Assembly: GCA_022703505.1 (NCBI GenBank) | Contig: JAKLDN010000009.1 | Coordinates: forward strand, 1 to 64,000 | DNA length: 64,000 nt | Reading direction: 5' to 3' | From: Spirochaetota bacterium | GTDB lineage: Bacteria; Spirochaetota; Spirochaetia; Treponematales; UBA12059 | The notes under the pieces: model-generated | The model's input: the letters and a program-made list of their open reading frames with translations, nothing else | Database searches by the model: none | Told to the model about the DNA's origin: nothing | Shown here: positions 1 to 64,000 of the stretch, one piece after another | Numbering within the stretch: position 1 is the stretch's first letter | Layout of the letters: each line of letters begins with the position of its first letter | Position numbers and translations under genes: made by a program

Positions 1-1
1 G

Positions 2-682
2 ATCTTCGAGGACTCCCTCCGGGCCCAGCACGTCACGGAGGAGGAGGCCCGGGTCTTCAAGCCCGCCCGGAAGGACATCACCCAGGACGAGGCGCGGGCC
101 TACGCAGCGGGCCGGTCTCTCACGGAGGAGGAAGCCTCCCGATACCGGGACACATCGGCCCGGGACGCCGCCGACGCCCTGGCCGCCTACGCGGCCGCGT
201 CCTCCCCGAACCGGCCGGCACCGGCGGCCTCCACGGGCCGTCCCGCCGAGTTCACCCCCGTCGTGAAGCGCACGGGCTCTCTCAGAGTAGAATTCCGGGT
301 GGAGGACCAGAATCCCAACATCGGCCTCCGGAACGTCCGGACCCTGCAGTCCGGCGGCAAGAAAACCATCGGGGGCAAGCGCAGCGACTTCCTGGTCTTC
401 CTGGTCCCCGTTCCCCCCCGGGCCGCGGAGGTGTACTTCGACGGCGAGGACCTGACCGTCGTACCCCTGCGCCCCGAACTCTTCCCGGACTACACGGGAC
501 CCATCCCGGGCTGCCTGGGCACTCCGATACGGATGGTCAACCGGTTCGGGAAGGTGCTGACCCTAACCTTCGACCGGTACGTGCCGCCCGCGGACAGGCT
601 CAACAAGATCCTGCGCTGTCTGGAGTCGCCGGGGATACCGGCCTTGAACGGGGACGATACGGCCGGGAGCGGTACGGCCTAG
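2..682 (+). CDS. Hypothetical protein, 3' part (cut by left edge)
   Basis: The reading frame is open from base 2 to the TAG at 680-682, giving 226 residues, so the true start lies outside the window. The first ~85 residues are Glu/Ala/Arg-rich and probably helical or disordered. The C-terminal ~140 residues look folded, with beta-rich stretches such as LVFLVPVPP and VLTLTFDRYVPP. A methionine at 263 could be taken as a start, but the frame upstream has the same amino acid character, so I treat the gene as partial. I recognise no domain and assign no function. It converges on the HEAT-repeat gene and is separated from it by a nested palindrome. Confidence 0.6.
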   Translation: MFEDSLRAQHVTEEEARVFKPARKDITQDEARAYAAGRSLTEEEASRYRDTSARDAADALAAYAAASSPNRPAPAASTGRPAEFTPVVKRTGSLRVEFRVEDQNPNIGLRNVRTLQSGGKKTIGGKRSDFLVFLVPVPPRAAEVYFDGEDLTVVPLRPELFPDYTGPIPGCLGTPIRMVNRFGKVLTLTFDRYVPPADRLNKILRCLESPGIPALNGDDTAGSGTA

Positions 683-748
683 GAGCCTGTCGGACTTGTG
701 GATTTTTAGCACCGATGGGCGCTAAAAATTCCCTATTAAGAGGCTCCT
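681..748. repeat. Nested palindrome between convergent genes (REP/MITE-like or bidirectional terminator)
   Basis: Outer arms AGGAGCCT (681-688) and AGGCTCCT (741-748) are perfect reverse complements. Inside them ATTTTTAGC (702-710) pairs perfectly with GCTAAAAAT (721-729) around a 10-base loop. The A+T-rich inner stem could terminate transcription from either side, but the matching outer arms and the exact fit between two stop codons also suggest a small mobile palindromic repeat. No second copy was noticed in this window. Confidence 0.6.
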
Positions 749-751
749 AGT

Positions 752-2080
752 CTACAGTTCGGCCAGGGCCGCCGCGGCGCGTGTCCGCACGGACTCGACC
801 TTGTCCGATTCCGCCATCACCGCGATCGCGGATCTCAGGGACTGGACCTTGTTCCGGCGCACCCAGTCGATTCCGGCGATCCGGGTCCCGAAGTCCGGAC
901 TGTTCAGCAGGTAGGTCTGCACCAGGGGAGCGGCGGCCTTGTCGGTCCCCTGGACCAGGGCCCGCTGGAAGGCCTTGAGCAGGGAGGGATCCTTGGAAGC
1001 GGCCTCCGCCGCCAGGGCCTTCTCCAAGTCGGCCCGGGATCCGTCCGCGTCCCGTTCCAGGAGGGCGGAGAAGGCCCCCGCCCGGGACGGTACATCCACT
1101 TTCTTGTCCTGCAGAAGTTCCCGCAGGAACTCAAGGTTCTCCCGTCCCCCCATCCCGGCCAAGGCCTTGATGGCTTCATCCTTGATCTTCCGGTCCGGAT
1201 CGTTCCTCGCCCGGAACCGGATGAAGGGCTCCGCCTCCCGGATCGAGCGCGAGGCGGAAGCCTTGACCGCCGCCAACCGAACCGCGGGGACGCTGTCCCT
1301 CAATCCCTGGACGATGGCGGCGTCCGCCTCGGAACCGGGGAAATTCCCCAGGGCGGTCATCGCGGCTCCCCGAACCTGGGGATCCTCCCCGTTGGCCGCC
1401 CGTACCAGGGAGGGGACCGCCCGGGCGTCCTTGATCTTCCCCAGGGCCTCCGCGGCGAACATCCGTGTCCCCTTCTTGCCCGCCGTGTCGTCCAAGGTCC
1501 TCATGAGGCTCTCGACCGCCGCCTGGGCCCCGATCTCCCCCAAGGCCAGGATGACGTCCTGACGCAGGGAATCGGAGGACTCCTCGGATTCGTACAGGCC
1601 GAGGAGCAGGTCCGTCTCCGGGGCGCCCCCGGCCCGGCCGAGGAGGCGTATGGCCGGGGAAAGGTACTTGGATTCCCGGGATTCCACGATCTCCCGGGCC
1701 TCGGGGATCCCCTCCCGGGCCTTGACCGCGGATAGGTAGCCCAGCGCCGCGTTCACGGACTGGGCGGATTCCTGGTCCCGTCCGTCCAAAAGGGAGACCG
1801 CGGCGGGAACCGCCCCGGGCCATTCCCGGACGGTGAAGAACCTCAGCAATGCTTCCCGGAGGCGGGGACTCCGGGTTTCCCCGAGGAGGACGAGAAGGTC
1901 GGGATTGAAGGTGTCGTCCTTTTCGTTCTGGAGGGCCGTGACGAGTTCCAGGAGCTCGGACTCGATGCCGTACCGGATCACGTCGCGCCGCTTCTCCGGG
2001 GAGGCAGACCCCTGGGCCCCCAGCAGGGCCGCGGCAAGGAGGAACGCCGGTAGATACTGGAACCTCTTCACGCCCACCAT
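752..2080 (-). CDS. Exported HEAT-repeat protein
   Basis: The product has a signal peptide (basic MVGVKRF, then a hydrophobic stretch ending in ALLGAQGSA) followed by about 400 residues of repeated helical pairs. These carry HEAT/PBS-lyase-like signatures, for example ALGEIGAQAAVESLMRTL, ALGKIKDARAVPSLVRAA and ALGNFPGSEADAAIVQGL. HEAT arrays are protein-interaction scaffolds; the partner cannot be read from sequence. I chose the ATG at 2080 because GGAG lies 7 bases upstream and it gives an ideal signal peptide; a longer version to 2107 is possible. It is the last gene of the long minus-strand operon, 72 bases after tgt, and probably acts in the periplasm. Confidence 0.8.
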   Translation of the reverse strand: MVGVKRFQYLPAFLLAAALLGAQGSASPEKRRDVIRYGIESELLELVTALQNEKDDTFNPDLLVLLGETRSPRLREALLRFFTVREWPGAVPAAVSLLDGRDQESAQSVNAALGYLSAVKAREGIPEAREIVESRESKYLSPAIRLLGRAGGAPETDLLLGLYESEESSDSLRQDVILALGEIGAQAAVESLMRTLDDTAGKKGTRMFAAEALGKIKDARAVPSLVRAANGEDPQVRGAAMTALGNFPGSEADAAIVQGLRDSVPAVRLAAVKASASRSIREAEPFIRFRARNDPDRKIKDEAIKALAGMGGRENLEFLRELLQDKKVDVPSRAGAFSALLERDADGSRADLEKALAAEAASKDPSLLKAFQRALVQGTDKAAAPLVQTYLLNSPDFGTRIAGIDWVRRNKVQSLRSAIAVMAESDKVESVRTRAAAALAEL

Positions 2081-2152
2081 CCTTTCTCTCCGGTTCCTTC
2101 CGGTCACGCCGCCGCGGCCGGTCCGGAAGGCCCGTGCGCGGCGCCGGCCGGA

Positions 2153-3280
2153 TCAACCGAGGTACTTCGCGTAGAAGGCCTTCTTGTACTCCCCGAAGGA
2201 TCCGCTCTCTATACTATATCGGATTCGAGAGACCAGGTCCCTGAGGAAGTAGAGATTGTGATAGGACGCCAGTATGGACCAGAGGATCTCGCCGTTCTTG
2301 TAGAGGTGGCGGAGATAGGCCCGGGAGTATTGCCGGCAGACTCGGCATCCGCATTCCTCGTCGGGCGGGCCGAAGTCGCGCTCGTACTGGGCGTTCTTGA
2401 TGACCAGCTTCCCGGAGAAGGTGAACAGAAGACCGTTCCGGGCGGTCCGGGTGGGCAGGACGCAGTCGAACATGTCGATGCCGTTCTCCACGGCCGCCAG
2501 GATGTATTCCGGCGTCCCTATGCCCATGACATAGCGGGGCTTGGATTCCGGCAGGAGGTCCGCGGAGTACGCCAGGGTCTCCTCGAAGACCTCGAAGGGT
2601 TCCCCCACGGAAAGTCCCCCCAGGGCCACTCCGGGCAGGTCCAGGGCCAGGATCTCCTCGGCGCTCCGGGCCCGAAGAGCAGGATAGAAATTACCTTGTA
2701 CGATCCCGAATAGACTGCCGCGGAAATCCCCGCGGGTGGCCAGCCACCGTTCCTTGGAACGCCGGGCCCAGTCCGAGGTCATCTTCAGGGCTTCCAGGGC
2801 TTCACGCTCCGGTGCCCCGTAGGGGGTACAGACGTCCAACTGCATGAAGATGTCGCTGGCCAGGGCGGTCTGGATATCGACCGCGTCCTCCGGCCGTAGT
2901 ACGTGCCGGGAACCGTCGATGTGGGACTGGAACCTAACGCCCTCCTGGGTGATCTTCCGGAACTGTGCCAGAGAAAAGACTTGGAAACCTCCGGAATCGG
3001 TCAAAAAGTTACCCTTCCAGCCGGTGAACCCGTGCAGGCCCCCGGCCTCGCGGATCAGACCATGCCCGGGGCGAAGGTACAGGTGGTAGGTGTTCGCCAG
3101 GATGATCTCGAAACCCATCTCCTCGAGGTACTCCTTGGGAACCGCCTTGACGGTAGCGTTGGTTCCCACGGGCATGAAGGCCGGGGTGCGCACCCTCCCG
3201 TGGGGAAGTTCCAGGACTCCGGTCCTGGCCTTGGTCCGCCCGTCCCGGGCATGGATCGTGAAGATTTCCGTTCCGTCCAT
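2153..3280 (-). CDS. tgt: Queuine tRNA-ribosyltransferase (TGT)
   Basis: The product exchanges guanine-34 of GUN-anticodon tRNAs for the queuosine precursor preQ1. It has 375 residues, the usual bacterial length. TDSGGFQVFSL holds the first catalytic Asp (D95), DMFDCVLPTR holds the nucleophilic Asp (D272), and the zinc site is C310-x-C312-x2-C315 with H341. The start is ATG. The gene lies 14 bases after the LptG-like permease gene. queA, the next enzyme of the queuosine pathway, is encoded separately at 40423-41439 on the same strand. Confidence 0.97.
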   Translation of the reverse strand: MDGTEIFTIHARDGRTKARTGVLELPHGRVRTPAFMPVGTNATVKAVPKEYLEEMGFEIILANTYHLYLRPGHGLIREAGGLHGFTGWKGNFLTDSGGFQVFSLAQFRKITQEGVRFQSHIDGSRHVLRPEDAVDIQTALASDIFMQLDVCTPYGAPEREALEALKMTSDWARRSKERWLATRGDFRGSLFGIVQGNFYPALRARSAEEILALDLPGVALGGLSVGEPFEVFEETLAYSADLLPESKPRYVMGIGTPEYILAAVENGIDMFDCVLPTRTARNGLLFTFSGKLVIKNAQYERDFGPPDEECGCRVCRQYSRAYLRHLYKNGEILWSILASYHNLYFLRDLVSRIRYSIESGSFGEYKKAFYAKYLG

Positions 3281-3294
3281 CGCGACTCCTCGAC

Positions 3295-4380
3295 TCAGGT
3301 ATGGGCCGTCCTAAACAGGAGAATCCCCAGGGCCAGGAAGAAGACCACCGGCGCGGCGGCTCCGGCGGCCGGGGTGATGAGATCCAGACGGGCCAGGAGC
3401 AGGGAGACCATCCGGATGACGTAATAGCCCGTGGAGGCGGCAAGGCTTATGAGCAGGCTTGAAAGGAGGATGTTCTTGCGGAGTCGGCCTCCCGCTCCGA
3501 TCGAAAGCAGGGCCACGACCAGGGGGGTCGCCGCGAAGGTGAACCGCTCGTAGGCCTCCGCCAGGGCACCCCGGAAGGGCAATCCCGCGGCCCGGAGGAA
3601 GCGCACGTACTCCAGGGCTTCCGCCGTGCTGAGCTCCTCCAGGTCCTTGCGGCCTTTTCGGAAGGACGCCGGGGGTTCCGCGTACCCGGGAGACGACCAG
3701 GAAGGAGCGAAGGTCTCCGTGTACGCCCCGTCGGGACCGAGCGACCAGATCCGGACGTCCAGGAAATCCCATCGGCTCCCGTCCCACCGGGCCCGGCGGG
3801 CGTCCACCCGTTCCAGGAAGACACCGCGCTCGTCCCTTCGGACGGCGGTGACCCCGGAGAGGGACGCGCCCGAGTCGTCGAAGTAATCCGCCGTCCAGAC
3901 GACTCCGGACTTCCGGTTGAACAGTGCGATTTCCGCATTGTTCAAGGTGACGGTCTGTCCCATCAGGGACCGGGAAGCCTCCTTCTTTAGGCGCAGGACG
4001 GGAAGGGCGACGGAATCCTCGAACCAGAATCCGAAGGCGGACGCGAATCCCGCAAAAATCAGCACCGGGATCGCGAAGGAGGCCAGGGAAATCCCGGACC
4101 CGTGGATCACGATGAGTTCGTTCGACGTCTTGAGAGCGCCGAAACCGTAGGCGGCCCCGAAGAGCATGGCCGGGGCGATCGACAGCGACACGCACCGCGG
4201 GAGGTACAGGGCCATCACGCGGAAGACCTGGGCCGACGACGCCTCGTTCTGGATGTACTTCACGAGGTTGGCGAAGAGGTCGATCAGTTCGAAGAGCAGG
4301 GAGAAAAACGCCACCGCTGCCAGGAAGGCCGGAACGACGTTGGCCAGGACATAGGCCTGGAGGGTCCACCCGGTCTTCAC
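3295..4380 (-). CDS. lptG: LptF/LptG-family permease (LptG-like, YjgQ)
   Basis: This 361-residue protein has the YjgP/YjgQ architecture: two or three transmembrane segments near the N terminus, a periplasmic beta-jellyroll region at about 135-265, and three transmembrane segments at the C terminus. With the adjacent gene it would form the membrane part of the ABC transporter that extracts outer-membrane glycolipid (LPS in proteobacteria). Treponema-type spirochaetes are generally held to lack classical LPS, so the substrate may be another lipid; that is inference. The start codon is GTG, four bases after the lptF-like stop. Which paralogue is F and which is G rests only on order and size. Confidence 0.85.
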   Translation of the reverse strand: MKTGWTLQAYVLANVVPAFLAAVAFFSLLFELIDLFANLVKYIQNEASSAQVFRVMALYLPRCVSLSIAPAMLFGAAYGFGALKTSNELIVIHGSGISLASFAIPVLIFAGFASAFGFWFEDSVALPVLRLKKEASRSLMGQTVTLNNAEIALFNRKSGVVWTADYFDDSGASLSGVTAVRRDERGVFLERVDARRARWDGSRWDFLDVRIWSLGPDGAYTETFAPSWSSPGYAEPPASFRKGRKDLEELSTAEALEYVRFLRAAGLPFRGALAEAYERFTFAATPLVVALLSIGAGGRLRKNILLSSLLISLAASTGYYVIRMVSLLLARLDLITPAAGAAAPVVFFLALGILLFRTAHT

Positions 4381-4384
4381 GCGC

Positions 4385-5668
4385 CTACCCCATCACCCGC
4401 TTGGTCGCGAAGGCGGCTCCGCCGGCGGCCAGGACGAAGACGTTCGGCGCCCACATGGCCCAGAAGGGTGAGATGCCCTCGATGCGGTTGCCCAGGGTCT
4501 GCCCCCCCGCCAGCATGGCCCAGTAGATCACGGCCACCAGAAGCCCGATGCCGAACCCCGCGGCCCGGCCGCCCCGGCGGGTGAGGGTGGCCAGAGGAAA
4601 GGCCAGGATCACGAAGCAGAAGGCTCCCGCGGGTATCGAGAACTTCTTGTAGTACTCCAAGCGATAGATCCTGAGGGTGCGCTCCTCCGCGGCGGGGACC
4701 GAGAGTCCGGCTACCCGCTCCAGCAGGGGCCTCAGCTCCGAGACCGCCTGGCCGGCGGGTGTCCTGCGGACCAGGGCCTTCAGGTACGCGTCCGCCGCCT
4801 GTTCCCGGGCGTCCCGGGCCTCCTCGGAACGCCGGACGGACCGGGCTTCCGCGGCCTTCTGCCGCTCCCGGATCAGGGCTCCCAGGTCCCGGGAGCTCAT
4901 CTCCCGGGGGCTCACGCCCAGGCTCATGTCGGAAATGTCCCGCAGAAGGAGGTTGTACTGCAGGGATTCCGCCTTCGACCACTCGAACCGGCCCGGCCGC
5001 GCGGGATCGTTCGACTGGCTGAAGACATCCTGCAGGGACAGGGTCAGGACCCCGGGTTCCCCCTCGGAGAGGGTTCCGGAGCCCGCCGAGATGATCCGCT
5101 TCTTCCCTCCCTGGGGGGTGTCCAGGATCAGGAGATCCCGCACGACTCCGTCCCGGGAGTCCCCGGACACGATGGTCAGGCCCTCCCACCTGCAGGCCGA
5201 ATGCGGGGTCAGCTCCAGGGCGGGAGACACGGCCAGGATCCTGCGGTACAGCCGGCTGAAATTCACGGTACCCAGAGGAAGGAGCGCGTCGTTCATCACG
5301 AAGGAGCCGGCCGAGAAAAGGGCCCCCAATACCAGGAAGGGCAGGAAAATACGCCGGGGGGAGACCCCCGCGGACTGGAGCACCAGGAGTTCGGAATCCG
5401 CGGAAAGGCGGCCCGCGGCCATCAAGGCCCCCGTCAGGGAGGCGAAGGGAAAGGCCAGGGCCAGGACCGCCGGGGTGGCGTAGAAGATCAATTTCGCCAC
5501 GTCCCAGACCGGAGCCCGCTTGGCCAGGATGTCCTCCGCCATGAGGAGCATCTGGTTGGCGAAGAAGACCAGGAAGAAGAAGGCGAAGGAAACGGAGAAG
5601 GCCAGGAGGAATTCCCCCAGGATGTACCTCTCCAGGGTAGCGTGTCGTCCCGGGCCCCGCCGCTTCAT
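4385..5668 (-). CDS. lptF: LptF/LptG-family permease (LptF-like, YjgP)
   Basis: This YjgP/YjgQ-family membrane protein has 427 residues. The N-terminal block (LERYILGEFLLAFSVSFAFF, then ILVL-type helices including a motif like SADSELLVLQSAGVS) matches the family coupling region. A periplasmic domain follows at about 135-340 and three C-terminal helices close the protein. It is longer than the usual ~360 residues because of an Ala/Arg/Glu-rich, probably helical insertion at about 255-300 (REMSSRDLGALIRERQKAAE). It lies 8 bases after dut and 4 bases before the second permease, so the two are almost certainly co-expressed as a heterodimer. Confidence 0.85.
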   Translation of the reverse strand: MKRRGPGRHATLERYILGEFLLAFSVSFAFFFLVFFANQMLLMAEDILAKRAPVWDVAKLIFYATPAVLALAFPFASLTGALMAAGRLSADSELLVLQSAGVSPRRIFLPFLVLGALFSAGSFVMNDALLPLGTVNFSRLYRRILAVSPALELTPHSACRWEGLTIVSGDSRDGVVRDLLILDTPQGGKKRIISAGSGTLSEGEPGVLTLSLQDVFSQSNDPARPGRFEWSKAESLQYNLLLRDISDMSLGVSPREMSSRDLGALIRERQKAAEARSVRRSEEARDAREQAADAYLKALVRRTPAGQAVSELRPLLERVAGLSVPAAEERTLRIYRLEYYKKFSIPAGAFCFVILAFPLATLTRRGGRAAGFGIGLLVAVIYWAMLAGGQTLGNRIEGISPFWAMWAPNVFVLAAGGAAFATKRVMG

Positions 5669-5676
5669 CGGGAATC

Positions 5677-6120
5677 TCAGGCCCGCCCCGTGGAGCCGAA
5701 TCCGCCCCCGCCCCGGCCGCTATCTGTGAGTGACTCAACCCTTGTGAAGGAAGCCCGTACGACGGGGGCGAAGACGAGCTGGGCGATCCGGTCCCCGGGC
5801 CGGACGGTGAAAGGCTCCGTTCCGAGGTTGGCCAGGATGACCCGGATCTCGCCCCGGTAGTCCGAGTCGACGGTGCCCGGGGAGTTCAGGCAGGTGATGC
5901 CGTGTTCCAGGGCCAGCCCGGATCGGGGCCGCACCTGGGCTTCCCACCCCTCCGGAAACTCCATGCGGAGCCCCGTGGGGACCGCGGTCCGTCCTCCGGG
6001 CTCAAGGACGAGGGGTTCGGCTAGATGGGCGCGCAGATCCGCACCGGAGGCCCCGTCCGACTTGTATTCCGGCAGCCGGGCTCCGTCCTCCGAGGTGATG
6101 CGCACGGACAGGACTTCCAT
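5677..6120 (-). CDS. dut: Deoxyuridine 5'-triphosphate nucleotidohydrolase (dUTPase)
   Basis: The trimeric dUTPase hydrolyses dUTP to dUMP, keeping uracil out of DNA and feeding dTMP synthesis. All five motifs are visible: [42 protein letters not shown] and the Gly-rich C-terminal [11 protein letters not shown] that closes over the substrate. I prefer the ATG at 6120 (147 residues): GGAGG (6131-6127) is 6 bases upstream. An in-frame ATG at 6126 overlaps the upstream stop (ATGA) but would touch the same GGAGG. The gene is translationally coupled to the M16 peptidase gene. Confidence 0.95.
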
Positions 6121-6122
6121 CC

Positions 6123-7391
6123 TCATCCTCCGTTTTCGTCCGCGCCGAGGGAGTTCCGGATCCGGGCGCCGATCCGGCCGTAGGCCAGGGCACCCGAAGA
6201 ACCCCGGAAGATCAGGTCCCGGACGGCCCGGACCCGCTCCGGATCGACCCCCAATATCCCGCGGCAGAAGGTTTCGTACGGTTCCGCCCGGCCGAACCGC
6301 ATCCATTGACGGGCCAAGGTCCGCATCCGGGTTTCCGTGTCGTCCGCGGCCACCATATCCTGACCGTGGATGTGGGCCACCGCCTCGGCGACCTCCTCCT
6401 CCGTGAGCCCGGACATGTGAAGGCCGTCGAGCTCGCTCCGTATCATATCCCACAATCGGGGAAAATTGGAGGGAGCGCTGACCGCGGTGACGTAGAACAT
6501 ACCGTATTCCCGGGCGCTCGCGTAGGAGGATCCGATGGAGTAGCACAACCCCCGGGCTTCCCGGATGTTCTGGAAAAGCCGGGAACTGGAGGACTCCCCG
6601 AAGGCGCAGTTGAGGGCGTCCAGGGCCGCCAGCTCCTCCCTTGCAAGACCGGGGGGCAGTTCGAAGCCCGAGACCAGGTAGACTTGGCCCGCGGGGGCGG
6701 AACGGCACCAGGAACCGGGATGGAATTCCGGTCCCGAGGTGGCCGGGACCGGCCGGCCGGCCGGGACACCCTCGAGGGCGGCATCCAGGGCCGATGCCAG
6801 CCGCTCAGGATCGAAGTTGCCCGCGGCGGAGACGGTCAGGTTGCCGGGAACGAGGTAGTCCCGGTAGAAGCGGAACAATCCGTCCCGGTCGACCCTGTCC
6901 ACGTCCGCGGGCTCACCGGCCACCCGCCGTGCAAGGGGGTGTCCCGACCAGACCCGGGCATGGAACTCGTCCGCAGCGTCCTCCTCGGGATCGTCCCGGG
7001 CCGCCAGGACCTCGGAACGGATCACGTCCCGCTCGCGCAGGAATTCCGCGGGGTCGAAGACGGAACGGAAGGCCATGTCGGCCAGGAGTTCTACCGCGTC
7101 GGCCCATCGGTCCGCGGGCAGGGTGCAGTGGACGCAGAGGGTGTTCTTTTCGGTGAATGCGTTGAGATAGCCCCCGGCCCGCTCGGCTTGCCGCGCCAGG
7201 GTCCGTGCATCCCTCGTGCCGGTGCCCTTGAAGAGCATGTGCTCGACGAAGTGGGTGTAGCCGCGCTCGGAATCCATCTCCATCCCGGAACCCAGGGGGA
7301 ACCAGAACCCGATGGTCACGGAGTGGGACGCGGGTACGGGCTCGAGCACTGCGGCCGCGCCGCTCGGTCTTCGGGATTGACGGATTTCCAT
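6123..7391 (-). CDS. M16-family zinc metallopeptidase (processing-peptidase type)
   Basis: This 422-residue M16B-type peptidase has the inverted zinc motif HFVEH (about residues 47-51), and the third zinc ligand is expected at the Glu of [10 protein letters not shown] about 76 residues later. The C-terminal half carries the M16 R/Y pair region ([20 protein letters not shown]). Bacterial relatives beside pnp (PqqL/YmxG/MlpA-like) are intracellular or membrane-associated oligopeptidases of poorly defined substrate. I chose ATG 7391 over an upstream TTG (7409) because GAGG lies 7 bases before it. It follows pnp across a terminator-like hairpin and overlaps dut. Confidence 0.9.
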
Positions 7392-7412
7392 GCACGGCCT
7401 CGATGACAAAGA

Positions 7413-7437
7413 GGCGGCCGGGATCGCCCCGGCCGCC
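7413..7437 (-). terminator. GC-rich hairpin after pnp
   Basis: A perfect 10-bp stem, GGCGGCCGGG (7413-7422) with CCCGGCCGCC (7428-7437), has a 5-base loop and is followed on the minus strand by a weak U-rich tail (TCTTTG). It lies between the pnp stop and the M16 ribosome-binding site, so it probably reduces rather than ends downstream transcription. Confidence 0.65.
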
Positions 7438-7451
7438 TGGTTATTTTCCGC

Positions 7452-9587
7452 TTACGGGCGGTGCGGGGGCGCGGAAGGAGCGGGACCCTCGCCCTTCGAG
7501 GCGCCCGAATCCTCCAGGGCGTCGATGTACGAGAGGTTCAGGCGGCCCATCTTGTCCACCTCGAGGAGCTTGACGTCCACCTTCTGGCCTTCCTTGAGCA
7601 CGTCCGTGACGGCGTTGACCCGGTGGCGGGCAAGACGGGAGATGTGGCACAGGCCTTCCTTGCCGGGCATGATCTCGATGAAGGCCCCGAAATCCATGAT
7701 CTTCTTCACGGTACCGTGGTAGATCTTCCCGACCTCGGGATCCTCCACGATGGCCAGGATGGCGTCCCGGGCCTCGTAGGCGTTCTTCTGCTGCTTGCCG
7801 TAGACCGTGCAGGATCCGTCGTCCTCGATGTTGATCTCCACGGAGTACATCTCGCAGAGGGCCTTGATGTTCTTGCCGCCGGGGCCGATGATGGCGCCGA
7901 TCTTCTCGGGATTGACGTGGAGGGAGACGATCTTCGGGGCATACTCGGAGATGTCCGAGGCCGGCGCGGGGAGGGCCTGGTTCATGATGCCCAGGATATG
8001 CATCCGGCCGCGCCGCGCCTGGTCCAGGGCCTTGGTCAGGATCTCCGTGGAAACCCCGGAAATCTTGATGTCCATCTGGAAGCCCGTGATCCCGTTCTCC
8101 GTCCCGGCCACCTTGAAGTCCATGTCGCCCAGGTGATCCTCGTCGCCCAGGATGTCCGAAAGCACGGCAAAGCGGCTGCCCTCGGTGATGAGGCCCATGG
8201 CGATGCCCGCCACGGGTTTCTTGAGGGGCACCCCGGCGGCCATCATGGAAAGGGAGCCGCCGCACACCGAGGCCATGGAGGAGGAGCCGTTGGATTCCAG
8301 GATCTCGGAGACCACGCGGACGGTGTAGGGGAATTTTTCCTTCGGGGGAAGGACCTTTTCCAGGGAGCGGCGGGCGAGGTTCCCGTGCCCGATCTCCCGC
8401 CGGCCGGTGCCGAGCCGTCCCACCTCACCGACCGAGAAGGGGGGGAAGTTGTAGTGGAGCATGAACCGGTCCCGCCGGTCACCCTCGATGTCGTCCAGGA
8501 TCTGCTCGTCGAAGACGGTGCCCAGGGTGGTGACCGCCAGGGCCTGGGTTTCCCCTCGGGTGAAGAGGGCCGATCCGTGGGTTCGGGGCAGGATGTCGAT
8601 CTCGCAGGTGATGGGCCGGATATCCTCCAGGCCGCGGCCGTCCACCCGGGTCCCGCGGTCCAGGATGCCGGAGCGGAGGATCTCGTACTGGAGGTCCTCC
8701 ATGAGGGCGTTGAAGAGCTTCTTCTGGACGTCATCCTCCGAGACCTGGGGGAAGGCGGCCAGGGTCTCCTTGATGGCCGCGGAGACGGCGGCTCCGCGCT
8801 CCTGCTTGACCTTGGTGAACAGGGCCTTGGAGAGCTTCTCCCGGGCCATCGCCGCGATCTCGTCCTTCCGGGCCAGCTGCACGGACATGGGCGCGAGGGG
8901 CAGCTTGGGCTTGCCCGCCTCGGACCGGAGCTTCTCGATCATGGCGCAGATGTCCGAGATGGGTCCCCGGGCGCGCTCGATGGCCTCGATCATCAGGGTT
9001 TCGGCGACCTCGGAGGCATCCCCCTCCACCATGGTGATTCCGTCCTTGGTCCCGGCCACGATGATCTCGAGCTGGCTGCGGCCGATCTGGTCGAAGGTGG
9101 GATTGATGACGAACTGGCCGTCCACGTGGCAGACCCGCACCGCCGCGATGGGACCCGCGAAGGGGATGTCCGAGATGTGGACCGCGGCGCTGGCCGCGTT
9201 GATCCCGACGATGTCCGGAGGATTGACCTGGTCCGTGGAGATGCAGGTCGGTACGACCTGGATCTCTCGGCCGAAGGCCTTGTCGAAGAGGGGGCGCATG
9301 GGCCGGTCGATGAGGCGGGAGACCAGGATCTCCTTGTCCTTCGGACGGGTCTCTCGCTTGATGAAGCCGCCGGGAATCTTGCCGGCGGCGTAGTACTTCT
9401 CGTTGTATTCCACGGTGAGGGGGACGAAGTCCAGGCCCTCGGTGGCGGAGGAGGCGCAGCAGGCGGTGGCGATCACCGCGGAGCCGCCGAATTTCGCGAA
9501 CACGGCGCCGTTGGCCTGCTTGGCCATGTGGCCGGTCTCGAGGATCAGTTTGTCGCCGTTCACATCGTACGCGACGGAATGTTTCAT
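7452..9587 (-). CDS. pnp: Polyribonucleotide nucleotidyltransferase (PNPase)
   Basis: PNPase degrades RNA 3'-5' by phosphorolysis and is a core RNA-decay enzyme. The product has two RNase PH domains: the first includes GGFIKRETRPKDKEILVSRLIDRPMRPLF, shared by the family, and the second holds the active centre with GRREIGHGNLARR and SNGSSSMASVCGG. A KH domain (IGAIIGPGGKNIKAL) and an S1 domain (VGKIYHGTVKKIMDFGAFIEI) follow. I place the start at ATG 9587 (711 residues), where the family usually begins with an xxVxYDVNG motif; upstream in-frame starts at 9605 and 9653 exist. Its place after rpsO is the classic bacterial order. Confidence 0.97.
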   Translation of the reverse strand: MKHSVAYDVNGDKLILETGHMAKQANGAVFAKFGGSAVIATACCASSATEGLDFVPLTVEYNEKYYAAGKIPGGFIKRETRPKDKEILVSRLIDRPMRPLFDKAFGREIQVVPTCISTDQVNPPDIVGINAASAAVHISDIPFAGPIAAVRVCHVDGQFVINPTFDQIGRSQLEIIVAGTKDGITMVEGDASEVAETLMIEAIERARGPISDICAMIEKLRSEAGKPKLPLAPMSVQLARKDEIAAMAREKLSKALFTKVKQERGAAVSAAIKETLAAFPQVSEDDVQKKLFNALMEDLQYEILRSGILDRGTRVDGRGLEDIRPITCEIDILPRTHGSALFTRGETQALAVTTLGTVFDEQILDDIEGDRRDRFMLHYNFPPFSVGEVGRLGTGRREIGHGNLARRSLEKVLPPKEKFPYTVRVVSEILESNGSSSMASVCGGSLSMMAAGVPLKKPVAGIAMGLITEGSRFAVLSDILGDEDHLGDMDFKVAGTENGITGFQMDIKISGVSTEILTKALDQARRGRMHILGIMNQALPAPASDISEYAPKIVSLHVNPEKIGAIIGPGGKNIKALCEMYSVEINIEDDGSCTVYGKQQKNAYEARDAILAIVEDPEVGKIYHGTVKKIMDFGAFIEIMPGKEGLCHISRLARHRVNAVTDVLKEGQKVDVKLLEVDKMGRLNLSYIDALEDSGASKGEGPAPSAPPHRP

Positions 9588-9614
9588 CGTAGGTTCTTTC
9601 TCCATTGTCCGGTA

Positions 9615-9648
9615 AATAAAAGGGCCCGAACAACCGTTCGTTCGGGCC
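9615..9648 (-). terminator. Rho-independent terminator after rpsO
   Basis: A perfect 9-bp stem, GGCCCGAAC (9623-9631) with GTTCGGGCC (9640-9648), is followed on the minus strand by CTTTTATTT. It lies between rpsO and pnp, so pnp expression would depend on read-through or on processing of this hairpin, as in the well-studied E. coli rpsO-pnp region. Confidence 0.8.
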
Positions 9649-9664
9649 TTCACGTCAGGTCCGC

Positions 9665-9934
9665 CTACTTGCGGATACCCAGTTTTTCGATGAGGGACCG
9701 ATAACTCTGTAGGTTCTCGGCCTGCAGGTATTTCAGGAGGCGGCGGCGCTGGCCGACCAGCTGCAAGAGGCCCCGCCGGGAATTGGTGTCCTTCTTGTTC
9801 GCCTTGAAGTGCTCCGTTAGATACTTGATCCGCTCCGTGATGAGGGCGATCTGCACCTCCGTGGCCCCGGTATTCTTCTCGCCGGCGCCGTACTCGAGGA
9901 CCACGCGAGCCTTGTCCTCTTTGGTCATTGCCAT
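9665..9934 (-). CDS. rpsO: 30S ribosomal protein S15
   Basis: S15 binds 16S rRNA early in 30S assembly. The sequence matches the family throughout: GATEVQIALITERIKYLTEHFK, then HKKD-type loop NKKDTNSRRGLLQLVGQRRRLLKYL, and the C-terminal YRSLIEKLGIRK. I chose ATG 9934 (89 residues) because AGGAG lies 7 bases upstream; the open frame upstream of it is non-coding. It lies 25 bases after ribF and ahead of the terminator. Confidence 0.97.
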   Translation of the reverse strand: MAMTKEDKARVVLEYGAGEKNTGATEVQIALITERIKYLTEHFKANKKDTNSRRGLLQLVGQRRRLLKYLQAENLQSYRSLIEKLGIRK

Positions 9935-9959
9935 ACCTATACTCCTTGCCTCTGCATTG

Positions 9960-10745
9960 CTAGCCGTGTATCGAAAATCGCAGGAACCCGGGAGGATCCC
10001 CCCCCGCCGCCTCGACGAGCGCGCTTTCTCCGGAAAGCACGCCCAGGCCGGTTTTTCTCCAACCATCCGCCGTCGACGCTTCCGCCGGGTATATGCCGGG
10101 AGGGGGCAGAACCTGCCGGATCCCGTCGTACCTCAGGGCGTCGCCCTCCTTCGAAGGAACGAACTCCCGAAGATCCAGGACATAGGGCCGGTCGAGCATG
10201 GCGAAGGCGTCCGGCATCCTCCCCTCCAGTACGGCCCGCCGAATCCGGCTGGAACTCACGGCACGGCCGTGGTACAGGACGGGATCCACGATCTCGGTAT
10301 CCACATTCAACGAAGAGCCGATGCGTCGAACGCTCTCGGCGTCCGTGGAAAGCCGGTGCCCGCAGCGGAAATCCGATCCCACCGCCAGGTACCGGGCTTG
10401 CCCCTTGTCCGCGAGGGCGCTTAGAAACTCGGTCCCCGTCAGTTTACTGAAATTTCCGGAAAAGTCAATCAGGACGCAAGTCCCTATTCCTGACTCCTCA
10501 AGGCTTTCCAGCTTCTGCCGGAGGGTGAGTACGGCCCCGTGGAAGGTCTCGGGATGCAGGAGTTCCTTGGGATTCTGCCGGAAGGTGACGACCGTGGGCT
10601 CCAGGTTCTCCGCCCGGGCCAGGATACGTCCGATCAGCACCCGGTGGCCCGCGTGGACTCCGTCGAAGACACCGATGGTGACCGCGGAAGGCCTTGCGGA
10701 CCCTCCCGCTCCTTCAGTCCAGGAACCCCAGTCCAGGATTCTCAT
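9960..10745 (-). CDS. ribF: RibF-family FAD synthetase; riboflavin kinase domain not recognisable
   Basis: The N-terminal ~185 residues are a clear FMN adenylyltransferase nucleotidyltransferase domain: GVFDGVHAGH (HxGH-type motif, ~25-34), VVTFRQNPKELL, and SSSRIRRAVLEGRM (the ISSTxIR motif, ~164-177). Bifunctional RibF proteins are about 305 residues and continue with a flavokinase barrel beginning GxVxxGxxxGRxLGFPTAN. Here the protein is only 261 residues, that motif is absent, and the tail (PYVLDLREFVPSK...GIYPAEA) is short and divergent. It may make FAD from FMN only. Its ATG overlaps the truB stop (ATGA). Confidence 0.88.
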   Translation of the reverse strand: MRILDWGSWTEGAGGSARPSAVTIGVFDGVHAGHRVLIGRILARAENLEPTVVTFRQNPKELLHPETFHGAVLTLRQKLESLEESGIGTCVLIDFSGNFSKLTGTEFLSALADKGQARYLAVGSDFRCGHRLSTDAESVRRIGSSLNVDTEIVDPVLYHGRAVSSSRIRRAVLEGRMPDAFAMLDRPYVLDLREFVPSKEGDALRYDGIRQVLPPPGIYPAEASTADGWRKTGLGVLSGESALVEAAGGDPPGFLRFSIHG

Positions 10746-11635
10746 GCCGATGTCCCGAGGACCACCCGGTAGGAATACGTACCGTCCCGGATTTCCAGGA
10801 CGCCTAGGAAGGTCCCCTCCGCGGAGAAGACTCCCCGGAATCCCACACCCTCCGGTGGTTTGGCGAAGCGCCCCTTGGTGAGAGGACCGCCGCGTAGGAA
10901 GAAGGCCTCCTGCCCCGGAGCGAGCCGTACCGGCGGGAGTCCCAGGGTTTCGCAGAGTTCCGGATCCAGGACCCGCAGCGACGAGGAGTCCGCTGCCTCC
11001 GGCGGTATCCCGTCTTCGATCCGGAAGGGGCCGGAAGCTTCCCGGACCAGGGTCTCCAGGTGTGCCCGTGTCCCGCAGGCCTCCGCGATGTCCCGGGCTA
11101 GGGACCGGATGTAGGTGCCCTTGGAACACCGGACCCGCATACGGGCCAGCCCGTCCGAATAGTCCAGGAGATCCAGGCCGAGGATGGTCACCGGGCGGGG
11201 CTCGGGACGGACGTCCTCGCCCGCCAGGGCCCTCTCGTAGGCGCGCCTGCCCTCGATGTGGACGGCGGAAAAGGCGGGAGGGGCCTGGAGGATGTCCCCC
11301 CGGAAGGTAGGAAGGACGGCTTCCAGGGCGGCGCGGTCCGGCAGGGGCCCCCGGGCGATGATGGTTCCCTCCGGGTCCAGGGTGTCCGTTTCCGTCCCGA
11401 AGCGGATTCCCGCCAGGTAGACCTTGTCGGAAGCCGTGAAGTATTCGGAGAGGCGGGCGTATCGGCCCACCAGGGCGACCAGGACGCCCCGGGCGAAGCG
11501 GTCCAAGGTTCCCGTGTGCCCGACCCGGCCGGTGTCGAAGGCGCGCTTGACCGACCCCAGGGCCTCGAAGGAGGTGATCCCGGAGGGCTTGTCCAGTACC
11601 AGGAAGCCGTTGGAATCCGAGGAGCGTTTCCTCAC
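10742..11635 (-). CDS. truB: tRNA pseudouridine(55) synthase
   Basis: TruB converts U55 in the T-loop of tRNAs to pseudouridine and also acts as a tRNA chaperone. The catalytic motif GHTGTLDRFARGVL puts the nucleophilic Asp at residue 45. The family signatures FLVLDKPSGITS near the N terminus and RVRCSKGTYIRSLARDI in the second half are present. It has 297 residues with a divergent C-terminal domain. The start is GTG inside a GTGA overlap with the rbfA stop. Confidence 0.96.
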   Translation of the reverse strand: MRKRSSDSNGFLVLDKPSGITSFEALGSVKRAFDTGRVGHTGTLDRFARGVLVALVGRYARLSEYFTASDKVYLAGIRFGTETDTLDPEGTIIARGPLPDRAALEAVLPTFRGDILQAPPAFSAVHIEGRRAYERALAGEDVRPEPRPVTILGLDLLDYSDGLARMRVRCSKGTYIRSLARDIAEACGTRAHLETLVREASGPFRIEDGIPPEAADSSSLRVLDPELCETLGLPPVRLAPGQEAFFLRGGPLTKGRFAKPPEGVGFRGVFSAEGTFLGVLEIRDGTYSYRVVLGTSA

Positions 11636-11979
11636 GAAAACAGGTCCTTGATCTTCTCGCCCATCTCGAAGCCCTTGCGGATGCCATCGTCGGCCAGGAA
11701 CTTGAGCTTGGGGGTCAGCCGGAGGCGTATCTTCCGGCCGACCGCCGCCTGGATGAATCCGGCGGCGTTGTTCAGGCCCTCCACCCCCCGGGTCAGGGCC
11801 TCACCCTCCTCGAAGGTGGAGACGTGGACCCGGGCGGCGCTGGCGTCCCGGGACACTTCCACCCGGGTGATCGAAAGGAAGGCGTTTATTCGGGGATCCT
11901 TGATCTCCCCGGAGAGGATCAGGGAGGCGATCTCCGACCGGAGCTCCTCCTCCACCCTCTTTCTCCGTATGTCGTCCAT
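11632..11979 (-). CDS. rbfA: 30S ribosome-binding factor RbfA
   Basis: RbfA helps mature the 5' end of 16S rRNA during late 30S assembly. The 115-residue protein has the single KH-like domain: RRKRVEEELRSEIASLI at the N terminus, DPRINAFLSITRVEVSRDASAARVHVS in the middle and RLTPKLKFLADDGIRKG near the end. It starts with ATG four bases after infB and overlaps truB. Confidence 0.96.
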   Translation of the reverse strand: MDDIRRKRVEEELRSEIASLILSGEIKDPRINAFLSITRVEVSRDASAARVHVSTFEEGEALTRGVEGLNNAAGFIQAAVGRKIRLRLTPKLKFLADDGIRKGFEMGEKIKDLFS

Positions 11980-11983
11980 AGCC

Positions 11984-14812
11984 TCAGCTCAACTTGCGCG
12001 TAACCTGCACCTGCTCGAAGATCTCGAGGATGTCGCCCACCTTGATGTCGTTGCAGTTCTCCACGCCGATGCCGCACTCGAAGCCCGCGGCCACTTCCTT
12101 GGCGTCGTCCTTGAAGCGCTTGAGGGAGGTGATCTTTCCGCTGAAGATCTCGATGCCCTCCCGGATGACGCGCACGCCGGCGTTCCGCTTGACCGTGCCT
12201 TCGGTGACCATGCAGCCCGCCACCACGCCGATCTTCGGGACGTGGAAGGTTTCCCGGACCTCCGCCTGGGCGATGTCCTGCTCCTTGTACTCCGGAGCCA
12301 GCATGCCCTCCATGGCCTTCTCGATCTCCTCGACGGCTTTGTAGATGACGTTGTACTTCCGGATGTCCACCTTCTCCTGGTCCGCAAGGAGCTTGGCCTT
12401 GGGGGTCGGGCGGACGTTGAAGCCGATGATCAGGGCGTTGGAGGCGCTGGCCAGCATGATGTCGCTCTCGTGGATGGCCCCCGCGCTGGCGTGGATCACG
12501 TTGAGGCGCACTTCCTTGGTGGACAGCTTCTCCAGGGAGGACTTCAGGGCTTCCACGGAACCGTGGACGTCGCCCTTGATGACAACCTTGAGCTCCTGGA
12601 CCGTGCCTTCGTGGATGGTGTCGTAGAGGTTGTCCAGGGTGACCTTCTTGACGGTCTTGGCCTCCTCGTACCGCTTGAGCTCCTGGCGCTTGTCGGAGAT
12701 CTGGCGGGCGAACTTCTCGTCCTCCACCGCCTCGAAGGGATCCCCGGCGTTGGGCATGCCCTCGAACCCGATGACCTCCACCGGGAAGGAGGGAGGAGCC
12801 TCGTCCACCTTGACCCCGTGGTCGTCGTACAGGGCCCGGACCTTTCCGGGGTAGATGCCCGCCACGAAGGAGTCGCCGACCCGCAGGGTTCCGCGCTCGA
12901 TGATGACCGTGGAAACGATGCCCCGCCCGTGGTCGATCTTGGACTCCAGGACCTTGCCTTCCGCGCGGCAATCGTAGTTCGCGGTCAGTTCAAGCACCTC
13001 GGCCTGCAGGAGGATGGCGTCCAGCAGTTCCGAAATGCCCTGCTTCTTGAGGGCGCTGATCGGGCAGAACATGGTGGTCCCGCCCCAGTCCTCGGCCACC
13101 AGGCCTTTGTCGGAAAGCTGGGTCTTCACGCGGTCGGGATTGGCGTCGGGCAGGTCGATCTTGTTGACCGCCACGATGATGGGCACCCCGGCCGCCTTGG
13201 CATGATCCAGGGCTTCCAGGGTCTGGGGCATGACGCCTTCCGTGGCCGCCACGACCAGGACCACGATGTCCGTGACCTGGGATCCCCGGGCGCGCATCAT
13301 GGTGAAGGCCTCGTGGCCCGGGGTGTCCAGGAAGGTGATCTTTCCCTTGCCCGTGTCCACCTGGTAGGCGCCGATGTGCTGGGTGATGCCGCCGAACTCC
13401 CCGGCTACCACGTCCGTCTTCCGGATGGCGTCCAGGAGCTTGGTCTTGCCGTGGTCGACGTGGCCCATGACCGTAACGATGGGCGGCCGGTGGACCAGAT
13501 CCTCGGGATTGTCCTTCTGCTTCTCGATGACGGTCTCGTCGTAGAGGGAGACCACCCGGACCTCGCAACCGTACTCGCCGGCCAGGATGGTCGCGGTATC
13601 CGAGTCGATCTGCTGGTTGATGGTGGCCATGAATCCCAGCTTCATGAGCTTCTGGATGAGCTCGCTGGGCTTCAGGTTCATCTTCCGTGCGAGTTCCGAA
13701 ACGGAGATGGTCTCGAGGATGTCTATCTTGGTCGGGATGGGGTTCGCGACAGCTCCCTGCTTCTTCTTGGACAGGTTGAGCTTCTGGGAAAATTCCTCTT
13801 CCCGATCCTTCTTGTTATAGGTGGGTTTCTTGGACTTGATGAAGCGCTTGGGACCCTGGGGCCTCTTGTCGATGGTCGGGGAAGTGCCGGCGCCGGGTCC
13901 GCGCCCCGGGCCCCCGGGTCCCCGACCGGGACCGCCCTGATAGCCTCCCGGACGGCCCTGATAGCCGCCCGGCCGGCCCTGGTAGCCGCCGGTGCCCTGT
14001 CCGGGACCGCCCTGGTACCCTCCGGGGCGGCCCTGATAGCCTCCCGGCCGGCCCTGGTAGCCGCCCGACTGTCCCTGGTAGCCTCCGGATCCCTGGCCGG
14101 GACCGCCCTGGTACCCGCCGGGACGGCCCTGATAGCCTCCCGGTCGGCCCTGATAGCCTCCCGACTGTCCCTGGTAGCCTCCGGATCCCTGGCCGGGACC
14201 ACCCTGGTACCCGCCCGATCCTTGGCCGGGACCACCCTGGTACCCGCCGGGACGGCCCTGGTAGCCTCCCGGTCGGCCTTGGTAGCCTCCCGACTGTCCC
14301 TGGTAGCCTCCGGATCCCTGGCCGGGACCGCCCTGGTACCCGCCGGGGCGACCCTGGTAGCCTCCCGGCCGGCCCTGGTAGCCCCCGGTGCCCGAAGGGC
14401 TTCCCTGATATCCGCCGGTCCTGCCGGCGGGCGGAGTATACGGACGAGGCGCGGGTGAACCGTCCTCCCGTCGCTCCGGAGCAGCGGGTCTGGGTTTCGG
14501 TTCGGAAGCGGCAACCGGAGCCGCGGAAGGGGCTTCGGGCCGGGGGGCCGGCTTTTCCACGGGCCGGGCGGGGGCCGCCGGGGTCTCCGAGGCCGCGGGC
14601 ACAGCCGCCCGATGCTCGGCGTCGGAGGCCTTGGCCTCCTCTTCATGACGGGCCACCACCCGGACCTGGGGTTTCTTCACGACGACTTTCTTTTTGACGA
14701 CGACCTTGCGTTTCTCTCCGGAAACCGTCTCCTGCTGCTCCTCCGCGGGCCGCGGCTTGGGCTGCTTTATGAGGGTCGCCTTCGATTTAGGGTTCTCGTT
14801 GGTATCGGACAT
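11984..14812 (-). CDS. infB: Translation initiation factor IF-2, with GGYQG-repeat N-terminal region
   Basis: IF-2 is the GTPase that brings initiator tRNA to the 30S and promotes subunit joining. In order: a basic, Ala/Pro-rich N terminus (1-130), a GGYQG repeat tract (133-307), a basic linker, the IF2_N module (about 362-420), the G domain with GHVDHGKT (450-457), DTPGH (496-500) and NKID (550-553), then domains II, III and IV ending in a beta barrel. At 942 residues it is long because of the disordered front part. The low-complexity tract has 20 GGYQG units and resembles RGG/YG-type condensate-forming segments. It follows nusA by 9 bases. Confidence 0.97.
13892..14416 (-). repeat. In-frame tandem repeats encoding GGYQG units within infB
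   Basis: This roughly 525-base tract encodes 20 GGYQG pentads. They form a higher-order unit of 32 residues (96 bases): two GGYQGRP, one [11 protein letters not shown] and one GGYQGQS. The unit is seen about 3-4 times, with one duplicated [11 protein letters not shown] and a truncated last copy. Near-identity at DNA level indicates recent expansion or contraction by recombination while keeping frame. Confidence 0.95.
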
Positions 14813-14821
14813 AGTCTCCCT

Positions 14822-16276
14822 TTACGATTCCTGGTCGTCTTCGTATTCGAAGCTGAGCTCGACGCCGCAGCTCGGGCAGTGGGTCATCTCAGGCGTCACC
14901 CGAGCGCCGCAATCCGGACATTCATAGGCTTCCTCTTCTTCCCCGGTCCCTTCCTCGGGGATACCCTCTTCGGCCGCCGCCTCTTCCTCGACCACCTCGA
15001 CGTTCTCGTCGATGATCCCGCGGATGGCCTGAAGCTCCTCGGCGGAGATACCACCCAGGGCGGCCTGCTGCTCCTCCGAGAGGGAGATGAAATCCTCGAT
15101 GAGCTCGATCCCGCCGGCCTTCAGGGCGGCCACGGCGCTTTCGGGCACTCCCGGCAGCTCGGAGAGCCGCGTGATCTCCTCCTCCTCCTCGGTGAAGAGT
15201 TCGGAGACCGCGCGTTTTAAGTCCACGGAGCGGTCCATCTGGTAGAACTGCTCCTCGGTCTTTACGTCGATGTTCCAGTCGCACAGCCGGTTGGCCAGCC
15301 GTACGTTCAGGCCCTGCTTTCCGATGGCGACGGACAGCTGGTTGTCCGGGACGACCGCAAGGGCCATGCGCTTGGGCTCGTCCAGGATGAAGACTTCCTT
15401 TACATCCGCCGGGGACAGGGCGTTCTTGATGAACCGTTTGGGATCGATGTCGTACTTGAGGACGTCGATCTTCTCCCCCTCCAGCTCTCGGATGATGGAC
15501 TGGATGCGGATGCCCTTGAGTCCTACGCACGCTCCCACGGGGTCCACGTCCTCCCGCTTGGAGAAGACGGAGATCTTGGTGCGGTATCCGGGTTCCCGGA
15601 CGATCTTGAAGACCTCGACGATGTTGTCGTAGATCTCCGGCACCTCGAGCTCCAGGATCTTGCGGACGAACTCCGCGTGGGTGCGGGACAGGACGATCTG
15701 GGGACCCGTCTTGGTCTTGTTGACCTCTACGATGTAGGCCTTGATCCGGTCGTTGGGATGGTAGGTCTCCCGGGGGGACTGGTACTTCTTGGGAAGCACC
15801 CCTTCCACCCTGCCCAGGTCCACGTAGATGTTGCCGTTCCGGTCGCGCTGGTAGTATCCGATGATGATCTCGCCGACCTTGGACTTGTACTCCGCGTAGA
15901 GGGTGTCCCGGGAGATCTCCCGGAGGTTCTGCCGCGTGGTCTGCTTGGCCAGCATGACGGATTGGAGGTCGAACTCCCGGGGATCCACGGGAAGCTCCAG
16001 GATGTCCCCGATTTCGGCTTCCTCGCTGTAGGCCCGGGCCTCGTCCAGGGTGATCTCCAGGACCGGATCGTCGAGTTCCTCGACGATGGTCTTCTTCGCG
16101 AAGATGTCCACTCCCTCGTAGTTTTCCCGGAAACGCACGACCGCGTTTTCCGAGGTACCGTAGCGTTTCTTGTACGCCGCGAGGAGAGAGTCTTCGATCG
16201 TCTTAATCACGAGATCCTCGGATATGCCCTTCTCGTAGATTAGCTGGCGTATCGCCTCGGCCATTTCTGAAGACAT
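14822..16276 (-). CDS. nusA: Transcription factor NusA with C-terminal zinc ribbon
   Basis: NusA binds RNA polymerase and RNA to control pausing, termination and antitermination. The 484-residue protein has the N-terminal polymerase-binding domain (1-~130), an S1 domain (~133-200, VGEIIIGYYQRDRNGNIYVDLG), two KH domains (GACVGLKGIRIQSI and LSVAIGKQGLNVRLA) and one helix-hairpin-helix-like acidic repeat (~365-425). After a Glu-rich linker comes a C4 zinc ribbon at 453-470: CPDC, 12 residues, CPSC. That extension is not part of the standard NusA. It lies between rimP (4 bases) and infB (9 bases). Confidence 0.96.
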   Translation of the reverse strand: MSSEMAEAIRQLIYEKGISEDLVIKTIEDSLLAAYKKRYGTSENAVVRFRENYEGVDIFAKKTIVEELDDPVLEITLDEARAYSEEAEIGDILELPVDPREFDLQSVMLAKQTTRQNLREISRDTLYAEYKSKVGEIIIGYYQRDRNGNIYVDLGRVEGVLPKKYQSPRETYHPNDRIKAYIVEVNKTKTGPQIVLSRTHAEFVRKILELEVPEIYDNIVEVFKIVREPGYRTKISVFSKREDVDPVGACVGLKGIRIQSIIRELEGEKIDVLKYDIDPKRFIKNALSPADVKEVFILDEPKRMALAVVPDNQLSVAIGKQGLNVRLANRLCDWNIDVKTEEQFYQMDRSVDLKRAVSELFTEEEEEITRLSELPGVPESAVAALKAGGIELIEDFISLSEEQQAALGGISAEELQAIRGIIDENVEVVEEEAAAEEGIPEEGTGEEEEAYECPDCGARVTPEMTHCPSCGVELSFEYEDDQES

Positions 16277-16280
16277 GGCG

Positions 16281-16730
16281 TTAAGCTCCCTCCTGTGCGT
16301 AATCGAGCCGCGCTTTTGCTATGGATGCGTATTCAACGGTCCGTTCGCCCCAGGCTCCCCGGATCGTCATCGCGGACGGGCCTGCCTGGGCTATGCGGCC
16401 GGCGAGCCACTCGTCCCCCTCCTTGAGGAGGATCCGAATGCCCCGGCCGGTGAATATGGCGTACTCCCGATCGGAACGGATCCATCGATCCACCCCGGGG
16501 GAGGCGACCTCAAGGTGGAAGTCCTGCTCGGAAAGCAGGACCTGCAGCCTGGGCTGGATGAGCCTGTGGGCCCGGGAACACTCGTCGATCCCCGTACCGC
16601 CGGGGGCGTAGATTACCGCCCGGACCTGCACGGAGCCGCGATGACGGCTGACGGACAGGTCCACGAGGCCCAGTCCGGCGCCCGAGAGGAGTTCCTCCAG
16701 ATCCTTCCTGTATCTGTCGCTTTCCACCAT
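16281..16730 (-). CDS. rimP: Ribosome maturation factor RimP
   Basis: RimP assists 30S subunit assembly. The 149-residue protein has the family core: an N-terminal alpha/beta domain (RYRKDLEELLSGAGLGLVDL, with VRAVIYAPGGTGIDECSRAHRLIQPRL) and the signature LEVASPGVDRWIRSDREYAIFTGR leading into the C-terminal barrel. I chose ATG 16730, with GTAGGT just upstream; the open frame extends further but has no coding character. It is the first gene of the nusA-infB operon, directly behind a promoter and a leader terminator. Confidence 0.93.
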   Translation of the reverse strand: MVESDRYRKDLEELLSGAGLGLVDLSVSRHRGSVQVRAVIYAPGGTGIDECSRAHRLIQPRLQVLLSEQDFHLEVASPGVDRWIRSDREYAIFTGRGIRILLKEGDEWLAGRIAQAGPSAMTIRGAWGERTVEYASIAKARLDYAQEGA

Positions 16731-16736
16731 ACCTAC

Positions 16737-16763
16737 AAAAAAAGAGTCGTGGGAACGACTCTT
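16737..16763 (-). terminator. Intrinsic terminator in the rimP-nusA-infB leader (putative attenuator)
   Basis: On the minus strand AAGAGTCGT pairs perfectly with ACGACTCTT (positions 16763-16755 and 16750-16742) around a 4-base loop and runs into seven Ts (16743-16737). It lies about 30 bases after the predicted transcription start and 7 bases before the rimP start codon, so it would stop transcription before the operon unless bypassed. A small hairpin (CTTAT/ATAAG) just upstream could compete. Confidence 0.8.
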
Positions 16764-16798
16764 CTTATCCCTAAGAATAAGCTCTCTACGGAAGGTAT

Positions 16799-16826
16799 AG
16801 TATAAGAAGCCGCTCCCCTTCGTCAA
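16799..16826 (-). promoter_or_regulatory. Sigma-70-type promoter of the rimP-nusA-infB operon
   Basis: On the minus strand TTGACG (16826-16821) and TATACT (16804-16799) are separated by 16 bases. The predicted start near 16792 gives a leader of about 62 nucleotides containing the terminator hairpin. Confidence 0.8.
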
Positions 16827-16827
16827 G

Positions 16828-16853
16828 CCGCGGGGACGGCACCGTCCCCGCGG
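16828..16853. repeat. Perfect 12-bp palindrome around GGGGACGG/CCGTCCCC
   Basis: CCGCGGGGACGG (16828-16839) and CCGTCCCCGCGG (16842-16853) are perfect reverse complements with a 2-base loop. It lies between the end of comF and the rimP promoter, two bases from the -35 box. It could end comF transcription, but there is no T-run. Core palindromes of this kind are commonly dispersed repeats. Confidence 0.6.
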
Positions 16854-16909
16854 GCGCCGCGGGTCCGGGGACCCCGACGGCTCGGCCGATCCGGGGGGCC
16901 GGAAAGGAG

Positions 16910-17614
16910 TCAATCCGCCGCCAGGACCAGGGCATCCACCCGACGTGTCCCCGCTGCCTTGAGCACCCGGGCGCACTCGGAGAGGGTCGCGCCCGTGGTC
17001 AGCACGTCGTCCAGGAGCACGACCCGCGCCGGCGCCTTTGCTCCCTTTCGGACGCGGATCTTTCCCGTCAGGTTGGACATCCGGGCGGAGTAATCCAGGG
17101 TTTTCTGGGAGGCTCCTTCCGCCCTCTCCAGGCAGCGCATCACGGGCACCCCCCTTCGTTCCAGGCTCCGGGCCAGGTCCTCGACCTGGTCCCATCCGGT
17201 TTTGCGGATCTTGCCCTTCCGGAACGGGACGGGAACCAGGACGGTCCCCGGATACCCTTCCCGAAGGCGGTCGTATACCCGGGAGGCCAGGAAGCGGGCC
17301 AGGGGCCGCACTCCCCGTATCTTGTAGGAGATGAGGAGATCCTTGATCCGCCCCGCATACTCCCAGAGGGGGTACGCCGAATCGAAGGCGAAGCTGCGGT
17401 CCCGGCAGCGCATGCAGAGCCCCCGCTCGGAAACGAGGGGCTTGCCGCATATCGGACATCGTTCTCCCCGGATCCGGGGGAGGTCCTCCTCGCATTCGCC
17501 GCACAGGGGATACGCCCGGTCGGCTTCCTCGAGGAGCCCGCGGCCGCAAAGGACACAGCACCGGGGAAACAGGATCTCCAGAGCCCTGCTCAAAAGGGAA
17601 GGCGAACAGTCCAT
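16910..17614 (-). CDS. comF: ComF-family phosphoribosyltransferase-like protein
   Basis: The 234-residue protein has two N-terminal zinc-binding CxxC pairs (CCVLCG...CGEC and CPICG...CMRC) followed by a type I PRTase fold with the signature VVLLDDVLTTGATLSEC. ComF proteins are linked to DNA uptake and, in several bacteria, to handling of internalised single-stranded DNA and DNA repair; a biochemical activity is not settled. It follows mutS by 40 bases on the same strand, which fits a DNA-metabolism role. Confidence 0.92.
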   Translation of the reverse strand: MDCSPSLLSRALEILFPRCCVLCGRGLLEEADRAYPLCGECEEDLPRIRGERCPICGKPLVSERGLCMRCRDRSFAFDSAYPLWEYAGRIKDLLISYKIRGVRPLARFLASRVYDRLREGYPGTVLVPVPFRKGKIRKTGWDQVEDLARSLERRGVPVMRCLERAEGASQKTLDYSARMSNLTGKIRVRKGAKAPARVVLLDDVLTTGATLSECARVLKAAGTRRVDALVLAAD

Positions 17615-17654
17615 GACGGAATACCGTCCGCCGAGCCCTCCCCCGCTTGCGAGG

Positions 17655-20231
17655 CTATAGCAGTTTCTTGAGCCGGGCCAGACGGGAGAGGGCCTCCAGG
17701 GGGGTGATGCGGTCGGGATCCAGGGAGCGGAGCTCCTCCAGAACCAGTTCCTCGTTGGAAAAGAGGGCGGCCTGGGCGGGTTGCCTCGGGGACGCCACGG
17801 CGGCGGGCAGGTCCCGCTCCTTCCGGGCCAGGTTTTCCCGCACCTGGCGGGCCCGGGCCAGGACCGGGGCGGGTATCCCCGCGAGACCCGCCACGTGAAG
17901 ACCGTAGGAACCCGCGGCGGGCCCCTCGACCACCCTTTTCAGGAATACCACCTCCCCCGCGCTCTCCCGGACCGCGAGGGAGCGGTTGACCAGCTTGGGA
18001 TGCTCCAGGGCCGTCAGCTCGTGGTAATGGGTGGCGAAGAGGGTCCGGCATCCCACGGCGTCCAGCAGGTGTTCGGCGGCCGCCCAGGCGATGGCCAACC
18101 CGTCCAGGGTCCCGGTCCCCCTCCCCACCTCGTCCATGATGACCAGGCTGCGGGGTCCGGCATTGTTAAGGATGTAGGCGGTCTCGTGCATCTCCACCAG
18201 GAAGGTGCTCTCTCCCCGGGCCAGGTTGTCCTGGGCGCCGACCCGGCAGAATATCCGGTCCACCACCCCGATCCTGGCCTCACCGGCGGGCACGAAGGAA
18301 CCGGCTTGGGCCAGCAGGACGATCAGGGCGGTCTGCCGGAGGTAGGTGGACTTGCCGGCCATGTTGGGACCCGTGATCAGGGCGAAGGAGACCTCCCCGG
18401 AGTCCAGCCGCACGTCGTTGGGCACGAAGTCCCCGCCCGCCCGATGGGCTTCCACCACGGGATGGCGGCCTTCCAGAATGCCCAAGGTCCCGGTATCGTC
18501 GACCTCGGGACGGGTGTAGCCCCGGGCTGTGGCGGTGTACGCGAAGGAGGCCAGGCAGTCGACCCGGGCGCAGGCTCGGGCGGCTTCCAGCAACCGCGGC
18601 ACGGCGGCCTTGACCTCGGTCCGCACCTCCAGGAACCTCTCCCGCTCCCGTTCCACGATCCGCTCCTGGGCCCCGTTGATGCGGGATTCCAGCTCTGCCA
18701 GGCGGTCCGTGGTGTACCGCTCCCCGGTGGAGAGGGACTGCCGGCGTATGAAGTGGGAGGGCACCTGGGGAAGGGCGCCCTTGGTGACTTCCAGGTAATA
18801 GCCCAGGATGCGGTTGTACCGGATCCTGAGGTTCTGGATGCCCGTGGCGGTCCGTTCCTCCTCCAGGTACGACTCCAGGACGGATCGGGAGGAATCCCGG
18901 AGGTCCCGCAGGGCGTCCAGCTCCGGATCGAAGCCCGGCCGTATCAGGTTCCCCTCGTTCAACAGGACCGAGGGATCCTCCAGGATGGCGCGGCCGACCA
19001 GGTCCGACACGGACCGGAGCTCCTCCTCGACCTCGGGTCCCAAGTCCAGTCCGAGCTCCGGCGCGGCCCCGGTCTCGGGCTCCAGGAGGGCGGCGGCTTC
19101 CCGGATCGTGTCCAGGGAACCCTTGATTCCGAGGAGATCCTTGGCATGGGCCTTGTCCATGGCCACCCGGGAAGCGAGGCGTTCCAGGTCCATACAGTTG
19201 CCCAGACAGGACCGGAGCCGCTCCAGGGTGCGCTGGTTCCGATACAGCCGTTCCACGGCGTCCAGCCGGGACCGGATCGCGGCAGGATCCCTCAGGGGCC
19301 GGAGAAGCCAGTGCTTGAGGAGCCGGGCCCCCATGGCGGTCCGGGTGGCGTCCAGGACGTCCAGGAGGGTGAACGCCCGGCCGCCGTCCTGGAGGTTCCG
19401 ATCGATCTCCAGGTTCCTCTGGGCGGATTCGTCGATGTCCGCGAAAGCCTCCTCCCTCCGGGGCCGCAGACCCTCCAGGTGGGGAACGGCACCCCGGAAG
19501 GCGTCCTCCAGGTACCGTACCAGGACGCCCGCCGGCGCCAGGGCCGGATCGTCGTCGGAAAAACCGAAGCCCTTGAGGGAAGCCGTCCCGAACCGCTTTG
19601 TCAGGATCTCCGACGCCTGGGCCTGGTCGTAGCTCCAGTCCGGGAAACGGTTCAGGATGAGCCCCTCCCTTTCCTGGAGTATCTGGGCGATATCCGGGTC
19701 GTCCAGCAGGGTCTGTTGGACCAGGGCTTCCCGAGGGGCCAGGCGGTACAGCTCCTTGCGGAGCCTGGCCGGGGCGTCCTGCTTCGCGGAGAAGGCGCAG
19801 AATTCCCCGGTGGATACGTCCACGTAAGCGATCCCCAGCGCGTCCCGAACGCGGCCGATGGACACGAGGTAGTTGTTGGACCTGCTGTCCAGGTAGTCTT
19901 CCTCCACGGTGGTGCCCGGGGTGATGATCTCGACCACCTCCCGATCCATGAGCCCCCGGGAAACCCCTGCGACCGCGGTCTGTTCGCAGATGGCGATCTT
20001 CTTGCCCGCCTTGAGGAGACGGGAGATGTAGGAATGGGCGGCGTGGTACGGGATCCCGCACATGGGCGCGTCCTGACGCTTGGTCAGGGTCAGGTTGAGC
20101 AGGGAGCTGACTTCCAGGGCGTCCCGTTCGAACATCTCGTAGAAATCTCCGAGGCGGAAGAACAGGATCTCGTCCCGGTGGGCGCTCTTGATCCGACGGT
20201 ACTGGTCCATCAGGGGCGTGGTTTCGGACAT
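17655..20231 (-). CDS. mutS: DNA mismatch repair protein MutS
   Basis: MutS recognises mismatches and recruits MutL. The 858-residue protein has the mismatch-recognition motif FFRLGDFYEMF (Phe-x-Glu wedge, residues ~24-34), connector, lever and clamp domains, and a C-terminal ATPase with Walker A GPNMAGKST, DEVGRGTGTLDG and FATHYHEL. A short tail ends in RLARLKKLL. The start ATG at 20231 has no Shine-Dalgarno sequence but lies 9 bases after a TATAAT box, so the mRNA may be leaderless. It is transcribed divergently from the STAS gene. Confidence 0.97.
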   Translation of the reverse strand: MSETTPLMDQYRRIKSAHRDEILFFRLGDFYEMFERDALEVSSLLNLTLTKRQDAPMCGIPYHAAHSYISRLLKAGKKIAICEQTAVAGVSRGLMDREVVEIITPGTTVEEDYLDSRSNNYLVSIGRVRDALGIAYVDVSTGEFCAFSAKQDAPARLRKELYRLAPREALVQQTLLDDPDIAQILQEREGLILNRFPDWSYDQAQASEILTKRFGTASLKGFGFSDDDPALAPAGVLVRYLEDAFRGAVPHLEGLRPRREEAFADIDESAQRNLEIDRNLQDGGRAFTLLDVLDATRTAMGARLLKHWLLRPLRDPAAIRSRLDAVERLYRNQRTLERLRSCLGNCMDLERLASRVAMDKAHAKDLLGIKGSLDTIREAAALLEPETGAAPELGLDLGPEVEEELRSVSDLVGRAILEDPSVLLNEGNLIRPGFDPELDALRDLRDSSRSVLESYLEEERTATGIQNLRIRYNRILGYYLEVTKGALPQVPSHFIRRQSLSTGERYTTDRLAELESRINGAQERIVERERERFLEVRTEVKAAVPRLLEAARACARVDCLASFAYTATARGYTRPEVDDTGTLGILEGRHPVVEAHRAGGDFVPNDVRLDSGEVSFALITGPNMAGKSTYLRQTALIVLLAQAGSFVPAGEARIGVVDRIFCRVGAQDNLARGESTFLVEMHETAYILNNAGPRSLVIMDEVGRGTGTLDGLAIAWAAAEHLLDAVGCRTLFATHYHELTALEHPKLVNRSLAVRESAGEVVFLKRVVEGPAAGSYGLHVAGLAGIPAPVLARARQVRENLARKERDLPAAVASPRQPAQAALFSNEELVLEELRSLDPDRITPLEALSRLARLKKLL

Positions 20232-20240
20232 GGCGGTTGC

Positions 20241-20270
20241 ATTATAGGCGGGAACTCAGGTAGGATACAA
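20241..20270 (-). promoter_or_regulatory. Promoter of mutS, very close to the start codon
   Basis: On the minus strand TTGTAT (20270-20265), an 18-base spacer and a perfect TATAAT (20246-20241) are followed after 9 bases by the mutS ATG. The expected transcription start is within about 3 bases of the ATG. Confidence 0.65.
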
Positions 20271-20322
20271 TGCTGAGGGTGCCGGTCCCCCCGGCCCGAT
20301 CCGCCTTTCAGCGAGGGAGCCC

Positions 20323-20820
20323 GTGGAAGAAGCCCTGTACGTGAAGGAAACCGCCCAGACGATCTATATCCGCGCCCAGGGGCACGTGACGGCGGCGCTG
20401 TGTTCCGACCTCAAGGGCCGTATCTTCGAGCGCCTGGAGGCCAAGCCCCCGGTCGAGAACGTCTACGTGGACCTCTCCTCCTGCGACTACATGGATTCCA
20501 CCTTCCTGGGTCTCCTGGTGGGCATCAATAAACGGTTTCTCCGGTTCTCGGAACGCCCCCTGACCGTGGTCCGCCCCACCCCGCCCTGCACGGAACTCCT
20601 GCGCACGATCGGGATCCTGCGGCTGGTCAAGGTTCAGGAGGAGTCCGTCCCCTTCCCGGATTCCATGGAGGCCATCGTGACGGCGGAGAAGGCCACCGCC
20701 GAATTCCTGCTGGATGTCCACGAGAATCTCATGGACCTTTCCGACGAAAACCGGAGCAGGTTTTCCACACTGTATTCGGTCCTTAAAAGCCAGATCAACC
20801 AGCCCGAGGAAGAACCGTAA
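20323..20820 (+). CDS. STAS-domain anti-sigma factor antagonist-like protein
   Basis: The 165-residue protein starts with a STAS domain (~5-105): YIRAQGHVTAALCSDLKGRIF, then VYVDLSSCDYMDSTFLGLLVGINKRF, where S59 in DYMDSTFLG is at the position phosphorylated in SpoIIAA/RsbV proteins. The last ~55 residues form an extra helical tail. Such proteins switch partner anti-sigma kinases on or off; no kinase or phosphatase gene is nearby. The GTG start has GAGGGAG 3 bases upstream. It diverges from mutS and converges on ompH. Confidence 0.85.
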   Translation: MEEALYVKETAQTIYIRAQGHVTAALCSDLKGRIFERLEAKPPVENVYVDLSSCDYMDSTFLGLLVGINKRFLRFSERPLTVVRPTPPCTELLRTIGILRLVKVQEESVPFPDSMEAIVTAEKATAEFLLDVHENLMDLSDENRSRFSTLYSVLKSQINQPEEEP

Positions 20821-20841
20821 CATCAAGGCGCGTGTGAAACT

Positions 20842-20893
20842 CGCTGAAGCTCGATAGAGCTTCAGCGCCGCCACGGCGCTTCGCGCCGTGGCG
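20842..20893. repeat. Two tandem perfect hairpins between convergent genes
   Basis: CGCTGAAGCTC (20842-20852) pairs with GAGCTTCAGCG (20857-20867) around a 4-base loop, and CGCCACGGCGC (20869-20879) pairs with GCGCCGTGGCG (20883-20893) around a 3-base loop. Both stems are 11 bp and perfect. The second abuts the ompH stop codon. There are no T-runs, so they resemble a REP-like pair or protein/RNA roadblocks more than intrinsic terminators. Confidence 0.75.
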
Positions 20894-21436
20894 CTATTGG
20901 GCTTTTCCGATCAGGGCCTGTATGACCTTGTCGGTCACGTCCACCGCCGGGCTGTACCAGATGATGGCGCTCGTGACGGACCCGGTGGAGTGGCTGCTCA
21001 GGATCACCGAGTACCCGTCCGCCTCCGCGATCCCCTGGATGGTCCTGTACACAAGCTGGGAGAAGTCCGAGCTCTCCATGAGCCTGCGGGACCGGTCCTC
21101 CAGCTCCGCCTGCTTGGCCTTGTAATACTCCGAGAGGTACTGAGCCCGGCGGTACAGTTCCTGGTCCATCCGCAGCACTTCGGCCTGGTCGGACCGGGCG
21201 ATCGCCTCGGCCCTGCGTACCTGGAGCTGTTTGATCTCGTTGGACATCCTATCGATCTCCGCCTGCACCTTCAGCTTGTCCTCTTCCAGCTTGCGGACGG
21301 CGGCGGAATCCCGGGAATAGGTGAGGTACACCTTTGCGAGGTCCACCACCGCCACACGGGTGATCTGCTGGGCCGAGACGCCGGCCAGGAAGGACAGGGC
21401 CAGGATCGAAACCAGTACGGTTCGCTTGAAACTCAT
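20894..21436 (-). CDS. skp: OmpH/Skp-family periplasmic chaperone
   Basis: Skp holds unfolded outer-membrane proteins in the periplasm. The 180-residue protein has a signal peptide (MSFKRTVLVSILALSFLAGVSAQ), a first beta strand ITRVAVVDLAKVYLTYSRDS typical of the family, a long coiled-coil region (~45-125) rich in Lys/Glu/Arg, and a C-terminal strand region ending near VTDKVIQALIGKAQ. It follows bamA by 13 bases, the common bamA-skp order, so it serves the same assembly pathway. Confidence 0.92.
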   Translation of the reverse strand: MSFKRTVLVSILALSFLAGVSAQQITRVAVVDLAKVYLTYSRDSAAVRKLEEDKLKVQAEIDRMSNEIKQLQVRRAEAIARSDQAEVLRMDQELYRRAQYLSEYYKAKQAELEDRSRRLMESSDFSQLVYRTIQGIAEADGYSVILSSHSTGSVTSAIIWYSPAVDVTDKVIQALIGKAQ

Positions 21437-21449
21437 GCGATTCTCCTCG

Positions 21450-23981
21450 TCAGAGGGTGGTCTGGGTTATGCTGATGACGAACTCCATGCCTTCGGTCGC
21501 CCATTCGAATTTGCCGGCCCCGTTCATGAAGAACCGCTTGGCGAAGTAGAAGCGGAAGGGGAACTGGGGGATCGTGAAGCGGAAGCCCGCTCCCAGGCTG
21601 AAGGCCAGATTTTCGAAACCAAGGTCGAACAGGGAGGTCTTGGTGGAGTCCAGTCCCCCGGACGCCCCGGTCTTAAAGCTGAGGAGCCCCTGGTCCGTCC
21701 GCACCGTGGCCGCGTCCAGGAACATGTCGAAGGACAGGAACTGCTCGACCAGGGGCATCCGGATCTCCACCCAGTTCTCCCAGAGGATGGTCCCCCCGAA
21801 GGTCTCCTCGGTCAGGTCCCGCCAGCCCCGGCCCACGAAGAAGCCGTCGATATACAGCTTGGAATTGTCCGTTACCGAGAGGGAGGAGCCCGGCTTGGGC
21901 AGGAGGAGGGAGAGTCCCGTGTGCCCGCCCAGGACCCACTTGAGGGACCAATCCTCCCCGATGGGTATGTCGAAGAGGGTCACGTAGCCTTCCAGCTTGG
22001 TGTCGGTCCGGAGGAACTGGTCCTGCTCGAAGTCGAACAACCCGGCCCAGGTAAACTTCTGGCTGGCGAAGTACCCCTTGGAGGGATCGTACCAGAGGTC
22101 CAGGGCGTTCATGTAGGTCCGGAAGATCAGGCTGTTCGCGTTGATCCACTGTCCCGCCGAGGACGCCAGGTCCTCGCTGAAGGGACGGAAGAGACCCTGG
22201 TCGTAGGACTGGTTCGTCAGCCCCAGCCGCACTCCCCCCGAAAGCCCGAGGGTGCCGACGGGGAAGACGAAGCGGTAGCCCAGGGAGAAGGTCAGGTTGA
22301 TGTTCCAGTACTCGTAGTCCATGTAGTACTCGTCCGGGACCACGTAACCCGCGGCCTCGTACTCCGCCCAGGAGGTGTAGGGATCCGGGACCGCCCCGGG
22401 GCTTCCGTACGCGAATACGGGTCCGAGGGTGTCCTGCAGGGCCTGCATCCCCTTATGGACGAAGGAGAGCTCGACGGAGCCGGTCATCCGCTTCCCGAGG
22501 ATCCAGGGATCGGAGAACCCGAGGGTCACCTCCTGGGTGTCCGGGGAGGCCGTGATCCCCACGGAGATGCTCTGGCCGTTGCCCAGGAAGTTCCGGTCAT
22601 TCCACTTGATCAACCCGGAGATCGGGAATTCCGGGGTGGAGGCCCCTATGCCCGAAAGGGTGAGCCCGAACTGGATGTCCGCGGAGCTCTGCTCCTCCAC
22701 GGTGATGATGATGTCCATGAGGTTCTCGGCGCTGCCGGGGATCATCTCCGGAGTCAGGGCGGAGAAGTACTGCAGGTTGTAGAGGTTACGCAGGCCCGTG
22801 ATGACCTTTGTCTTGGAGAATATGTCCCCGACTTCGAAGGGCAGCTCCCGATAGATGACGTGATCCTTGGTCTTCTTGTTGCCCTTGACGATGACGTTCT
22901 CGATATGGGCCCGGTCACGTTCCACGATCTCCAGGGTGTACCCGATGACCCGGCGATCGGGATCTCGCCGCTCGTTCATCTCGATCCGGTTGAAGATGTA
23001 GCCGTTCTCGTAGTAGAGGTCCTCGATCCTCTGCTTGTCCGCCAGGAGGGTCGGATAATTCAGGATCATCCCCTCCTTGGAACGGACCAGGGCCGAGAGT
23101 TTTTCCGTGGGGAAAATTCGGTTTCCGGAGAACTGGAGCCCCCCGAAGCTGTACTGCTCCCCCTCCGAGATGACGAAGGTCAGGATCAGCCGTGTCTTCT
23201 GGGCTCCCTCGTCCCGGCTAAGCTCCCGGAGAATGTCCACCACCCGTGCGTCCACGTAGCCCCGGCTCTGGTAGAGGTTCTCTATCTGGATCCTGTCCGC
23301 CTCCAGCTTCTGCTCCTGGAAGAGTCCGGGCTGGAAGAGTCCCTGTTCCTTGAGGCTCAGCTTGGATTTCAGGGAGGAGGCGGCCAGGGCCGCGTTGCCC
23401 TCGAACCGCAGCTCCTGGATCGCCAGCTGGCTGCCCTCGGACACCTGGAATACCAGGATCAGAGAGTTCTCCCCCCGGCCGGGCTCCGTGAAGCTCGTCA
23501 CCGTGGCGTCGGCATACCCTTTTTCGATATAGAGCTTCCGGACGGCCCGCTCGTCCGCCCGGGCCTTGGCCTGGTTGTAGATGTCCCCGGACTTGAGCAG
23601 GGCCGCGCCCAGGATCTCACCGGGGCGGAGTCCCCGGGCGCCGTCCACCCGTACGGTCTCGATCCAGGGCTTCTCGGTCACCGTGAATTTGATGATCACC
23701 GTCGAGTATTCGGCGTCCCCGGGCAGGGCGATGGGGCTGATCTCGTCGAAGTAGTCCAGTTCGTAGACCGAGGCCTGCAGATCCATCCAGAGGGATTCCG
23801 AGAAGGCCTTCCCCTTGTACGCCTGCACCACGGAGTCCAGTTCGTTCCGGTCCACCCGCTTGATGCCGGAGAACTCAATCTCCTTGATGGTCTTGCCCAG
23901 GTACCAGTCCGCGGCCGGCTGGGCGGCGATGCCGGATGCGAGGATAGCCAGGAACAGTACGGCGCCGATGCTACGCTTCAT
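21450..23981 (-). CDS. bamA: Outer membrane protein assembly factor BamA
   Basis: BamA is the central Omp85 protein that inserts beta-barrel proteins into the outer membrane. The 843-residue protein has a signal peptide ending near SGIAAQ, five POTRA-like repeats (about 28-420; for example IQELRFEGNAALAASSLKSKL and FGGLQFSGNRIFPTEKLSALV) and a C-terminal 16-strand barrel. The strand-13/loop-6 VRGF-type motif appears as GRGW (FFVGRGWRD), and the barrel ends near FVISITQTTL. It lies between tamB (12 bases) and skp (13 bases). In Treponema the homologue is a recognised surface protein. Confidence 0.95.
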   Translation of the reverse strand: MKRSIGAVLFLAILASGIAAQPAADWYLGKTIKEIEFSGIKRVDRNELDSVVQAYKGKAFSESLWMDLQASVYELDYFDEISPIALPGDAEYSTVIIKFTVTEKPWIETVRVDGARGLRPGEILGAALLKSGDIYNQAKARADERAVRKLYIEKGYADATVTSFTEPGRGENSLILVFQVSEGSQLAIQELRFEGNAALAASSLKSKLSLKEQGLFQPGLFQEQKLEADRIQIENLYQSRGYVDARVVDILRELSRDEGAQKTRLILTFVISEGEQYSFGGLQFSGNRIFPTEKLSALVRSKEGMILNYPTLLADKQRIEDLYYENGYIFNRIEMNERRDPDRRVIGYTLEIVERDRAHIENVIVKGNKKTKDHVIYRELPFEVGDIFSKTKVITGLRNLYNLQYFSALTPEMIPGSAENLMDIIITVEEQSSADIQFGLTLSGIGASTPEFPISGLIKWNDRNFLGNGQSISVGITASPDTQEVTLGFSDPWILGKRMTGSVELSFVHKGMQALQDTLGPVFAYGSPGAVPDPYTSWAEYEAAGYVVPDEYYMDYEYWNINLTFSLGYRFVFPVGTLGLSGGVRLGLTNQSYDQGLFRPFSEDLASSAGQWINANSLIFRTYMNALDLWYDPSKGYFASQKFTWAGLFDFEQDQFLRTDTKLEGYVTLFDIPIGEDWSLKWVLGGHTGLSLLLPKPGSSLSVTDNSKLYIDGFFVGRGWRDLTEETFGGTILWENWVEIRMPLVEQFLSFDMFLDAATVRTDQGLLSFKTGASGGLDSTKTSLFDLGFENLAFSLGAGFRFTIPQFPFRFYFAKRFFMNGAGKFEWATEGMEFVISITQTTL

Positions 23982-23993
23982 GATTCACCCTTC

Positions 23994-26900
23994 TCAGTAG
24001 GTCAGTTTCCATGTGAAACGGAAGGAATTATCGCTGATGAAAAGATCCTCGGGATGCAGGAACGACAGGCTCCAATCGAACAGGAAGAACGGAGTCGTCA
24101 ACTCGAAACCGATTTCGGAGTCTAGCCTTAACGAGCTCCGGTTTACAAGAGGCTGGTCCTGCTGAAGACGGAGGGAGCCCCTCAGGAACACGTCGTCCCG
24201 GAGATACTTGCCCGCGAAGACGGAGGTGTTGTCCAGGTAGTCCGCCAGGGTGACTCCGCCCTCCACGTCCGCGTCCAGACGGGCTACGTCCAGGAGCCAA
24301 CGCTGGACCAGCTCGGTCCTCAGGTAGAACAGGTCCAGGCCCAGGAGCCGGCGGGTGTTCCGCTCGAACACGTTAATGAAGTTCAACTGGGGAAGGATGT
24401 CCGTGGAGGCGATCAGGGTCCTGCGGATGTCCACGTCGGATCCGTCGTCCGAGGCGAGCAGGTCGCTTCCCAACAGGGCCGCTATCTCCGTCTGGCTCAG
24501 GGACGGAGTCGATTCGAGGGTGGGCTGGAAGTTGAAGAGGCTTGCGTTCTCCGCCTTCAAAACAATCTTGACGGTCTCTTGACCCCTCCGGGTCCGGAGT
24601 TCCGCCTCTAGGGTGACCCGGGGATCGAAGGAGTACTGGTTCTCATTGAACACCATCCTGCCGGTCTTGAGGAAGAAGTTCCTCTGGATGTAGAAGAGGT
24701 TGCCGCCCCGAAGGACCGCGTTCCCCTTTAGCGCGTAGGACTGCTGCTTGTCGTCGTAGGAGACGGAAAGGCGGCTCGCGGGATCCGCCTGGCCGCTGAT
24801 CACGGGGAATTCCTTGGAGGGGAAATAGACCATGACCCCCTTTCCGATGCGGACGGCCAGGTCGATCTTCGTGTCCACGTTGGGGACCCGGCCGTCCCCC
24901 TCCGCCCCCGCCTGCATGATGGAAGGGTCGATGACGATCTCGGCCCGTGGGATCGTCAGGGCGCCGGTCAGCTCTAACTTCCCGTCCGCGGCGGCCAGGA
25001 GGATGTCCGCATCCGCGGTTCCGGCGATGTTCATGCCCAGGAACCGGGTCTTCAGGGGAACCTGGGTGGATTCCACGGAGCGGGCGCGCAGGGAAAAGCT
25101 CCTCGGGATCCACTGGGACATCTCGAAGGACATGCTGACCGCAGCCTTGGCGGTCTGCCCGATGCCGACCACCGGCTGAACCAGGGTTACCTGCCGTCCG
25201 TTCGCCTCCAGGGGGGCCGTAACCGGACCGATCGGGGCGTTGACGTAATTCGGCACTTCCAGCAGGGCGTCCTGGAACCGGAGGCTCCCGTAGATCTCGG
25301 GATCCGACGCCTTTCCCCGTACCGAGAGAGAGCCCGTCGCTATTCCGGACAGGAACCGGACCTCCGGAAGGGGCAGGATCGGCCAGAGGGAGGTCATCTC
25401 CACGCGAATGTCCGAGAGGTCCATCGCGATCTGCCGATCCGCGACCTTCCCGACGACCACCGCCGCCAGGGGGAAGGGAGGCATCGCCCGGGCCAGGAAG
25501 CTTCCGTCGTCCAGGACCCGCACCTGTACCTCCGAGCCGCTGCCTCCCTGGAACACGAGATCCCGCCCGGTCCGTTCCAGGGTGAACGGCCACCGTGCCG
25601 AATAATTCTTGGCCATGGAGAAATCCAGGATCGTCCCCCGCAGGGTCAGGGACTTCGCGATGTCCGAGAGGTTCGGAAATCCGCTCGCGCCGTAGGCGGC
25701 GGCTTCCAGGTCTCCCGCCGTCTCGAAGCGGAACCGGGCCACGTCTCCGGCCAGGAACCCGGTGTAAGCGCCGGACGCCGACAGGGAACCGGTCCTGAAT
25801 CCCAGGTCGATCCGGGTGCTTTCCACTTGATGAATCCCGTAGCGGCCCGAACCGTCCCGGATTTGCAGTCCTTCCCTATCCAGGCCGCCTTCCGCGGCGG
25901 CCGCCAAGGAGCGACCGCGAAGGGATCCTTCCCGAAGAGCCAGGGAAAAATCGACCTTCGGGTCCTCCAGGGTCCCGGAAGCGGTGATTCCTCCGTCCAG
26001 CCTGCCTGTCAGTGCGCTTCCGAAAATCCGGGAAAGGGAAAAGGATTGAAGGTCGACCCGTCCGGCGACCGTGCGGTCCCTGAAATTCCCGACGGCCCGT
26101 AGCGCCTCCCCCCCCTCCCCTGCGAGATTCAGCTCGACCTCCCGGATTCCGGAGAGTTCCGCACCGCCCGCATACCGGGCCGATCCGGAGAGCCGGGATC
26201 GGCCGTCCTCCACGGCGATGTCCGGGAACACACCCCCCTCCGGCCCCACGGCCCCGGCCAATCGAACGATCGGGAGCCGTCCCTTGAGTGCGCCCTCCGG
26301 CTCCAAGGCCAGGGAGGAGATGCGGAGCCCCCAATCCCGGGGGGAACGGAACTCCCCGACGGCGTCCCCGGTGGCCAGGATGGTGCCCTCCCGGAGAGGC
26401 AGGGGAAGGGCCTTGAAGGCGACGACTCCTCTCGTCTCGGGACCCGATACGGTCGCGACCATGGAAAACCCGTAATCTCCGGTAAGGAAAACCCGTCCCC
26501 CGTCGTAGTCCCCTTGGAATGCGAACGGGATGTCCCGGAGGGTGAGGTCGGCGCGGAATCCCGCCCGGGGTAGGTCGAATTCGGCGTCGACCCGTCCCTC
26601 GATCGGAAAACCGCCGAGGGAGGCGGATAGGCGGGAGATGGAGATCTCGGCGGAAGTCCCGGCCAGGTTCAGGACCGCGTAGGTATCCTCACCCGCGGCC
26701 CCGGCCGGGGCGATACGGAAATCCGCTGCGGAGTATGAAAACCGGGAAAAATCCGAACTGAGGGTGAGCCCCCCCCCCAGGGAAAGACCGGACAGGAAAT
26801 CCGCGGCCTTGGGCTCCAGGAGGGCCGACAGCAGGGGCTCCAGGGGCGCGAGGTCGTAGGGATCCAGCACGAGGGCCGTTTCCACGAAAGGTCGGGCTCC

Positions 26901-28370
26901 CAGCGAAAGGGAACCTTCCCAGGAGATGCGCCGGGGCCCGGCATCCTCCACCGCACCGGAGATTCCGAGACTCCCGTCGGATTCCCGGGAAGGTAAATCC
27001 AGGCTGCCCCGGAAATCAAGGGTTCCCGGCGCGCGTTCCGCGAAAACGGCCAGTTTGGCGAACTCCACCCCCCCCAATTCGGCCGTGTCGGAGAACAGGA
27101 ACAGCTCCCGGCCTTCCCCGACGGCTCGCAAGCTCGTCTTCAAGGGGAAGCTGCCTTCCCGGGCCCGGTAATCGAGATCCGCAGTCAGCGCGAGGGAGGA
27201 CAGATCGGGCCGCAAGGTACCCCGGACCCGGGCCGTCCCGTTCGGTGACCGGGCTTCCAAAGTCTTGAGGTCGATACCGTCCAGACCCCCGGACGCGTCC
27301 AGCCGGAACTCGAAGTCATCCCCCAGGAAACCTGGGGGAAGGAACCCGGACAGCTCGGCGCTGATCCTCGGATTTTTCCAGGCCTCGGGATATCGCAACC
27401 GGATGTTACCGGAATACGGCCTCCGGAACCACGGTGCCCAGGCCTTTTCCCGGCTTCCCGTCGGGTGTCCCAGCCTGGAGAGGTACAGGGATTCAAACCG
27501 CAGATCGGCATCCAGGGTTCCGGCCCGGGTGTCGTACCGGGCAAGGAGATCGAAGGGGGCGTCGTCCCGGACCTTCCGGGCTTCCAGGACGCCGTCCCGG
27601 AGAAGGACCGAAAACTCCTGACGCTCCAGGATGCCCGCGTCCGATCTTGCGGAAAGGGCGATGCTGTAGCGGGCCGCCGTCAGGTCCCGGCTGGAACTCC
27701 CCCGGACGCTGATCGAGACCGTCACCCTCTCGAACGGGAACCGGGGATCCCGGAAGGATCCGGAGAACGTACCGTCCAGGGCGACCACGAGTTCCCGTTC
27801 CGTCAAGAGGAGATCCAGGGAACGGATCTCCGCGGTCCAGGAAGCTTTCCGCTCGGGGTCCTTCAAGGACAGCCGCAGCCTTCGGGCAGAGATCGCCAGA
27901 CGCCCAAGAGGGTCGCCGGACCCGGATCCCCCGCCCAGGGTGCTCCGCAGCTTGGCGATCAAGTCGGCGTCCTTGGACAGGTCCAGATCGATCTCTACGT
28001 TCCGAAGGGTGATCCGATCCAGGGACCGCCCCGCGGCGGCTTTTCCGACCAACGCGGCCGCTGCGGCCGCCAGGTCGTATTCGGCCTCCAGCCGATCCGC
28101 GCGGAGCAGGTTCCTCCCCCCGGCATCCGTCAGGCCGAGGTAGGACAGCCTCAAGGCCCCGAATATGGACGGGGAAGCGCGGTCGTAGGATATGGATAAT
28201 CCCGAGGCGTCTTCCGCCGCGAACGCGGCGCGCGCCAGGACGGACCGAGCCCAAGCGGATCCGGCGCGGTCCAAGGGCAAGGCCGCGAGCGCTGCGCCCA
28301 GCAGGACGGCGACGACCGCCCCCGCTCCCCGCGGAAGGCGGGATTTCCCTCGATTTTTCACCCTCGACAC
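23994..28370 (-). CDS. tamB: TamB/AsmA-like translocation and lipid-transfer protein (DUF490)
   Basis: This 1458-residue inner-membrane-anchored protein has one N-terminal transmembrane segment (~15-35), a very long beta-rich periplasmic region of repeated amphipathic strands, and a C-terminal DUF490/TamB domain: LSQTEIAALLGSDLL, then INVFERNTRRLLGLDLFYLRTELVQRWLLD and a final strand FRFTWKLTY. TamB-family proteins bridge the two membranes and support Omp85-dependent insertion or phospholipid transport. It is the first gene of the tamB-bamA-skp set. The start is uncertain: GTG 28370 is annotated, but GTG 28361 has AAGG 8 bases upstream. Confidence 0.92.
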   Translation of the reverse strand: MSRVKNRGKSRLPRGAGAVVAVLLGAALAALPLDRAGSAWARSVLARAAFAAEDASGLSISYDRASPSIFGALRLSYLGLTDAGGRNLLRADRLEAEYDLAAAAAALVGKAAAGRSLDRITLRNVEIDLDLSKDADLIAKLRSTLGGGSGSGDPLGRLAISARRLRLSLKDPERKASWTAEIRSLDLLLTERELVVALDGTFSGSFRDPRFPFERVTVSISVRGSSSRDLTAARYSIALSARSDAGILERQEFSVLLRDGVLEARKVRDDAPFDLLARYDTRAGTLDADLRFESLYLSRLGHPTGSREKAWAPWFRRPYSGNIRLRYPEAWKNPRISAELSGFLPPGFLGDDFEFRLDASGGLDGIDLKTLEARSPNGTARVRGTLRPDLSSLALTADLDYRAREGSFPLKTSLRAVGEGRELFLFSDTAELGGVEFAKLAVFAERAPGTLDFRGSLDLPSRESDGSLGISGAVEDAGPRRISWEGSLSLGARPFVETALVLDPYDLAPLEPLLSALLEPKAADFLSGLSLGGGLTLSSDFSRFSYSAADFRIAPAGAAGEDTYAVLNLAGTSAEISISRLSASLGGFPIEGRVDAEFDLPRAGFRADLTLRDIPFAFQGDYDGGRVFLTGDYGFSMVATVSGPETRGVVAFKALPLPLREGTILATGDAVGEFRSPRDWGLRISSLALEPEGALKGRLPIVRLAGAVGPEGGVFPDIAVEDGRSRLSGSARYAGGAELSGIREVELNLAGEGGEALRAVGNFRDRTVAGRVDLQSFSLSRIFGSALTGRLDGGITASGTLEDPKVDFSLALREGSLRGRSLAAAAEGGLDREGLQIRDGSGRYGIHQVESTRIDLGFRTGSLSASGAYTGFLAGDVARFRFETAGDLEAAAYGASGFPNLSDIAKSLTLRGTILDFSMAKNYSARWPFTLERTGRDLVFQGGSGSEVQVRVLDDGSFLARAMPPFPLAAVVVGKVADRQIAMDLSDIRVEMTSLWPILPLPEVRFLSGIATGSLSVRGKASDPEIYGSLRFQDALLEVPNYVNAPIGPVTAPLEANGRQVTLVQPVVGIGQTAKAAVSMSFEMSQWIPRSFSLRARSVESTQVPLKTRFLGMNIAGTADADILLAAADGKLELTGALTIPRAEIVIDPSIMQAGAEGDGRVPNVDTKIDLAVRIGKGVMVYFPSKEFPVISGQADPASRLSVSYDDKQQSYALKGNAVLRGGNLFYIQRNFFLKTGRMVFNENQYSFDPRVTLEAELRTRRGQETVKIVLKAENASLFNFQPTLESTPSLSQTEIAALLGSDLLASDDGSDVDIRRTLIASTDILPQLNFINVFERNTRRLLGLDLFYLRTELVQRWLLDVARLDADVEGGVTLADYLDNTSVFAGKYLRDDVFLRGSLRLQQDQPLVNRSSLRLDSEIGFELTTPFFLFDWSLSFLHPEDLFISDNSFRFTWKLTY

Positions 28371-28406
28371 CTTAGCATAAACATAGCGCGGCGGTCATGC
28401 GGGCGC

Positions 28407-28435
28407 TTGATGAGGTCCCGTCGCCCGGGTATCCT
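28407..28435 (+). promoter_or_regulatory. Promoter immediately upstream of tmk
   Basis: TTGATG (28407-28412) and TATCCT (28430-28435) are separated by 17 bases and followed after only 6 bases by the tmk ATG at 28442. Initiation would fall at or next to the start codon. Confidence 0.55.
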
Positions 28436-28441
28436 GGAGTC

Positions 28442-29083
28442 ATGAAATACCAGGCGACGGCCTCCCGGGAGGTCTGGGACCGCTTCATCGTGTTCGAGGG
28501 AATCGACGGAACCGGGACGACAACCCAGAGAAACCTCCTGTCCGAGACGCTCAGGACCCGGTCCATTCCCTTCCATTCTACCGCGGAGCCCACGGATTCC
28601 GAGATAGGCCGGTTGATCCGGAAGATCCTGGCGGGCGACGTCCGCGTCCGGCCGGAAACCCTCGCCTACCTGTACGCCACCGACCGAAACGAGCACATCT
28701 TCGGCGAAGGGGGTATCCGGGAGCACCTGGACGCCGGGGAGGTCGTCGTTTGCGACCGGTATTTCTTCTCATCCCTCGCGTACCAGGGCAGCGCCTGCGG
28801 GCCTGAGCTCCCGGAACGACTCAATCAGGGATTCCCCCTTCCGTCCCTCCTGGTCTATTTCGAGCTGTCCCCGGATCGCGCCCTCTCCAGGATTTCCGGA
28901 CGGGGCGTCCCGGATATCTTCGAACGCGGCGATTTCCTCTCCCAGGTCTCCCGGGCATATGAGGACATCCTCAACCGGTGCGCAGACCAGGGCTTGAGGG
29001 TGATCCGGATCGACGGATCCCGGACGATACCGGAAGTGGCGGACGACATTCAACGGGCCGTCCTCTCCGCGATCGAAGGATAA
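28442..29083 (+). CDS. tmk: Thymidylate kinase (dTMP kinase) with altered P-loop
   Basis: The 213-residue protein has the dTMP kinase layout: FIVFEGIDGTGTTTQ P-loop region (residues ~15-29), the EPTDSEIGRLIRKIL segment, the DRYFFSSLAYQG motif (DRY) and LVYFELSPDRALSRI. The invariant Walker A lysine (GxDGxGKST) is Thr here (T26), so ATP phosphate binding must differ. An in-frame ATG at 28397 would extend the protein by 15 residues that lack family similarity, so I use 28442. It is transcribed divergently from tamB. It makes dTDP for DNA synthesis. Confidence 0.9.
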   Translation: MKYQATASREVWDRFIVFEGIDGTGTTTQRNLLSETLRTRSIPFHSTAEPTDSEIGRLIRKILAGDVRVRPETLAYLYATDRNEHIFGEGGIREHLDAGEVVVCDRYFFSSLAYQGSACGPELPERLNQGFPLPSLLVYFELSPDRALSRISGRGVPDIFERGDFLSQVSRAYEDILNRCADQGLRVIRIDGSRTIPEVADDIQRAVLSAIEG

Positions 29084-29163
29084 ACAACCCCGGCCCAGGA
29101 AGGTTTCCTTCCGCGCTCGAGCCGATAACGGATTCTGGCGAATCTTCCGATACTATGATCGGT

Positions 29164-29760
29164 ATGAAGCGCTCCGTTCTGTTCGCCATCCTCCTTATTG
29201 CGGCCGCGGCCGGGCTGACCGCCTATCCCGTATACTTCAAGGAACAGTATTACAGGCTCTTCCATACCCACTACATCCAGTATCCGGACGACGCTATCGA
29301 GAACATCTATTGGCTGGAACGGGCACGGGACGCAGATTTCTGCAATCCCCTGTACGCCTTGGCCAAGATCGAGAACGAACGCCAGTGGGAGCGGTACCGC
29401 TACCTCATGAACATGCATCTGGAGCTCAAGCTGATCGAGCAGCACCTGGCCCTGGGATCCAAGTTCGACAAGCGGGTTGCTTATTTTTACAACGCCCCCT
29501 GGAAGGACCAGAACCTGGAAAGCCTCAAAATCGCGGAAACCGCCTACAAGGCCGCCCTGGCCTACTGGCCCGCGGCCGTGGAATGGGCCCGGAAGGCCGA
29601 GGGCCTCCGGTTCGTCCGCTTGCCCGAAGTCCAGGCCTGGGAAGACCAGGCCCAGCGCATCGTCAGCGGAGACCTGGACTACTCGGATATCATCGCGGAT
29701 GAACTGGCCCGGGTATCCAGGGTGAGGAAAGCCTTCGAATCGATGCAGTTCACCTACTGA
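29164..29760 (+). CDS. Exported protein of unknown function
   Basis: The 198-residue protein has an N-terminal hydrophobic segment (MKRSVLFAILLIAAAAGLTAYP), either a signal peptide or a membrane anchor, with no lipobox Cys. The rest is helical and rich in Tyr/Trp/Glu (YYRLFHTHYIQYPDDAIENI; NPLYALAKIENERQWERYRY). I do not recognise the family, although the even composition suggests a conserved, structured protein. ATG 29155 three codons upstream is an alternative start; a TACTAT box 7 bases before ATG 29164 may be the promoter. It lies downstream of tmk but 80 bases away. Confidence 0.75.
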   Translation: MKRSVLFAILLIAAAAGLTAYPVYFKEQYYRLFHTHYIQYPDDAIENIYWLERARDADFCNPLYALAKIENERQWERYRYLMNMHLELKLIEQHLALGSKFDKRVAYFYNAPWKDQNLESLKIAETAYKAALAYWPAAVEWARKAEGLRFVRLPEVQAWEDQAQRIVSGDLDYSDIIADELARVSRVRKAFESMQFTY

Positions 29761-29845
29761 TCGTACTATCCGGGCAGCATCCATCCGCCGGATCGCAGGA
29801 TAGTGAACCCACCTACAGAGAAATCCCGGTTTCCCCCCGGCCCTG

Positions 29846-29886
29846 AGGAAAAAGAAACGGGGCATCCCGGAAATGGGACACCCCGT
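29846..29886 (-). terminator. Rho-independent terminator of the SPOR-domain gene
   Basis: On the minus strand ACGGGG...CCCCGT form the outer stem (29886-29857) with inner TCCC/GGGA pairs, followed by TTTCTTTTT. It lies 23 bases after the stop of the SPOR-domain gene. Confidence 0.8.
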
Positions 29887-29908
29887 CATCCTAATGGCCG
29901 GGCTATTT

Positions 29909-31435
29909 TCAGTTCTTCAGGAAGGCTTCCTTGAATCCCAAGGACCGGACCTGCAGCAAGGCCACTCCGGTTTCGTCCCTCCCCAGGGGACCTACGAACA
30001 GCCTGTACAGGGGACCGGGGCCGGTCGTGACCGTATCGATCGTTACGGGGAAGGCCCCTCGAAGCCGCGCCGCGGCGGTTTCTACGGCGGCCGTCGTCTT
30101 GAAGGCCCCTACCTGTATGTAATGTCTCCCCGGAATGAGGCTCGTGGAGTCCGGGGCGGCGGCAGGCTCCTTCGGAGGAGACGACGGTTTCACGGGAACC
30201 GGGGCGGCGGCGACCGGGGCCGCGGGGGCCGCGGCCGGCTTGGTCGGAGCCTCCGGGGGCTTGGGAGCCGCGGGTTCCATCGTGACGACGACATCCGCCG
30301 GTTCGGCCGGCACGGAATCCGCGGGCGGTACGACCGGCGAGGGCTCGGGCTGCTTCTCAGGTTCCGTTTTGGCCACCGCGATCGGTTCCGCGAGGCCGAC
30401 TTCCGGCGCTCGATCCGAATCGGGAGAGCCGGTCTGGCTCCGCGACAGGGCTTCCGGCTTTCCGGAGTCATCCATGCGTATTTCCAGGTCCGCCAGCGCC
30501 ACGCTCGGCGCCGGATCCGCCGGCCAGGCCTTCCGGGTCAGGGCAGTCTCCGGAAGCTCGTCCGGTACCAGCACCGGGTCCGCCAGGGCGGCCTCCACGG
30601 GGAGAGCCGCGGGAGCGGGCCGATTCAGTCCGTGGACCACGGCCTTGTCCTCGGGGACCTCGCGGACCGCGGCCGTTTCGGGAGCCGGAAGGACCGCGGT
30701 GACGGGTCCGGACTCCAAGGGGACGACCCCCGGGCGGGCGATCAATTCGGGCCGGACCACGGGAACTTCCTTGGCGCTGGGGCTTTCGGGGACCGGGGCG
30801 GGGGGAAGAGAGGGTTCCGGCGCCTCGGATGGGGCGGAAACCTCCGGGGGCTCGGTCGGGGCTTTCGGCGATACCTCGGCGTTGACCACCGCGGACGGGG
30901 GCGGAGCGAGGTTCGAGGGCACCGGTTCCGGGATCGCCGGTTCCTCCGACGCGGTTCCTGCGGCCCCCGGCTCGGCCGCAACCGCGGGCACCTCAACGGG
31001 GATCGTAGATCGTGGCTCCTCGGTAGGAGTGGATACCCCGGCCCGGGAGGCCAGGAGGCTGGGATTGAAGTCCGGATCAACGCCGGGCCCCGAGCCCGCA
31101 GGCGGAGTCTCGGCGATGTTGCGGGGGGCGGATACCCGTACCCGGGACAGGGAGCCCGGTTCCATGGAGAGGGCTTTCGCCGCTTCGGGAGAGAGAAGCA
31201 GGAAGATCCCGGGGTTTTCCAAGCCCTTGGTGACGATCACGGTCACGGACTTGCCGTTCTCCAGGTTCACTACCTCCACGGCCGTGTTCCTGGGGAAGGA
31301 ATTGCAGGCCGCGTAGTATCCGGAATCCGGGAACTCCCCATACGCGCTCATCATGGCGCTTCCTTCCCAGGCGGATGCGCCCAACAAGGACGTCGCGAGA
31401 AGGGCGATACAAAGCACCGGCATCCATCGTTTCAT
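29909..31435 (-). CDS. RlpA-like protein with C-terminal SPOR domain
   Basis: The 508-residue protein has a signal peptide (ending LLGASA), an RlpA-like double-psi barrel region (~28-105: SAYGEFPDSGYYAACNSF, NTAVEVVNLENGKSVTVIVT, LLLSPEAAKALSM), a very long Pro/Ala/Glu-rich linker (~106-430), and a C-terminal SPOR domain (HYIQVGAFKTTAAVETAA...YRLFVGPLGRDETGVALLQVRSLGF). SPOR domains bind denuded septal glycan; RlpA proteins are glycan-cleaving or division-site proteins. No lipobox Cys follows the signal peptide, so it is probably soluble in the periplasm. It follows a small secreted-protein gene by 19 bases. Confidence 0.85.
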   Translation of the reverse strand: MKRWMPVLCIALLATSLLGASAWEGSAMMSAYGEFPDSGYYAACNSFPRNTAVEVVNLENGKSVTVIVTKGLENPGIFLLLSPEAAKALSMEPGSLSRVRVSAPRNIAETPPAGSGPGVDPDFNPSLLASRAGVSTPTEEPRSTIPVEVPAVAAEPGAAGTASEEPAIPEPVPSNLAPPPSAVVNAEVSPKAPTEPPEVSAPSEAPEPSLPPAPVPESPSAKEVPVVRPELIARPGVVPLESGPVTAVLPAPETAAVREVPEDKAVVHGLNRPAPAALPVEAALADPVLVPDELPETALTRKAWPADPAPSVALADLEIRMDDSGKPEALSRSQTGSPDSDRAPEVGLAEPIAVAKTEPEKQPEPSPVVPPADSVPAEPADVVVTMEPAAPKPPEAPTKPAAAPAAPVAAAPVPVKPSSPPKEPAAAPDSTSLIPGRHYIQVGAFKTTAAVETAAARLRGAFPVTIDTVTTGPGPLYRLFVGPLGRDETGVALLQVRSLGFKEAFLKN

Positions 31436-31454
31436 ATTGTCTCTCCCGCGGATA

Positions 31455-31958
31455 TCACCCGCGTTCCTTCCTCAAGGTCCTCGCCCACACCGCCGCCAAG
31501 GTTTTCCCCAGCTGGGAAAGGCGTTCCCGGCGTTCCTCGACCGTCCCGGAATCGAACCGTTCCGGCTTCTCGGACCCCTCGGCCAGGGCACTGCCGTCCC
31601 GGACCCTCATGAGCCTCCAGGCGAGGGATTCCGGGAACCGCACCGGCGGGTCCGAAGGTGTATCCGCATAGCGTATCCAGACGAGGGCGACATAGTCCAC
31701 ATACCCTTCCCGGGCCGACTTCAGACCCAGGACGCTCGACTGGAAGTCCGCCCGGCCGATCCGTCCGATCGTCTCGTTGGTGGCGATGAATCCGGCCGCG
31801 AAGAGATGGTCCAGGCAGCCGCCCAATAGGGCGTCGGACAGGTCCGGGGCTTCCGGTCCCCCCGAGTCCTCGAGCAGCGCGACCGAGAAGGTCTGTCCCG
31901 ACAGGGGCGCGGCCAGGCAGAGGACGGCAAGTACGCAAGCCGATACGGTTCGCTTCAC
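31455..31958 (-). CDS. Small secreted protein of unknown function
   Basis: The GTG start at 31958 has GGAG 6 bases upstream and gives a 167-residue protein with a clear signal peptide (KRTVSACVLAVLCLAAPLSGQ). The mature part includes SVALLEDSGGPEAPDLSDALLGGCLDHLFAAGF, a VDYVALVWIRY strand and a basic C terminus. I recognise no domain; the layout recalls small periplasmic proteins that sit beside SPOR proteins. It is probably co-transcribed with the downstream RlpA/SPOR-like gene. Confidence 0.7.
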   Translation of the reverse strand: MKRTVSACVLAVLCLAAPLSGQTFSVALLEDSGGPEAPDLSDALLGGCLDHLFAAGFIATNETIGRIGRADFQSSVLGLKSAREGYVDYVALVWIRYADTPSDPPVRFPESLAWRLMRVRDGSALAEGSEKPERFDSGTVEERRERLSQLGKTLAAVWARTLRKERG

Positions 31959-32022
31959 GGATACTCCTCTCCGCCTTCCAATATCGGCGTTCCGGCGTGC
32001 CGCGCTTACCCTTTTTTCCACG

Positions 32023-32051
32023 TTGAACCGGATCGTCCGCCGTGGTATTGT
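32023..32051 (+). promoter_or_regulatory. Promoter of the NusG-paralogue-led operon
   Basis: TTGAAC (32023-32028) and TATTGT (32046-32051) are separated by 17 bases. The predicted start near 32058 leaves a short leader of about 15 nucleotides containing GGAG before the ATG at 32073. Confidence 0.65.
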
Positions 32052-32072
32052 GCGCTCCAGGGAGCCGGAGGG

Positions 32073-32630
32073 ATGCAGTACTACGCGGTTCAAGTGAAAT
32101 CCCGATGCGAGGACGAGTATGTCCGCAGGCTCAGGTCGAATCCCGCCGTTTCCGGGGCGGAGATCCTCCTCCCGAAGCGCACGGTGATCCTTCGCAAGGG
32201 CGGTATCAAGCGGCGGGGAACGGCCCCCGTATTCCCGGGCTACGTCTTCCTGGGGCTCGACGAGGCGGTGAACCCGGAACTCCGCTGGCTCGTCCGCAGG
32301 ACTCCGGATTTCTACCGATTCCTGCCTTCCAATCAGGATCCCGTTCCCCTGGGCGGGCGGGACCTGGACCTGCTCACGCACTTCATTTCCTTCGGGGAAC
32401 GTGCCGATACCTCAAAGGTAGCCTTCGACGAGAACGACCGAATCGTCGTGCTGGAAGGCCCCCTGAAAGGCCTGGAAGGCCTGATCGTGAAGGTGGACCG
32501 CCGGAAAGGCCGGGCCAAGGTCCGGCTGGACATGTGCCGGAACTCCTTCCTGATCGACCTGGCCTTTTCCGTCGTGGACCGCGCGGGGAAAGGACAAACG
32601 GAACCCCATGGAGAATCGCGAGGAACCTAG
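32073..32630 (+). CDS. Specialised NusG-family transcription antiterminator (LoaP/RfaH/UpxY-like)
   Basis: The 185-residue protein has a NusG N-terminal domain (YYAVQVKSRCEDEYVRRL at the start, then PVFPGYVFLGLDE) and a C-terminal KOW domain (DENDRIVVLEGPLKGLEGLIVKVD, ~118-145). NusG paralogues at the head of polysaccharide or specialised-metabolite operons act as operon-specific antiterminators; general nusG normally sits next to rplK, not here. The following gene starts 23 bases before this one ends. From this position I infer that it promotes full-length transcription of the downstream sugar and molybdoenzyme genes. Confidence 0.87.
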   Translation: MQYYAVQVKSRCEDEYVRRLRSNPAVSGAEILLPKRTVILRKGGIKRRGTAPVFPGYVFLGLDEAVNPELRWLVRRTPDFYRFLPSNQDPVPLGGRDLDLLTHFISFGERADTSKVAFDENDRIVVLEGPLKGLEGLIVKVDRRKGRAKVRLDMCRNSFLIDLAFSVVDRAGKGQTEPHGESRGT

Positions 32631-34095
32631 GATCTACGTGATCGGCGCGGGCTTCGCCGGTCAATCCATCGCCCGGGAAATCAAGGCCCGGGGGATACTG
32701 GGCCGGGTCGTCGCCTTCCTGGACGACGATCCCGAGAAGATCGGACGGCGCCTGGAAAACGTGCCGGTCCTGGGACCGATCCGGGACGTGGTGAATCTCC
32801 TGCGGCGCACCCCCGCGGACGAGGCCATCATCGCCATGCCCAGCGCTTCCCGGGATTACCTCCGGGAGCTGTACGGATTGTTGAAGGCCGCGGGGTTTTC
32901 CCGCATCCGCATCCTTCCCGGCATAGCCCAGATCGTGGAGGGGGACGCCCACCTCATCCAGGCCCGGGAGATCGATCCCCAGGACCTCCTGGGCCGGGGT
33001 CCCGTGGTCATCGGCCTGGCGGAGAGCCTTTCCTACCTCAAGGAAAAGCGGGTCCTGGTCACCGGGGCCGGGGGCTCCATCGGCTCCGAACTGGCCCGCC
33101 AGCTCCTTTCCGCCCGGGTCCAGAGGCTCTACCTCTTCGGCCACGGGGAGAACTCCATCTACCAGATCGATAAGGAACTCCGCCTGCTCCAGGCTGGCGG
33201 GGTCGGGGTCCGGACGGACATCGTTCCCGTCATCGGGGAGCTCAAGGACCGGGCCTACACGACCCATATCCTGAAACGTCTCAAGGCGGATGTGATCTTC
33301 CACACGGCGGCCTACAAGCACGTTCCCATGATGGAGGAGAATCCGGTCGCCGCGGTGGAGAACAACGTCTTCGGGACCTGGAACCTGGCGGAGGCCGCCC
33401 GGGAAGCCGGAACCCAGCGCTTCGTGCTGATCTCCACGGACAAGGCCGTGGATCCCGTCTGCGTGTACGGGGCCTCCAAGCTGATCTCCGAACGGATCGT
33501 CCGGGAGGCCCAGAAGAAGGTCGGTGCAGGACGGAAATTCATGGTGGTCCGGTTCGGGAACGTCCTGGGATCCCGGGGTTCCATCCTTCCCCTGTTCCAG
33601 CGGCAGATCGAGACGGGAGGCCCCGTAACGGTCACGGATCCGGAAGCCAGCCGCTATTTCATGACCATCCCCGAAGCCTGCTCCCTGGTGCTCAAGACGG
33701 GGGGCGTGGGCGAGGGCGGGGAATCCTACCTCCTGGACATGGGGGAACCCGTCCGGATCAAGGACCTGGCGGAGCAGCTGATCCGGTTCTACGGCTTCGA
33801 GCCCGAGCGTGACATCCCCATCCGGTACATCGGACTGCGGCCTGGGGAACGGACGGTCGAGAGGCTGCACAGCGAACGGGAAACCCTCATCCCCACGACC
33901 TTCCCGAGGGTGAATCGCCTGGTGCCGGACTCCGATACGGACCTTCCGGTGGACCGACTCCTGGAGGAACTCCGGCCCGTCTGCGCGCCCCTGGAAGGTC
34001 GGGAGGGGGAGTACCGGAACCGGCGCAGGCTACGCCAGATCCTGAGGACCTACATACCGACCGTGGAGGCCCCGGCCCATGAACCCGAGTACTGA
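32608..34095 (+). CDS. Nucleotide-sugar 4,6-dehydratase, CapD/PglF-like, without membrane domain
   Basis: The 495-residue protein has an N-terminal Rossmann CoA-binding-like domain (VIGAGFAGQS, 11-20) and a C-terminal short-chain dehydrogenase domain (VTGAGGSIGSE, 151-161; STDKA, 276-280). Relatives dehydrate UDP-GlcNAc as the first step to diamino- or nonulosonic-type sugars. The usual N-terminal transmembrane helices of PglF/WbpM are absent. The SDR tyrosine is present as YGASK (287-291), where PglF/WbpM-type enzymes have Met, so FlaA1-like chemistry is possible. It overlaps the NusG-like gene and the aminotransferase gene. Confidence 0.88.
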   Translation: MENREEPRIYVIGAGFAGQSIAREIKARGILGRVVAFLDDDPEKIGRRLENVPVLGPIRDVVNLLRRTPADEAIIAMPSASRDYLRELYGLLKAAGFSRIRILPGIAQIVEGDAHLIQAREIDPQDLLGRGPVVIGLAESLSYLKEKRVLVTGAGGSIGSELARQLLSARVQRLYLFGHGENSIYQIDKELRLLQAGGVGVRTDIVPVIGELKDRAYTTHILKRLKADVIFHTAAYKHVPMMEENPVAAVENNVFGTWNLAEAAREAGTQRFVLISTDKAVDPVCVYGASKLISERIVREAQKKVGAGRKFMVVRFGNVLGSRGSILPLFQRQIETGGPVTVTDPEASRYFMTIPEACSLVLKTGGVGEGGESYLLDMGEPVRIKDLAEQLIRFYGFEPERDIPIRYIGLRPGERTVERLHSERETLIPTTFPRVNRLVPDSDTDLPVDRLLEELRPVCAPLEGREGEYRNRRRLRQILRTYIPTVEAPAHEPEY

Positions 34096-35248
34096 TTTCG
34101 TCCCCTTCGCCCTGCCCTCCCTGGGACCGGAGGAGGAGGAGGCCGTCCTTGCGGTTCTCCGTTCCGGATGGCTGACCACGGGATCCGTGGCCCTCCAGTT
34201 CGAGAGGGAGTTCGCCTCCTTCGTCGGGGCGGAGCACGCCCTGGCGGTGAACTCGGCGACCAGCGGCCTGCACCTGGCCCTGGAAGCCCTGGGCGTCGGC
34301 CCCGGGGACACCGTGGTCACGAGCCCCTATACCTTCGCCTCCACGGCCGCGGTAGCCCGGCACCTGGGCGCGGAGGTGGTCTTCTGCGACGTGGTCCCCG
34401 GGGGCTACAACATGGACCCCCGGCGGCTCGAGGAGGTGCTCGCGTCCACCCGGAACGTGAAGGCCGTAGTGCCGGTCCACGTCGGCGGACTGCCCTGTTC
34501 CATGCCGGAAATCCTGGACCTGGCCCGCAGGTACGGATGCGCGGTTGTCGAGGACGCCGCCCATTCCTTCCCCTCCCGCCTTCCGGGCGGCTTCGCGGGG
34601 ACCCTGGGGGATATCGGGGTCTTCTCGTTCTACGCCACCAAGACCATCACCACCGGAGAGGGCGGCATGGTCGTGACCTCTGATTCCCGCCTGGCCAAGC
34701 GGATGTCCGTCATGCGCATGCACGGAATCGACAAGCCCGTCTGGGACCGCTACACCTCGAAGACCGCGTCCTGGAGCTATTCCGTCGTCGAGGCGGGGTT
34801 CAAGTACAACCTCCCGGACCTCCTGGCGGCCATTGGCCGGGAACAGCTCAAGAAGGCCGACCGGTTCCTGGAGGAGAGGCGCCGGATCGCCGGGATCTAC
34901 GGCGAAAGCTTCCGCGGCCTACCCTTCGCGGAGCTTCCTCCGGAGGGCCCCGGCCACGCCTGGCACCTGTATTCCCTCCGCCTCAGGCCGGGGAGCCTGC
35001 AGGCGTCCCGGGACGAATTCGTGGATCGGCTCCGAGAGGCGGGGATCGGGACCTCGGTGCACTTCATCCCCCTCCATACCATGCCCTATTGGGCGGAGCG
35101 ATACGGGCTTACCCCGGACAGGTTCCCGGAAGCTCTTTCCTCCTTCCAACGGACCGTCTCCCTGCCCATCTGGCAGGGCATGGGCGAGGACCGCGCCCGC
35201 AGGGTGGCACGGGCCGTAGCAGAGACGGGCGCCGGGCTGTCGGGCTAG
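34079..35248 (+). CDS. DegT/DnrJ/EryC1-family sugar aminotransferase
   Basis: This PLP enzyme of 389 residues transfers an amino group to a 4-keto nucleotide sugar. The family pattern is complete: SATSGLHLALEALGVGPGDTVV, the PLP-stacking EDAAHSFPS segment, and the Schiff-base lysine in FYATKTITTGEGG (K188). The C-terminal domain contains GIGTSVHFIPLHTMPYW. It overlaps the dehydratase gene by 17 bases (GGAGG 9 bases before its ATG), so the pair should make a UDP-4-amino-4,6-dideoxyhexose. No glycosyltransferase follows; the next genes encode a molybdoenzyme. Confidence 0.93.
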   Translation: MNPSTDFVPFALPSLGPEEEEAVLAVLRSGWLTTGSVALQFEREFASFVGAEHALAVNSATSGLHLALEALGVGPGDTVVTSPYTFASTAAVARHLGAEVVFCDVVPGGYNMDPRRLEEVLASTRNVKAVVPVHVGGLPCSMPEILDLARRYGCAVVEDAAHSFPSRLPGGFAGTLGDIGVFSFYATKTITTGEGGMVVTSDSRLAKRMSVMRMHGIDKPVWDRYTSKTASWSYSVVEAGFKYNLPDLLAAIGREQLKKADRFLEERRRIAGIYGESFRGLPFAELPPEGPGHAWHLYSLRLRPGSLQASRDEFVDRLREAGIGTSVHFIPLHTMPYWAERYGLTPDRFPEALSSFQRTVSLPIWQGMGEDRARRVARAVAETGAGLSG

Positions 35249-35255
35249 GAGCAGC

Positions 35256-37355
35256 ATGCCGCGGGACCGGAACGAATCGCTGAGCGCCGATATCCCCCTG
35301 TCCGATCTTCGCGACGAGGGGATGATCCGGGTCGTCACCGTCCGCGCCCCGGTCTGTCGGGGACGCATCACGGACATCGAGGTCCCCCGCCTGCCCCGGG
35401 GATACCGGGCCATCAGGGCCGAGGATATCCCTGGAGAGAACCGCCTGGCCATCCTGGGCTTCGACATTCCCATCCTGGCCCGGGATCGGGTCGCCTACGC
35501 CGGAGAGCCCGTCCTGCTCCTGGCGGGACCGGACCCGGCCGTCCTCGAAGACTTGCGGAGCACGGTCCGGGTATCCGTCCAGGAGGAGGAGCCCGTCCTC
35601 GAGTGGGAGTCCTTCTCCCCGGAGCAGGTGATCCAGCGGCGGAGCGCCGTGCTGGGGAACCCCGAGAAGGCCTTCGAAGCCGCGGCGGAGGTCCTGGAAG
35701 CCCGGTACCGGACGGATTCCCAGGAGCACCTCTACCCGGAGCCCCAGGGAGCCCTGGCGGTCTTCGACTACGACAAGCTCGTCATCCGCTGCGCCACCCA
35801 GTGGCCCTTCCACGTTCGGGACTGCGTGCGGTCCGTCCTGGGGGTCAAGCCCCAGGAGGTCATCGTCCGCCCGACCCCCCTGGGGATCCCCATGGAGGGA
35901 AGGCTCTGGTACCCTTCGGTCCTGGCCTGCCACGCCGCCCTGGCCGCCGTCCTGTGCCGGAAGCCCGCCCGCATCCTCCTGTCCCGGGACGAGGATTTCC
36001 GGTTCACCCCGAAGAAAGCCCGCTCCCTCGTTACCCTGCGCGCGGGTCTCGACCCCTCGGGCACCCTGACGGTCCTGGAGGCCGTAGTCGTCCTGAACAC
36101 CGGGGCGTACGCTCCCCTCGCCTCGGAGCTTCTGGAACAGGCCTGCCTTCAGATCACGGGATCCCTTTCCATACCGAACCTTCGAGTCCAGGGCTACGCC
36201 GTACGGACCAACACCCCCCCCCTTGGCGCGTTTTCCGGGATGGGAGCCGCCCATTCGCTCTTCGCCGCGGAGAGCCTGGCCAGCCGGATAGCCCGGGACC
36301 GGGAGGAGGATCCCCTGGAATGGAGGGCCCGCCACTTCCTCCGGAAGGGATCCCCCCTGCTGACCGGGGAACGGCTTCGGGACAGGACCACCTTCGAGGA
36401 GATAGGCTCCCGGCTCAAGGCCTCCAGCGATTTCGCCCGTAAACACGGCAGCAACGAACTCATCCGCAAGCGGCGATCCGCCTCCCGAAGCGAGGAAGCC
36501 CCCCGGGGTATCGGGATCGCGTTCGGGTACCAGGCCAACGGCGCGTCCTACGCCGCCCTGGCCTCCGGCACCTTCACGGTGGAGACCACCCTGAACAAGG
36601 ACCTTTCCCTGGTGATCTCCACCAGCGCGATAGCGGGCGACGAGGGTATCCGATCCATCTGGCGCTCCACCGCCGCCGGCATCCTGGGCGTTCCCCTGGG
36701 CAGGGTATCCATCTCCGAGGTGGATACCGCCTCGGTGCCCGATTCCGGCCCGTCCATGCTTTCCCGCAACATCTCGGTCGTGAATCGCCTGATCGAACGG
36801 AGCTGTATCGCCATTCGAAGCCGAAGGTTCCGGTCTCCCCTGCCCATCGCCTCCCGGGCCGTGCATCGCCCCAGGAATCCGCTGCGCTGGGAGGAGGATG
36901 CGGTCCGGGGTTATCCCTTCGAGTCCCTTTCCTGCTGCGGGGCGGTGGTGGAACTGGAATTGGATACCTGGAGCATGGAACCCCGCATCCTGGGGGTCTG
37001 GCTCTGCGTGGACGGCGGACGGATCGCCTCCGAGCGATTCGCCCGGGGCACCCTGTCCTCGTCCACCCTGGCGGCCCTGGGCCAGTGTTTCCGGGAACGC
37101 CTGCCCTTCGAGGAGGGGCGTGTGGCCGAGAACGGGTACCGGGAATACGGGCTTCTGTCCCTGGCGGAAGCCCCGCCCATCGAGATCGAGTTCCTTCCGT
37201 GGAGCGATACGGATCCCTTGAAGGGAATCGGGGAACTGCCCTTCCTCTGCATCCCCGCGGCATTCGCCTCCGCGGCCGCCCAGGCTTCCGACCTGGGCGG
37301 GGAAAGCCTTCCCTTCGACGGCGCGGAGTACCTTGCCGGGATGGAAGCCGTATGA
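35256..37355 (+). CDS. Xanthine dehydrogenase-family molybdopterin subunit, divergent
   Basis: The 699-residue protein aligns with the large subunit of molybdenum hydroxylases: a short N-terminal a/b hammerhead (DRVAYAGEPVLLLAG), QEHLYPEPQGALAVFD, and a C-terminal GIGELPFLCIPAAFASA that supplies the catalytic Glu. Key positions differ from xanthine dehydrogenase: the usual AFRGxG loop is AFSGMG, and the GQG element appears as GDEG. Substrate cannot be inferred. The ATG has AGGAG 4 bases upstream and lies 7 bases after the aminotransferase gene. The [2Fe-2S] and FAD subunits follow with overlapping genes. Confidence 0.85.
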   Translation: MPRDRNESLSADIPLSDLRDEGMIRVVTVRAPVCRGRITDIEVPRLPRGYRAIRAEDIPGENRLAILGFDIPILARDRVAYAGEPVLLLAGPDPAVLEDLRSTVRVSVQEEEPVLEWESFSPEQVIQRRSAVLGNPEKAFEAAAEVLEARYRTDSQEHLYPEPQGALAVFDYDKLVIRCATQWPFHVRDCVRSVLGVKPQEVIVRPTPLGIPMEGRLWYPSVLACHAALAAVLCRKPARILLSRDEDFRFTPKKARSLVTLRAGLDPSGTLTVLEAVVVLNTGAYAPLASELLEQACLQITGSLSIPNLRVQGYAVRTNTPPLGAFSGMGAAHSLFAAESLASRIARDREEDPLEWRARHFLRKGSPLLTGERLRDRTTFEEIGSRLKASSDFARKHGSNELIRKRRSASRSEEAPRGIGIAFGYQANGASYAALASGTFTVETTLNKDLSLVISTSAIAGDEGIRSIWRSTAAGILGVPLGRVSISEVDTASVPDSGPSMLSRNISVVNRLIERSCIAIRSRRFRSPLPIASRAVHRPRNPLRWEEDAVRGYPFESLSCCGAVVELELDTWSMEPRILGVWLCVDGGRIASERFARGTLSSSTLAALGQCFRERLPFEEGRVAENGYREYGLLSLAEAPPIEIEFLPWSDTDPLKGIGELPFLCIPAAFASAAAQASDLGGESLPFDGAEYLAGMEAV

Positions 37356-37840
37356 AGCTGGATTTCATCCTGAACGGGGAGGACGTCTCCTGCCAGGCGG
37401 AGGCGGGGGACCGGCTGGCCTACATCCTGCGGGAGCGGTTTTCCCTTCTCGGGGCGAAGGAGGATTGCCGGTCCGGCCATTGCGGCCTGTGCATGGTAAG
37501 CCTGAACGGCCGGGCGGTCCCCTCCTGCCTGGTCCCGGCCTTCCGGGTCCGGGGAGCCGAGGTCGTCACGATCGAGGGATTCGAACTGACCGACGACTAC
37601 GCGGATCTCCGGGACGGATTCCGTAAGGCCGGGGCGGAGCCCTGCGAATTCTGCCGGGGAGCCGTCTTCTTGTCCGCCGCCGCCCTGCTGGATGAGCGTC
37701 CGCGTCCAGAGGCCACCGAGATCCTGGAGCACCTGTCCGCGGTGTTCTGCCGATGTCACGACCCCTCGGCCCTGGTTCGGGGAGTCCAGACCGCCGCGGA
37801 ACTGCGGGCCCGGAGGATGTATTTCCGTGCGAATCGATGA
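37352..37840 (+). CDS. Molybdenum hydroxylase [2Fe-2S] subunit
   Basis: The 162-residue protein has both cluster motifs of the small subunit: C-x4-C-x2-C-x11-C in the ferredoxin-like N-terminal half (CRSGHCGLC, then PSC) and C-x2-C (CEFC) with C-x-C (CRCH) in the helical C-terminal half. It passes electrons from the molybdenum centre to the FAD subunit. Its ATG overlaps the stop of the large-subunit gene (ATGA), so the proteins are made in step. The C-terminal CRCHDP replaces the usual CRCTGY. Confidence 0.93.
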   Translation: MKLDFILNGEDVSCQAEAGDRLAYILRERFSLLGAKEDCRSGHCGLCMVSLNGRAVPSCLVPAFRVRGAEVVTIEGFELTDDYADLRDGFRKAGAEPCEFCRGAVFLSAAALLDERPRPEATEILEHLSAVFCRCHDPSALVRGVQTAAELRARRMYFRANR

Positions 37841-38672
37841 GGTGATCGTTCCGGCCACCTTGAGCGAAGCCCTCTCGGCGCTCAAGAGGAACCCCGATGC
37901 CGTTCTCTGCGCGGGGGGCACGGAGCTCTTTTCCGAAGGACCGGCCGGACCGGCCGACCGTAATCGGACGCTGATTTCCCTCCATGGGATTCAGGAACTC
38001 CGGCATGTCTCCCGCACGGACCTCTACGTCGAGGTCGGATCCATGACCACCCTGGCGGAGCTTCTCGCGTTGAAGGAAGGCTTCGTGCCGGAAACCCTCC
38101 GGTCCGTGGTACACGGGATAGGAACCTTCGCGGTGCGGAACCTCGCCACCCTCGGGGGCAACCTGTCGGTCACGGATCGGTTCCGGGACTGCTTTCCGAT
38201 CCTGGCTTGCATGGACGCCCTCGCGGAATACCGGCAGGGAACCGCTTCGCGCTGGGTGAACCTGAACCGCCTGATCGGTCCCCGGGGGACCCCGGAAATG
38301 CCCCGGGGGGAGATCCTCACGAGAATCCGGATTCCCCTGGGAGGATGGGACCTCGGGATCGCCCACAAGCTCGGGTTCCCGAGGATCAACTCCCGAAAGT
38401 CCAGCCTTTTCGTAGCCCTGGCCCGCACGGACAAACGGGCCCTTTCCGACATACGCATCCTCTACGCCTGCGACCGGGCCCTGAGAAGCCGGGAAATCGA
38501 ATCTTCCCTCGCCGGGAAGAAGATCCCCCTCTTGCCCCGGGATATAGAATCCGCCGTCGGTGCCTACGCGGACTATTGTTCCCACGCGGGCATCCGGGAA
38601 TCCTCGGCCGCCCGATTCCTGACCTTGGTGCGCAGGGCTTTCAACCAGCTCAACGAGGGGGTGACGGCATGA
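37827..38672 (+). CDS. Molybdenum hydroxylase FAD-binding subunit
   Basis: The 281-residue protein matches the medium subunit: AVLCAGGTELFSE (the AGGTDL-type FAD motif), RNLATLGGNLSV (TIGGNI-type motif) and a C-terminal CO-dehydrogenase flavoprotein domain (~170-275). It would reoxidise the enzyme by passing electrons to NAD+ or another acceptor. The GTG start at 37827 has GGAGG 10 bases upstream and overlaps the previous gene by 14 bases. It overlaps the methylase gene at ATGA. Confidence 0.9.
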   Translation: MRIDEVIVPATLSEALSALKRNPDAVLCAGGTELFSEGPAGPADRNRTLISLHGIQELRHVSRTDLYVEVGSMTTLAELLALKEGFVPETLRSVVHGIGTFAVRNLATLGGNLSVTDRFRDCFPILACMDALAEYRQGTASRWVNLNRLIGPRGTPEMPRGEILTRIRIPLGGWDLGIAHKLGFPRINSRKSSLFVALARTDKRALSDIRILYACDRALRSREIESSLAGKKIPLLPRDIESAVGAYADYCSHAGIRESSAARFLTLVRRAFNQLNEGVTA

Positions 38673-39553
38673 AGGCCCCGGGCCGCCTCTTCCTCCTGCC
38701 CGCCCCGATCGGGGACGGCGATCCCCTGGCAACCCTCTCTCCGGAGGTCATCGAGATATACCGGAGCCTGCGGCACTTCGTGGTCGAATCGGAGAGGACC
38801 GCAGGCCGCCTCCTCTCCCGGATCCTGACACCCGAATCCCTCCAGGAGACCGCGTTGAATACCCTGAGCGAGCATACGGATCCAAAAGCCATACCGGGCC
38901 TCCTGGAACCGGCCCTGGAGGGACGGGATCTGGGAATTCTCTCGGAGGCGGGCTGCCCTTGCGTCGCGGATCCGGGAGCCGACCTGGTGGCTGAAGCCCA
39001 TCGGCTCGGCATCCGGGTCGTACCCCTGCCCGGTCCGTCTTCCATTCTTCAGGCCCTGATGGCGTCCGGGTTTTCCGGCCAGAGGTTCGAGTTCCTCGGA
39101 TACCTGCCGCCCAGGGGAGAGGATCGCAGGCAGGCCCTGAAGCGCGTGGAGCGGGAAGCTTCCCGGGACGGGTCCACGCGGATTTTCATCGAAACCCCCT
39201 ACCGCAACCAGGCCTTGCTGGATGACGCCCTGGCCGTCCTGGAACCGGGCACCCGGTTCTGTGTCGCGATATCCCTGGGGGGGGCCTCCGAACTCGTCCG
39301 CTCGATGGAGATCCACCGCTGGCGCGCCGCGGGGATCCACCTGGAAAAGGAGCCCGCCGTATTCCTCCTGGCCCCGAAGGCGGTTCCCGGCGCCTTGACG
39401 GGCCGACCTTCCGGCGAGGCCGCCGTTAAACGGGAAGGGCCGAGATCCGGCTCGGCGGCGCGACAAGCGGCCCGGCCATCGGCCGATCGACACGGATCTC
39501 CTCGAACCGGACAGACAGCCCGCCGCCGAACCCGGAAAAATCCGGGTGCTTGA
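38669..39553 (+). CDS. Tetrapyrrole methylase-family SAM-dependent methyltransferase (RsmI-like)
   Basis: The 294-residue protein has the tetrapyrrole methylase fold: LFLLPAPIGDGDP at the N terminus, LGILSEAGCPCVADPGADLVAEA, the VVPLPGPSSILQALMASGFSG motif and FLGYLPPRGEDRRQAL. It is closest to the RsmI/COG0313 group (2'-O-methylation of 16S C1402), but it lacks the DTR-type loop of classical RsmI, so it may be a paralogue with another target. The last ~50 residues are Arg/Ser-rich and basic, suggesting RNA binding. It overlaps the FAD subunit gene at ATGA and ends within a promoter. Confidence 0.85.
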   Translation: MKAPGRLFLLPAPIGDGDPLATLSPEVIEIYRSLRHFVVESERTAGRLLSRILTPESLQETALNTLSEHTDPKAIPGLLEPALEGRDLGILSEAGCPCVADPGADLVAEAHRLGIRVVPLPGPSSILQALMASGFSGQRFEFLGYLPPRGEDRRQALKRVEREASRDGSTRIFIETPYRNQALLDDALAVLEPGTRFCVAISLGGASELVRSMEIHRWRAAGIHLEKEPAVFLLAPKAVPGALTGRPSGEAAVKREGPRSGSAARQAARPSADRHGSPRTGQTARRRTRKNPGA

Positions 39554-39577
39554 CGCGGGCACGGCTTCCGGTACAAT
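39550..39577 (+). promoter_or_regulatory. Promoter of the PilZ-like gene, overlapping the upstream stop
   Basis: TTGACG (39550-39555) and TACAAT (39572-39577) are separated by 16 bases. The -35 box covers the stop codon of the methylase gene and the ATG at 39587 follows the -10 by 9 bases. Confidence 0.7.
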
Positions 39578-39586
39578 GGACGAGGT

Positions 39587-40396
39587 ATGGTAAAAACCGA
39601 CAAGGTGAACGTCAGCGAAACGTACGCGGAATCCGTGGTCTCCCTCAGCCCCTTCGCCTTGAAGAAACTGGGTATCATATCCAACCAGACCCTCCTCAAG
39701 GTGGATACCTACAACCTGGTGTGCATACCGTACCGGCTTTCCATGAAGGGGGCCGTACTCCTGGGGTCCTTTTCCCGGGACGAGATCGTCTTCTTCCAAA
39801 GGTTCAAGGGATCCCTGGCGGGTCTCAATCTCGTCCTGCAACCCGGGGATTCCCCCGCGCCCCGCAAGGTTTTTTGCCGCTGTTCCCTGGCCCAGTTCGC
39901 CCCCATGAAAGGCAGGGAATCCGTCGGCCTCATCTCCGTGGAATTCCGCCCCTGCCCCCCGGACCTGGAGAACCTCATCGGCGGATATGTGATGCTGATG
40001 GACCGCCTCCGGGCGGACTACCGGGACCTGTCCGGCAAGACCGTCCCCGTCAATCCGGAAACCGCGAAGATCCTGGGTTTCAACAACTACGCCACCCTGA
40101 ACTCCGGCTCCATCGTGACCAAGCTGGCCCTCTTCACCCTCGGGGCGGATCGTCTGGTCTTCCTGGCTCCCATGCAGACCCCGGATCTCCAGCCGGGGCA
40201 GACCGCGACCCTTCGCCTCTTCTTCCAGAAGTACCAATTCAACGTGGCCGGCCGGATCACGGAATCGATCCGCCTACCCACGGGCGTCCAGAAAGGGACC
40301 GTGGAGCTCGAGTTCTCCCCGGAGCTGGTGGATCTCCTGGAAATGTACTACCTCGAGGCGAAGCTGGGAGCCCGGATTCCGAAATCGGCCGTCTAG
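39587..40396 (+). CDS. PilZ-like protein (PilZN3-type), probable signalling protein
   Basis: The 269-residue soluble protein has two beta-rich halves. The first (about 15-130) contains PYRLSMKGAVLLGSFSRDEIVFFQRFKGSLAGLNLVL and ends VGLISVEFRPCPPDLENLIGGYVMLMDRL, a layout that recalls the PilZN3 domain found with PilZ in treponemes. The second half (145-260) is similarly barrel-like (QTATLRLFFQKYQFNVAGRITESI). I do not see the RxxxR and DxSxxG residues needed to bind c-di-GMP, so this may be a degenerate PilZ. GAGG precedes the ATG. Confidence 0.6.
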   Translation: MVKTDKVNVSETYAESVVSLSPFALKKLGIISNQTLLKVDTYNLVCIPYRLSMKGAVLLGSFSRDEIVFFQRFKGSLAGLNLVLQPGDSPAPRKVFCRCSLAQFAPMKGRESVGLISVEFRPCPPDLENLIGGYVMLMDRLRADYRDLSGKTVPVNPETAKILGFNNYATLNSGSIVTKLALFTLGADRLVFLAPMQTPDLQPGQTATLRLFFQKYQFNVAGRITESIRLPTGVQKGTVELEFSPELVDLLEMYYLEAKLGARIPKSAV

Positions 40397-40422
40397 GTCT
40401 GCCCCCCTTCCCGGACGGTCCC

Positions 40423-41439
40423 CTACAGGATTAACATCGCATCCCCGTAGCTGAAGAACCGGTACCGCAGGCGGACAGCCTCCTCGTAGGCCTTCAGGAT
40501 CAATTCCCTGCCCGCGAAGGCGGAGACCAGCATCAGGAGGGTGGATTCGGGGGTGTGGAAGTTGGTGAACAGGGCGTCCACGACCTGGAAGCTCCGGCCC
40601 GGGTACAGGAAGATCCGGGTCGAGCTGGAACCGGCCCGCAGGGATCCGTCCAACCATGCGCTCTCCAGGGTGCGCACGCTGGTCGTCCCGACGGCCACCA
40701 CGGGCCGCCCCTCCCGGCGGGCCCGGTTCACGGCCTCGGCTGTCGCCTCCGGCACGCTGTACTCCTCCTCGTGCATCACGTGGTCCTCGATCCGCTCCGC
40801 CCGGACGGGCAGGAAGGTACCCAGGCCCACGTGCAGGGTCACCTGGGCGGTTTCCATCCCCGCGGTCCGGAGGGAGGCCAGGAGCCCGTCCGTGAAATGT
40901 AGGCCCGCCGTGGGGGCCGCCACGGACCCGATGGTCCGGGAATACACGGTCTGGTACCGTTCCGCGTCGAAACCGTCGTCCTGCCTGCGGATATAGGGAG
41001 GGAGGGGCATGTGCCCCCACCGATCCAGGTACTCGTCGTCGATCGGCCGGTCCAGCTCCAGGATTCGCAGATCCTCCTCGGTGCCGACGATGCGCCCCTC
41101 GATCCCGCCCGGGAACGCGTACCGCTTTCCGGGAACCTGTTTCCGGGCCTTGGTCGTCATGGCCAGCCATTCCCGGTCCCCCCGGCGGCGGAGCAGGAGG
41201 AATTCCACCCGGCCGCCGGTACCGGACTCGGCGTAGATCCGGGCCTTCCGTACCTTGGAGTCGTTGAACACCAGCAGGGATCCCGGGGGGAGGTGCCGGG
41301 CGAGGTCCGAGACGGCGGAGTGCGTGAAGGTCCCCGTACCCCGGTCCAGGACGAAAAGCCGGGATGCCCCACGCTCGCCGCTCGGCCTCTGGGCGATCAG
41401 GTCTTCGGGAAGGTCAAAAGAGAAGTCTTTCGTCCGCAT
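40423..41439 (-). CDS. queA: S-adenosylmethionine:tRNA ribosyltransferase-isomerase
   Basis: QueA transfers and rearranges the ribosyl of SAM onto preQ1-tRNA to give epoxyqueuosine. The 338-residue protein shows the family signatures [15 protein letters not shown] at the start, [44 protein letters not shown] and the C-terminal [18 protein letters not shown]. Its ATG lies inside the ruvB 3' end (26-base overlap), the frequent ruvB-queA arrangement. With tgt at 2153-3280 it provides two steps of queuosine synthesis. Confidence 0.97.
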
Positions 41440-42454
41440 GCCCGTTCCGGTATCCCAGGTGCTCGTAGGCCAGGGGGGCGGCCACCCGGCCCCGGGGAGT
41501 CCTCTGGAGGAACCCCGCCTGGATCAGGTAGGGCTCGCAGTAGTCCTCCAGGGTCTCCACGGATTCCCCCACGGAGATCGCGAGGGTCTCGGCGCCCACG
41601 GGCCCCCCGCCGTACTTCTCGATCACCGAGCGGAGTATGTCCCGGTCGTGGCGCTCCAGGCCGTACCGGTCCACCTCCAGGCGCGCGAGCCCTTCCTTGA
41701 CCACACCCTCGGTCACCCGTCCCTCCCCGAAAACCTGGGCGAAGTCGCGCATCCGCCGGAGCAGGCGGTTGGCGACCCGGGGGGTACCCCGGCTGGAGGC
41801 GGCCAGCAGGTCCGCGGCACCCGGGTCCAGCTCCATCCCCAGGATGGCGGCGGAGCGGTTCAGTATCAGGATGATCTCCCGGGGCTCGTAGAAGCCGAAG
41901 CGCAGGGAGATCCCGAAGCGGCTGACCAGGGGACTGGAAACCATTCCCGCCTTGGTGGTCGCCCCGACCAGGGTGAAGGGCGGCAGGGGAATCCGCACCG
42001 TGCGGGCGGAGGGTCCCTGGCCTATGATCCAGTCCAGCTCGAAATCCTCCATGGCGATGTAGAGCATCTCCTCGATGGCGGGCTTCAGGCGGTGGATCTC
42101 GTCTATGAAAAAGACCGTCCGTTCCGTGACGGTGGTCAGGATCCCGGCCAGGTCCTTGGGCTTGTCCAGGGCCGGAGCGCTGGTCACCTTGAAATCCACA
42201 CCCAGCTCCCGGCTCACGATCCCGGCCAGGGTCGTTTTCCCGAGGCCGGGAGGCCCCAGCAGGAAGACATGGTCCAGGGCCTCCCCCCGTTCCCGGGCGG
42301 CCCGTATGAAGACGGACAGGTTTTCCTTGAGGCGTTCCTGGCCCAGGAACTCCGAAAGGCGCTGGGGCCGAAGCACCCCTTCCTTGTCGTCCTCCGCGCC
42401 CCGCAGCCCGGGATCCAGGATGCCCCGGGGATCGCGCTCCGCCTCGGGGCTCAC
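41414..42454 (-). CDS. ruvB: Holliday junction branch migration ATPase RuvB
   Basis: RuvB is the hexameric motor that drives branch migration with RuvA. The 346-residue protein has Walker [10 protein letters not shown], Walker [10 protein letters not shown], the arginine-finger region [11 protein letters not shown] and the C-terminal winged helix ([16 protein letters not shown]). The start is GTG in a GTGA overlap with the ruvA stop. It overlaps queA at its 3' end. Confidence 0.97.
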
Positions 42455-43035
42455 GCGGACAGCTCCCGGATGGCCCTGCGGAAGAGCTCCTGCTCAGCCT
42501 CGGGACCGCCGGCGGCCCCGAGCTCCCCGGACAACCGGGCCACCGCCTCGGCCGCCCGCTTGCGGTCATAGCCCATGTCCGCCAGGGCCTGGACCACGTC
42601 GGCCCAGGGTCCCCGGACGGTCTGGGGCGCGGAGCCGGGCAGTTTCCCCTTCAGGGAGAATACCAGCTTCTGGGCGGTCTTGGCCCCGAGTCCCGGGACC
42701 TGCTGGAGCCGGGCTAGGTTCTCCGTGTCCAGGGCGGATTCCAGGTCCTCCGGGGAGATCCCGGACAGGATCTTCACCGCCTGCCGGGGCCCGATCCCCT
42801 CGACCTTGAGGAGCTCCAGGAAGAGCGCCCGTTCCCGTTCCGAGGGAAAGCCGAAGAGGCGCATCTGGTCCTCCCGGTGCAGGAGGTGGATGTAGACCTT
42901 GGTCCGTCCGCCGAGGGTTCCGAACTCGTCGATGGATCGGGCGGGCACCGAGAATTCCCATTCAAGGCCGTTGTTGTCGACCCGGAGGATGTCGAACCGT
43001 TTTTCCGTGATCGTCCCGAGGAGGGAATTGAACAT
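42451..43035 (-). CDS. ruvA: Holliday junction DNA helicase subunit RuvA
   Basis: RuvA tetramers bind the four-way junction and load RuvB. The 194-residue protein begins [20 protein letters not shown] (OB fold), has two helix-hairpin-helix motifs ([16 protein letters not shown] and [16 protein letters not shown]) and a C-terminal RuvB-binding domain ([21 protein letters not shown]). The ATG has no Shine-Dalgarno sequence and lies 6 bases after a TATACT box, so it may be translated from a leaderless mRNA as well as from the ruvC read-through transcript. Confidence 0.96.
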
Positions 43036-43041
43036 GCCGGG

Positions 43042-43070
43042 AGTATACCCCGGCGGGCCGGGCGCTTCAA
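43042..43070 (-). promoter_or_regulatory. Promoter of ruvA overlapping the end of ruvC
   Basis: On the minus strand TTGAAG (43070-43065) and TATACT (43047-43042) are separated by 17 bases and followed by 6 bases to the ruvA ATG. The -35 overlaps the ruvC stop codon. Confidence 0.7.
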
Positions 43071-43555
43071 CCTGGCCCGGTTTTTGGAATCCGATCGGCG
43101 AACCAGCGGTTGTGGGCATGGCACACGGCGGCGGCCAGGGCGTCCGCGGCGTGATCGGGCCGGGGAATTTCCGAGAGCCCGAGGAACATCCGGACGAATT
43201 CCTGGACCTGGGCTTTTTCTGCCCGGCCCCGCCCCACCAGGGACTGCTTGATGGCACCGGGGCCGTACTCCACGACCGCCAGTCCCGCCTGGCGGCAGGT
43301 CAGGCGCAGGACCCCCTTGGCCTCGGAGACGGACAGGGCGCTGGTCACGTTCTTCGCGAAGTAGAGGGCCTCCATGGCCACCTCCGCGGGTCCGTAGAGG
43401 TCCAGGATCCCGCGGATCCTCTCGTGGATGTCCAGGAGCCGGTCCTCCAGGGGGGTGGAGGCGGAGGTAGCGATACAGCCGTGGGCTACGTACTGGATAT
43501 GGCCGGGATTCGCGTCCAGGACGCCCCAGCCGGTGGAAGCCAGTCCCGGGTCCAA
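43067..43555 (-). CDS. ruvC: Crossover junction endodeoxyribonuclease RuvC (start codon unclear)
   Basis: RuvC resolves Holliday junctions. Catalytic acidic residues are visible in DPGLASTGWGV, in AMEALYF and in DHAADALAAAVCHAH. The normal N terminus, MRILGIDPGLAxTG, is encoded here as VRILGLDPGLASTG with codon GTC (43570-43568) where a start is expected, preceded by a strong GGGAGGGAGG. The only standard start in frame is the TTG at 43555, one residue before the catalytic Asp, which would remove the first beta strand. I therefore expect translation to begin at 43570 or at ATC 43564, or a base error. It lies between yebC and ruvA. Confidence 0.93.
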   Translation of the reverse strand: MDPGLASTGWGVLDANPGHIQYVAHGCIATSASTPLEDRLLDIHERIRGILDLYGPAEVAMEALYFAKNVTSALSVSEAKGVLRLTCRQAGLAVVEYGPGAIKQSLVGRGRAEKAQVQEFVRMFLGLSEIPRPDHAADALAAAVCHAHNRWFADRIPKTGPG

Positions 43556-43622
43556 GCCCAGGATGCGGACCCTCCCTCCCTCGGCCGGGACCGGAGGGAG
43601 GGATCGGACCGCCGCGCCGGGA

Positions 43623-44360
43623 TCACTCCTCGGCGTCTTCGGGGATGTTCGCGTTGTGGTAGACGTTCTGGACGTCGTCGCACTCCTCGAGCTTCTCGAC
43701 GAGCTTGTTGATCTTACCGCCCGCGTCCTTGTCCACGTCGATGTAGCTTTCGGGAATCATGGAAACTTCGGCGCCGTCGGTCTCCATCTGCTTGGCGGTC
43801 ACGGCGTTGTACACGGCCTCGAAGGCTTCCGGGGTGGTGTAGATCACCAGCTCCCCGCCCTCGTTCTGGATGTCGTCCGCTCCGGCCTCCAGGGCGACCT
43901 CCATGACCGCGTCCTCGGTGTACTTCTCGCCGTCCAGGGAGATCACGCCCTTGCGGTTGAACAGGCGGAGGACCGCGTTGGAAGTGGCCAGGGATCCTCC
44001 CGCCCGGGTCAGGATGTTGCGTACTTCCGCGGCGGCCCGGTTCTTGTTGTCCGTGAGGACCTCGATCAGGATGGCGACTCCGCCGGGGGCGTAGGCCTCG
44101 TACACGAGTTCCTCGTAGTTGACTCCCTCGAGTTCGCCGGTGCCCTTCTTGATGGCCCGGTCGATGTTGTCTTTGGGCATGTTGGCGGCACGGGCCTTGA
44201 GCACCGCGGTGCGGAGACGGGGGTTGCCCTCGGGATCGCCGCCGCCCATGCGGGCCGCGATGGAGATTTCCTTGATGAGCTTGGTGAACATCTGGCCGCG
44301 CTTCGCGTCCGCGGCTCCCTTCTTGTGCTTGATCGTCGCCCATTTGCTATGGCCGGACAT
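43623..44360 (-). CDS. yebC: YebC/TACO1-family regulator
   Basis: The 245-residue protein is a standard YebC: MSGHSKWATIKHKKGAADAKRG at the N terminus, KDNIDRAIKKGTGE, YEAYAPGGVAILIEVLTDNKNRAAAEVR in the middle and YIDVDKDAGGKINKLVEKLEECDDVQNVYHN at the end. YebC proteins act as DNA-binding regulators or, as shown for the TACO1/YebC group, help ribosomes through difficult sequences such as proline runs. AAGGAG lies 5 bases before the ATG. Its place before ruvCAB is common in bacteria. Confidence 0.96.
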   Translation of the reverse strand: MSGHSKWATIKHKKGAADAKRGQMFTKLIKEISIAARMGGGDPEGNPRLRTAVLKARAANMPKDNIDRAIKKGTGELEGVNYEELVYEAYAPGGVAILIEVLTDNKNRAAAEVRNILTRAGGSLATSNAVLRLFNRKGVISLDGEKYTEDAVMEVALEAGADDIQNEGGELVIYTTPEAFEAVYNAVTAKQMETDGAEVSMIPESYIDVDKDAGGKINKLVEKLEECDDVQNVYHNANIPEDAEE

Positions 44361-44734
44361 ATTGGCTCCTTATACGAATGGAATTTCAGCCGATTCCGGC
44401 CGGAACTATGCGGCCGGGCCGAATTGGACGGGTACCCGACGGGCTCCCGGGCAAACCTGCGGTTGTTCGGCTATCGCGGGAGCGGCGGAGGGTGAAGTCT
44501 CCGGTAAAACCATATCATATAATGAGGAACGATGTCAAGAAATGGAGAAGTTCGACATATCCGGCCAGAACGAGCGGTATCGTACGCTCCCATGCCGTGC
44601 AGGATACTCAGAGGCTTACCCGCCGTCCCGGAACGCAGACCCGTACGGGCGCGGGGTCATGTCGATGGGAACCTTCGTGATCTCCCCGTCTCGGCATCAT
44701 GCCCGCGCCCCTCGAAATTCCGGTGAATACGGGC
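44361..44734. other. 374-base intergenic region with a long imperfect hairpin and a doubtful small ORF
   Basis: No recognisable gene. A TATAAT (44518-44523, plus strand) is followed by GAGG and an ATG at 44532 that opens a 64-codon Arg/Pro-rich ORF to 44726; its codon use is unlike its neighbours and I do not call it. A long hairpin has arms GGGCGCGGGGTCATG (44647-44661) and CATGCCCGCGCCC (44698-44710), with a 2-base bulge and a loop of about 36 bases. It could be a structured RNA or a terminator for the small zinc protein gene transcribed toward it. Confidence 0.4.
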
Positions 44735-44977
44735 CTATCGGGCGCGCTTGATCTCGATCCGGCCCTTCTGGACGCCCTGCTTGAGCAGCTGCATCCGGAG
44801 GTCGTCGTACCAGGTGAAGTCGAAGGGGGACTTCTCACGAACCGTGAACTTCAACGCCGTGTTCAGGTCGTCCCGGCAAGACTCGCAGACGCTGATGTGG
44901 GCGAAATCGAAAAAAGAGAATTCGGGAACGGGATTGTGGACTTCCTTCTTGCAAACGTCGCAGTAGATGTGTTCCAT
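44735..44977 (-). CDS. Small zinc-binding protein with two CxxC pairs
   Basis: The 80-residue protein begins MEHIYCDVCKKEVHNP and has a second pair in CESCRDD (~33-36), so a four-cysteine zinc site is expected. The remainder is FTVREKSPFDFTWYDDLRMQLLKQ and a basic tail. GGAG lies 8 bases before the ATG; longer in-frame starts reach 45028 but lack a ribosome-binding site. I do not recognise the family. It is transcribed divergently from the NeuB-like gene. Confidence 0.8.
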   Translation of the reverse strand: MEHIYCDVCKKEVHNPVPEFSFFDFAHISVCESCRDDLNTALKFTVREKSPFDFTWYDDLRMQLLKQGVQKGRIEIKRAR

Positions 44978-45109
44978 CCTTGCATCTCCTTGTATACACC
45001 CCGGGTCCGCGCTCGGCGGACTCCGCATGCCAAGAGATTCCGGCGCCTGAAGGCGTCCCGGCTTTCAGGGAAACAGTTTATATGATAGCGTGGCGGTTGT
45101 CGAGTGTGG

Positions 45110-46294
45110 ATGGAAAAAAGCAAGGGGGAGCCGGTGGTATCCTACAGCTTCGTCGTTGAGGGAGTTGCCTATCATCCCGGGAACCCGCTCGTGATCGCGG
45201 AAATCGGGACCGGCCACGGGGGGGATCGGACGAAGGCCTCGGAACTGCTCCACGCCGCCCGGGAATCCGGCGCCGGATGCGCGAAGTTCCAGCACGTCTA
45301 CGCCCGGGAGATCATCCACCCCAGGACCGGAGCCGTCCCCCTTCCGGGCGGACCGGTTCCCCTCTTCGACCGGTTCCGGTCCCTGGAAACCGGCCCGGAC
45401 TTCTTCGCGGACCTGAAGGAGCAGGCGGAATCCCTGGGACTGTTGTTCCTTTGCACTCCCTTCGGGGTGCGAAGCGCCCGGGAACTCGCGGAGCTCGGGG
45501 TCCGGGCCGTCAAGGTCGCCAGCCCCGAGCTCAACCACGGGGAGCTCCTGGACGAGGTCGCCCGCATGGCCCTCCCCGCCATCCTGTCCTCCGGGGTTTC
45601 CACCCTGGGGGACATCGAGCGGGCCGTGGACCGGATCCGGCATGCAGCCGGGGACGGACCGTCCCCGGCCCTCCTCCACTGCGTGACCGCCTACCCCGCG
45701 CCCGAGGAGGACTACAACCTTCGGGTCCTGGAATCCCTTTCGCGGCTCCTGGGCCTTGCCGTGGGCGTCTCCGATCACTCCCGGGATCCCGTCCTGGTCC
45801 CGGCCCTGGCGGTCTGCGCCGGGGCCTCGATCGTGGAAAAGCACATCTGCCTGTCCCGATCGGACCCGGGCCTCGACGACCCCATCGCCCTTCCCCCCTC
45901 CGACTTCCGCCGGATGAGCGACGCGGTCCGGTCCGCCGCGGCGGACCCGCGGTCCGCCCGGGAAGCCCTGGAACGGGAGTATGGACCGGGCAGGGTGGAA
46001 GCGGTCCTCGGGGACGGCCGGAAACGGCTGGCCCCCAGCGAGCGGGCCAACTACGGCCGGACGAACCGGAGCCTCCACGCCCTGCGGCCTATCCCCCGGG
46101 GCGAGACCTTCACCCGGGAAAACGTGGCCGCCCTCAGGACGGAAAAAATCCTGCGACCCGGCCTTGACCCGGCGCTGTTCGACGTCGTGCTGGGCCGCCG
46201 GGCCGCCCGGGACGTTCCGGACGGGGAAGGGATCGAGTGGGGGGATGTGGGTGGACAGGAGCCAGGAGCCAGGAGCCAGGAGTCAGGGGGCTGA
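45110..46294 (+). CDS. NeuB-family sialic/pseudaminic acid synthase-like protein
   Basis: The ~394-residue protein has a NeuB TIM barrel (PLVIAEIGTGHGGDRTKASELLHAARESGAGCAKFQ, LGLLFLCTPFGVRSARELAELGVRAVKVASPE, LLHCVTAYPAPEEDYNLRVL, GVSDHSRDP, IVEKHICLSRSDPGLDD) and a C-terminal SAF/antifreeze domain (NRSLHALRPIPRGETFTRENVAALR). It should condense phosphoenolpyruvate with an N-acetylhexosamine derivative to give a nonulosonic acid. No other nonulosonate gene is adjacent; the dehydratase/aminotransferase pair at 32.6-35.2 kb could supply an amino sugar. Start is uncertain (ATG 45110, GTG 45104 or GTG 45134 after GGGGGAG). The last residues come from a heptamer repeat. Confidence 0.88.
   Translation: MEKSKGEPVVSYSFVVEGVAYHPGNPLVIAEIGTGHGGDRTKASELLHAARESGAGCAKFQHVYAREIIHPRTGAVPLPGGPVPLFDRFRSLETGPDFFADLKEQAESLGLLFLCTPFGVRSARELAELGVRAVKVASPELNHGELLDEVARMALPAILSSGVSTLGDIERAVDRIRHAAGDGPSPALLHCVTAYPAPEEDYNLRVLESLSRLLGLAVGVSDHSRDPVLVPALAVCAGASIVEKHICLSRSDPGLDDPIALPPSDFRRMSDAVRSAAADPRSAREALEREYGPGRVEAVLGDGRKRLAPSERANYGRTNRSLHALRPIPRGETFTRENVAALRTEKILRPGLDPALFDVVLGRRAARDVPDGEGIEWGDVGGQEPGARSQESGG
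46256..46283 (+). repeat. Four tandem CAGGAGC heptamers at the 3' end of the NeuB-like gene
   Basis: Three perfect copies of CAGGAGC (46256-46276) and a CAGGAGT copy (46277-46283) run into CAGGGGG. They encode the last residues (QEPGARSQES), which lie outside the SAF domain. Gain or loss of a 7-base unit would shift the frame and change the tail and stop position. Confidence 0.85.
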
Positions 46295-46376
46295 CAAATC
46301 GCACGCACAACGAATCGGTGCTCGCAGGTTTATATCTCTTTCCCCCTCTCGTCTGTCGCTTTTCTCCTGATTCCTT

Positions 46377-48740
46377 CTATTTGAGGTGCACCACCGTCTT
46401 GCCGAAGCCTCCCTCCTCGGGGCGGGCGAAGTAGTAGTCCCTCACCGCGGGGTGCGCCTTCAGGAGCTCGTGGATGCCCCGGCCCAGGATCCCCTCCCCG
46501 GTGCCGTGGATGATGGAGAACAGGTTCAGGGATGCCAGGCTCGCGGCCTCCACCTGGTTCTCCACGGCCTTCAGGGCCTCGGCCAGGCGGAACCCCCGGA
46601 GATCCAGCTCGAACACGGCCTTGGAGCCCCTGCCCACCCCGGGATCCAGCAGCACCTTGGGCGGGGGAGCCGCCTCCTCCCGGCACGCGGTCAGATCCTC
46701 CTCCGGGACGGTCAGGCGTAAAGAGCCCACCTCGGTCAGCCAGTATCCCTTCTTGGCCCTGCGGATGAGCCGGCCGCGCTGGCGGGCAGCGCCGACCAGG
46801 ACCGGAGAGCCTTCCCTCAGCGCGGCTTCCGGAGCTTCCGGGATGCCGGAGGTCTCCCGGGCCGCCTTCCTGCGGCCCTCCTCGTAGCGCTCCTCCTGGG
46901 CCAGGACTTCCGCCTCCAGACCCCCCAGGAATTCCTTGACCGCCTTCGTCTTCTCGGTGGTCAGCTCCCCCTCCCGGATCTCCCGCACCAGGTTTTCCAG
47001 CCCCCGGCGGCTCTCGGCCAGGAGGCGCTTGAGCTCCCCGATGCCCTGCTCCCGGAGCTCCGCCTCCCTCTGGCGGAGCTGGAGGGCCCGTAGGTCCGCC
47101 TTCCTCTGCTCCTCCTTGGCCGCCCGGATCCGCCGCCTCTGCTCCTCCTCCAGACCCTCCAGCTCCCTCCGCTTTTCCGACAGGCCCTGGATCATGGCGG
47201 CCACGTCGGTCCGCTCCTCGGCCAGGTACTTCCGGGCACCGGAGACGATGGCCGGGGGCAGGCCGTTCCGGGCGGCCACGTCCAGAGCGCGGCTCTCCCC
47301 GGGGATGCCCATGATGATCCGGTAAGTCGGGGACAGGGTGTTCTTGTCGAATTCCGCGGAGGCGTTCAGGACCCCGGGCCGGGTATAGCCGTAGTTCTTG
47401 AGGATCCCGTGGTGGGTGGTCACGATGGTCAGGCAGCCGGTCTCGATGAAGTGGTCCAACAGGGACATGGCGATGGCGCAGCCTTCCTCGGGATCCGTGC
47501 CGCTTCCCAGCTCGTCCAGGAGCACCAGGCCCCGGGCCGTCGCGTCCCGGACGATCCCGGATACCGCCTTCATGTGCCCCGAGAAGGTGGACAGGGACTG
47601 GTCGATGGACTGCTCGTCCCCGATGTCCGCGTGCACCCCGTCCAGGACGGGCAGGCGGGTACCCTCCTGGGCCGGAACCGCCAGGCCGAACTGGTTCATC
47701 ATGCACAGGAGCCCCACGGTCTTGAGGCTGACCGTCTTGCCCCCGGTATTGGGGCCCGTGATCACCAGGGTCCGGACCTCCTCGGGTATCTCCAGGTCGA
47801 TGGGCACCGCCTTGGAGCCCAGCATGGGATGCCGGGCCTTCCTCAGGGCCAGACCCGCGGATCCCGGCAGGGCGAAGGTCCCCCGGGAGAGATGGGAGTA
47901 CCGGGCCCGGGCCCAGAGGTCGTCGAAGGCCGCGCAGGCCGCCCTCGCGGCCTCGATATCCTCCAACCGGACCGCGACCTTCGCGGTCGTCTCCTTCAGG
48001 ATCCGGAAGACCTCCTGGCGGTACTTTGCCTCGGCCTCCACGAGCTCGTTGTTCTTGCGGACCAGGGCCTCGGGCTCGATGAAGACCGTGCGGCCCGTGT
48101 CGGACACCTCGTGGACGATGCCGCGGATCTTGGCCTTGAAGTTGGCCCGAACCGCCAGGACGGTGCGCCCGTCCCGTTGGGTGGGAAGGTCCGACTGGAG
48201 CATGGACCGCAAGTCCCCGTCCTGGAAGAAGGAGGAGGTGATCCGCTCGATCTCGGAATTGACCCTGCGTATCCGGGCCTGGGCATCCCGGAGCTCCGGC
48301 AGGTCCGCCAGGGTGCCGTCCCGGGCCAGCACGCGGAAGACGATCCGGGGCACCTCCCCCAGGTCCGGGGCCGCCTCGGCCTCGCCGGCCAGGACGGGGT
48401 GTTCCGCCTTCGCGAGGAAGTTCTTCAGCTCCCCGTAGGCCTCGGACCAGAGGGCCAGGGCGTAGAGCTCCTCCTGCTCCAGGCAGGTTCCTTCCTTGGA
48501 CAGTACCGGCAGGAAGCCCGCGATCGGGGGGAAGGTGCCGCCCGGCAGGGGAAGGCCCTCCTCGAAAAGGGCGCCGATCGCCCGGGAGCGGGCCTTGGCA
48601 TCCTCCACGCGGCCCGGGTCCGGTCCGGGCAGGGACCCGAGGACGGAAGCCCGTCCCTCGTCGGAACGGCAATAGCCCGCCACGTCGTCCCGGACGCGGC
48701 GGAAGTCGAGGAGATCCAGGGTGCGCTCATTCATCGTCAT
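46377..48740 (-). CDS. mutS2: Endonuclease MutS2
   Basis: The 787-residue protein has the MutS2 layout: N-terminal clamp/lever part, ATPase core (Walker A GPNTGGKTVSLKT, DELGSGTDPEEG, VTTHHGILKNYGY), a long coiled coil (~515-640, very Glu/Arg-rich) and a C-terminal Smr domain (ELDLRGFRLAEALKAVENQV, IIHGTGEGILGRGIHELLKAHPAV). MutS2 proteins suppress recombination or, in Bacillus, split collided ribosomes. It begins at ATG 48740, with GGAGGG 9 bases upstream, and overlaps the rsgA 3' end. Confidence 0.95.
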   Translation of the reverse strand: MTMNERTLDLLDFRRVRDDVAGYCRSDEGRASVLGSLPGPDPGRVEDAKARSRAIGALFEEGLPLPGGTFPPIAGFLPVLSKEGTCLEQEELYALALWSEAYGELKNFLAKAEHPVLAGEAEAAPDLGEVPRIVFRVLARDGTLADLPELRDAQARIRRVNSEIERITSSFFQDGDLRSMLQSDLPTQRDGRTVLAVRANFKAKIRGIVHEVSDTGRTVFIEPEALVRKNNELVEAEAKYRQEVFRILKETTAKVAVRLEDIEAARAACAAFDDLWARARYSHLSRGTFALPGSAGLALRKARHPMLGSKAVPIDLEIPEEVRTLVITGPNTGGKTVSLKTVGLLCMMNQFGLAVPAQEGTRLPVLDGVHADIGDEQSIDQSLSTFSGHMKAVSGIVRDATARGLVLLDELGSGTDPEEGCAIAMSLLDHFIETGCLTIVTTHHGILKNYGYTRPGVLNASAEFDKNTLSPTYRIIMGIPGESRALDVAARNGLPPAIVSGARKYLAEERTDVAAMIQGLSEKRRELEGLEEEQRRRIRAAKEEQRKADLRALQLRQREAELREQGIGELKRLLAESRRGLENLVREIREGELTTEKTKAVKEFLGGLEAEVLAQEERYEEGRRKAARETSGIPEAPEAALREGSPVLVGAARQRGRLIRRAKKGYWLTEVGSLRLTVPEEDLTACREEAAPPPKVLLDPGVGRGSKAVFELDLRGFRLAEALKAVENQVEAASLASLNLFSIIHGTGEGILGRGIHELLKAHPAVRDYYFARPEEGGFGKTVVHLK

Positions 48741-49707
48741 CAAGGTAGACCCTCCGGGGTTTTCCCGGTTTCTTCGCGTATTCCACGGTCTGGTCCAGCT
48801 CCGCCCGCACCCGGAGATAACTCTCGTAGCGGTCCGGATGGACCCGGCCCTCCTCCACCCCGCCGCGGACCCGGCAGCCCGGCTCGTCCAGATGCCCGCA
48901 GGCCAGGCCGTACCCGCAGGCCTCGGCCAGGGGCCGCATCTCCGGGAAACAGGCCACCAGGGAGTCCCGGGGGATACCGCGGATCGCCAGCCGACGGAAA
49001 CCCGGGGTGTCCACGACGCGGGTCTCTCCGTCCCCCAGGGTGACCATCACGGACCGGGTCGTGGTATGCCGGCCGCGCTCGTACTTCTCGGAGACCTCCC
49101 CGACCCTCTCGTCCAGGCCCGGCTCCAGGGCGTTCAGGAGCGAGCTCTTTCCGGCCCCCGACTGCCCCACGAAGGCCGTGGTCCTGCCGCGGATCCTGGA
49201 CCGGAGCTCTTCGACACCCCGTCCGTCCCGGGCCGAGCAGACCAAGACCTCGTAGCCTATGCGGCGGTAATCCTCCGTCCGGGCTTCGGTCTCCGGGTCC
49301 ATCCCCAGGTCGGATTTGTTCAGCACGATCAGGAGCGGCAGGTTCTCGAGTTCCGCGGTCACGGCCACCCGGTCCACGAAGCGGGGCCGGAAGGGCGGCA
49401 GCCGGACGGAGGCCACGCAGGCGACCAGGTCCAGGTTGGCCGCGATGGCCTGCACCGACTTTCCCTTCTCGTTCCAGCGCCAGAACAGGTTGCGCCGGGC
49501 CTCCATGCCCGTGATGGACCCCTGGTCCGGCCGGAAGGCGTCGGGTTCCAGGCGGACCCGGTCCCCGGGGGCCAGGGAATTGTAGTACCCCTCCAGGCCG
49601 CGGAGGATCTTTCCCTTGATGGCGCAGCGCCGCAGGGCTCCGTCCGGGGTCTCCACCAGGAAGGAGTTGTTCGATCCGGTGACGACGACGCCGACCAGGT
49701 CCGTCAC
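48727..49707 (-). CDS. rsgA: Small ribosomal subunit biogenesis GTPase RsgA
   Basis: RsgA checks late 30S maturation. The 326-residue protein has an OB domain, then a circularly permuted G domain in which NKSD (in LIVLNKSDLG) precedes the P-loop GQSGAGKSSLLN and DTPG. A C-terminal zinc domain has C...CG...H...C (ACFPEMRPLAEACGYGLACGHLDEPGC). The start is GTG in a GTGA overlap with the murI stop; the end overlaps mutS2 by 14 bases. Confidence 0.96.
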   Translation of the reverse strand: MTDLVGVVVTGSNNSFLVETPDGALRRCAIKGKILRGLEGYYNSLAPGDRVRLEPDAFRPDQGSITGMEARRNLFWRWNEKGKSVQAIAANLDLVACVASVRLPPFRPRFVDRVAVTAELENLPLLIVLNKSDLGMDPETEARTEDYRRIGYEVLVCSARDGRGVEELRSRIRGRTTAFVGQSGAGKSSLLNALEPGLDERVGEVSEKYERGRHTTTRSVMVTLGDGETRVVDTPGFRRLAIRGIPRDSLVACFPEMRPLAEACGYGLACGHLDEPGCRVRGGVEEGRVHPDRYESYLRVRAELDQTVEYAKKPGKPRRVYLDDDE

Positions 49708-50522
49708 AGGGCTCCCTCGAAGGTAAGTCCGTAGCGCTCCGCGAAGGGTTTCAGCCCGGTCCAGGATCCGGGATCTCCGGTGGCGTAGAATCCGCCCCGA
49801 CGGGGCCCGGAGGTCCCGTCCGCCGGCGCCCCGTCGATCGAGGCCCCGGCCTCCAGGTACAGCTCCGCCGCCCTCCGGGTGACCCCCGCCCGGGAATCCA
49901 CGACCCGGACCTCGGGCCCCGCCGCCCGGGCGATGTAGTCCGCGACGTGTAGGAAATGGGTGCAGGCCAGGACGACCCGGTCCGCTCCCTCCCCGCGGAT
50001 CGGCTCCAGGGCGGACCGGCAGGCCGCCAACCGCTCCTCCTCGGAGGCGTCCAGATACTCCCTCTCCACGAATTCCACGAGTCCCTGCGCCCCCACCCGC
50101 AGGACCCGGATTCCCCGGGCCCAGCGGTCCACCAGGGAATCGAGGTAGGGATCCACGGCGGCACGGTCTGTGGACAGGACGGCGATGGTTCCGGTCAGGG
50201 AGGACTGGGCCGCGGGCTTGACCGCGGGCACCGTGCCCACGAAGGCTATCTCCGGGAAGCGCTCCCGAACGGCTTCCAGGGCCGCCTGGCTGGCGGTGTT
50301 GCAGGCCAGGACGATCAGGCGGGGGGAGAACCGGTCGGCGATCCGCCCCACCCGGTCGATCACCAGGGCACGGACCTCCTCCCGGGTCTTGCGCCCGTAG
50401 GGGAATCCCTCCCGGTCCGCAGCGAAATGGCAGGGGGCCCCGGGAATCCGGAGTCGGAGGGCTTCAAGATACGGAAGCCCTCCGACTCCCGAATCGAACA
50501 CGAAAACCCGATTGGACGGCAT
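49704..50522 (-). CDS. murI: Glutamate racemase
   Basis: MurI makes D-glutamate for peptidoglycan. The 272-residue protein begins with the VFVFDSGVGGLPYLEAL motif and has the two catalytic cysteines in VLACNTASQAAL and VLACTHFLHV. The ATG at 50522 is one base after the stop of the small zinc ribbon gene, so it probably depends on translational coupling; I see no strong Shine-Dalgarno sequence. It overlaps rsgA. Confidence 0.95.
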   Translation of the reverse strand: MPSNRVFVFDSGVGGLPYLEALRLRIPGAPCHFAADREGFPYGRKTREEVRALVIDRVGRIADRFSPRLIVLACNTASQAALEAVRERFPEIAFVGTVPAVKPAAQSSLTGTIAVLSTDRAAVDPYLDSLVDRWARGIRVLRVGAQGLVEFVEREYLDASEEERLAACRSALEPIRGEGADRVVLACTHFLHVADYIARAAGPEVRVVDSRAGVTRRAAELYLEAGASIDGAPADGTSGPRRGGFYATGDPGSWTGLKPFAERYGLTFEGAL

Positions 50523-50523
50523 G

Positions 50524-50811
50524 TCAGGTCTTGAAGAGGTCGTCGAAGGAGGAGCGGGCCTTCCCGGCCGCGTCCGAGGACTTGGAGAGCCCCGCTCCGG
50601 CTTCCGGCGAAGGGGAGAACCACTCGCAGAAGTTGGCCTTCTCCTTGTCCGTGACAAGCTCGCTAACGGTCTCCGCGCAGTCCCAATGGGCGCCGGGTTT
50701 GTAGAAGCGGCAGTTCCGGCAGACGTGGACGGCCCGGCCGCAGTCCGGGCAGAAATCCCGGAATCCGAGCCGTTCCCGGGCAGGCAGCTTCGTCCCGCAG
50801 GCGTAGCACAT
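50524..50811 (-). CDS. Small zinc ribbon protein of unknown function
   Basis: The 95-residue protein has several CxxC knuckles in its first half: CYAC (2-5), CPDC, CRNC, and further Cys at CAETV and FCEWF, enough for two zinc sites. The second half (SPSPEAGAGLSKSSDAAGKARSSFDDLFKT) is low-complexity. The family is not known to me. The ATG has no Shine-Dalgarno sequence and lies 6 bases after a TAGCAT box. It heads the murI-rsgA-mutS2 cluster and is divergent from the pentapeptide-repeat gene. Confidence 0.8.
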   Translation of the reverse strand: MCYACGTKLPARERLGFRDFCPDCGRAVHVCRNCRFYKPGAHWDCAETVSELVTDKEKANFCEWFSPSPEAGAGLSKSSDAAGKARSSFDDLFKT

Positions 50812-50875
50812 GGACGCATGCTAACCCGGATTCCCGAGGCTTGGCAATGCCGCCGCTTCGGTATACCCTTCCGGC
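50812..50875. promoter_or_regulatory. Compact divergent promoter region with both -10 boxes next to start codons
   Basis: Minus strand: TTGCCA (50847-50842), 18 bases, TAGCAT (50823-50818), 6 bases, ATG. Plus strand: TTGGCA (50841-50846), 15 bases, TATACC (50862-50867), 8 bases, ATG. The two -35 boxes overlap in one TTGGCAA element, so polymerase could use only one direction at a time. Neither gene has a Shine-Dalgarno sequence. Confidence 0.6.
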
Positions 50876-51478
50876 ATGTATTCCTTCGAACGCTGCGGAA
50901 CCCCCGGCTGCGGTTTCCCGGCCTTGACCGGACAGGGCGCCTGCGCCGCCCACGTTCCCGATCCAGCGGCCTGCGCCGCGGACCTGGCGGGCAGGATAAG
51001 CTCGGGAGACACCATCAAGGATCTCAACCTGGCCGGGCTTTCCTTCGAGGGGCAGGACTTCGGAAAGCGCCATTTCTACGGATGCAACTTTTCCCGGGCC
51101 ACGATCCGGAACGTGCTCTTCACCGGGGCGGTGTTCCGTATGTGCTTCTTCGATTTCGCCGTCCTGGATTCCTGCGATTTTTCGGGATCCGACATCCAGT
51201 TCTGTTCCTTCGCGGGCTGTCGGGTGTCCAATTCGTCCTTCGAAAACTCGGAGTTCGTCCACAACAACTTCAACGGGGCCCGGACCCGTGAATGCACCTT
51301 CAATTTCAGCAACCTCTACAATTCCCGGTTCATCCGCTCCGAGTTCGAATCCACGGACTTCGTGGATTGCAACATGAAGAAAGCCTATTTCCTCCGGACC
51401 AAGGAGAGCGACGTCTCCTTCAAGTTCTCCAACACCCAGGAGGCGGTGTTCGACATCGAATTGGAGGAGGAATCGTGA
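50876..51478 (+). CDS. Pentapeptide-repeat protein with N-terminal Cys-rich segment
   Basis: The 200-residue protein has pentapeptide repeats of the A(D/N)LxF type from about 48 to 190 (for example LAGLSFEGQDFGKRHFYGCNF, FTGAVFRMCFFDFAVLDSCDF and FNFSNLYNSRFIRSEFESTDF), forming a right-handed beta helix. The N terminus contains five cysteines (ERCGTPGCGFPALTGQGACAAH...CAAD), a possible zinc knuckle. Pentapeptide proteins have varied roles, from gyrase protection to scaffolding; the exact role is unknown. It overlaps the next gene at GTGA, so the two are probably made together. Confidence 0.88.
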   Translation: MYSFERCGTPGCGFPALTGQGACAAHVPDPAACAADLAGRISSGDTIKDLNLAGLSFEGQDFGKRHFYGCNFSRATIRNVLFTGAVFRMCFFDFAVLDSCDFSGSDIQFCSFAGCRVSNSSFENSEFVHNNFNGARTRECTFNFSNLYNSRFIRSEFESTDFVDCNMKKAYFLRTKESDVSFKFSNTQEAVFDIELEEES

Positions 51479-52083
51479 AAGTATTCTTCCACTACTCCCT
51501 GTACGGATTCTCCAACGTCTACCTCGTGGGGAACGAACCCGGCGGGGACGCCCTGCTCGTGGATCCCGCGGAGTTCACGGAAAATCTCCTCAACTTCATC
51601 GAGTCCAACGGGTACTACGTCCGCGCCGTTCTGGTGACCCACAACCACATCCACCATGTCCGGGGACTTTCCACCCTGCTCCGGATCTACGACGCCCGGG
51701 TGTTTTCCAGCAACGCCGAGGTCCGCGACATGCCCTGCACGGTCCTCCACGACGGCGACGTGATCGACCTGTGCGGCATGCGGGTGGAAGCCCTATCCGT
51801 CCCCGGCCATTCCTCGGATTCCATCGTCTACAAGGTGGACAAGCTCCTGTTCACCGGGGACGCCCTGGAGGCCGGTATGATCGGCCATACCCTGAGCCGA
51901 TACGGCAACGCCCTGCTCCGGGAGGGCATCGACCGGCGGATCCTGTCACAATCCGAGGACTGCCTCATCCTGCCCGGACACGGGCCGCCCAGCACCGTGG
52001 GGGCCGAGCGTCTCTATAACCTGGGCATGGCCGAGGAGGCTGCGGCGGACCTCCTTTCGGACCGCTACGAGCTCTTCGTCTGA
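51475..52083 (+). CDS. Metallo-beta-lactamase fold hydrolase with altered metal motif
   Basis: The 202-residue glyoxalase II-like protein has FSNVYLVGNE, LLVDPAE, the metal motif THNHIHHVRG, PGHSSDSIVY, LLFTGDAL and a final LPGHGPPSTVGAE. The canonical HxHxDH is H56-N-H58-I-H60-H61: the Asp ligand of the second metal is His. It may bind one metal or use a different ligand set. The GTG start follows GGAGGAGG and overlaps the pentapeptide gene. The substrate is unknown. Confidence 0.88.
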   Translation: MKVFFHYSLYGFSNVYLVGNEPGGDALLVDPAEFTENLLNFIESNGYYVRAVLVTHNHIHHVRGLSTLLRIYDARVFSSNAEVRDMPCTVLHDGDVIDLCGMRVEALSVPGHSSDSIVYKVDKLLFTGDALEAGMIGHTLSRYGNALLREGIDRRILSQSEDCLILPGHGPPSTVGAERLYNLGMAEEAAADLLSDRYELFV

Positions 52084-52105
52084 GTCCCGGAACCGTAGTT
52101 CCAGC

Positions 52106-52134
52106 TTTACTTTTAGCTTCCCGGGTCCTATACT
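52106..52134 (+). promoter_or_regulatory. Promoter and leader hairpin of the DUF2147 gene
   Basis: TTTACT (52106-52111) and TATACT (52129-52134) are separated by 17 bases. The ~50-base leader contains TAAAGGCCGA (52148-52157) and TCGGACCTTTA (52162-52172), an almost perfect stem with one bulged base, placed before AAGGAG. Confidence 0.65.
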
Positions 52135-52192
52135 CGGCCGCAACCCGTAAAGGCCGACATTTCGGACCTTTATGTCATCGAAGGAGAATCCC

Positions 52193-52723
52193 ATGCGCAG
52201 CTCCCGCTGGATCCTGGCCTTGGCCGCGGCCGCGTTCGCCCTGGCCCTCGCCGCCCCCGCTTTCGCCGCGGATGACGTCCGCGGCCTGTGGAAGATCATC
52301 GACGACAAGACCGGAAAGCCCCGGGGCTACGTCCTCCTGTACCAATTCGACGGAAAGCTTTTCGGACGGATGGTGGCGACCATCGACAAGGAGACGGGAA
52401 CCATCAAGGACACCCTGGACAACCGGAAGGAGAAGGCCGAAAAGCTGGCGGGGGATCCCTTCTACGCGGGCCTCGACTTCGTGTACCGCCTGGAAGACAG
52501 GGGCAAGGAATGGCGCGGCCAGATCATGGACCCCGAATCCGGGGACGAATACGATTGCCGTCTCTGGAAGGAAGGGGACAAGCTCATCGTGCGGGGCCAG
52601 CTGAAGGGCCTGGGCTTCCTGGGCCGGAACCAGACCTGGATGCGCGCCTCGAATACCGAACTGGGCGGATTCGGAGTCCCGGATCCCCAGGGCTTCAACC
52701 CCGTGATCCCCCGGAAGAAGTAG
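52193..52723 (+). CDS. Secreted DUF2147-family protein
   Basis: The 176-residue protein has a signal peptide (MRSSRWILALAAAAFALALAAPAFA) and a lipocalin-like DUF2147 domain: DVRGLWKIIDDKTGKPRGYVLLYQFDGKLFGRM, then FVYRLEDRGKEWRGQIMDPESGDEYDCRLW and LIVRGQLKGLGFLGRNQTW. These periplasmic barrels are of unknown function. AAGGAG lies 6 bases before the ATG. It is a single-gene transcript behind its own promoter. Confidence 0.9.
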   Translation: MRSSRWILALAAAAFALALAAPAFAADDVRGLWKIIDDKTGKPRGYVLLYQFDGKLFGRMVATIDKETGTIKDTLDNRKEKAEKLAGDPFYAGLDFVYRLEDRGKEWRGQIMDPESGDEYDCRLWKEGDKLIVRGQLKGLGFLGRNQTWMRASNTELGGFGVPDPQGFNPVIPRKK

Positions 52724-52790
52724 CCGCCCCGGGGCCGGTCGGAGCCTCCGGCCGGCCCGCGGAAGGGCGGGCTTCGGGAAGCCGATCCCG

Positions 52791-53645
52791 TCAAGCCGGG
52801 ACCGAGGGGAACCTCCTGCCGGGATCCGCTATACGGTCCTGGCATTGAACCAGCCGGAGCTCCCGGTACCCGTCCCGGACTGTGCGTTCCAGGACGGCGA
52901 AAACCGTGTCCGCCATCCGTTCCAGCGCGTCCCGGGGGTCGCCGGTCCGGAGGTAATGCCCCAGGAAGAGGGCGGCGGTCAGGTCCCCTGCCCCCACCAG
53001 GGGCGGGTGCAGGGGTAGCTCCGGGGTCGTCAGAACCCAGGGGCCCCCGGGGCCGCTCAGGAAGAGGGAGATGGACCCTTCCTCCGACGGGTCCGGCTTG
53101 AAGCTCGTGATCAGGACCAGCCGGGGTCCCTCCGCATGGAGGGCATCCGCGGCCCGTCTCGCGTCCCCGACGCTCCGAATCTCGACTCCCGAGAGGATTT
53201 CCGCCTCGAACTGGTTCGGGGTGACGATGTCCGCGGTCCCCACGGCCCGGGTCCGAAGGAACTCCGGGATGCCTGGATGGACCGTCGCCCCCCGATCATA
53301 GTCTCCCATCACCGGATCGCAGCAGTACAAGGCCTTCGGGTTGGCCTTCTTCACGGACCGGGCGGCTTCCAGGATGATCCCCCCGATATCGGGATCCCCC
53401 AGGAACCCGGAGAGGACGGCGGAGCATTCCGGCAGGACTCCCCGCTCCTCGATCCCCCGGAAAACCCGGGCGATATGGTCCGCGGGGAAAACGTCCCCCT
53501 CCCAGCCGCCGTACCCCATGTGGTTGGAGAACTGCACGGTGTTGATGGGCCAGACGTCGAATCCCAGGCGCTGGAGGGGAAAGACCGCAGCCCGGTTCCC
53601 CGCGCATCCGTAGGCCACGTGGGACTGAATGGAAAGTATGCTCAA
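52791..53645 (-). CDS. pdxY: Pyridoxal kinase
   Basis: The 284-residue ribokinase-like enzyme phosphorylates pyridoxal to PLP. It begins LSILSIQSHVAYGCAGNRAAVFPLQRLG, the characteristic N terminus, and contains DPVMGDYDRG, TPNQFEAEILSG and the anion-hole motif VGAGDLTAALFLG (GxGD). The start is TTG at 53645, in a TTGA overlap with the hemW stop and 6 bases after GGGAGG. The second His of the usual SHVxxGHxGN is Cys here. Confidence 0.9.
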   Translation of the reverse strand: MSILSIQSHVAYGCAGNRAAVFPLQRLGFDVWPINTVQFSNHMGYGGWEGDVFPADHIARVFRGIEERGVLPECSAVLSGFLGDPDIGGIILEAARSVKKANPKALYCCDPVMGDYDRGATVHPGIPEFLRTRAVGTADIVTPNQFEAEILSGVEIRSVGDARRAADALHAEGPRLVLITSFKPDPSEEGSISLFLSGPGGPWVLTTPELPLHPPLVGAGDLTAALFLGHYLRTGDPRDALERMADTVFAVLERTVRDGYRELRLVQCQDRIADPGRRFPSVPA

Positions 53646-54853
53646 GCCGGACCTCCCGGGCGGAGCGCCCGCCCCTCGAACCTTCCCTCCATCTCCGCCA
53701 TGCAATCCAGGAGGAAGGGATTCAGAATATCCAGCAGCCTGTCCGAAGGGGCGGGTCCCCGGGGTCCCTTCTCCAGTAGGGACTTCCACTTGGAGAAGCT
53801 TCCCCGCAGCAGGTCCTCCGGCGCCCACCCGAAGCGGGCGCGGAAGGCTTCGGAATCCAGGCCCTCCCGGGTCCGGAAACCCGTCATGACCGCCTCGAAG
53901 GCAGCGGTCGCGGGAGGGACGATCTCCTCCCGCGCGAAAGCCCCGGCGTCCGAGAGGAAGTCTTCATGGTCCCGGGTCTCCTGGATCCGCAGGGTGCCGC
54001 CGTCCGGCAGGGGAATCGAGGACACCGCGGAGGGACCCGTCCCGATCCACGCGCCGCCCCTCCAGTAGTTCCGGTTGTGCAGGCACTCGGCACCGGGGCG
54101 CGCCCAATTCGAGACCTCGTAGCGCCGGTATCCCGCGGAGGCGCAGGTCTCCGCGACCGCGGACCAGAGCTCCGCCTCCATAGCTTCGGGAGGCAGCCGG
54201 ACGGTGCCGCTTTCGACCGCCGTCTCCAGGGGGGTCCCCTCCTCCACCGTGAGCTCGTAGATCGAAAGGTGCTCCGCCCCCGCCGCGGCCGCCCGCCCGA
54301 TGTCCGTCCGGACCCCCTCGGGGTCCTGGCCCGGAAGTCCGATCATCAGGTCCACGGAGAGGCGCCCCCTCCAGGACGACGCAAGCTCCAGGGCGCTCAT
54401 CCCCTCGGAGGTACCGGCGCTCCGGCCCGCGGCCCGCAGGACCTCCGCCTGGCCGCTCTGGAAGCCCAGGCTGAGCCGGTCCACCCCCGCGTCCCGAAGC
54501 ACCCGGAGCGTCTCGGCGGTGAGGCTCTCGGGATTGGCCTCCACGGTCCACTCCCGGAAGGGAGTTCCCCCGCCCAGCCCGGCGATCCCCTCCAGCAGCG
54601 TGCCCAGGGCGTCGGGGCCCAGGGCGGTCGGAGTCCCGCCCCCCACGTAGGCCGTGGCGAAGCCCGAAACGCCGAACCGATCCGCCAGGTCCCGCGCCCG
54701 GTCCAGCAAGGCCGCCGTCATCCTCTCCGGTTCGTTGTCGGGACAGGCTTTCAGGGGCCTCGAATGGAAAGAACAGTACCCGCATTTCCCCGCGCAGTAG
54801 GGGACGTGCACGTAGAGACCGGGCAGGTCCGGCAGGATTTCCGCGGAATTCAA
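53642..54853 (-). CDS. hemW: Radical SAM heme chaperone HemW (HemN-like)
   Basis: The 403-residue protein begins LYVHVPYCAGKCGYCSF, with the radical SAM cysteines C20, C24 and C27, followed by YVGGGTPTAL and the ANPESLT and LSLGFQS motifs. HemW lacks the extra N-terminal Cys of true HemN and is a heme-insertion chaperone. The catalytic tail of HemN is absent. The start is TTG in a TTGA overlap with the lepB stop. It is located between lepB and pdxY. Confidence 0.9.
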   Translation of the reverse strand: MNSAEILPDLPGLYVHVPYCAGKCGYCSFHSRPLKACPDNEPERMTAALLDRARDLADRFGVSGFATAYVGGGTPTALGPDALGTLLEGIAGLGGGTPFREWTVEANPESLTAETLRVLRDAGVDRLSLGFQSGQAEVLRAAGRSAGTSEGMSALELASSWRGRLSVDLMIGLPGQDPEGVRTDIGRAAAAGAEHLSIYELTVEEGTPLETAVESGTVRLPPEAMEAELWSAVAETCASAGYRRYEVSNWARPGAECLHNRNYWRGGAWIGTGPSAVSSIPLPDGGTLRIQETRDHEDFLSDAGAFAREEIVPPATAAFEAVMTGFRTREGLDSEAFRARFGWAPEDLLRGSFSKWKSLLEKGPRGPAPSDRLLDILNPFLLDCMAEMEGRFEGRALRPGGPA

Positions 54854-55581
54854 GGGATTCCGAAGGATCCGAAGGGCCAGTACCGCAGGATGATCCGGGC
54901 CCGGAACCGGCTCCGGTCCACGGGGCCGTAAGCCCGGGAATCCAGGGCGCCGGTACGGTTGTCCCCCAGGACGAAATACTGCCCCTCCCCCAGGGTGATC
55001 TCCGGGAAGGCGCCCGAGAGGGGCAGGGATTCGGGCCAGCCCTCCGGCATGCCTTCGCCGGCGGCTTCGTAGACCCGTCCGGAAACCTCGTACTCCGTCA
55101 GGTAGTGGGGATTGCCGGAAACCTTCACATAGACCTCGCTGCCCTTCATGTACAGGGAATCCCCCGGTATGCCCACGACGCGCTTGATGGACAGGCTGTT
55201 CAATCGATCCCGGGACTTGGACAGGGAGACTTGCTGGAAGGTGAAAAATCGCACGATGGAGTCCGCCGCTTCTTGATACCAGGGATCGCGCTCGTGGAAG
55301 GGAGCCTCCAGGAGCACTAAGTCCCCGCGTCGGGGATCCGAGATACCCCCCAAGGGTTTGCGGAACAGGGCCGACCGGGGACCGAAGGCCAGGGGAAAGG
55401 CCAGGACGAGGTCCCCGGGTGATAGGGTCGGCGACATGGACAGGGATCCCACCCGGTACGGAGCCAGGAACACGCTAGTGGTGACCTCGTAGACGAGGTA
55501 CAGGAGCGCAAGGATGCCCAGGCGTCGCTTCACCGTAAGGCGCTTGATCCGCAGCTCCGAATACGGGGACCTTCTACGCAT
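54850..55581 (-). CDS. lepB: Signal peptidase I
   Basis: The 243-residue protein has one N-terminal transmembrane segment (~20-40), the catalytic Ser in VGSLSMSPTL (S48) and the Lys general base in LSIKRVVGIPGD (K133), followed by FVLGDNRTGALDSRAYGPV. It removes signal peptides of exported proteins. A region of about 45 residues between boxes B and D (FGPRSALFRKPLGG...) is longer than usual. I chose ATG 55581 (GGGAG 3 bases upstream); the open frame continues to 55722 without coding character. Confidence 0.93.
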   Translation of the reverse strand: MRRRSPYSELRIKRLTVKRRLGILALLYLVYEVTTSVFLAPYRVGSLSMSPTLSPGDLVLAFPLAFGPRSALFRKPLGGISDPRRGDLVLLEAPFHERDPWYQEAADSIVRFFTFQQVSLSKSRDRLNSLSIKRVVGIPGDSLYMKGSEVYVKVSGNPHYLTEYEVSGRVYEAAGEGMPEGWPESLPLSGAFPEITLGEGQYFVLGDNRTGALDSRAYGPVDRSRFRARIILRYWPFGSFGIP

Positions 55582-55670
55582 GCACTCCCTGCCGTATCGC
55601 CCCGGGGCCGGTCCGGGGGCCGATGGATGAACTGGATACCCGGGCGGAACGGTAGCATCTTTGGCCCGCG

Positions 55671-55700
55671 TTGACAAGGCTTCCGGCGGCTTCCTATAAT
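55671..55700 (+). promoter_or_regulatory. Consensus promoter upstream of smpB
   Basis: TTGACA (55671-55676) and TATAAT (55695-55700) are both perfect, separated by 18 bases. The first downstream ATG (55709) begins a 38-codon ORF; smpB starts at 55827, so the transcript has about 120 bases before smpB. Confidence 0.85.
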
Positions 55701-55708
55701 CCACCACC

Positions 55709-55825
55709 ATGCCGAGACTCAACCGAGAAGCCGAAAAAGGACCCGCCGCCGTCTCCCCGCCGTCCCGTCTCGGCCCGACCCGCGAACCCGGACCGCGCCG
55801 CTGCGCCCCGGGACCTGGAGCCTGA
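55709..55825 (+). CDS. Short upstream ORF (38 codons) ahead of smpB, possible leader peptide
   Basis: The ORF starts 8 bases after the TATAAT box and ends with TGA at 55823-55825, one base before the smpB ATG. It has no Shine-Dalgarno sequence, so it would be read from a leaderless mRNA. The peptide is rich in Pro, Arg and Ala and includes a Pro-Pro pair. The smpB ribosome-binding sequence (GGAG, 55816-55819) is inside its last codons, so its translation would affect smpB. I cannot exclude that it is a chance reading frame in high-GC DNA. Confidence 0.4.
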   Translation: MPRLNREAEKGPAAVSPPSRLGPTREPGPRRCAPGPGA

Positions 55826-55826
55826 T

Positions 55827-56291
55827 ATGGACGGATCCGGCACGAAACTGATCGCCGTCAACCGCAAGGCCCGGTTCAACTACGAGGTCGAGGAGGACCT
55901 TGAGTGCGGCATCGAACTCGTGGGCAGCGAGGTGAAGTCCTTCCGTATGGGTAAGATCTCCTTTCCCGACGCCTTCGCGGTGATCGAGGACGGCGAGGTC
56001 TGGATCCGCAACCTCCACGTGGCGGAATACGTCTTTTCCTCCATCTTCAACCACGACCCGGACCGGAAGCGAAAGCTCCTCCTGCACAAGCAGGAGATCA
56101 AGCGCCTCAAGCGCAAGGTGGACGAGCGGGGCTATACCCTGGTGCCCCTGTCCTTCTACTTCAAGAACGGCCGTGTGAAGGTCAGCCTGGGGCTGTGCAA
56201 GGGAAAGAAGGCCGCGGACAAGCGGGCCGCAATCAAGGACCGAGACGTGGAACGGGATACCCGGCGGGAACTCCGGGAGCGGAACCGGTGA
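55827..56291 (+). CDS. smpB: SsrA-binding protein SmpB
   Basis: SmpB carries tmRNA to stalled ribosomes in trans-translation. The 154-residue protein shows KLIAVNRKARFNYEVEEDLECGIELVGSEVKSFR, the ANLxxAYV-like region as FPDAFAVIEDGEVWIRNLHV, HDPDRKRKLLLHKQEIKRL and a C-terminal basic tail (KGKKAADKRAAIKDRDVERDTRREL). GGAG lies 7 bases before the ATG. rsmD follows 31 bases later and is probably co-transcribed. Confidence 0.96.
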   Translation: MDGSGTKLIAVNRKARFNYEVEEDLECGIELVGSEVKSFRMGKISFPDAFAVIEDGEVWIRNLHVAEYVFSSIFNHDPDRKRKLLLHKQEIKRLKRKVDERGYTLVPLSFYFKNGRVKVSLGLCKGKKAADKRAAIKDRDVERDTRRELRERNR

Positions 56292-56322
56292 GCCTCCTCC
56301 GTGTCGGCCCCGGGAGGGCTTC

Positions 56323-56874
56323 GTGCGGATAACCGGGGGATACCTGCGGGGAAGAACGATTTCCGTGCCCAAGGGGAACCTGGAGATCCGGCCCGCCATG
56401 GACCGGATGCGGGAATCGGTCTTCGCGGTCCTGGGAGACCTGACCGGCCGATCCTTCCTGGACCTGTTCTCGGGCTCCGGCATCCTGGCCCTGGAAGCCG
56501 CCAGCCGCGGGGCGTTCCCGGTCGAGTGCGTGGAGAAGGACCGGGAGAAATTCCCCCTGCTCCTCCGGAACGTGGCCCTTTCGGAACGGCGCATCGCCTG
56601 CCACCGGATAGCCGCGGAACTGTACCTGAAGCGGACCAAGGACCGGTTTTCGGTGATATTCCTGGATCCGCCCTTCCCCTACGGCCACCGGGCGGAACTT
56701 CTGACGACGATTTCCGATAGGGGAATCCTGGATCCCGGCGGTCTCGTCCTGCTCCATTACCCCGAGGAGGACGAACCCCCGGATCGCTGCGGCAGCCTGG
56801 AAACCACGGACGAGCGGAAATACGGCCGATCGCGGGTCCGGTTCTACACCCGCCGGGACGAAAACGCCCCCTGA
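56323..56874 (+). CDS. rsmD: 16S rRNA (guanine(966)-N(2))-methyltransferase
   Basis: The 183-residue protein begins RITGGYLRGRTISVPKG, followed by RPAMDRMRESVFAVLG, the SAM motif FLDLFSGSGILALEAASRGA and the catalytic VIFLDPPFPYG. It methylates G966 of 16S rRNA. The GTG start is preceded by GGGAGGG 4 bases upstream. The C-terminal segment (PEEDEPPDRCGSLETTDERKYGRSRVRFY) matches the family tail. Confidence 0.94.
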   Translation: MRITGGYLRGRTISVPKGNLEIRPAMDRMRESVFAVLGDLTGRSFLDLFSGSGILALEAASRGAFPVECVEKDREKFPLLLRNVALSERRIACHRIAAELYLKRTKDRFSVIFLDPPFPYGHRAELLTTISDRGILDPGGLVLLHYPEEDEPPDRCGSLETTDERKYGRSRVRFYTRRDENAP

Positions 56875-56885
56875 CCGGACGACGT

Positions 56886-57116
56886 TTACCGATCCAATCG
56901 ACGGAGATAGGATCGCAGACGCCGGCCCCGGGCATCCGGGGACGGGCCGTCGCCGTGGAGCCTGCCCGAAACCGGCCCGGGGACCGGTGGGAATACGTAC
57001 TCTCCGGTGAACCCCGGCACGATGGAATCTTCGACCAGCTTCAAGGTTTCCGCGCCGCGATCCGGTTCTTCCATCATCGGTTCCTCCAGGGAGGCAGGCT
57101 CTCGATAGAGAACCAT
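56886..57116 (-). CDS. Possible small protein in the 327-base rsmD-downstream gap
   Basis: This 76-codon minus-strand ORF begins MVLYREPASLEEPMMEEPD, continues with DSIVPGFTGEYVFPPVPGP and ends in an Arg-rich tail. Codon third positions are about 70% G/C, between coding and random for this genome. There is no clear ribosome-binding site. A plus-strand ORF (56955-57242) in the same place runs into the T-rich promoter at 57168-57196 and is less convincing. The rest of the 56875-57201 gap holds only that promoter. Confidence 0.3.
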   Translation of the reverse strand: MVLYREPASLEEPMMEEPDRGAETLKLVEDSIVPGFTGEYVFPPVPGPVSGRLHGDGPSPDARGRRLRSYLRRLDR

Positions 57117-57167
57117 ACCACGGTCGTTTCGGAATTTCTGGATAAATTGGACATCAACGGTGCGATG

Positions 57168-57196
57168 TTGATTCCTAGGTTTTTTTTTAGTATAGT
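57168..57196 (+). promoter_or_regulatory. Promoter of the TPR gene pair
   Basis: TTGATT (57168-57173) and TATAGT (57191-57196) are separated by 17 bases with a run of nine Ts in the spacer. The first ATG (57202) follows after 5 bases and the second (57208) after 11; neither has a Shine-Dalgarno sequence. Confidence 0.7.
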
Positions 57197-57201
57197 CGGG
57201 A

Positions 57202-57561
57202 ATGACTATGGTAAAAAACGAGTCCGACAAGTTCTCCGGTGAAGGCCTCATCAAGACCACGGACGGGCCCCGGGGGGACCTGGAAACCGCCAGCAAGGCC
57301 CAGCTCAACCGCCGTGGAAACGAACTGTTCAACGCGGGACAGATCGAGCAGGCGAGGCGGTTGTTCCAGACCACGGGATACTCGGACGGGCTGATCCGGG
57401 TCGGCGACTGGTACCGGGAGCATCACAAGCCCGTCGAAGCCCTGAAGATGTACAAGCTGGCCCATGACGACGAGCGAAGCGGAGCCCTGATCGAGAGAAT
57501 GGCCTTGGTAGTTCAAAACCTACTCCATGAAGAGGACCAAGATGACGAATCAATCCGATGA
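57202..57561 (+). CDS. Small TPR-like helical protein
   Basis: The 119-residue protein has a polar N terminus followed by helical pairs resembling tetratricopeptide repeats (KAQLNRRGNELFNAGQIEQARRLFQTTG, then YREHHKPVEALKMYKLAHDDE). It has no signal peptide and is probably cytoplasmic. The start may be ATG 57202 or 57208. It overlaps the next TPR gene by 20 bases, so the two proteins probably act together. The function is unknown. Confidence 0.85.
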   Translation: MTMVKNESDKFSGEGLIKTTDGPRGDLETASKAQLNRRGNELFNAGQIEQARRLFQTTGYSDGLIRVGDWYREHHKPVEALKMYKLAHDDERSGALIERMALVVQNLLHEEDQDDESIR

Positions 57562-58690
57562 TCGGATCCCGGGAGCCGATCCCGCCGAGACCCCGTCCGG
57601 TTCCCAGCCGCCCGAGCTTGTCGAGATATCCGAGCTGTCGAAGAAGGGGTACCAGTACCTCAAGGAAAACCGCGTCCGGGACGCGGAGGAATGCTTCCGC
57701 AAGATCCTGGAAACGGAGCCGGAGAACAACTACGCCCTGGTAGGCATCGGCGACGCGGCCCGGAAGCGGGGCATCTACCGGGAAGCCGTGGATTCCTACA
57801 AGAAGTGCCTGGTGTACCACCCGGGCAACAACTACGCCCTCTTCGGCCTGGCGGACTGCTACAAGGCCTTGAACCAGTACCAGATGGCCATCGAGATCTG
57901 GGAACAGTACCTCCTCCACGACAACAAGAACATCACCGTCCTGACCCGCGTGGCGGACGCCTACCGGAAAGTCCGGGATTTCCGGAAATCCAAGGCCATC
58001 TACCTGCGGGTTCTGGAGATGGAAACGGACAATCCCTACGCCCTGATCGGGCTCGGGCACCTTCACTACGACTTCAAGGAATACAAGGACGCCCTCCAGT
58101 ACTGGCAGCGCATGGTGGATCTGCAGGGACCGGCGGTGGACATCCGGGTCCTGACCTCCATCGGGAACTGCTACCGCAAGCTCAAGCAGTTCGACCGGGG
58201 GATCCCCTATTTCGAGCAGGCTCTGGACAAGGAGCCCGGGAACTTCTACGCCCTCTTCGGGCTTGCGGACTGCTTCCGGGGGACCGGCGACTCCGCCAAG
58301 AGCCTGGAGCACTGGGATCGGATCCTGAACCAGGATCCCCGGAACAAGGTCATCCTGACCCGGGCGGGGGACGCCTACCGGGCTCTCGGGGATTACCCCC
58401 GGGCCACGGATTATTACGAGCGGGCCCTGAACATCGAGTTCGACGTGTACGCCGTGCTCGGCCTGGCGGTCATAGCCCGACTCCAGGGGAAGACCGACGA
58501 CGCCATCGAGTCCCTCCGGAAGCTCATCGGGAACGACCCGAAAAACTACCGCCTCTACCTCGAACTGGGCCAATGCTACCTGGCCAAGGGGGACCGGCAG
58601 AAAGCCATGGACACCCTCGCGGACTTTCAGCGTCTTGGGATACGAAACCCGTACATCCAGGACCTCGTCGCGAGGATACAGCGCTCCTAG
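57542..58690 (+). CDS. Tetratricopeptide-repeat protein
   Basis: The 382-residue protein has about nine TPR units from ~30 to the end, with typical pairs such as YLKENRVRDAEECFRKILETEP, YREAVDSYKKCLVYHPGN and YALFGLADCYKALNQYQMAIE. The N-terminal ~30 residues are polar and disordered. No signal peptide or enzymatic domain is seen; a scaffold role is likely. I chose ATG 57542 because GAGG lies 6 bases upstream. It overlaps the small TPR-like gene upstream and is followed after 2 bases by rlmN. Confidence 0.9.
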   Translation: MTNQSDDRIPGADPAETPSGSQPPELVEISELSKKGYQYLKENRVRDAEECFRKILETEPENNYALVGIGDAARKRGIYREAVDSYKKCLVYHPGNNYALFGLADCYKALNQYQMAIEIWEQYLLHDNKNITVLTRVADAYRKVRDFRKSKAIYLRVLEMETDNPYALIGLGHLHYDFKEYKDALQYWQRMVDLQGPAVDIRVLTSIGNCYRKLKQFDRGIPYFEQALDKEPGNFYALFGLADCFRGTGDSAKSLEHWDRILNQDPRNKVILTRAGDAYRALGDYPRATDYYERALNIEFDVYAVLGLAVIARLQGKTDDAIESLRKLIGNDPKNYRLYLELGQCYLAKGDRQKAMDTLADFQRLGIRNPYIQDLVARIQRS

Positions 58691-58692
58691 CC

Positions 58693-59718
58693 GTGCCCCG
58701 ACGCCTTGCGGGCCTTTTGCCCCATGAAATCGCCGAGGATTGCGGATTCGACCGGCCGTTCCGGGGAATCCAGGTCTTCAAGTGGCTTTCCGGGGGGGCC
58801 CTCTCTTTCCAGGACATGACGAACCTCCCGGGACCGGAGAGGGAACGCCTGACCCTGCTCCACCCCTCGCTCCTGGGCACGGCCGTGGACGGCCGGTTCC
58901 GGGACGAGGACGGCACCGTCAAGCTGAGGCTCCGCCTCCCGGACGGCGCCGCGGTGGAGACCGTGCTCTTGACGGACATCGAGGGGAGGAAGACCGCCTG
59001 CATCTCCACCCAGGTCGGCTGCCCCATGGCCTGCGCCTTCTGCAAGACCGGGACCCTGGGCTTCCTGCGCAACCTCGAGGCCTTCGAGATCGTGGAGCAG
59101 TACCTGCACCTGACCCGGATGTTCGGCCGGCCCTCGAACCTCGTGTTCATGGGCATGGGGGAGCCTTTGCTGAACCTGCCGGAAGTCCGCAGGAGCGTCG
59201 AGATCCTGTCCCACCCGGAAGGCATGGGGCTTTCCCTCCGGAAGATCACGATCTCCACCTGCGGCCTTCCCGAGGGGATCCGGGACCTCGCGGACTCGGG
59301 CCCCCACGTCCGTCTGGCCGTCTCCCTGACCTCCGCGGTCGACGAGGTCCGCAGCGGGCTCATGCCCGTGAACCGGTCCCAGGGGCTTTCGGAGCTCCGG
59401 GACGCCCTGGCCTATTACCAGGCGAAGACGGGCGACCGGATCACCCTGGAGGCGGTCCTGATCGGGGGAGTGAACGACCGGCGCCAGGACATGGAGGCCA
59501 TCGTGGAATGGTCCCGCCCGCTCAAGGTCCAGGTCAACTTGATCCCTTGGAATCCCGTGCCCGACCTTCCCTACCGGGAGCCCTCACGACGGGCCGTGGA
59601 GGAGGCGGTGACCCTGCTGGAATCCGCGGGAATACCCGTCACCCGCCGCATGCGGCGGGGCCGCGGGGTGCTCGGCGCCTGCGGCCAGCTCGGGGAGACC
59701 CTCCGGGCCCCGGACTGA
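58693..59718 (+). CDS. rlmN: 23S rRNA/tRNA adenine C2-methyltransferase
   Basis: RlmN is a dual-specificity radical SAM enzyme that methylates C2 of A2503 in 23S rRNA and A37 in tRNAs. The 341-residue protein has TQVGCPMACAFCKTG (C110, C114, C117 bind the cluster), VFMGMGEPLLN, ISTCGLPEGI and the C-terminal catalytic Cys in GRGVLGACGQL. The GTG start is 2 bases after the TPR stop, with no strong Shine-Dalgarno sequence, so it is probably coupled. It ends the plus-strand run that began at 57202. Confidence 0.95.
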   Translation: MPRRLAGLLPHEIAEDCGFDRPFRGIQVFKWLSGGALSFQDMTNLPGPERERLTLLHPSLLGTAVDGRFRDEDGTVKLRLRLPDGAAVETVLLTDIEGRKTACISTQVGCPMACAFCKTGTLGFLRNLEAFEIVEQYLHLTRMFGRPSNLVFMGMGEPLLNLPEVRRSVEILSHPEGMGLSLRKITISTCGLPEGIRDLADSGPHVRLAVSLTSAVDEVRSGLMPVNRSQGLSELRDALAYYQAKTGDRITLEAVLIGGVNDRRQDMEAIVEWSRPLKVQVNLIPWNPVPDLPYREPSRRAVEEAVTLLESAGIPVTRRMRRGRGVLGACGQLGETLRAPD

Positions 59719-59764
59719 GGCCCGGATCGGTCCGTTCCCCGGCGATGCCGCTTTCCGGAGGGCG

Positions 59765-61444
59765 TCAGCCGCCCATCACCTCCCGGACCTTGACCAGGGT
59801 CCGGTCCCGTACGGCTCGGGCTTCCGCAGCCAGGGCTTCCGCCTCCGCACGGACCTTGGCCGCCCATTCCGGATCCTCGATGGAGCCCAGGTTGATCAGC
59901 ACGTTGAGCACCGCCCCCTCGGCGCCGGCCGCGGCCAGCAAGGCGCCCACTCCGGCGTCCGTCACGGACGCCCTGTTGCCCAGGACCGCCGCGGATTCGG
60001 AAACCCGGGCGGCCTCGAGGCAGGCCTGGGCCGTGGACAGGGGCACCAGGGTGGCGCTGCGATAGCCCGCCTGGATCGCGGCGGCCCTCGCCGTTTTCTC
60101 CTCCTCCGTGCCCTTCGGGAGCTTCTGGGCCGCCAGCACGTCGTTGAAGGCGTTCGTGTCGTCGTCCACCGCGGCCAGGAGCCGGACCTTCACGTCCTGG
60201 GCCCGCAGGGCCAGGGCGTCCAGGTCCTTCCAGGCCGCCTCGTAGCCCTTCTTGCCCACCGTCAGGTTGGCGACCATGGCGGCCAGGGCCGCTCCCAGGC
60301 TCCCCGCCAGGGCCGCCACGGAGCCGCCGCCGGGGGCAGGCGAATCGGCGGACACCTCGTCCGCGAAGGAGGCCACGGTCCGGGAAACCAGGGGTGACGG
60401 AGAGCGCACCGCGTACTCGACGACCTTCTTGTTCGCGTCGAAGGGTGCCACGGAATCCAGGCCCAGGGACTGGACGGCCGTCTCCAGGAGCTCCGCCTCC
60501 GGAGCCCCCCCGCTCTTTCCCGCGCGGCGCAGGTAGAAGCGCCCGGCCTCGGCGAGGGGTTCCAGGGGAAGCAGCCCCACGATCTCGCTCCCCGTCACCA
60601 GGAGACCCAGCTTTTCCGCCTCCTCCCGGACGGTCTCGTAGACGACGTGCAGGGGTGTGGCGTGGTAGTCCGTGAGGTTGATGGAGACCTGGGCCCGTCG
60701 GTAGGTATCGATGTACCACCCGATGGCCCGGACGTGGTTGAGCCGCCCGGGTGTCTTGATCAGGTTGCCCTGGGCGTCCCGGAGGGACGCTCCGTCGGGC
60801 CCCTTGGCAGCCCGGCCGCCTTCCCGGATGTTCAGGGCGATCTCGTGGGCCAGCTTCCGGTCCCGGGTGTTCAGGTTCACGTTGTAGGCGATCAGGAATT
60901 CCCGGGCGCCCACGACCGTGGCCCCCCAGCGGGGATCGAAGGCCGCGGGTCCGAAGTCCGGCGTCCACTCGGGCTTCTTGAGCTTGTCCGGCAGGGCCTC
61001 GTACTCCCCGGCGCGGATGTCCGCCAGGCTGCGTCGCTCGGGCCGGGAGGCGGCGGCCTCGTAGAGGTAGACCGGGACCCCGAGTTCCTCGGCCAGACGC
61101 CGCCCCACGTCCCGGGCGATGTCGGCGCATTCCTCCATAGTGACCCCCGACACAGGCACGAAGGGGCAGACGTCCAGGGCGCCCATCCGGGGATGGGCGC
61201 CGGAATGGTTCCGCATGTCGATCAGGTTCCGCGCGGTCCGCGCGGCGGCCAGGGCCGCAAGGGCGACCGGGGCGGGCGGGCCCGCGAAGGTATAGACCGT
61301 CCGGTTGGTGTCCGCCCCGGGATCCACGTCCAAGACCTTCACCCCCGCGACTCCGGATATGGCCTGGGCGATCGCGTCGATCACCCCCCGGTCGCGACCC
61401 TCGGAAAAATTCGGCACACATTCGACGATCTTGGTTTCTGCCAT
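59765..61444 (-). CDS. ftcD: Bifunctional glutamate formiminotransferase / formiminotetrahydrofolate cyclodeaminase
   Basis: The 559-residue protein joins two enzymes of histidine breakdown. Residues 1-~325 are glutamate formiminotransferase (IVECVPNFSEGRD, NRTVYTFAGPP, HPRMGALDVCPFVP, AYNVNLNT). Residues ~355-559 are the cyclodeaminase (DEVSADSPAPGGGSVAALAGSLGAALAAMVANLT). Together they move the formimino group of FIGLU to tetrahydrofolate and release ammonia, giving methenyl-THF. The fusion is as in vertebrate FTCD; in many bacteria the two are separate genes. No other hut gene is in the window. It has its own promoter upstream. Confidence 0.95.
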   Translation of the reverse strand: MAETKIVECVPNFSEGRDRGVIDAIAQAISGVAGVKVLDVDPGADTNRTVYTFAGPPAPVALAALAAARTARNLIDMRNHSGAHPRMGALDVCPFVPVSGVTMEECADIARDVGRRLAEELGVPVYLYEAAASRPERRSLADIRAGEYEALPDKLKKPEWTPDFGPAAFDPRWGATVVGAREFLIAYNVNLNTRDRKLAHEIALNIREGGRAAKGPDGASLRDAQGNLIKTPGRLNHVRAIGWYIDTYRRAQVSINLTDYHATPLHVVYETVREEAEKLGLLVTGSEIVGLLPLEPLAEAGRFYLRRAGKSGGAPEAELLETAVQSLGLDSVAPFDANKKVVEYAVRSPSPLVSRTVASFADEVSADSPAPGGGSVAALAGSLGAALAAMVANLTVGKKGYEAAWKDLDALALRAQDVKVRLLAAVDDDTNAFNDVLAAQKLPKGTEEEKTARAAAIQAGYRSATLVPLSTAQACLEAARVSESAAVLGNRASVTDAGVGALLAAAGAEGAVLNVLINLGSIEDPEWAAKVRAEAEALAAEARAVRDRTLVKVREVMGG

Positions 61445-61499
61445 GGCTAACCCCTACGCGATGATCGGCGCGTCAGCCGGGCCGACGGCGCCGCGGCAT

Positions 61500-61527
61500 T
61501 CTATATCGCGGATTCGCTTTTTCTCAA
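61500..61527 (-). promoter_or_regulatory. Promoter of the formiminotransferase-cyclodeaminase gene
   Basis: On the minus strand TTGAGA (61527-61522) and TATAGA (61505-61500) are separated by 16 bases, leaving a leader of about 50 bases. It overlaps the region where the divergent PilZ gene must have its -35 box. Confidence 0.65.
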
Positions 61528-61552
61528 GGACCGTTTGTGGTAGATTAAAACC

Positions 61553-62326
61553 ATGTCGGATCCAGATTTTCAGTTCGGGAAGAAGGTCTTCTTTCTGAAT
61601 CCCCCGGGCGTCCTCTCCGACGTCGCCTCCACCCTGAGCGCGCATGAGTTCGAAGTGTACCTGGTACACAATCACCGAAACCTGGCGCGGTTCCTCAAGA
61701 AGGAACCCCACGCCCTGGTCTTCGTCAACATCGACGAGGGTATGAGCGAACCGGAATGGGAGGCCTGGATCCGCGGCCTGCAGGGCGATCCGGGGACGGC
61801 TTCCGTCGGAATCGGGGTGGTCACCCTCCTGGGGGATCCGGAGATCTCCCGGAAGTACCTCATGGATGTCGGGATTTCCTGCGGGTTCGTGACCCTTAAG
61901 ATCGGCGCGTCCAAGACGGCGGATATCCTCCTGAAAACCCTGGAGGCCAACGAGGCCCGAGGTAGAAGGAAATACGTGCGTGCAGCCTGCCCCGCGGGAA
62001 CCGCCGAGTTCTCGGTCCCCCTGGGGGACGCGGTCCTTCGCGGGACCGTCCAGGACCTGTCGACGGTCGGCATGGCCGCGTGGTTCGAGTCCGCGGCGGA
62101 ACTGCCCGTAGGAACCCGCCTCAGGGACCTCCAGCTGACCCTCCGGGGGGCACGGATCCTGCTGAACGGCATCGTCGTGGGAAAACGTTCGGGAGGGGAT
62201 GGACCTCCCGTGCAGGTGGTCATGTTCGAGCCGGGATCCCTGACGGACGAAAAACGGGAAAAGACACGATTCTATATCCGTCGGGTCCTCCAGGACGAGG
62301 TGAACCGGCGGCTGGAAACCGCGTAG
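61553..62326 (+). CDS. PilZ-domain c-di-GMP effector with N-terminal pseudo-receiver domain
   Basis: The 257-residue protein has an N-terminal receiver-like alpha/beta domain (~8-130: KKVFFLNPPGVLSDVASTL, ALVFVNIDEG) without a clear phosphorylatable Asp set, and a C-terminal PilZ domain (~138-255). The c-di-GMP motifs are present: RKYVR (139-143, RxxxR) and DLSTVG (168-173, D/NxSxxG). Effectors of this type govern motility and surface behaviour in spirochaetes. The ATG has no Shine-Dalgarno sequence and follows a TAGATT box by 6 bases. It is divergent from the cyclodeaminase gene. Confidence 0.88.
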   Translation: MSDPDFQFGKKVFFLNPPGVLSDVASTLSAHEFEVYLVHNHRNLARFLKKEPHALVFVNIDEGMSEPEWEAWIRGLQGDPGTASVGIGVVTLLGDPEISRKYLMDVGISCGFVTLKIGASKTADILLKTLEANEARGRRKYVRAACPAGTAEFSVPLGDAVLRGTVQDLSTVGMAAWFESAAELPVGTRLRDLQLTLRGARILLNGIVVGKRSGGDGPPVQVVMFEPGSLTDEKREKTRFYIRRVLQDEVNRRLETA

Positions 62327-62379
62327 TACTGTTCGACCGCGGCTAACGGCCGCGCTCATCATTCTTGGAGGGAGGCGCC

Positions 62380-62898
62380 ATGACTGTCGAGGAAGCCTTT
62401 GCCGGGGCCCTGAAGTACGAGACCAAGGTGCGGGACATCTACGCGGAATCCGCGGCCGGCACCCGGGAAACCGAGGCCCGGGCCCTCTACGAAGTCCTGG
62501 GCAGGGACGAGCAGTCCCACATCGACTACCTGAACCACATCCGGGAACGCTGGCGAAAGACGGGCGTCCTGGACACCCGGGGACCCGAGACCGTCCTGCC
62601 TCCCCGGGACCGCCTGGAGGAGGCGATGAAACGGGCCGCCTCCTCCCTGTCCCCGGCCCGGACCGGCCTGGACGAGGGCGGGGAACGGGCCGCCCTGACC
62701 CGGGCCCTTGCCGCGGAGGAGGAGACGAGCGCCTTCTACCGTTCCCTGGTCGCCGCCCTTCCGGAGGAGTCCCGGGCCGTCTTCCACCGCTTCGTGGAGA
62801 TCGAGGACGGCCACACCAGCATCGTGCGGGCCCAGCTGGACCTGGTCAGCCGGACCGGGTATTGGTTCGACGTCCGCGAGTTCGACCTGGAGGACTGA
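62380..62898 (+). CDS. Ferritin-like/rubrerythrin-type diiron protein
   Basis: The 172-residue four-helix protein has Glu/His metal ligands spaced as in the ferritin-like superfamily: ALKYETKVRDIYAE, GRDEQSHIDYLNHI (ExxH), AEEETSAFYRSL and VEIEDGHTSIVRAQLD. The rubredoxin domain of classical rubrerythrin is absent. It may reduce peroxide or store iron. GGAGGGAGG lies 4 bases before the ATG; an upstream TTG (62365) is less likely. Its 3' end overlaps the convergent helicase gene by 53 bases. Confidence 0.88.
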   Translation: MTVEEAFAGALKYETKVRDIYAESAAGTRETEARALYEVLGRDEQSHIDYLNHIRERWRKTGVLDTRGPETVLPPRDRLEEAMKRAASSLSPARTGLDEGGERAALTRALAAEEETSAFYRSLVAALPEESRAVFHRFVEIEDGHTSIVRAQLDLVSRTGYWFDVREFDLED

Positions 62899-64000
62899 AG
62901 CCGTCCCGATCCCGGGGGCCTCGGTCCCCGGGGTTGAATTTCCGGTACGCCGGCGGTCCCCGTCGTGCCGGGGCGCCATCCTTCGGGAAGGCCATCTTCA
63001 CGACGGGACCCTTTCCCGACTTCCGTGCCTCCGCGATGATGCGCTCCGCGGCCTCGAAGGGGACGGTCACGAAGGAGAAGGCGTCGTAGACCTCCACCCC
63101 TCCGACCAGGCGGTCCGGAAGGCCGGCCAGGTCCTTGACCAGGACCGCGATGGCCTTTCGGTCCGCCCCGTCCCGGCGGCCCGCCCCGATGAAGAGCCGG
63201 GTCGTGGCTTCCTTGTCCAGGAAATCCGTGCGGACGTCGCCGTAGCGCCCGGGGTCCAGCTCCGAGGAGTAGCCCGCCGCCAAGGCCGCGGCCAAGGCGT
63301 CCAGGGGATCCAGGCCTTCGGAGATCTCCCGGGCGAGGATCCGCCAGCGCTCCCGGGCTTCCTCGGAGTGCTGCGGCGTCCCGGCCTTCTCACCGGTCTT
63401 GCCGGGCTCCGCCGAGGCGTCCCCTGCCTCCCCGGGAGCCTGTCCCGCGCTTCCCTCCGTTTCCTCAGAAAGGATCCCCAGATCCGCGGCGGCCGAAAGC
63501 ACTCGGCCCCGGATCCGCTGACGCTTGGCCTCCAGGACCTCGTCCACCTCCGGCACCGCGCCTTTCTTCAGGGCCGCGCCCGCGGTCTTCCGCAGGAAAA
63601 AGATCCTCCGGTATTCGTCGGGGGTGACCAGGGTGACCGCGGTCCCGGTGTTCCCTGCCCGGCCCGTGCGCCCGATCCGGTGGGTATAGGAATCCGGGTC
63701 ATGGGGCAGGGAGAAGTTCACGACGTGAGTCAGGCGATCGATGTCGATCCCGCGGGCGGCCACGTCCGTGGCGGTCAGGATCGTGGTCCTCTTGGTCCGG
63801 AAGCGACGGAGCACCTTTTCCCGCTCCACCTGGGATAGGTCCCCGTGCAGGGCCTCGGCGCCGTAGCCCCGCTCGCCCAGGCTCTTGGCCAGGGCGTCCG
63901 TGTCCACCTTGGTGGCGCAGAAGACGATCCCGTAGAACTCGTCCTCCTTGTCCACCAGGCGGCACAGGACCTCCAGCTTGTCCGCCTCCCGGACTTCGAT
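62846..64000 (-). CDS. deaD: DEAD-box RNA helicase (DeaD/CsdA/DbpA-like), C-terminal part
   Basis: The gene enters from the right edge and its start is not in the window; 384 residues are seen. They include the end of the second RecA domain (FYGIVFCATKVDTDALAKSL, LHGDLSQVEREKVLRRFR, motif V TDVAARGIDI, motif VI HRIGRTGRAG), an Ala/Glu-rich linker, and a DbpA-type RNA-binding domain (TRLFIGAGRRDGADRKAIAVLVKDLAGL) followed by a basic Arg/Gly-rich tail. These enzymes remodel rRNA or mRNA. The last ~17 codons overlap the ferritin-like gene on the opposite strand. Confidence 0.92.
   Translation of the reverse strand: MEVREADKLEVLCRLVDKEDEFYGIVFCATKVDTDALAKSLGERGYGAEALHGDLSQVEREKVLRRFRTKRTTILTATDVAARGIDIDRLTHVVNFSLPHDPDSYTHRIGRTGRAGNTGTAVTLVTPDEYRRIFFLRKTAGAALKKGAVPEVDEVLEAKRQRIRGRVLSAAADLGILSEETEGSAGQAPGEAGDASAEPGKTGEKAGTPQHSEEARERWRILAREISEGLDPLDALAAALAAGYSSELDPGRYGDVRTDFLDKEATTRLFIGAGRRDGADRKAIAVLVKDLAGLPDRLVGGVEVYDAFSFVTVPFEAAERIIAEARKSGKGPVVKMAFPKDGAPARRGPPAYRKFNPGDRGPRDRDGFSPPGRTRGRRTNTRSG

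Follow-up and report, generated by a model that had tools for sequence, protein, structure and literature searches.

The 64,000-nt window (the whole stretch of spirochaete DNA that was analysed, contig JAKLDN010000009.1) carries on its minus strand a rimP-nusA-infB operon, and the region between its first gene, rimP (16281-16730), and the upstream gene comF (16910-17614) holds a promoter followed by a putative intrinsic terminator. The operon unites functions in transcription, ribosome maturation, translation initiation and RNA decay. It agrees with the preliminary description of this DNA, and rimP, nusA, infB, rbfA, truB and pnp are backed by Pfam domains. The features of the locus are as follows.

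16821-16826, minus strand: promoter -35 hexamer TTGACG (promoter scan; a similar promoter occurs in relatives)
16799-16804, minus strand: promoter -10 hexamer TATACT (promoter scan; a similar promoter occurs in relatives)
16791-16793, minus strand: likely transcription start, placed from the promoter position about 7 nt past the -10 hexamer
16757-16782, minus strand: stretch corresponding to the candidate antiterminator seen in relatives, with GCTTATTCTTA, a GNRA loop (GGGA) and TAAGAAGAGTC
16742-16763, minus strand: terminator hairpin AAGAGTCGT-TCCC-ACGACTCTT, assigned from sequence, fold and conservation
16737-16743, minus strand: U-tract of seven Ts, two of them shared with the 9-bp stem
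16281-16730, minus strand: rimP, first gene of the operon (Pfam RimP_N)
14822-16276, minus strand: nusA, with NusA_N, S1, KH and a C-terminal zinc ribbon (Pfam, alignment)
11984-14812, minus strand: infB, encoding IF-2 (Pfam)
7452-11979, minus strand: rbfA, truB and pnp (Pfam), ribF and rpsO (open reading frames read by eye), all co-directional

The N-terminus of the encoded IF-2 (11984-14812) contains a long repeat run, apparently a low-complexity extension preceding the IF2_N domain.

The two promoter hexamers are separated by a 16-nt spacer and match the consensus at 10 of 12 positions. The hairpin arms, AAGAGTCGT at 16763-16755 and ACGACTCTT at 16750-16742, form nine perfect base pairs around a TCCC loop, and 6 nt (GTAGGT) separate the U-tract from the rimP ATG at 16730. 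The succession of consensus promoter, hairpin, T-run and rimP start reported in the preliminary description is present as described, all on the minus strand, with two corrections: the perfect 9-bp hairpin and the seven Ts both exist, although two Ts had been counted twice, in the stem and in the run, and the hairpin, said to lie within ~30 bases of the promoter, is indeed close but begins 35 nt from the end of the -10 hexamer. If transcription starts near 16792, the leader RNA would be ~56 nt long. The GC content of the leader is 39 % (16736-16805) versus 66 % for the window.

The gap between the U-tract and the rimP start is only 5-8 nt in the window (region 16728-16743) and in several related genera, and inspection by eye shows no Shine-Dalgarno sequence at a suitable distance in any of these; rimP translation may therefore be weak, or the GTG codon that comes next may serve as its start. 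In the gap between comF and the promoter, immediately before the -35 box, an inverted repeat of 11 bp (CGCGGGGACGG-TG-CCGTCCCCGCG, 16829-16852) is present, perfect and GC-rich. It has no T-run and is possibly the end or an insulator of comF transcription. Its interpretation as a repeat element was dropped, as the genome contains just one copy of its 18-bp core.

The sequence at 16737-16763 has the hallmarks of an intrinsic terminator, namely a GC-rich hairpin with a T-run directly after it. This is the only run of at least seven Ts on the minus strand of the window (66 % GC), and the 25-nt hairpin and tail occur once in the window at up to three mismatches (expected, 0) and, in the whole 3.66-Mb genome, only at this site and on its own reverse strand. 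Folding of the minus-strand leader gave z = -2.6, with 4 of 200 shuffles equally good. An automated terminator scan of the window did not list this hairpin, probably as a result of a stem rule that takes in the T-run. A chance origin was rejected on the basis of the single-copy occurrence in window and genome, together with the excess of such hairpins over shuffles in leaders of the same order.

Conservation of the putative leader terminator

NusA was detected in 57/58 relatives and in 148/150 genomes sampled from the phylum, and upstream regions were taken from the 58-relative set and from a hand-picked, by-family subset of the 150 phylum genomes. The rimP gene was located in 107 of 109 nusA loci, and a strict terminator survey, searching 200 nt upstream of rimP, covered 106 leaders; outside it fell L024, which lies at a contig end, L068 and L086, where rimP could not be located, and L078, where tblastn detected no nusA. 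The preliminary description had made conservation of the hairpin a decisive point, and the relatives' leaders bear it out: the hairpin is conserved through the order and in much of the phylum. A strict terminator was found upstream of rimP in 47/56 leaders of the same order (4.4 in shuffles), in 5/7 leaders of the class (0.9 in shuffles) and in 29/43 other leaders of the phylum (2.5 in shuffles). A looser, post hoc search of 450 nt in the leaders lacking a strict match added L034, L036, L047, L010 and L017, in which the terminator lies further upstream, as well as L018 and L027, whose stem has a bulge or a long loop, and the phylum leader L066, with a terminator at -343. Within 450 nt, no comparable terminator was present in the order leaders L007 (G032) and L041 (G036) or found in several phylum leaders, including L075-L077 of family f14; the element seems, from these sequences, to have been lost or replaced in L007, which belongs to a 1.1-Mb relative from the order, and in the f14 leaders. 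Wherever the hairpin is conserved it is accompanied by a U-tract, with the distance to the rimP anchor ranging from 11 to >150 nt.

Spirochaete stems usually read GAGUCG/CGACUC, some with wobble or compensatory changes. In an alignment of 29 distinct hairpins (A1), hand-picked from the 47 order leaders with more divergent hairpins omitted, so that the figures describe that subset, 4/7 stem pairs change on both sides and 3/7 are invariant, while slid versions of the alignment contain zero both-side changes; the percentage of paired positions in A1 arises partly by construction, since the sequences had been chosen as hairpins. RNAalifold applied to 16 leaders predicted the terminator alone, with zero compensatory pairs in that subset.

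A 27-nt covariance model built from the A1 hairpins (R1) was run on the 58 whole genomes. In 47 of the 57 relatives having nusA, it matched 470-849 bp ahead of that gene and on its strand; most of the matched leaders had been in the training set (G025, G030, G044 and G049 were outside it), and G019, with its match on another contig, is excluded from the 47. As read from the match table, the hit upstream of nusA is the best of its genome in 46/47 cases, the exception being G026. R1 also matched 71/80 loci from named records, which by title represent spirochaete or unassigned metagenome genomes and are partly the same genomes as in the first set, and loci of other families of the class and phylum, many of them weakly.

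The promoter is retained along with the hairpin. A promoter-like site with a score of at least 8 lies 27-58 nt (median 33) ahead of the hairpin in 46/47 order leaders; this threshold is lenient by itself (77/81 leaders observed versus 38.6 expected), but in 42/47 order leaders no more than 2 % of the shuffles of that leader contain an equally good site. The upstream gene is comF in most of the family and another gene elsewhere (translations of the non-comF neighbours were read by eye). As terminator and promoter stay with rimP while the upstream gene varies, the element is assigned to the rimP operon. Leader-peptide attenuation was rejected because there is no conserved leader open reading frame: the window leader has none, and elsewhere only short, unconserved ones occur. 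A known riboswitch or T-box was likewise rejected, since an Rfam search of the window leader yielded no match at gathering level and a search of 20 loci by E-value returned one tRNA and sub-threshold matches only.

A candidate antiterminator hairpin

Families f4 and f2 and some genera of f1 carry a segment, GAUUCUYYUUA, that is complementary to UAAGRAGAGUC, the latter containing the 5' arm of the terminator; the segment itself resembles the terminator 3' arm, GACUCUUUUU. GATTC is present in 41/97 distinct leaders versus 2.4 in shuffles. The complementarity reaches p <= 0.05 in 7/7 leaders of f4, 1/1 of f2, 3/19 of f1, 1/11 of f3 and 0/9 of f5, and in 20/48 further leaders from named records. 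All 12 distinct pattern-found sequences having a 4-nt loop close with a GNRA loop, of seven kinds. In an alignment of 12 ungapped sequences (A5), which omits longer or bulged hairpins and thus favours the best-formed cases, 0/11 pairs change on both sides and the covariation score does not exceed that of shuffles; the RNAalifold prediction, limited to the terminator, likewise speaks against this hairpin. The copy in the window (16757-16782) forms 9/11 pairs (p = 0.13), and an alternative 7-bp hairpin at 16781-16764 is compatible with the terminator and more stable than the candidate antiterminator. Judged from sequence, the structure is a candidate antiterminator in some relatives; in the window it is weak and is not an established part of the leader.

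Related attenuators in other bacteria

In 2010, Naville and Gautheret (PMC2965389) described an attenuator in the rimP leader and proposed NusA feedback for it. Their terminator, too, belongs to the rimP-nusA-infB 5' leader, at 4-130 nt from the gene, and its general form has no visible antiterminator. By position, the window element agrees with this rimP-leader definition; its stem does not, the published motif being GGGc/gCCC (PMC2965389) and the spirochaete one GAGUCG/CGACUC. Within the order, GGGC-type stems occur only in L018, L027 and L004. The main text of PMC2965389 makes no mention of spirochaetes, Treponema, Leptospira or Borrelia.

The gammaproteobacterial rimP leader family RF01770 had 0 matches in the window and 0/58 relatives above the cut-off, while E. 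coli, as positive control, matched at 102 bits; conversely, R1 had no match in E. coli at E up to 10. The metY-rimP-nusA leader of E. coli resembles that of the window in placing termination signals before rimP in this operon, but differs in having two tandem terminators behind a tRNA gene. We regard the element as a spirochaete variant, outside RF01770, that would act in the manner of the rimP-leader. The original paper on NusA autoregulation in B. subtilis is reportedly that of Mondal in 2016. In B. subtilis, NusA is stated to be autoregulated through NusA-stimulated termination in the 5' leader (review passage in PMC12288461), and NusA has also been said to control its own expression from the E. 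coli operon (statement in PMC6511841). Like the B. subtilis operon in that account, the window has a leader terminator that would meter transcription into the nusA operon, here with a promoter upstream of it; NusA dependence is reported there (PMC12288461, passage cited above) and is suggested here by analogy.

Literature searches found no description of a nusA-operon attenuator in Spirochaetota, and the consulted part of a paper on Borrelia RNA ends mentions no leader of the rimP-nusA-infB operon. The kind of device is thus already known from other bacteria, the new elements being the spirochaete stem and, in some relatives, the GNRA-capped hairpin. These observations would extend the nusA-operon attenuator to Spirochaetota, with a conserved stem unlike the published one. 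The 56-nt leader with one main hairpin may be a very simple system in which to study termination tuned by NusA, and relatives that have or lack the GNRA-capped hairpin would naturally lend themselves to comparing feedback that includes an antiterminator with feedback that does not.

Proposed mode of action, alternative readings and NusA

The element is probably a transcription attenuator of the rimP-nusA-infB operon in which the fraction of polymerases stopped is most likely set by NusA. Its best-supported part is a premature terminator that would meter entry into the operon; anatomy and conservation are directly observed, and termination is predicted from them. RNA polymerase would start at the promoter, transcribe the ~56-nt leader and meet the intrinsic terminator just before rimP, where a fraction of polymerases would stop while the remainder read into rimP-nusA-infB. 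As NusA is expected to favour pausing and hairpin formation, plentiful NusA would raise termination and so lower NusA and operon output. NusA is a plausible sensor of the attenuator by analogy, on the basis of the published rimP-leader proposal (PMC2965389) and the review statement on B. subtilis (PMC12288461). NusA is stated to help suboptimal hairpins and U-tracts (passage in PMC8060035), and the uninterrupted U-tract of this leader would accordingly suggest a partial rather than strict NusA dependence. The absence of the GGGc/gCCC motif and of an RF01770 match, and the lack of such a terminator in L007, L041 and several phylum leaders, also weigh against the attenuator reading. In some relatives, the terminator 5' arm may pair instead with the upstream near-copy of the 3' arm. 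The resulting hairpin, with its GNRA loop, would arise before the terminator and would need to give way for the terminator to form. A more elaborate version, in which Spirochaetota possess a lineage-specific NusA attenuator whose stem letters co-evolved with NusA, and in which many Spirochaetaceae have a two-state switch that uses the GNRA-capped hairpin as an antiterminator, displaced by the terminator during NusA-prolonged pausing, is regarded as quite unlikely.

Several other readings were weighed against the NusA-responsive attenuator. The short leader, its uninterrupted U-tract and the lack of a convincing alternative structure in the window would fit a fixed attenuator that involves no feedback, stops a constant share of polymerases and so offsets a strong promoter to set operon dosage. 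This is unlikely, given that the stem is kept in sequence as well as in shape across families, beyond what a plain terminator needs, and that B. subtilis regulates the same operon via its leader (PMC12288461, as above). The GATTC excess (41/97 versus 2.4 expected) and the 12/12 GNRA loops would suit a reader other than NusA, such as RimP, a ribosomal protein, NusG or Rho, or a condition, acting on the GNRA-capped hairpin or the conserved stem, and RimP is mentioned as a conceivable regulator in the consulted text of PMC2965389; the second hairpin is, however, missing or non-significant in most f1, f3 and f5 leaders, lacks covariation and is weak in the window, which makes such a reader doubtful.

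Two further readings would separate the hairpin from control of transcription into rimP. That it affects how well the rimP mRNA is translated or how stable it is, instead of terminating transcription, might be suggested by a U-tract 5-8 nt from the start codon and by the missing well-spaced Shine-Dalgarno sequence, but such a role would not need the T-run, which nevertheless follows every conserved hairpin at variable distance from rimP, and this reading is considered very improbable. It is still less credible that the hairpin is simply the 3' terminator of comF, unrelated to rimP control, and this reading was rejected: comF does precede the hairpin co-directionally in the window and most of the family, yet a promoter intervenes between comF and the hairpin, and other families, which have a different upstream gene, keep both promoter and terminator.

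The C-terminal residues 451-474 of NusA form a zinc ribbon (Pfam Zn_ribbon_3), the four cysteines of which are invariant in 8 aligned NusA sequences. A CxxC-CxxC C-terminus is present in 79/80 NusA proteins from named records and in 10/20 other families sampled, one C-terminus from each of the 20 being compared with the stems. An association between ribbon and stem type is a lead only, which shared ancestry explains equally well as co-evolution: NusA proteins with the ribbon come mostly from families having GAGUC or GAGCC stems, and in six families (f16, f25, f27, f32, f35 and f41) ribbon-less NusA accompanies GUGG-type (GUGG/CCAC) stems. Among the exceptions without the ribbon, f9, f23 and f30 have GAGUC stems, f36 has another stem and f14 has no such terminator, while f7, f18 and f42 possess the ribbon and other stems. 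In family f18 (L070, L081, L082 and L084), a much longer stem of the GAGCGUUGGUUU...AAACCGACACUC type occupies the same place in the rimP leader.

Follow-up and report, generated by a model that had tools for sequence, protein, structure and literature searches.

Three described systems come closest to the locus analysed here, which lies in a window of 64,000 nucleotides (the whole stretch of DNA that was analysed; contig JAKLDN010000009.1, positions 1 to 64,000) of a Spirochaetota bacterium. The xanthine dehydrogenase/xanthine oxidase family (XDH; 1jro, 3etr) shares with it the bacterial-type arrangement in three subunits, the full fold of the large subunit and the subunits carrying a double [2Fe-2S] cluster and FAD. 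The trio of this locus differs from that family in the absence of the loops that bind the molybdenum cofactor (MoCo), in its identity of about 21%, in a set of conserved residues of its own, in being kept without MoCo synthesis and in adjoining sugar genes. The second system is LoaP of Bacillus velezensis (dfn/mln), a specialised NusG paralogue encoded, like the one found here, beside a long biosynthetic operon; in the window the paralogue is itself the first gene within the operon. LoaP has been reported in Spirochaetota close to biosynthetic operons, and in B. velezensis it acts through a UNCG hairpin in the leader (PMC12691694). The third is flagellin glycosylation by PglF-PglE and PseB-PseC, which offers the same pair of a 4,6-dehydratase and a C4 aminotransferase, together with a co-occurring NeuB-family synthase and flagellin. 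Unlike in those pathways, the pair described in this work scores below the equivalog cut-offs and is linked to an XDH-like trio, and the acetyltransferase and hydrolase steps that would belong to it were not located.

The cluster is composed of seven genes on the plus strand, and both this and the family names given in the original prediction agree with the open reading frames and the Pfam and NCBIfam domain calls. The first start codon is at 32073, and not at 32023 where the cluster had been said to begin. The genes encode a specialised NusG paralogue of the LoaP family (32073..32630; NCBIfam antiterm_LoaP, 133 bits), a CapD/PglF-like UDP-HexNAc 4,6-dehydratase without the membrane anchor (capD, 32608..34095; Polysacc_synt_2, 360 bits), a DegT/PseC-like sugar-nucleotide aminotransferase (degT, 34079..35248; DegT_DnrJ_EryC1, 391 bits) and the XDH-like trio: the large subunit (L, 35256..37355; MoCoBD_1 and MoCoBD_2), with the full XDH fold and a lost MoCo site, the double [2Fe-2S] subunit (S, 37352..37840; Fer2 and Fer2_2), with eight cysteines, and the FAD-binding subunit (M, 37827..38672; FAD_binding_5, 110 bits), with a GTG start and the motifs GGT and GGN. 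The seventh gene encodes an RsmI-like methyltransferase (38669..39553; TP_methylase), whose score for TIGR00096 (95.8 bits) is below the curated cut-off of 167.9, RsmI still being the nearest family. In gene order the junctions are overlaps of 23 and 17 nt, a gap of 7 nt between degT and the gene for the large subunit, and overlaps of 4 (ATGA), 14 and 4 nt (ATGA); the overlaps had been listed correctly and the gap left out. A further gene on the same strand, some 10 kb downstream and not part of the operon, encodes a NeuB-family nonulosonate synthase with a SAF domain (45104..46294; PF03102, 183 bits). The RsmI-like protein ends in a basic, low-complexity tail (RTGQTARRRTRKNPGA), and a PilZN3-domain protein is encoded 3' of the operon (39587-40396) and is kept there across the window's family.

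Conservation of the arrangement was read from the DNA around 100 matches, 91 of which are members of the family and nine canonical XDHs. The full order nusG-capD-degT-L-S-M is present in 51 of the 91 family loci outside the window, which is an additional case (32+18+1, with L037 taken as normal order, its apparent flip being one very long stop-to-stop ORF); another 15 carry capD-degT-L-S-M without the NusG paralogue, and capD, degT and the large subunit are together in at least 70, several of the 91 loci being interrupted by contig ends. As the same order is conserved in dozens of genomes, chance can be excluded as the origin of the arrangement. Searching with the large subunit (E<=1e-55) gave matches in every genome of the window's family (23/23) and in 117/149 genomes of its order, and a later profile search found it also in several genomes of family f3 initially scored negative. 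A GTDB scan returned 140 relatives, and the best 80 of these 140 are titled spirochaete with one exception, titled only 'bacterium'. A distribution beyond the spirochaete class was rejected, since the five outside-class matches in the phylum that were read are all canonical XDHs. The RsmI-like gene is found 3' of the trio in families f1, f2 and f4 only; it is a local addition, confined to the family of the window and its close neighbours, and was rejected as a core member, the first six genes being the conserved unit. Of the seven families predicted to co-occur, the first six are thus kept together and the seventh is local, and the NusG-led unit joining amino-sugar genes to an XDH-type trio proves to be deeply conserved. 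We consider it reasonably probable that the operon is an ancient possession of the spirochaete class built of two modules, capD-degT and the XDH-like trio.

The NusG paralogue of the window passes the NCBIfam LoaP cut-off of 125 bits, and each of the 22 orthologues that were aligned matches the same model (E<=0.001). Unlike for LoaP of B. velezensis, a simple stem scan found no conserved UNCG hairpin in the leader: short UNCG stem-loops are present in 4/28 leaders at positions which are not shared. Intrinsic terminators inside the operon are not in excess (2 observed against 6.6 expected), and no Moco or other riboswitch was matched in Rfam within 28000-46500. With neither conserved hairpin nor terminator excess nor Rfam match found, antitermination is inferred from membership of the LoaP family alone; the paralogue, as the product of the first gene, probably assists RNA polymerase along the transcript of about 6.6-7.5 kb.

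The large subunit has lost the residues by which XDHs hold the molybdenum cofactor. Aligned to genuine XDHs, the window copy has GIPMEGR in place of GGxFGGK, FSGMG in place of FRGFG and AGDEG in place of MGQG, and keeps KGIGE. Over 60 rows of the family the cofactor loop GGxFGxK is kept in none, the arginine of FRG in one and the catalytic glutamate of KGxGE in 39. The canonical controls are one locus of genome G023 (L093), which keeps all motifs, and eight later canonical loci of the class, which keep both loops. A branch with support of 100 separates the family from the canonical rows in a FastTree tree. The positions of the former pocket are at the 55th percentile of conservation in the family and the 43rd in Treponemataceae, against the 79th in canonical rows. 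The AF2 model of the window's large subunit (pLDDT 90.4) has as its best structural match bovine xanthine oxidase (3etr_C; Z 46.5 over 675 residues). Residues conserved in the family and absent from canonical XDHs are W183, W218, L446, W469, L529, P530 and P554, while Q676 is conserved in the family and lacking in all but one canonical row. The subunit looks remodelled rather than plainly decayed; that family-specific tryptophans, with W183 and W218 as candidates, fill the former cofactor cavity is only a suggestion.

The distribution of cofactor synthesis leads to the same point. MoaC was found in 61/149 genomes of the order and 57/148 of the class, and MoeA in 52/149 of the order; 25/60 genomes carrying the family have no MoaC, several of these genomes being complete. 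The molybdenum-cofactor genes to which the original prediction had directed attention are present in the window genome (MoaC and MoeA); the same genome also has separate canonical XDH matches that would use the cofactor. The alternative of a conventional molybdenum hydroxylase whose cofactor pocket has diverged could draw on the full XDH fold, on the glutamate kept in about two thirds of rows and on the cofactor genes and other XDHs of the window genome, but we hold it very improbable in view of the loss of the cofactor loop in every row and of the FRG arginine in 59/60, of the persistence of the trio in complete genomes that have neither MoaC nor MoeA, and of the absence of even the KGxGE glutamate in the Treponema pallidum-like genome described below. 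The molybdoenzyme reading was rejected on these grounds, and the "molybdenum-hydroxylase-like enzyme" of the original prediction does not stand in a functional sense. The most surprising part of the locus is that an XDH-shaped complex free of molybdenum is retained across the spirochaete class; we know of no XDH-family complex without molybdenum that has been described. An annotation naming it a xanthine or quinoline oxidoreductase would mask its function. Three XDH-like matches have a single in-frame TGA in a long open frame (G224:C129:7786-9855, G254:C2:171166-173235 and G258:C105:46864-49014), for which selenocysteine is one possibility. In aflagellate genomes of families f22 and f8 a small HTH protein is encoded near the trio on the opposite strand (L245 2899-3258, L247 2468-2788); it resembles by eye the N-terminal domain of ModE and is found in genomes without a MoaC match.

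The other two subunits are better preserved in their cofactor ligands. All eight cluster cysteines are kept in 79/91 small subunits, the window copy included, and the FAD-subunit motifs GGT and GGN in 66/90 and 68/90, respectively. FAD-subunit residues R136, W143 and P234 (98%) are conserved in the family and absent from canonical XDHs, and E134 is present in 98% of the family against 22% of canonical rows. Twelve of the 91 small subunits, from scattered lineages, miss some cysteines, the one of G174 nearly all, and this makes it less likely that a redox role is obligatory in those lineages. The reading we prefer is that of an FAD/[2Fe-2S] redox complex, in which the trio would keep the XDH scaffold, free of molybdenum and in most lineages with FAD and two [2Fe-2S] clusters, and would shuttle electrons between its substrate and a nucleotide-linked reductant. 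The main rival holds the trio to be a pseudoenzyme: a scaffold, or a regulatory assembly, of XDH shape whose cofactors can be dispensed with and which is kept for a structural role, for instance in binding a partner protein or nucleotide sugar. It fits a former MoCo pocket conserved no better than average, the scattered loss of Fe-S ligands where fold-forming glycines and prolines are kept, and the retention of the trio in the T. pallidum-like genome despite its strong reduction; the cysteines and FAD motifs kept in most rows speak against it, and we regard it as rather doubtful. To the more specific form of the redox reading, namely a molybdenum-free enzyme with FAD, [2Fe-2S] and a remodelled active site acting on the nucleotide-amino-sugar branch of the flagellin glycan, with one cluster in T. 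pallidum, we give the same low credence.

The reduced genome (G032), one contig of 1,139,633 bases from the same taxonomic order as the window, has capD-degT-L-S-M intact. It is very probably that of T. pallidum, in part because a sigma-54 activator beside the trio fits TP0082 FhlA of this species (PMC5015957). Its small subunit is without all four cysteines of cluster 1 (HNSY) and keeps the four of cluster 2. MoaC and MoeA are absent; flagellins and a NeuB orthologue (329 bits) are present. A literature search on T. pallidum loci found no paper treating the XDH-like trio. That the trio is kept across the class, apparently even by the syphilis agent with its 1.14 Mb, implies that its function is important. 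On the 3' side of NeuB, both G024 and the T. pallidum-like genome encode a small conserved protein carrying the motif GGRMERRPPPK (L287 9232-9642, L289 7323-7733).

In the sugar module, CapD orthologues keep the NAD and YxxxK motifs, and the PLP lysine of DegT is kept in 54/55 rows, the exception being a non-orthologous neighbour. A deoxygenation of the E1/E3 type, in which a DegT protein without this lysine is fed by an FAD/2Fe-2S reductase, was rejected because the lysine is kept. CapD reaches 176 bits against the PseB equivalog cut-off of 408 (NCBIfam); DegT has PseC as its nearest NCBIfam model, with 357 bits against 423.5; and the NeuB-family synthase scores 217 bits for NeuB and 183 bits for PseI, both below cut-off. 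CapD and DegT would convert UDP-GlcNAc to a UDP-4-amino-4,6-dideoxy-HexNAc, a precursor from which the separately encoded NeuB-family enzyme, probably of the same pathway, would make a nonulosonate-type sugar for flagellins. The distance between NeuB and the large subunit is 8-12 kb in the window, as it is in G001, G002, G004, G005, G010, G049, G052, G109, G120 and G148, a proximity which conserved housekeeping neighbours may explain in part.

Presence of the sugar module follows that of flagellin. No flagellin (PF00669) is present in the genomes tested from f4 genera g17, g20, g43, g51, g23, g29 and g46 and of f7, f8, f13, f14, f16-g73 and f22, and most flagellin-negative genomes tested are also without strong NeuB matches. 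In aflagellate loci with readable flank capD-degT is missing beside the trio (L084-L086, L245, L247, L249, L250, L252, L253, L255, L256, L258), and a genome-wide search of six f4 genomes was negative for window-type DegT (highest score 153 bits, orthologues reaching at least 429). Among tested genomes with readable flank, the pair adjoins the trio in 13/15 flagellin-positive and 0/12 flagellin-negative ones (L243, on a 6.5-kb contig without the upstream flank, was excluded). On the tree this loss amounts to three independent events, all agreeing with flagellin absence, and with only three the association cannot reach significance. The distribution of NeuB is similar. Exceptions are the Borreliaceae-like f24, flagellin-positive without NeuB or trio; G029 and G210, with flagellin and NeuB where capD-degT is not beside the trio; and G033, G036 and G062, without flagellin and with a NeuB match. 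In Treponema denticola a flagellin glycan of 450.2 Da is essential if filaments are to assemble and cells to be motile (PMC9481697), and capD-degT is therefore best read as feeding such a glycan. The sugar pathway beside the trio thus probably decorates spirochaete flagella, and the operon offers candidates for the first two steps in this flagellin-glycan pathway.

The two halves are separable. In seven aflagellate loci (L084-L086, L249, L252, L256, L258) capD-degT is gone and the trio has kept the NusG paralogue beside it. As the trio persists in aflagellate lineages without capD-degT, a shared pathway is not required, and the idea that the operon oxidises and decorates a common product finds no support here. 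These loci, with the genome-wide absence of window-type DegT from the tested f4 genomes, also suit the explanation that the modules share a transcript by old gene order only, the trio having a housekeeping job unrelated to glycans. We take this to be a serious contender, a little short of an even chance: adjacency is kept in most families read in the class, whereas unrelated neighbours would usually drift apart. Taken as a whole, a two-module operon in which capD-degT feeds the flagellin glycan and the trio forms an FAD/[2Fe-2S] complex free of molybdenum appears to us moderately probable. In G029 (L090 1-7590) the trio is kept, and upstream on the other strand lies a sugar cluster of DegT/CapD type, unrelated to the usual capD-degT, whose place it may take.
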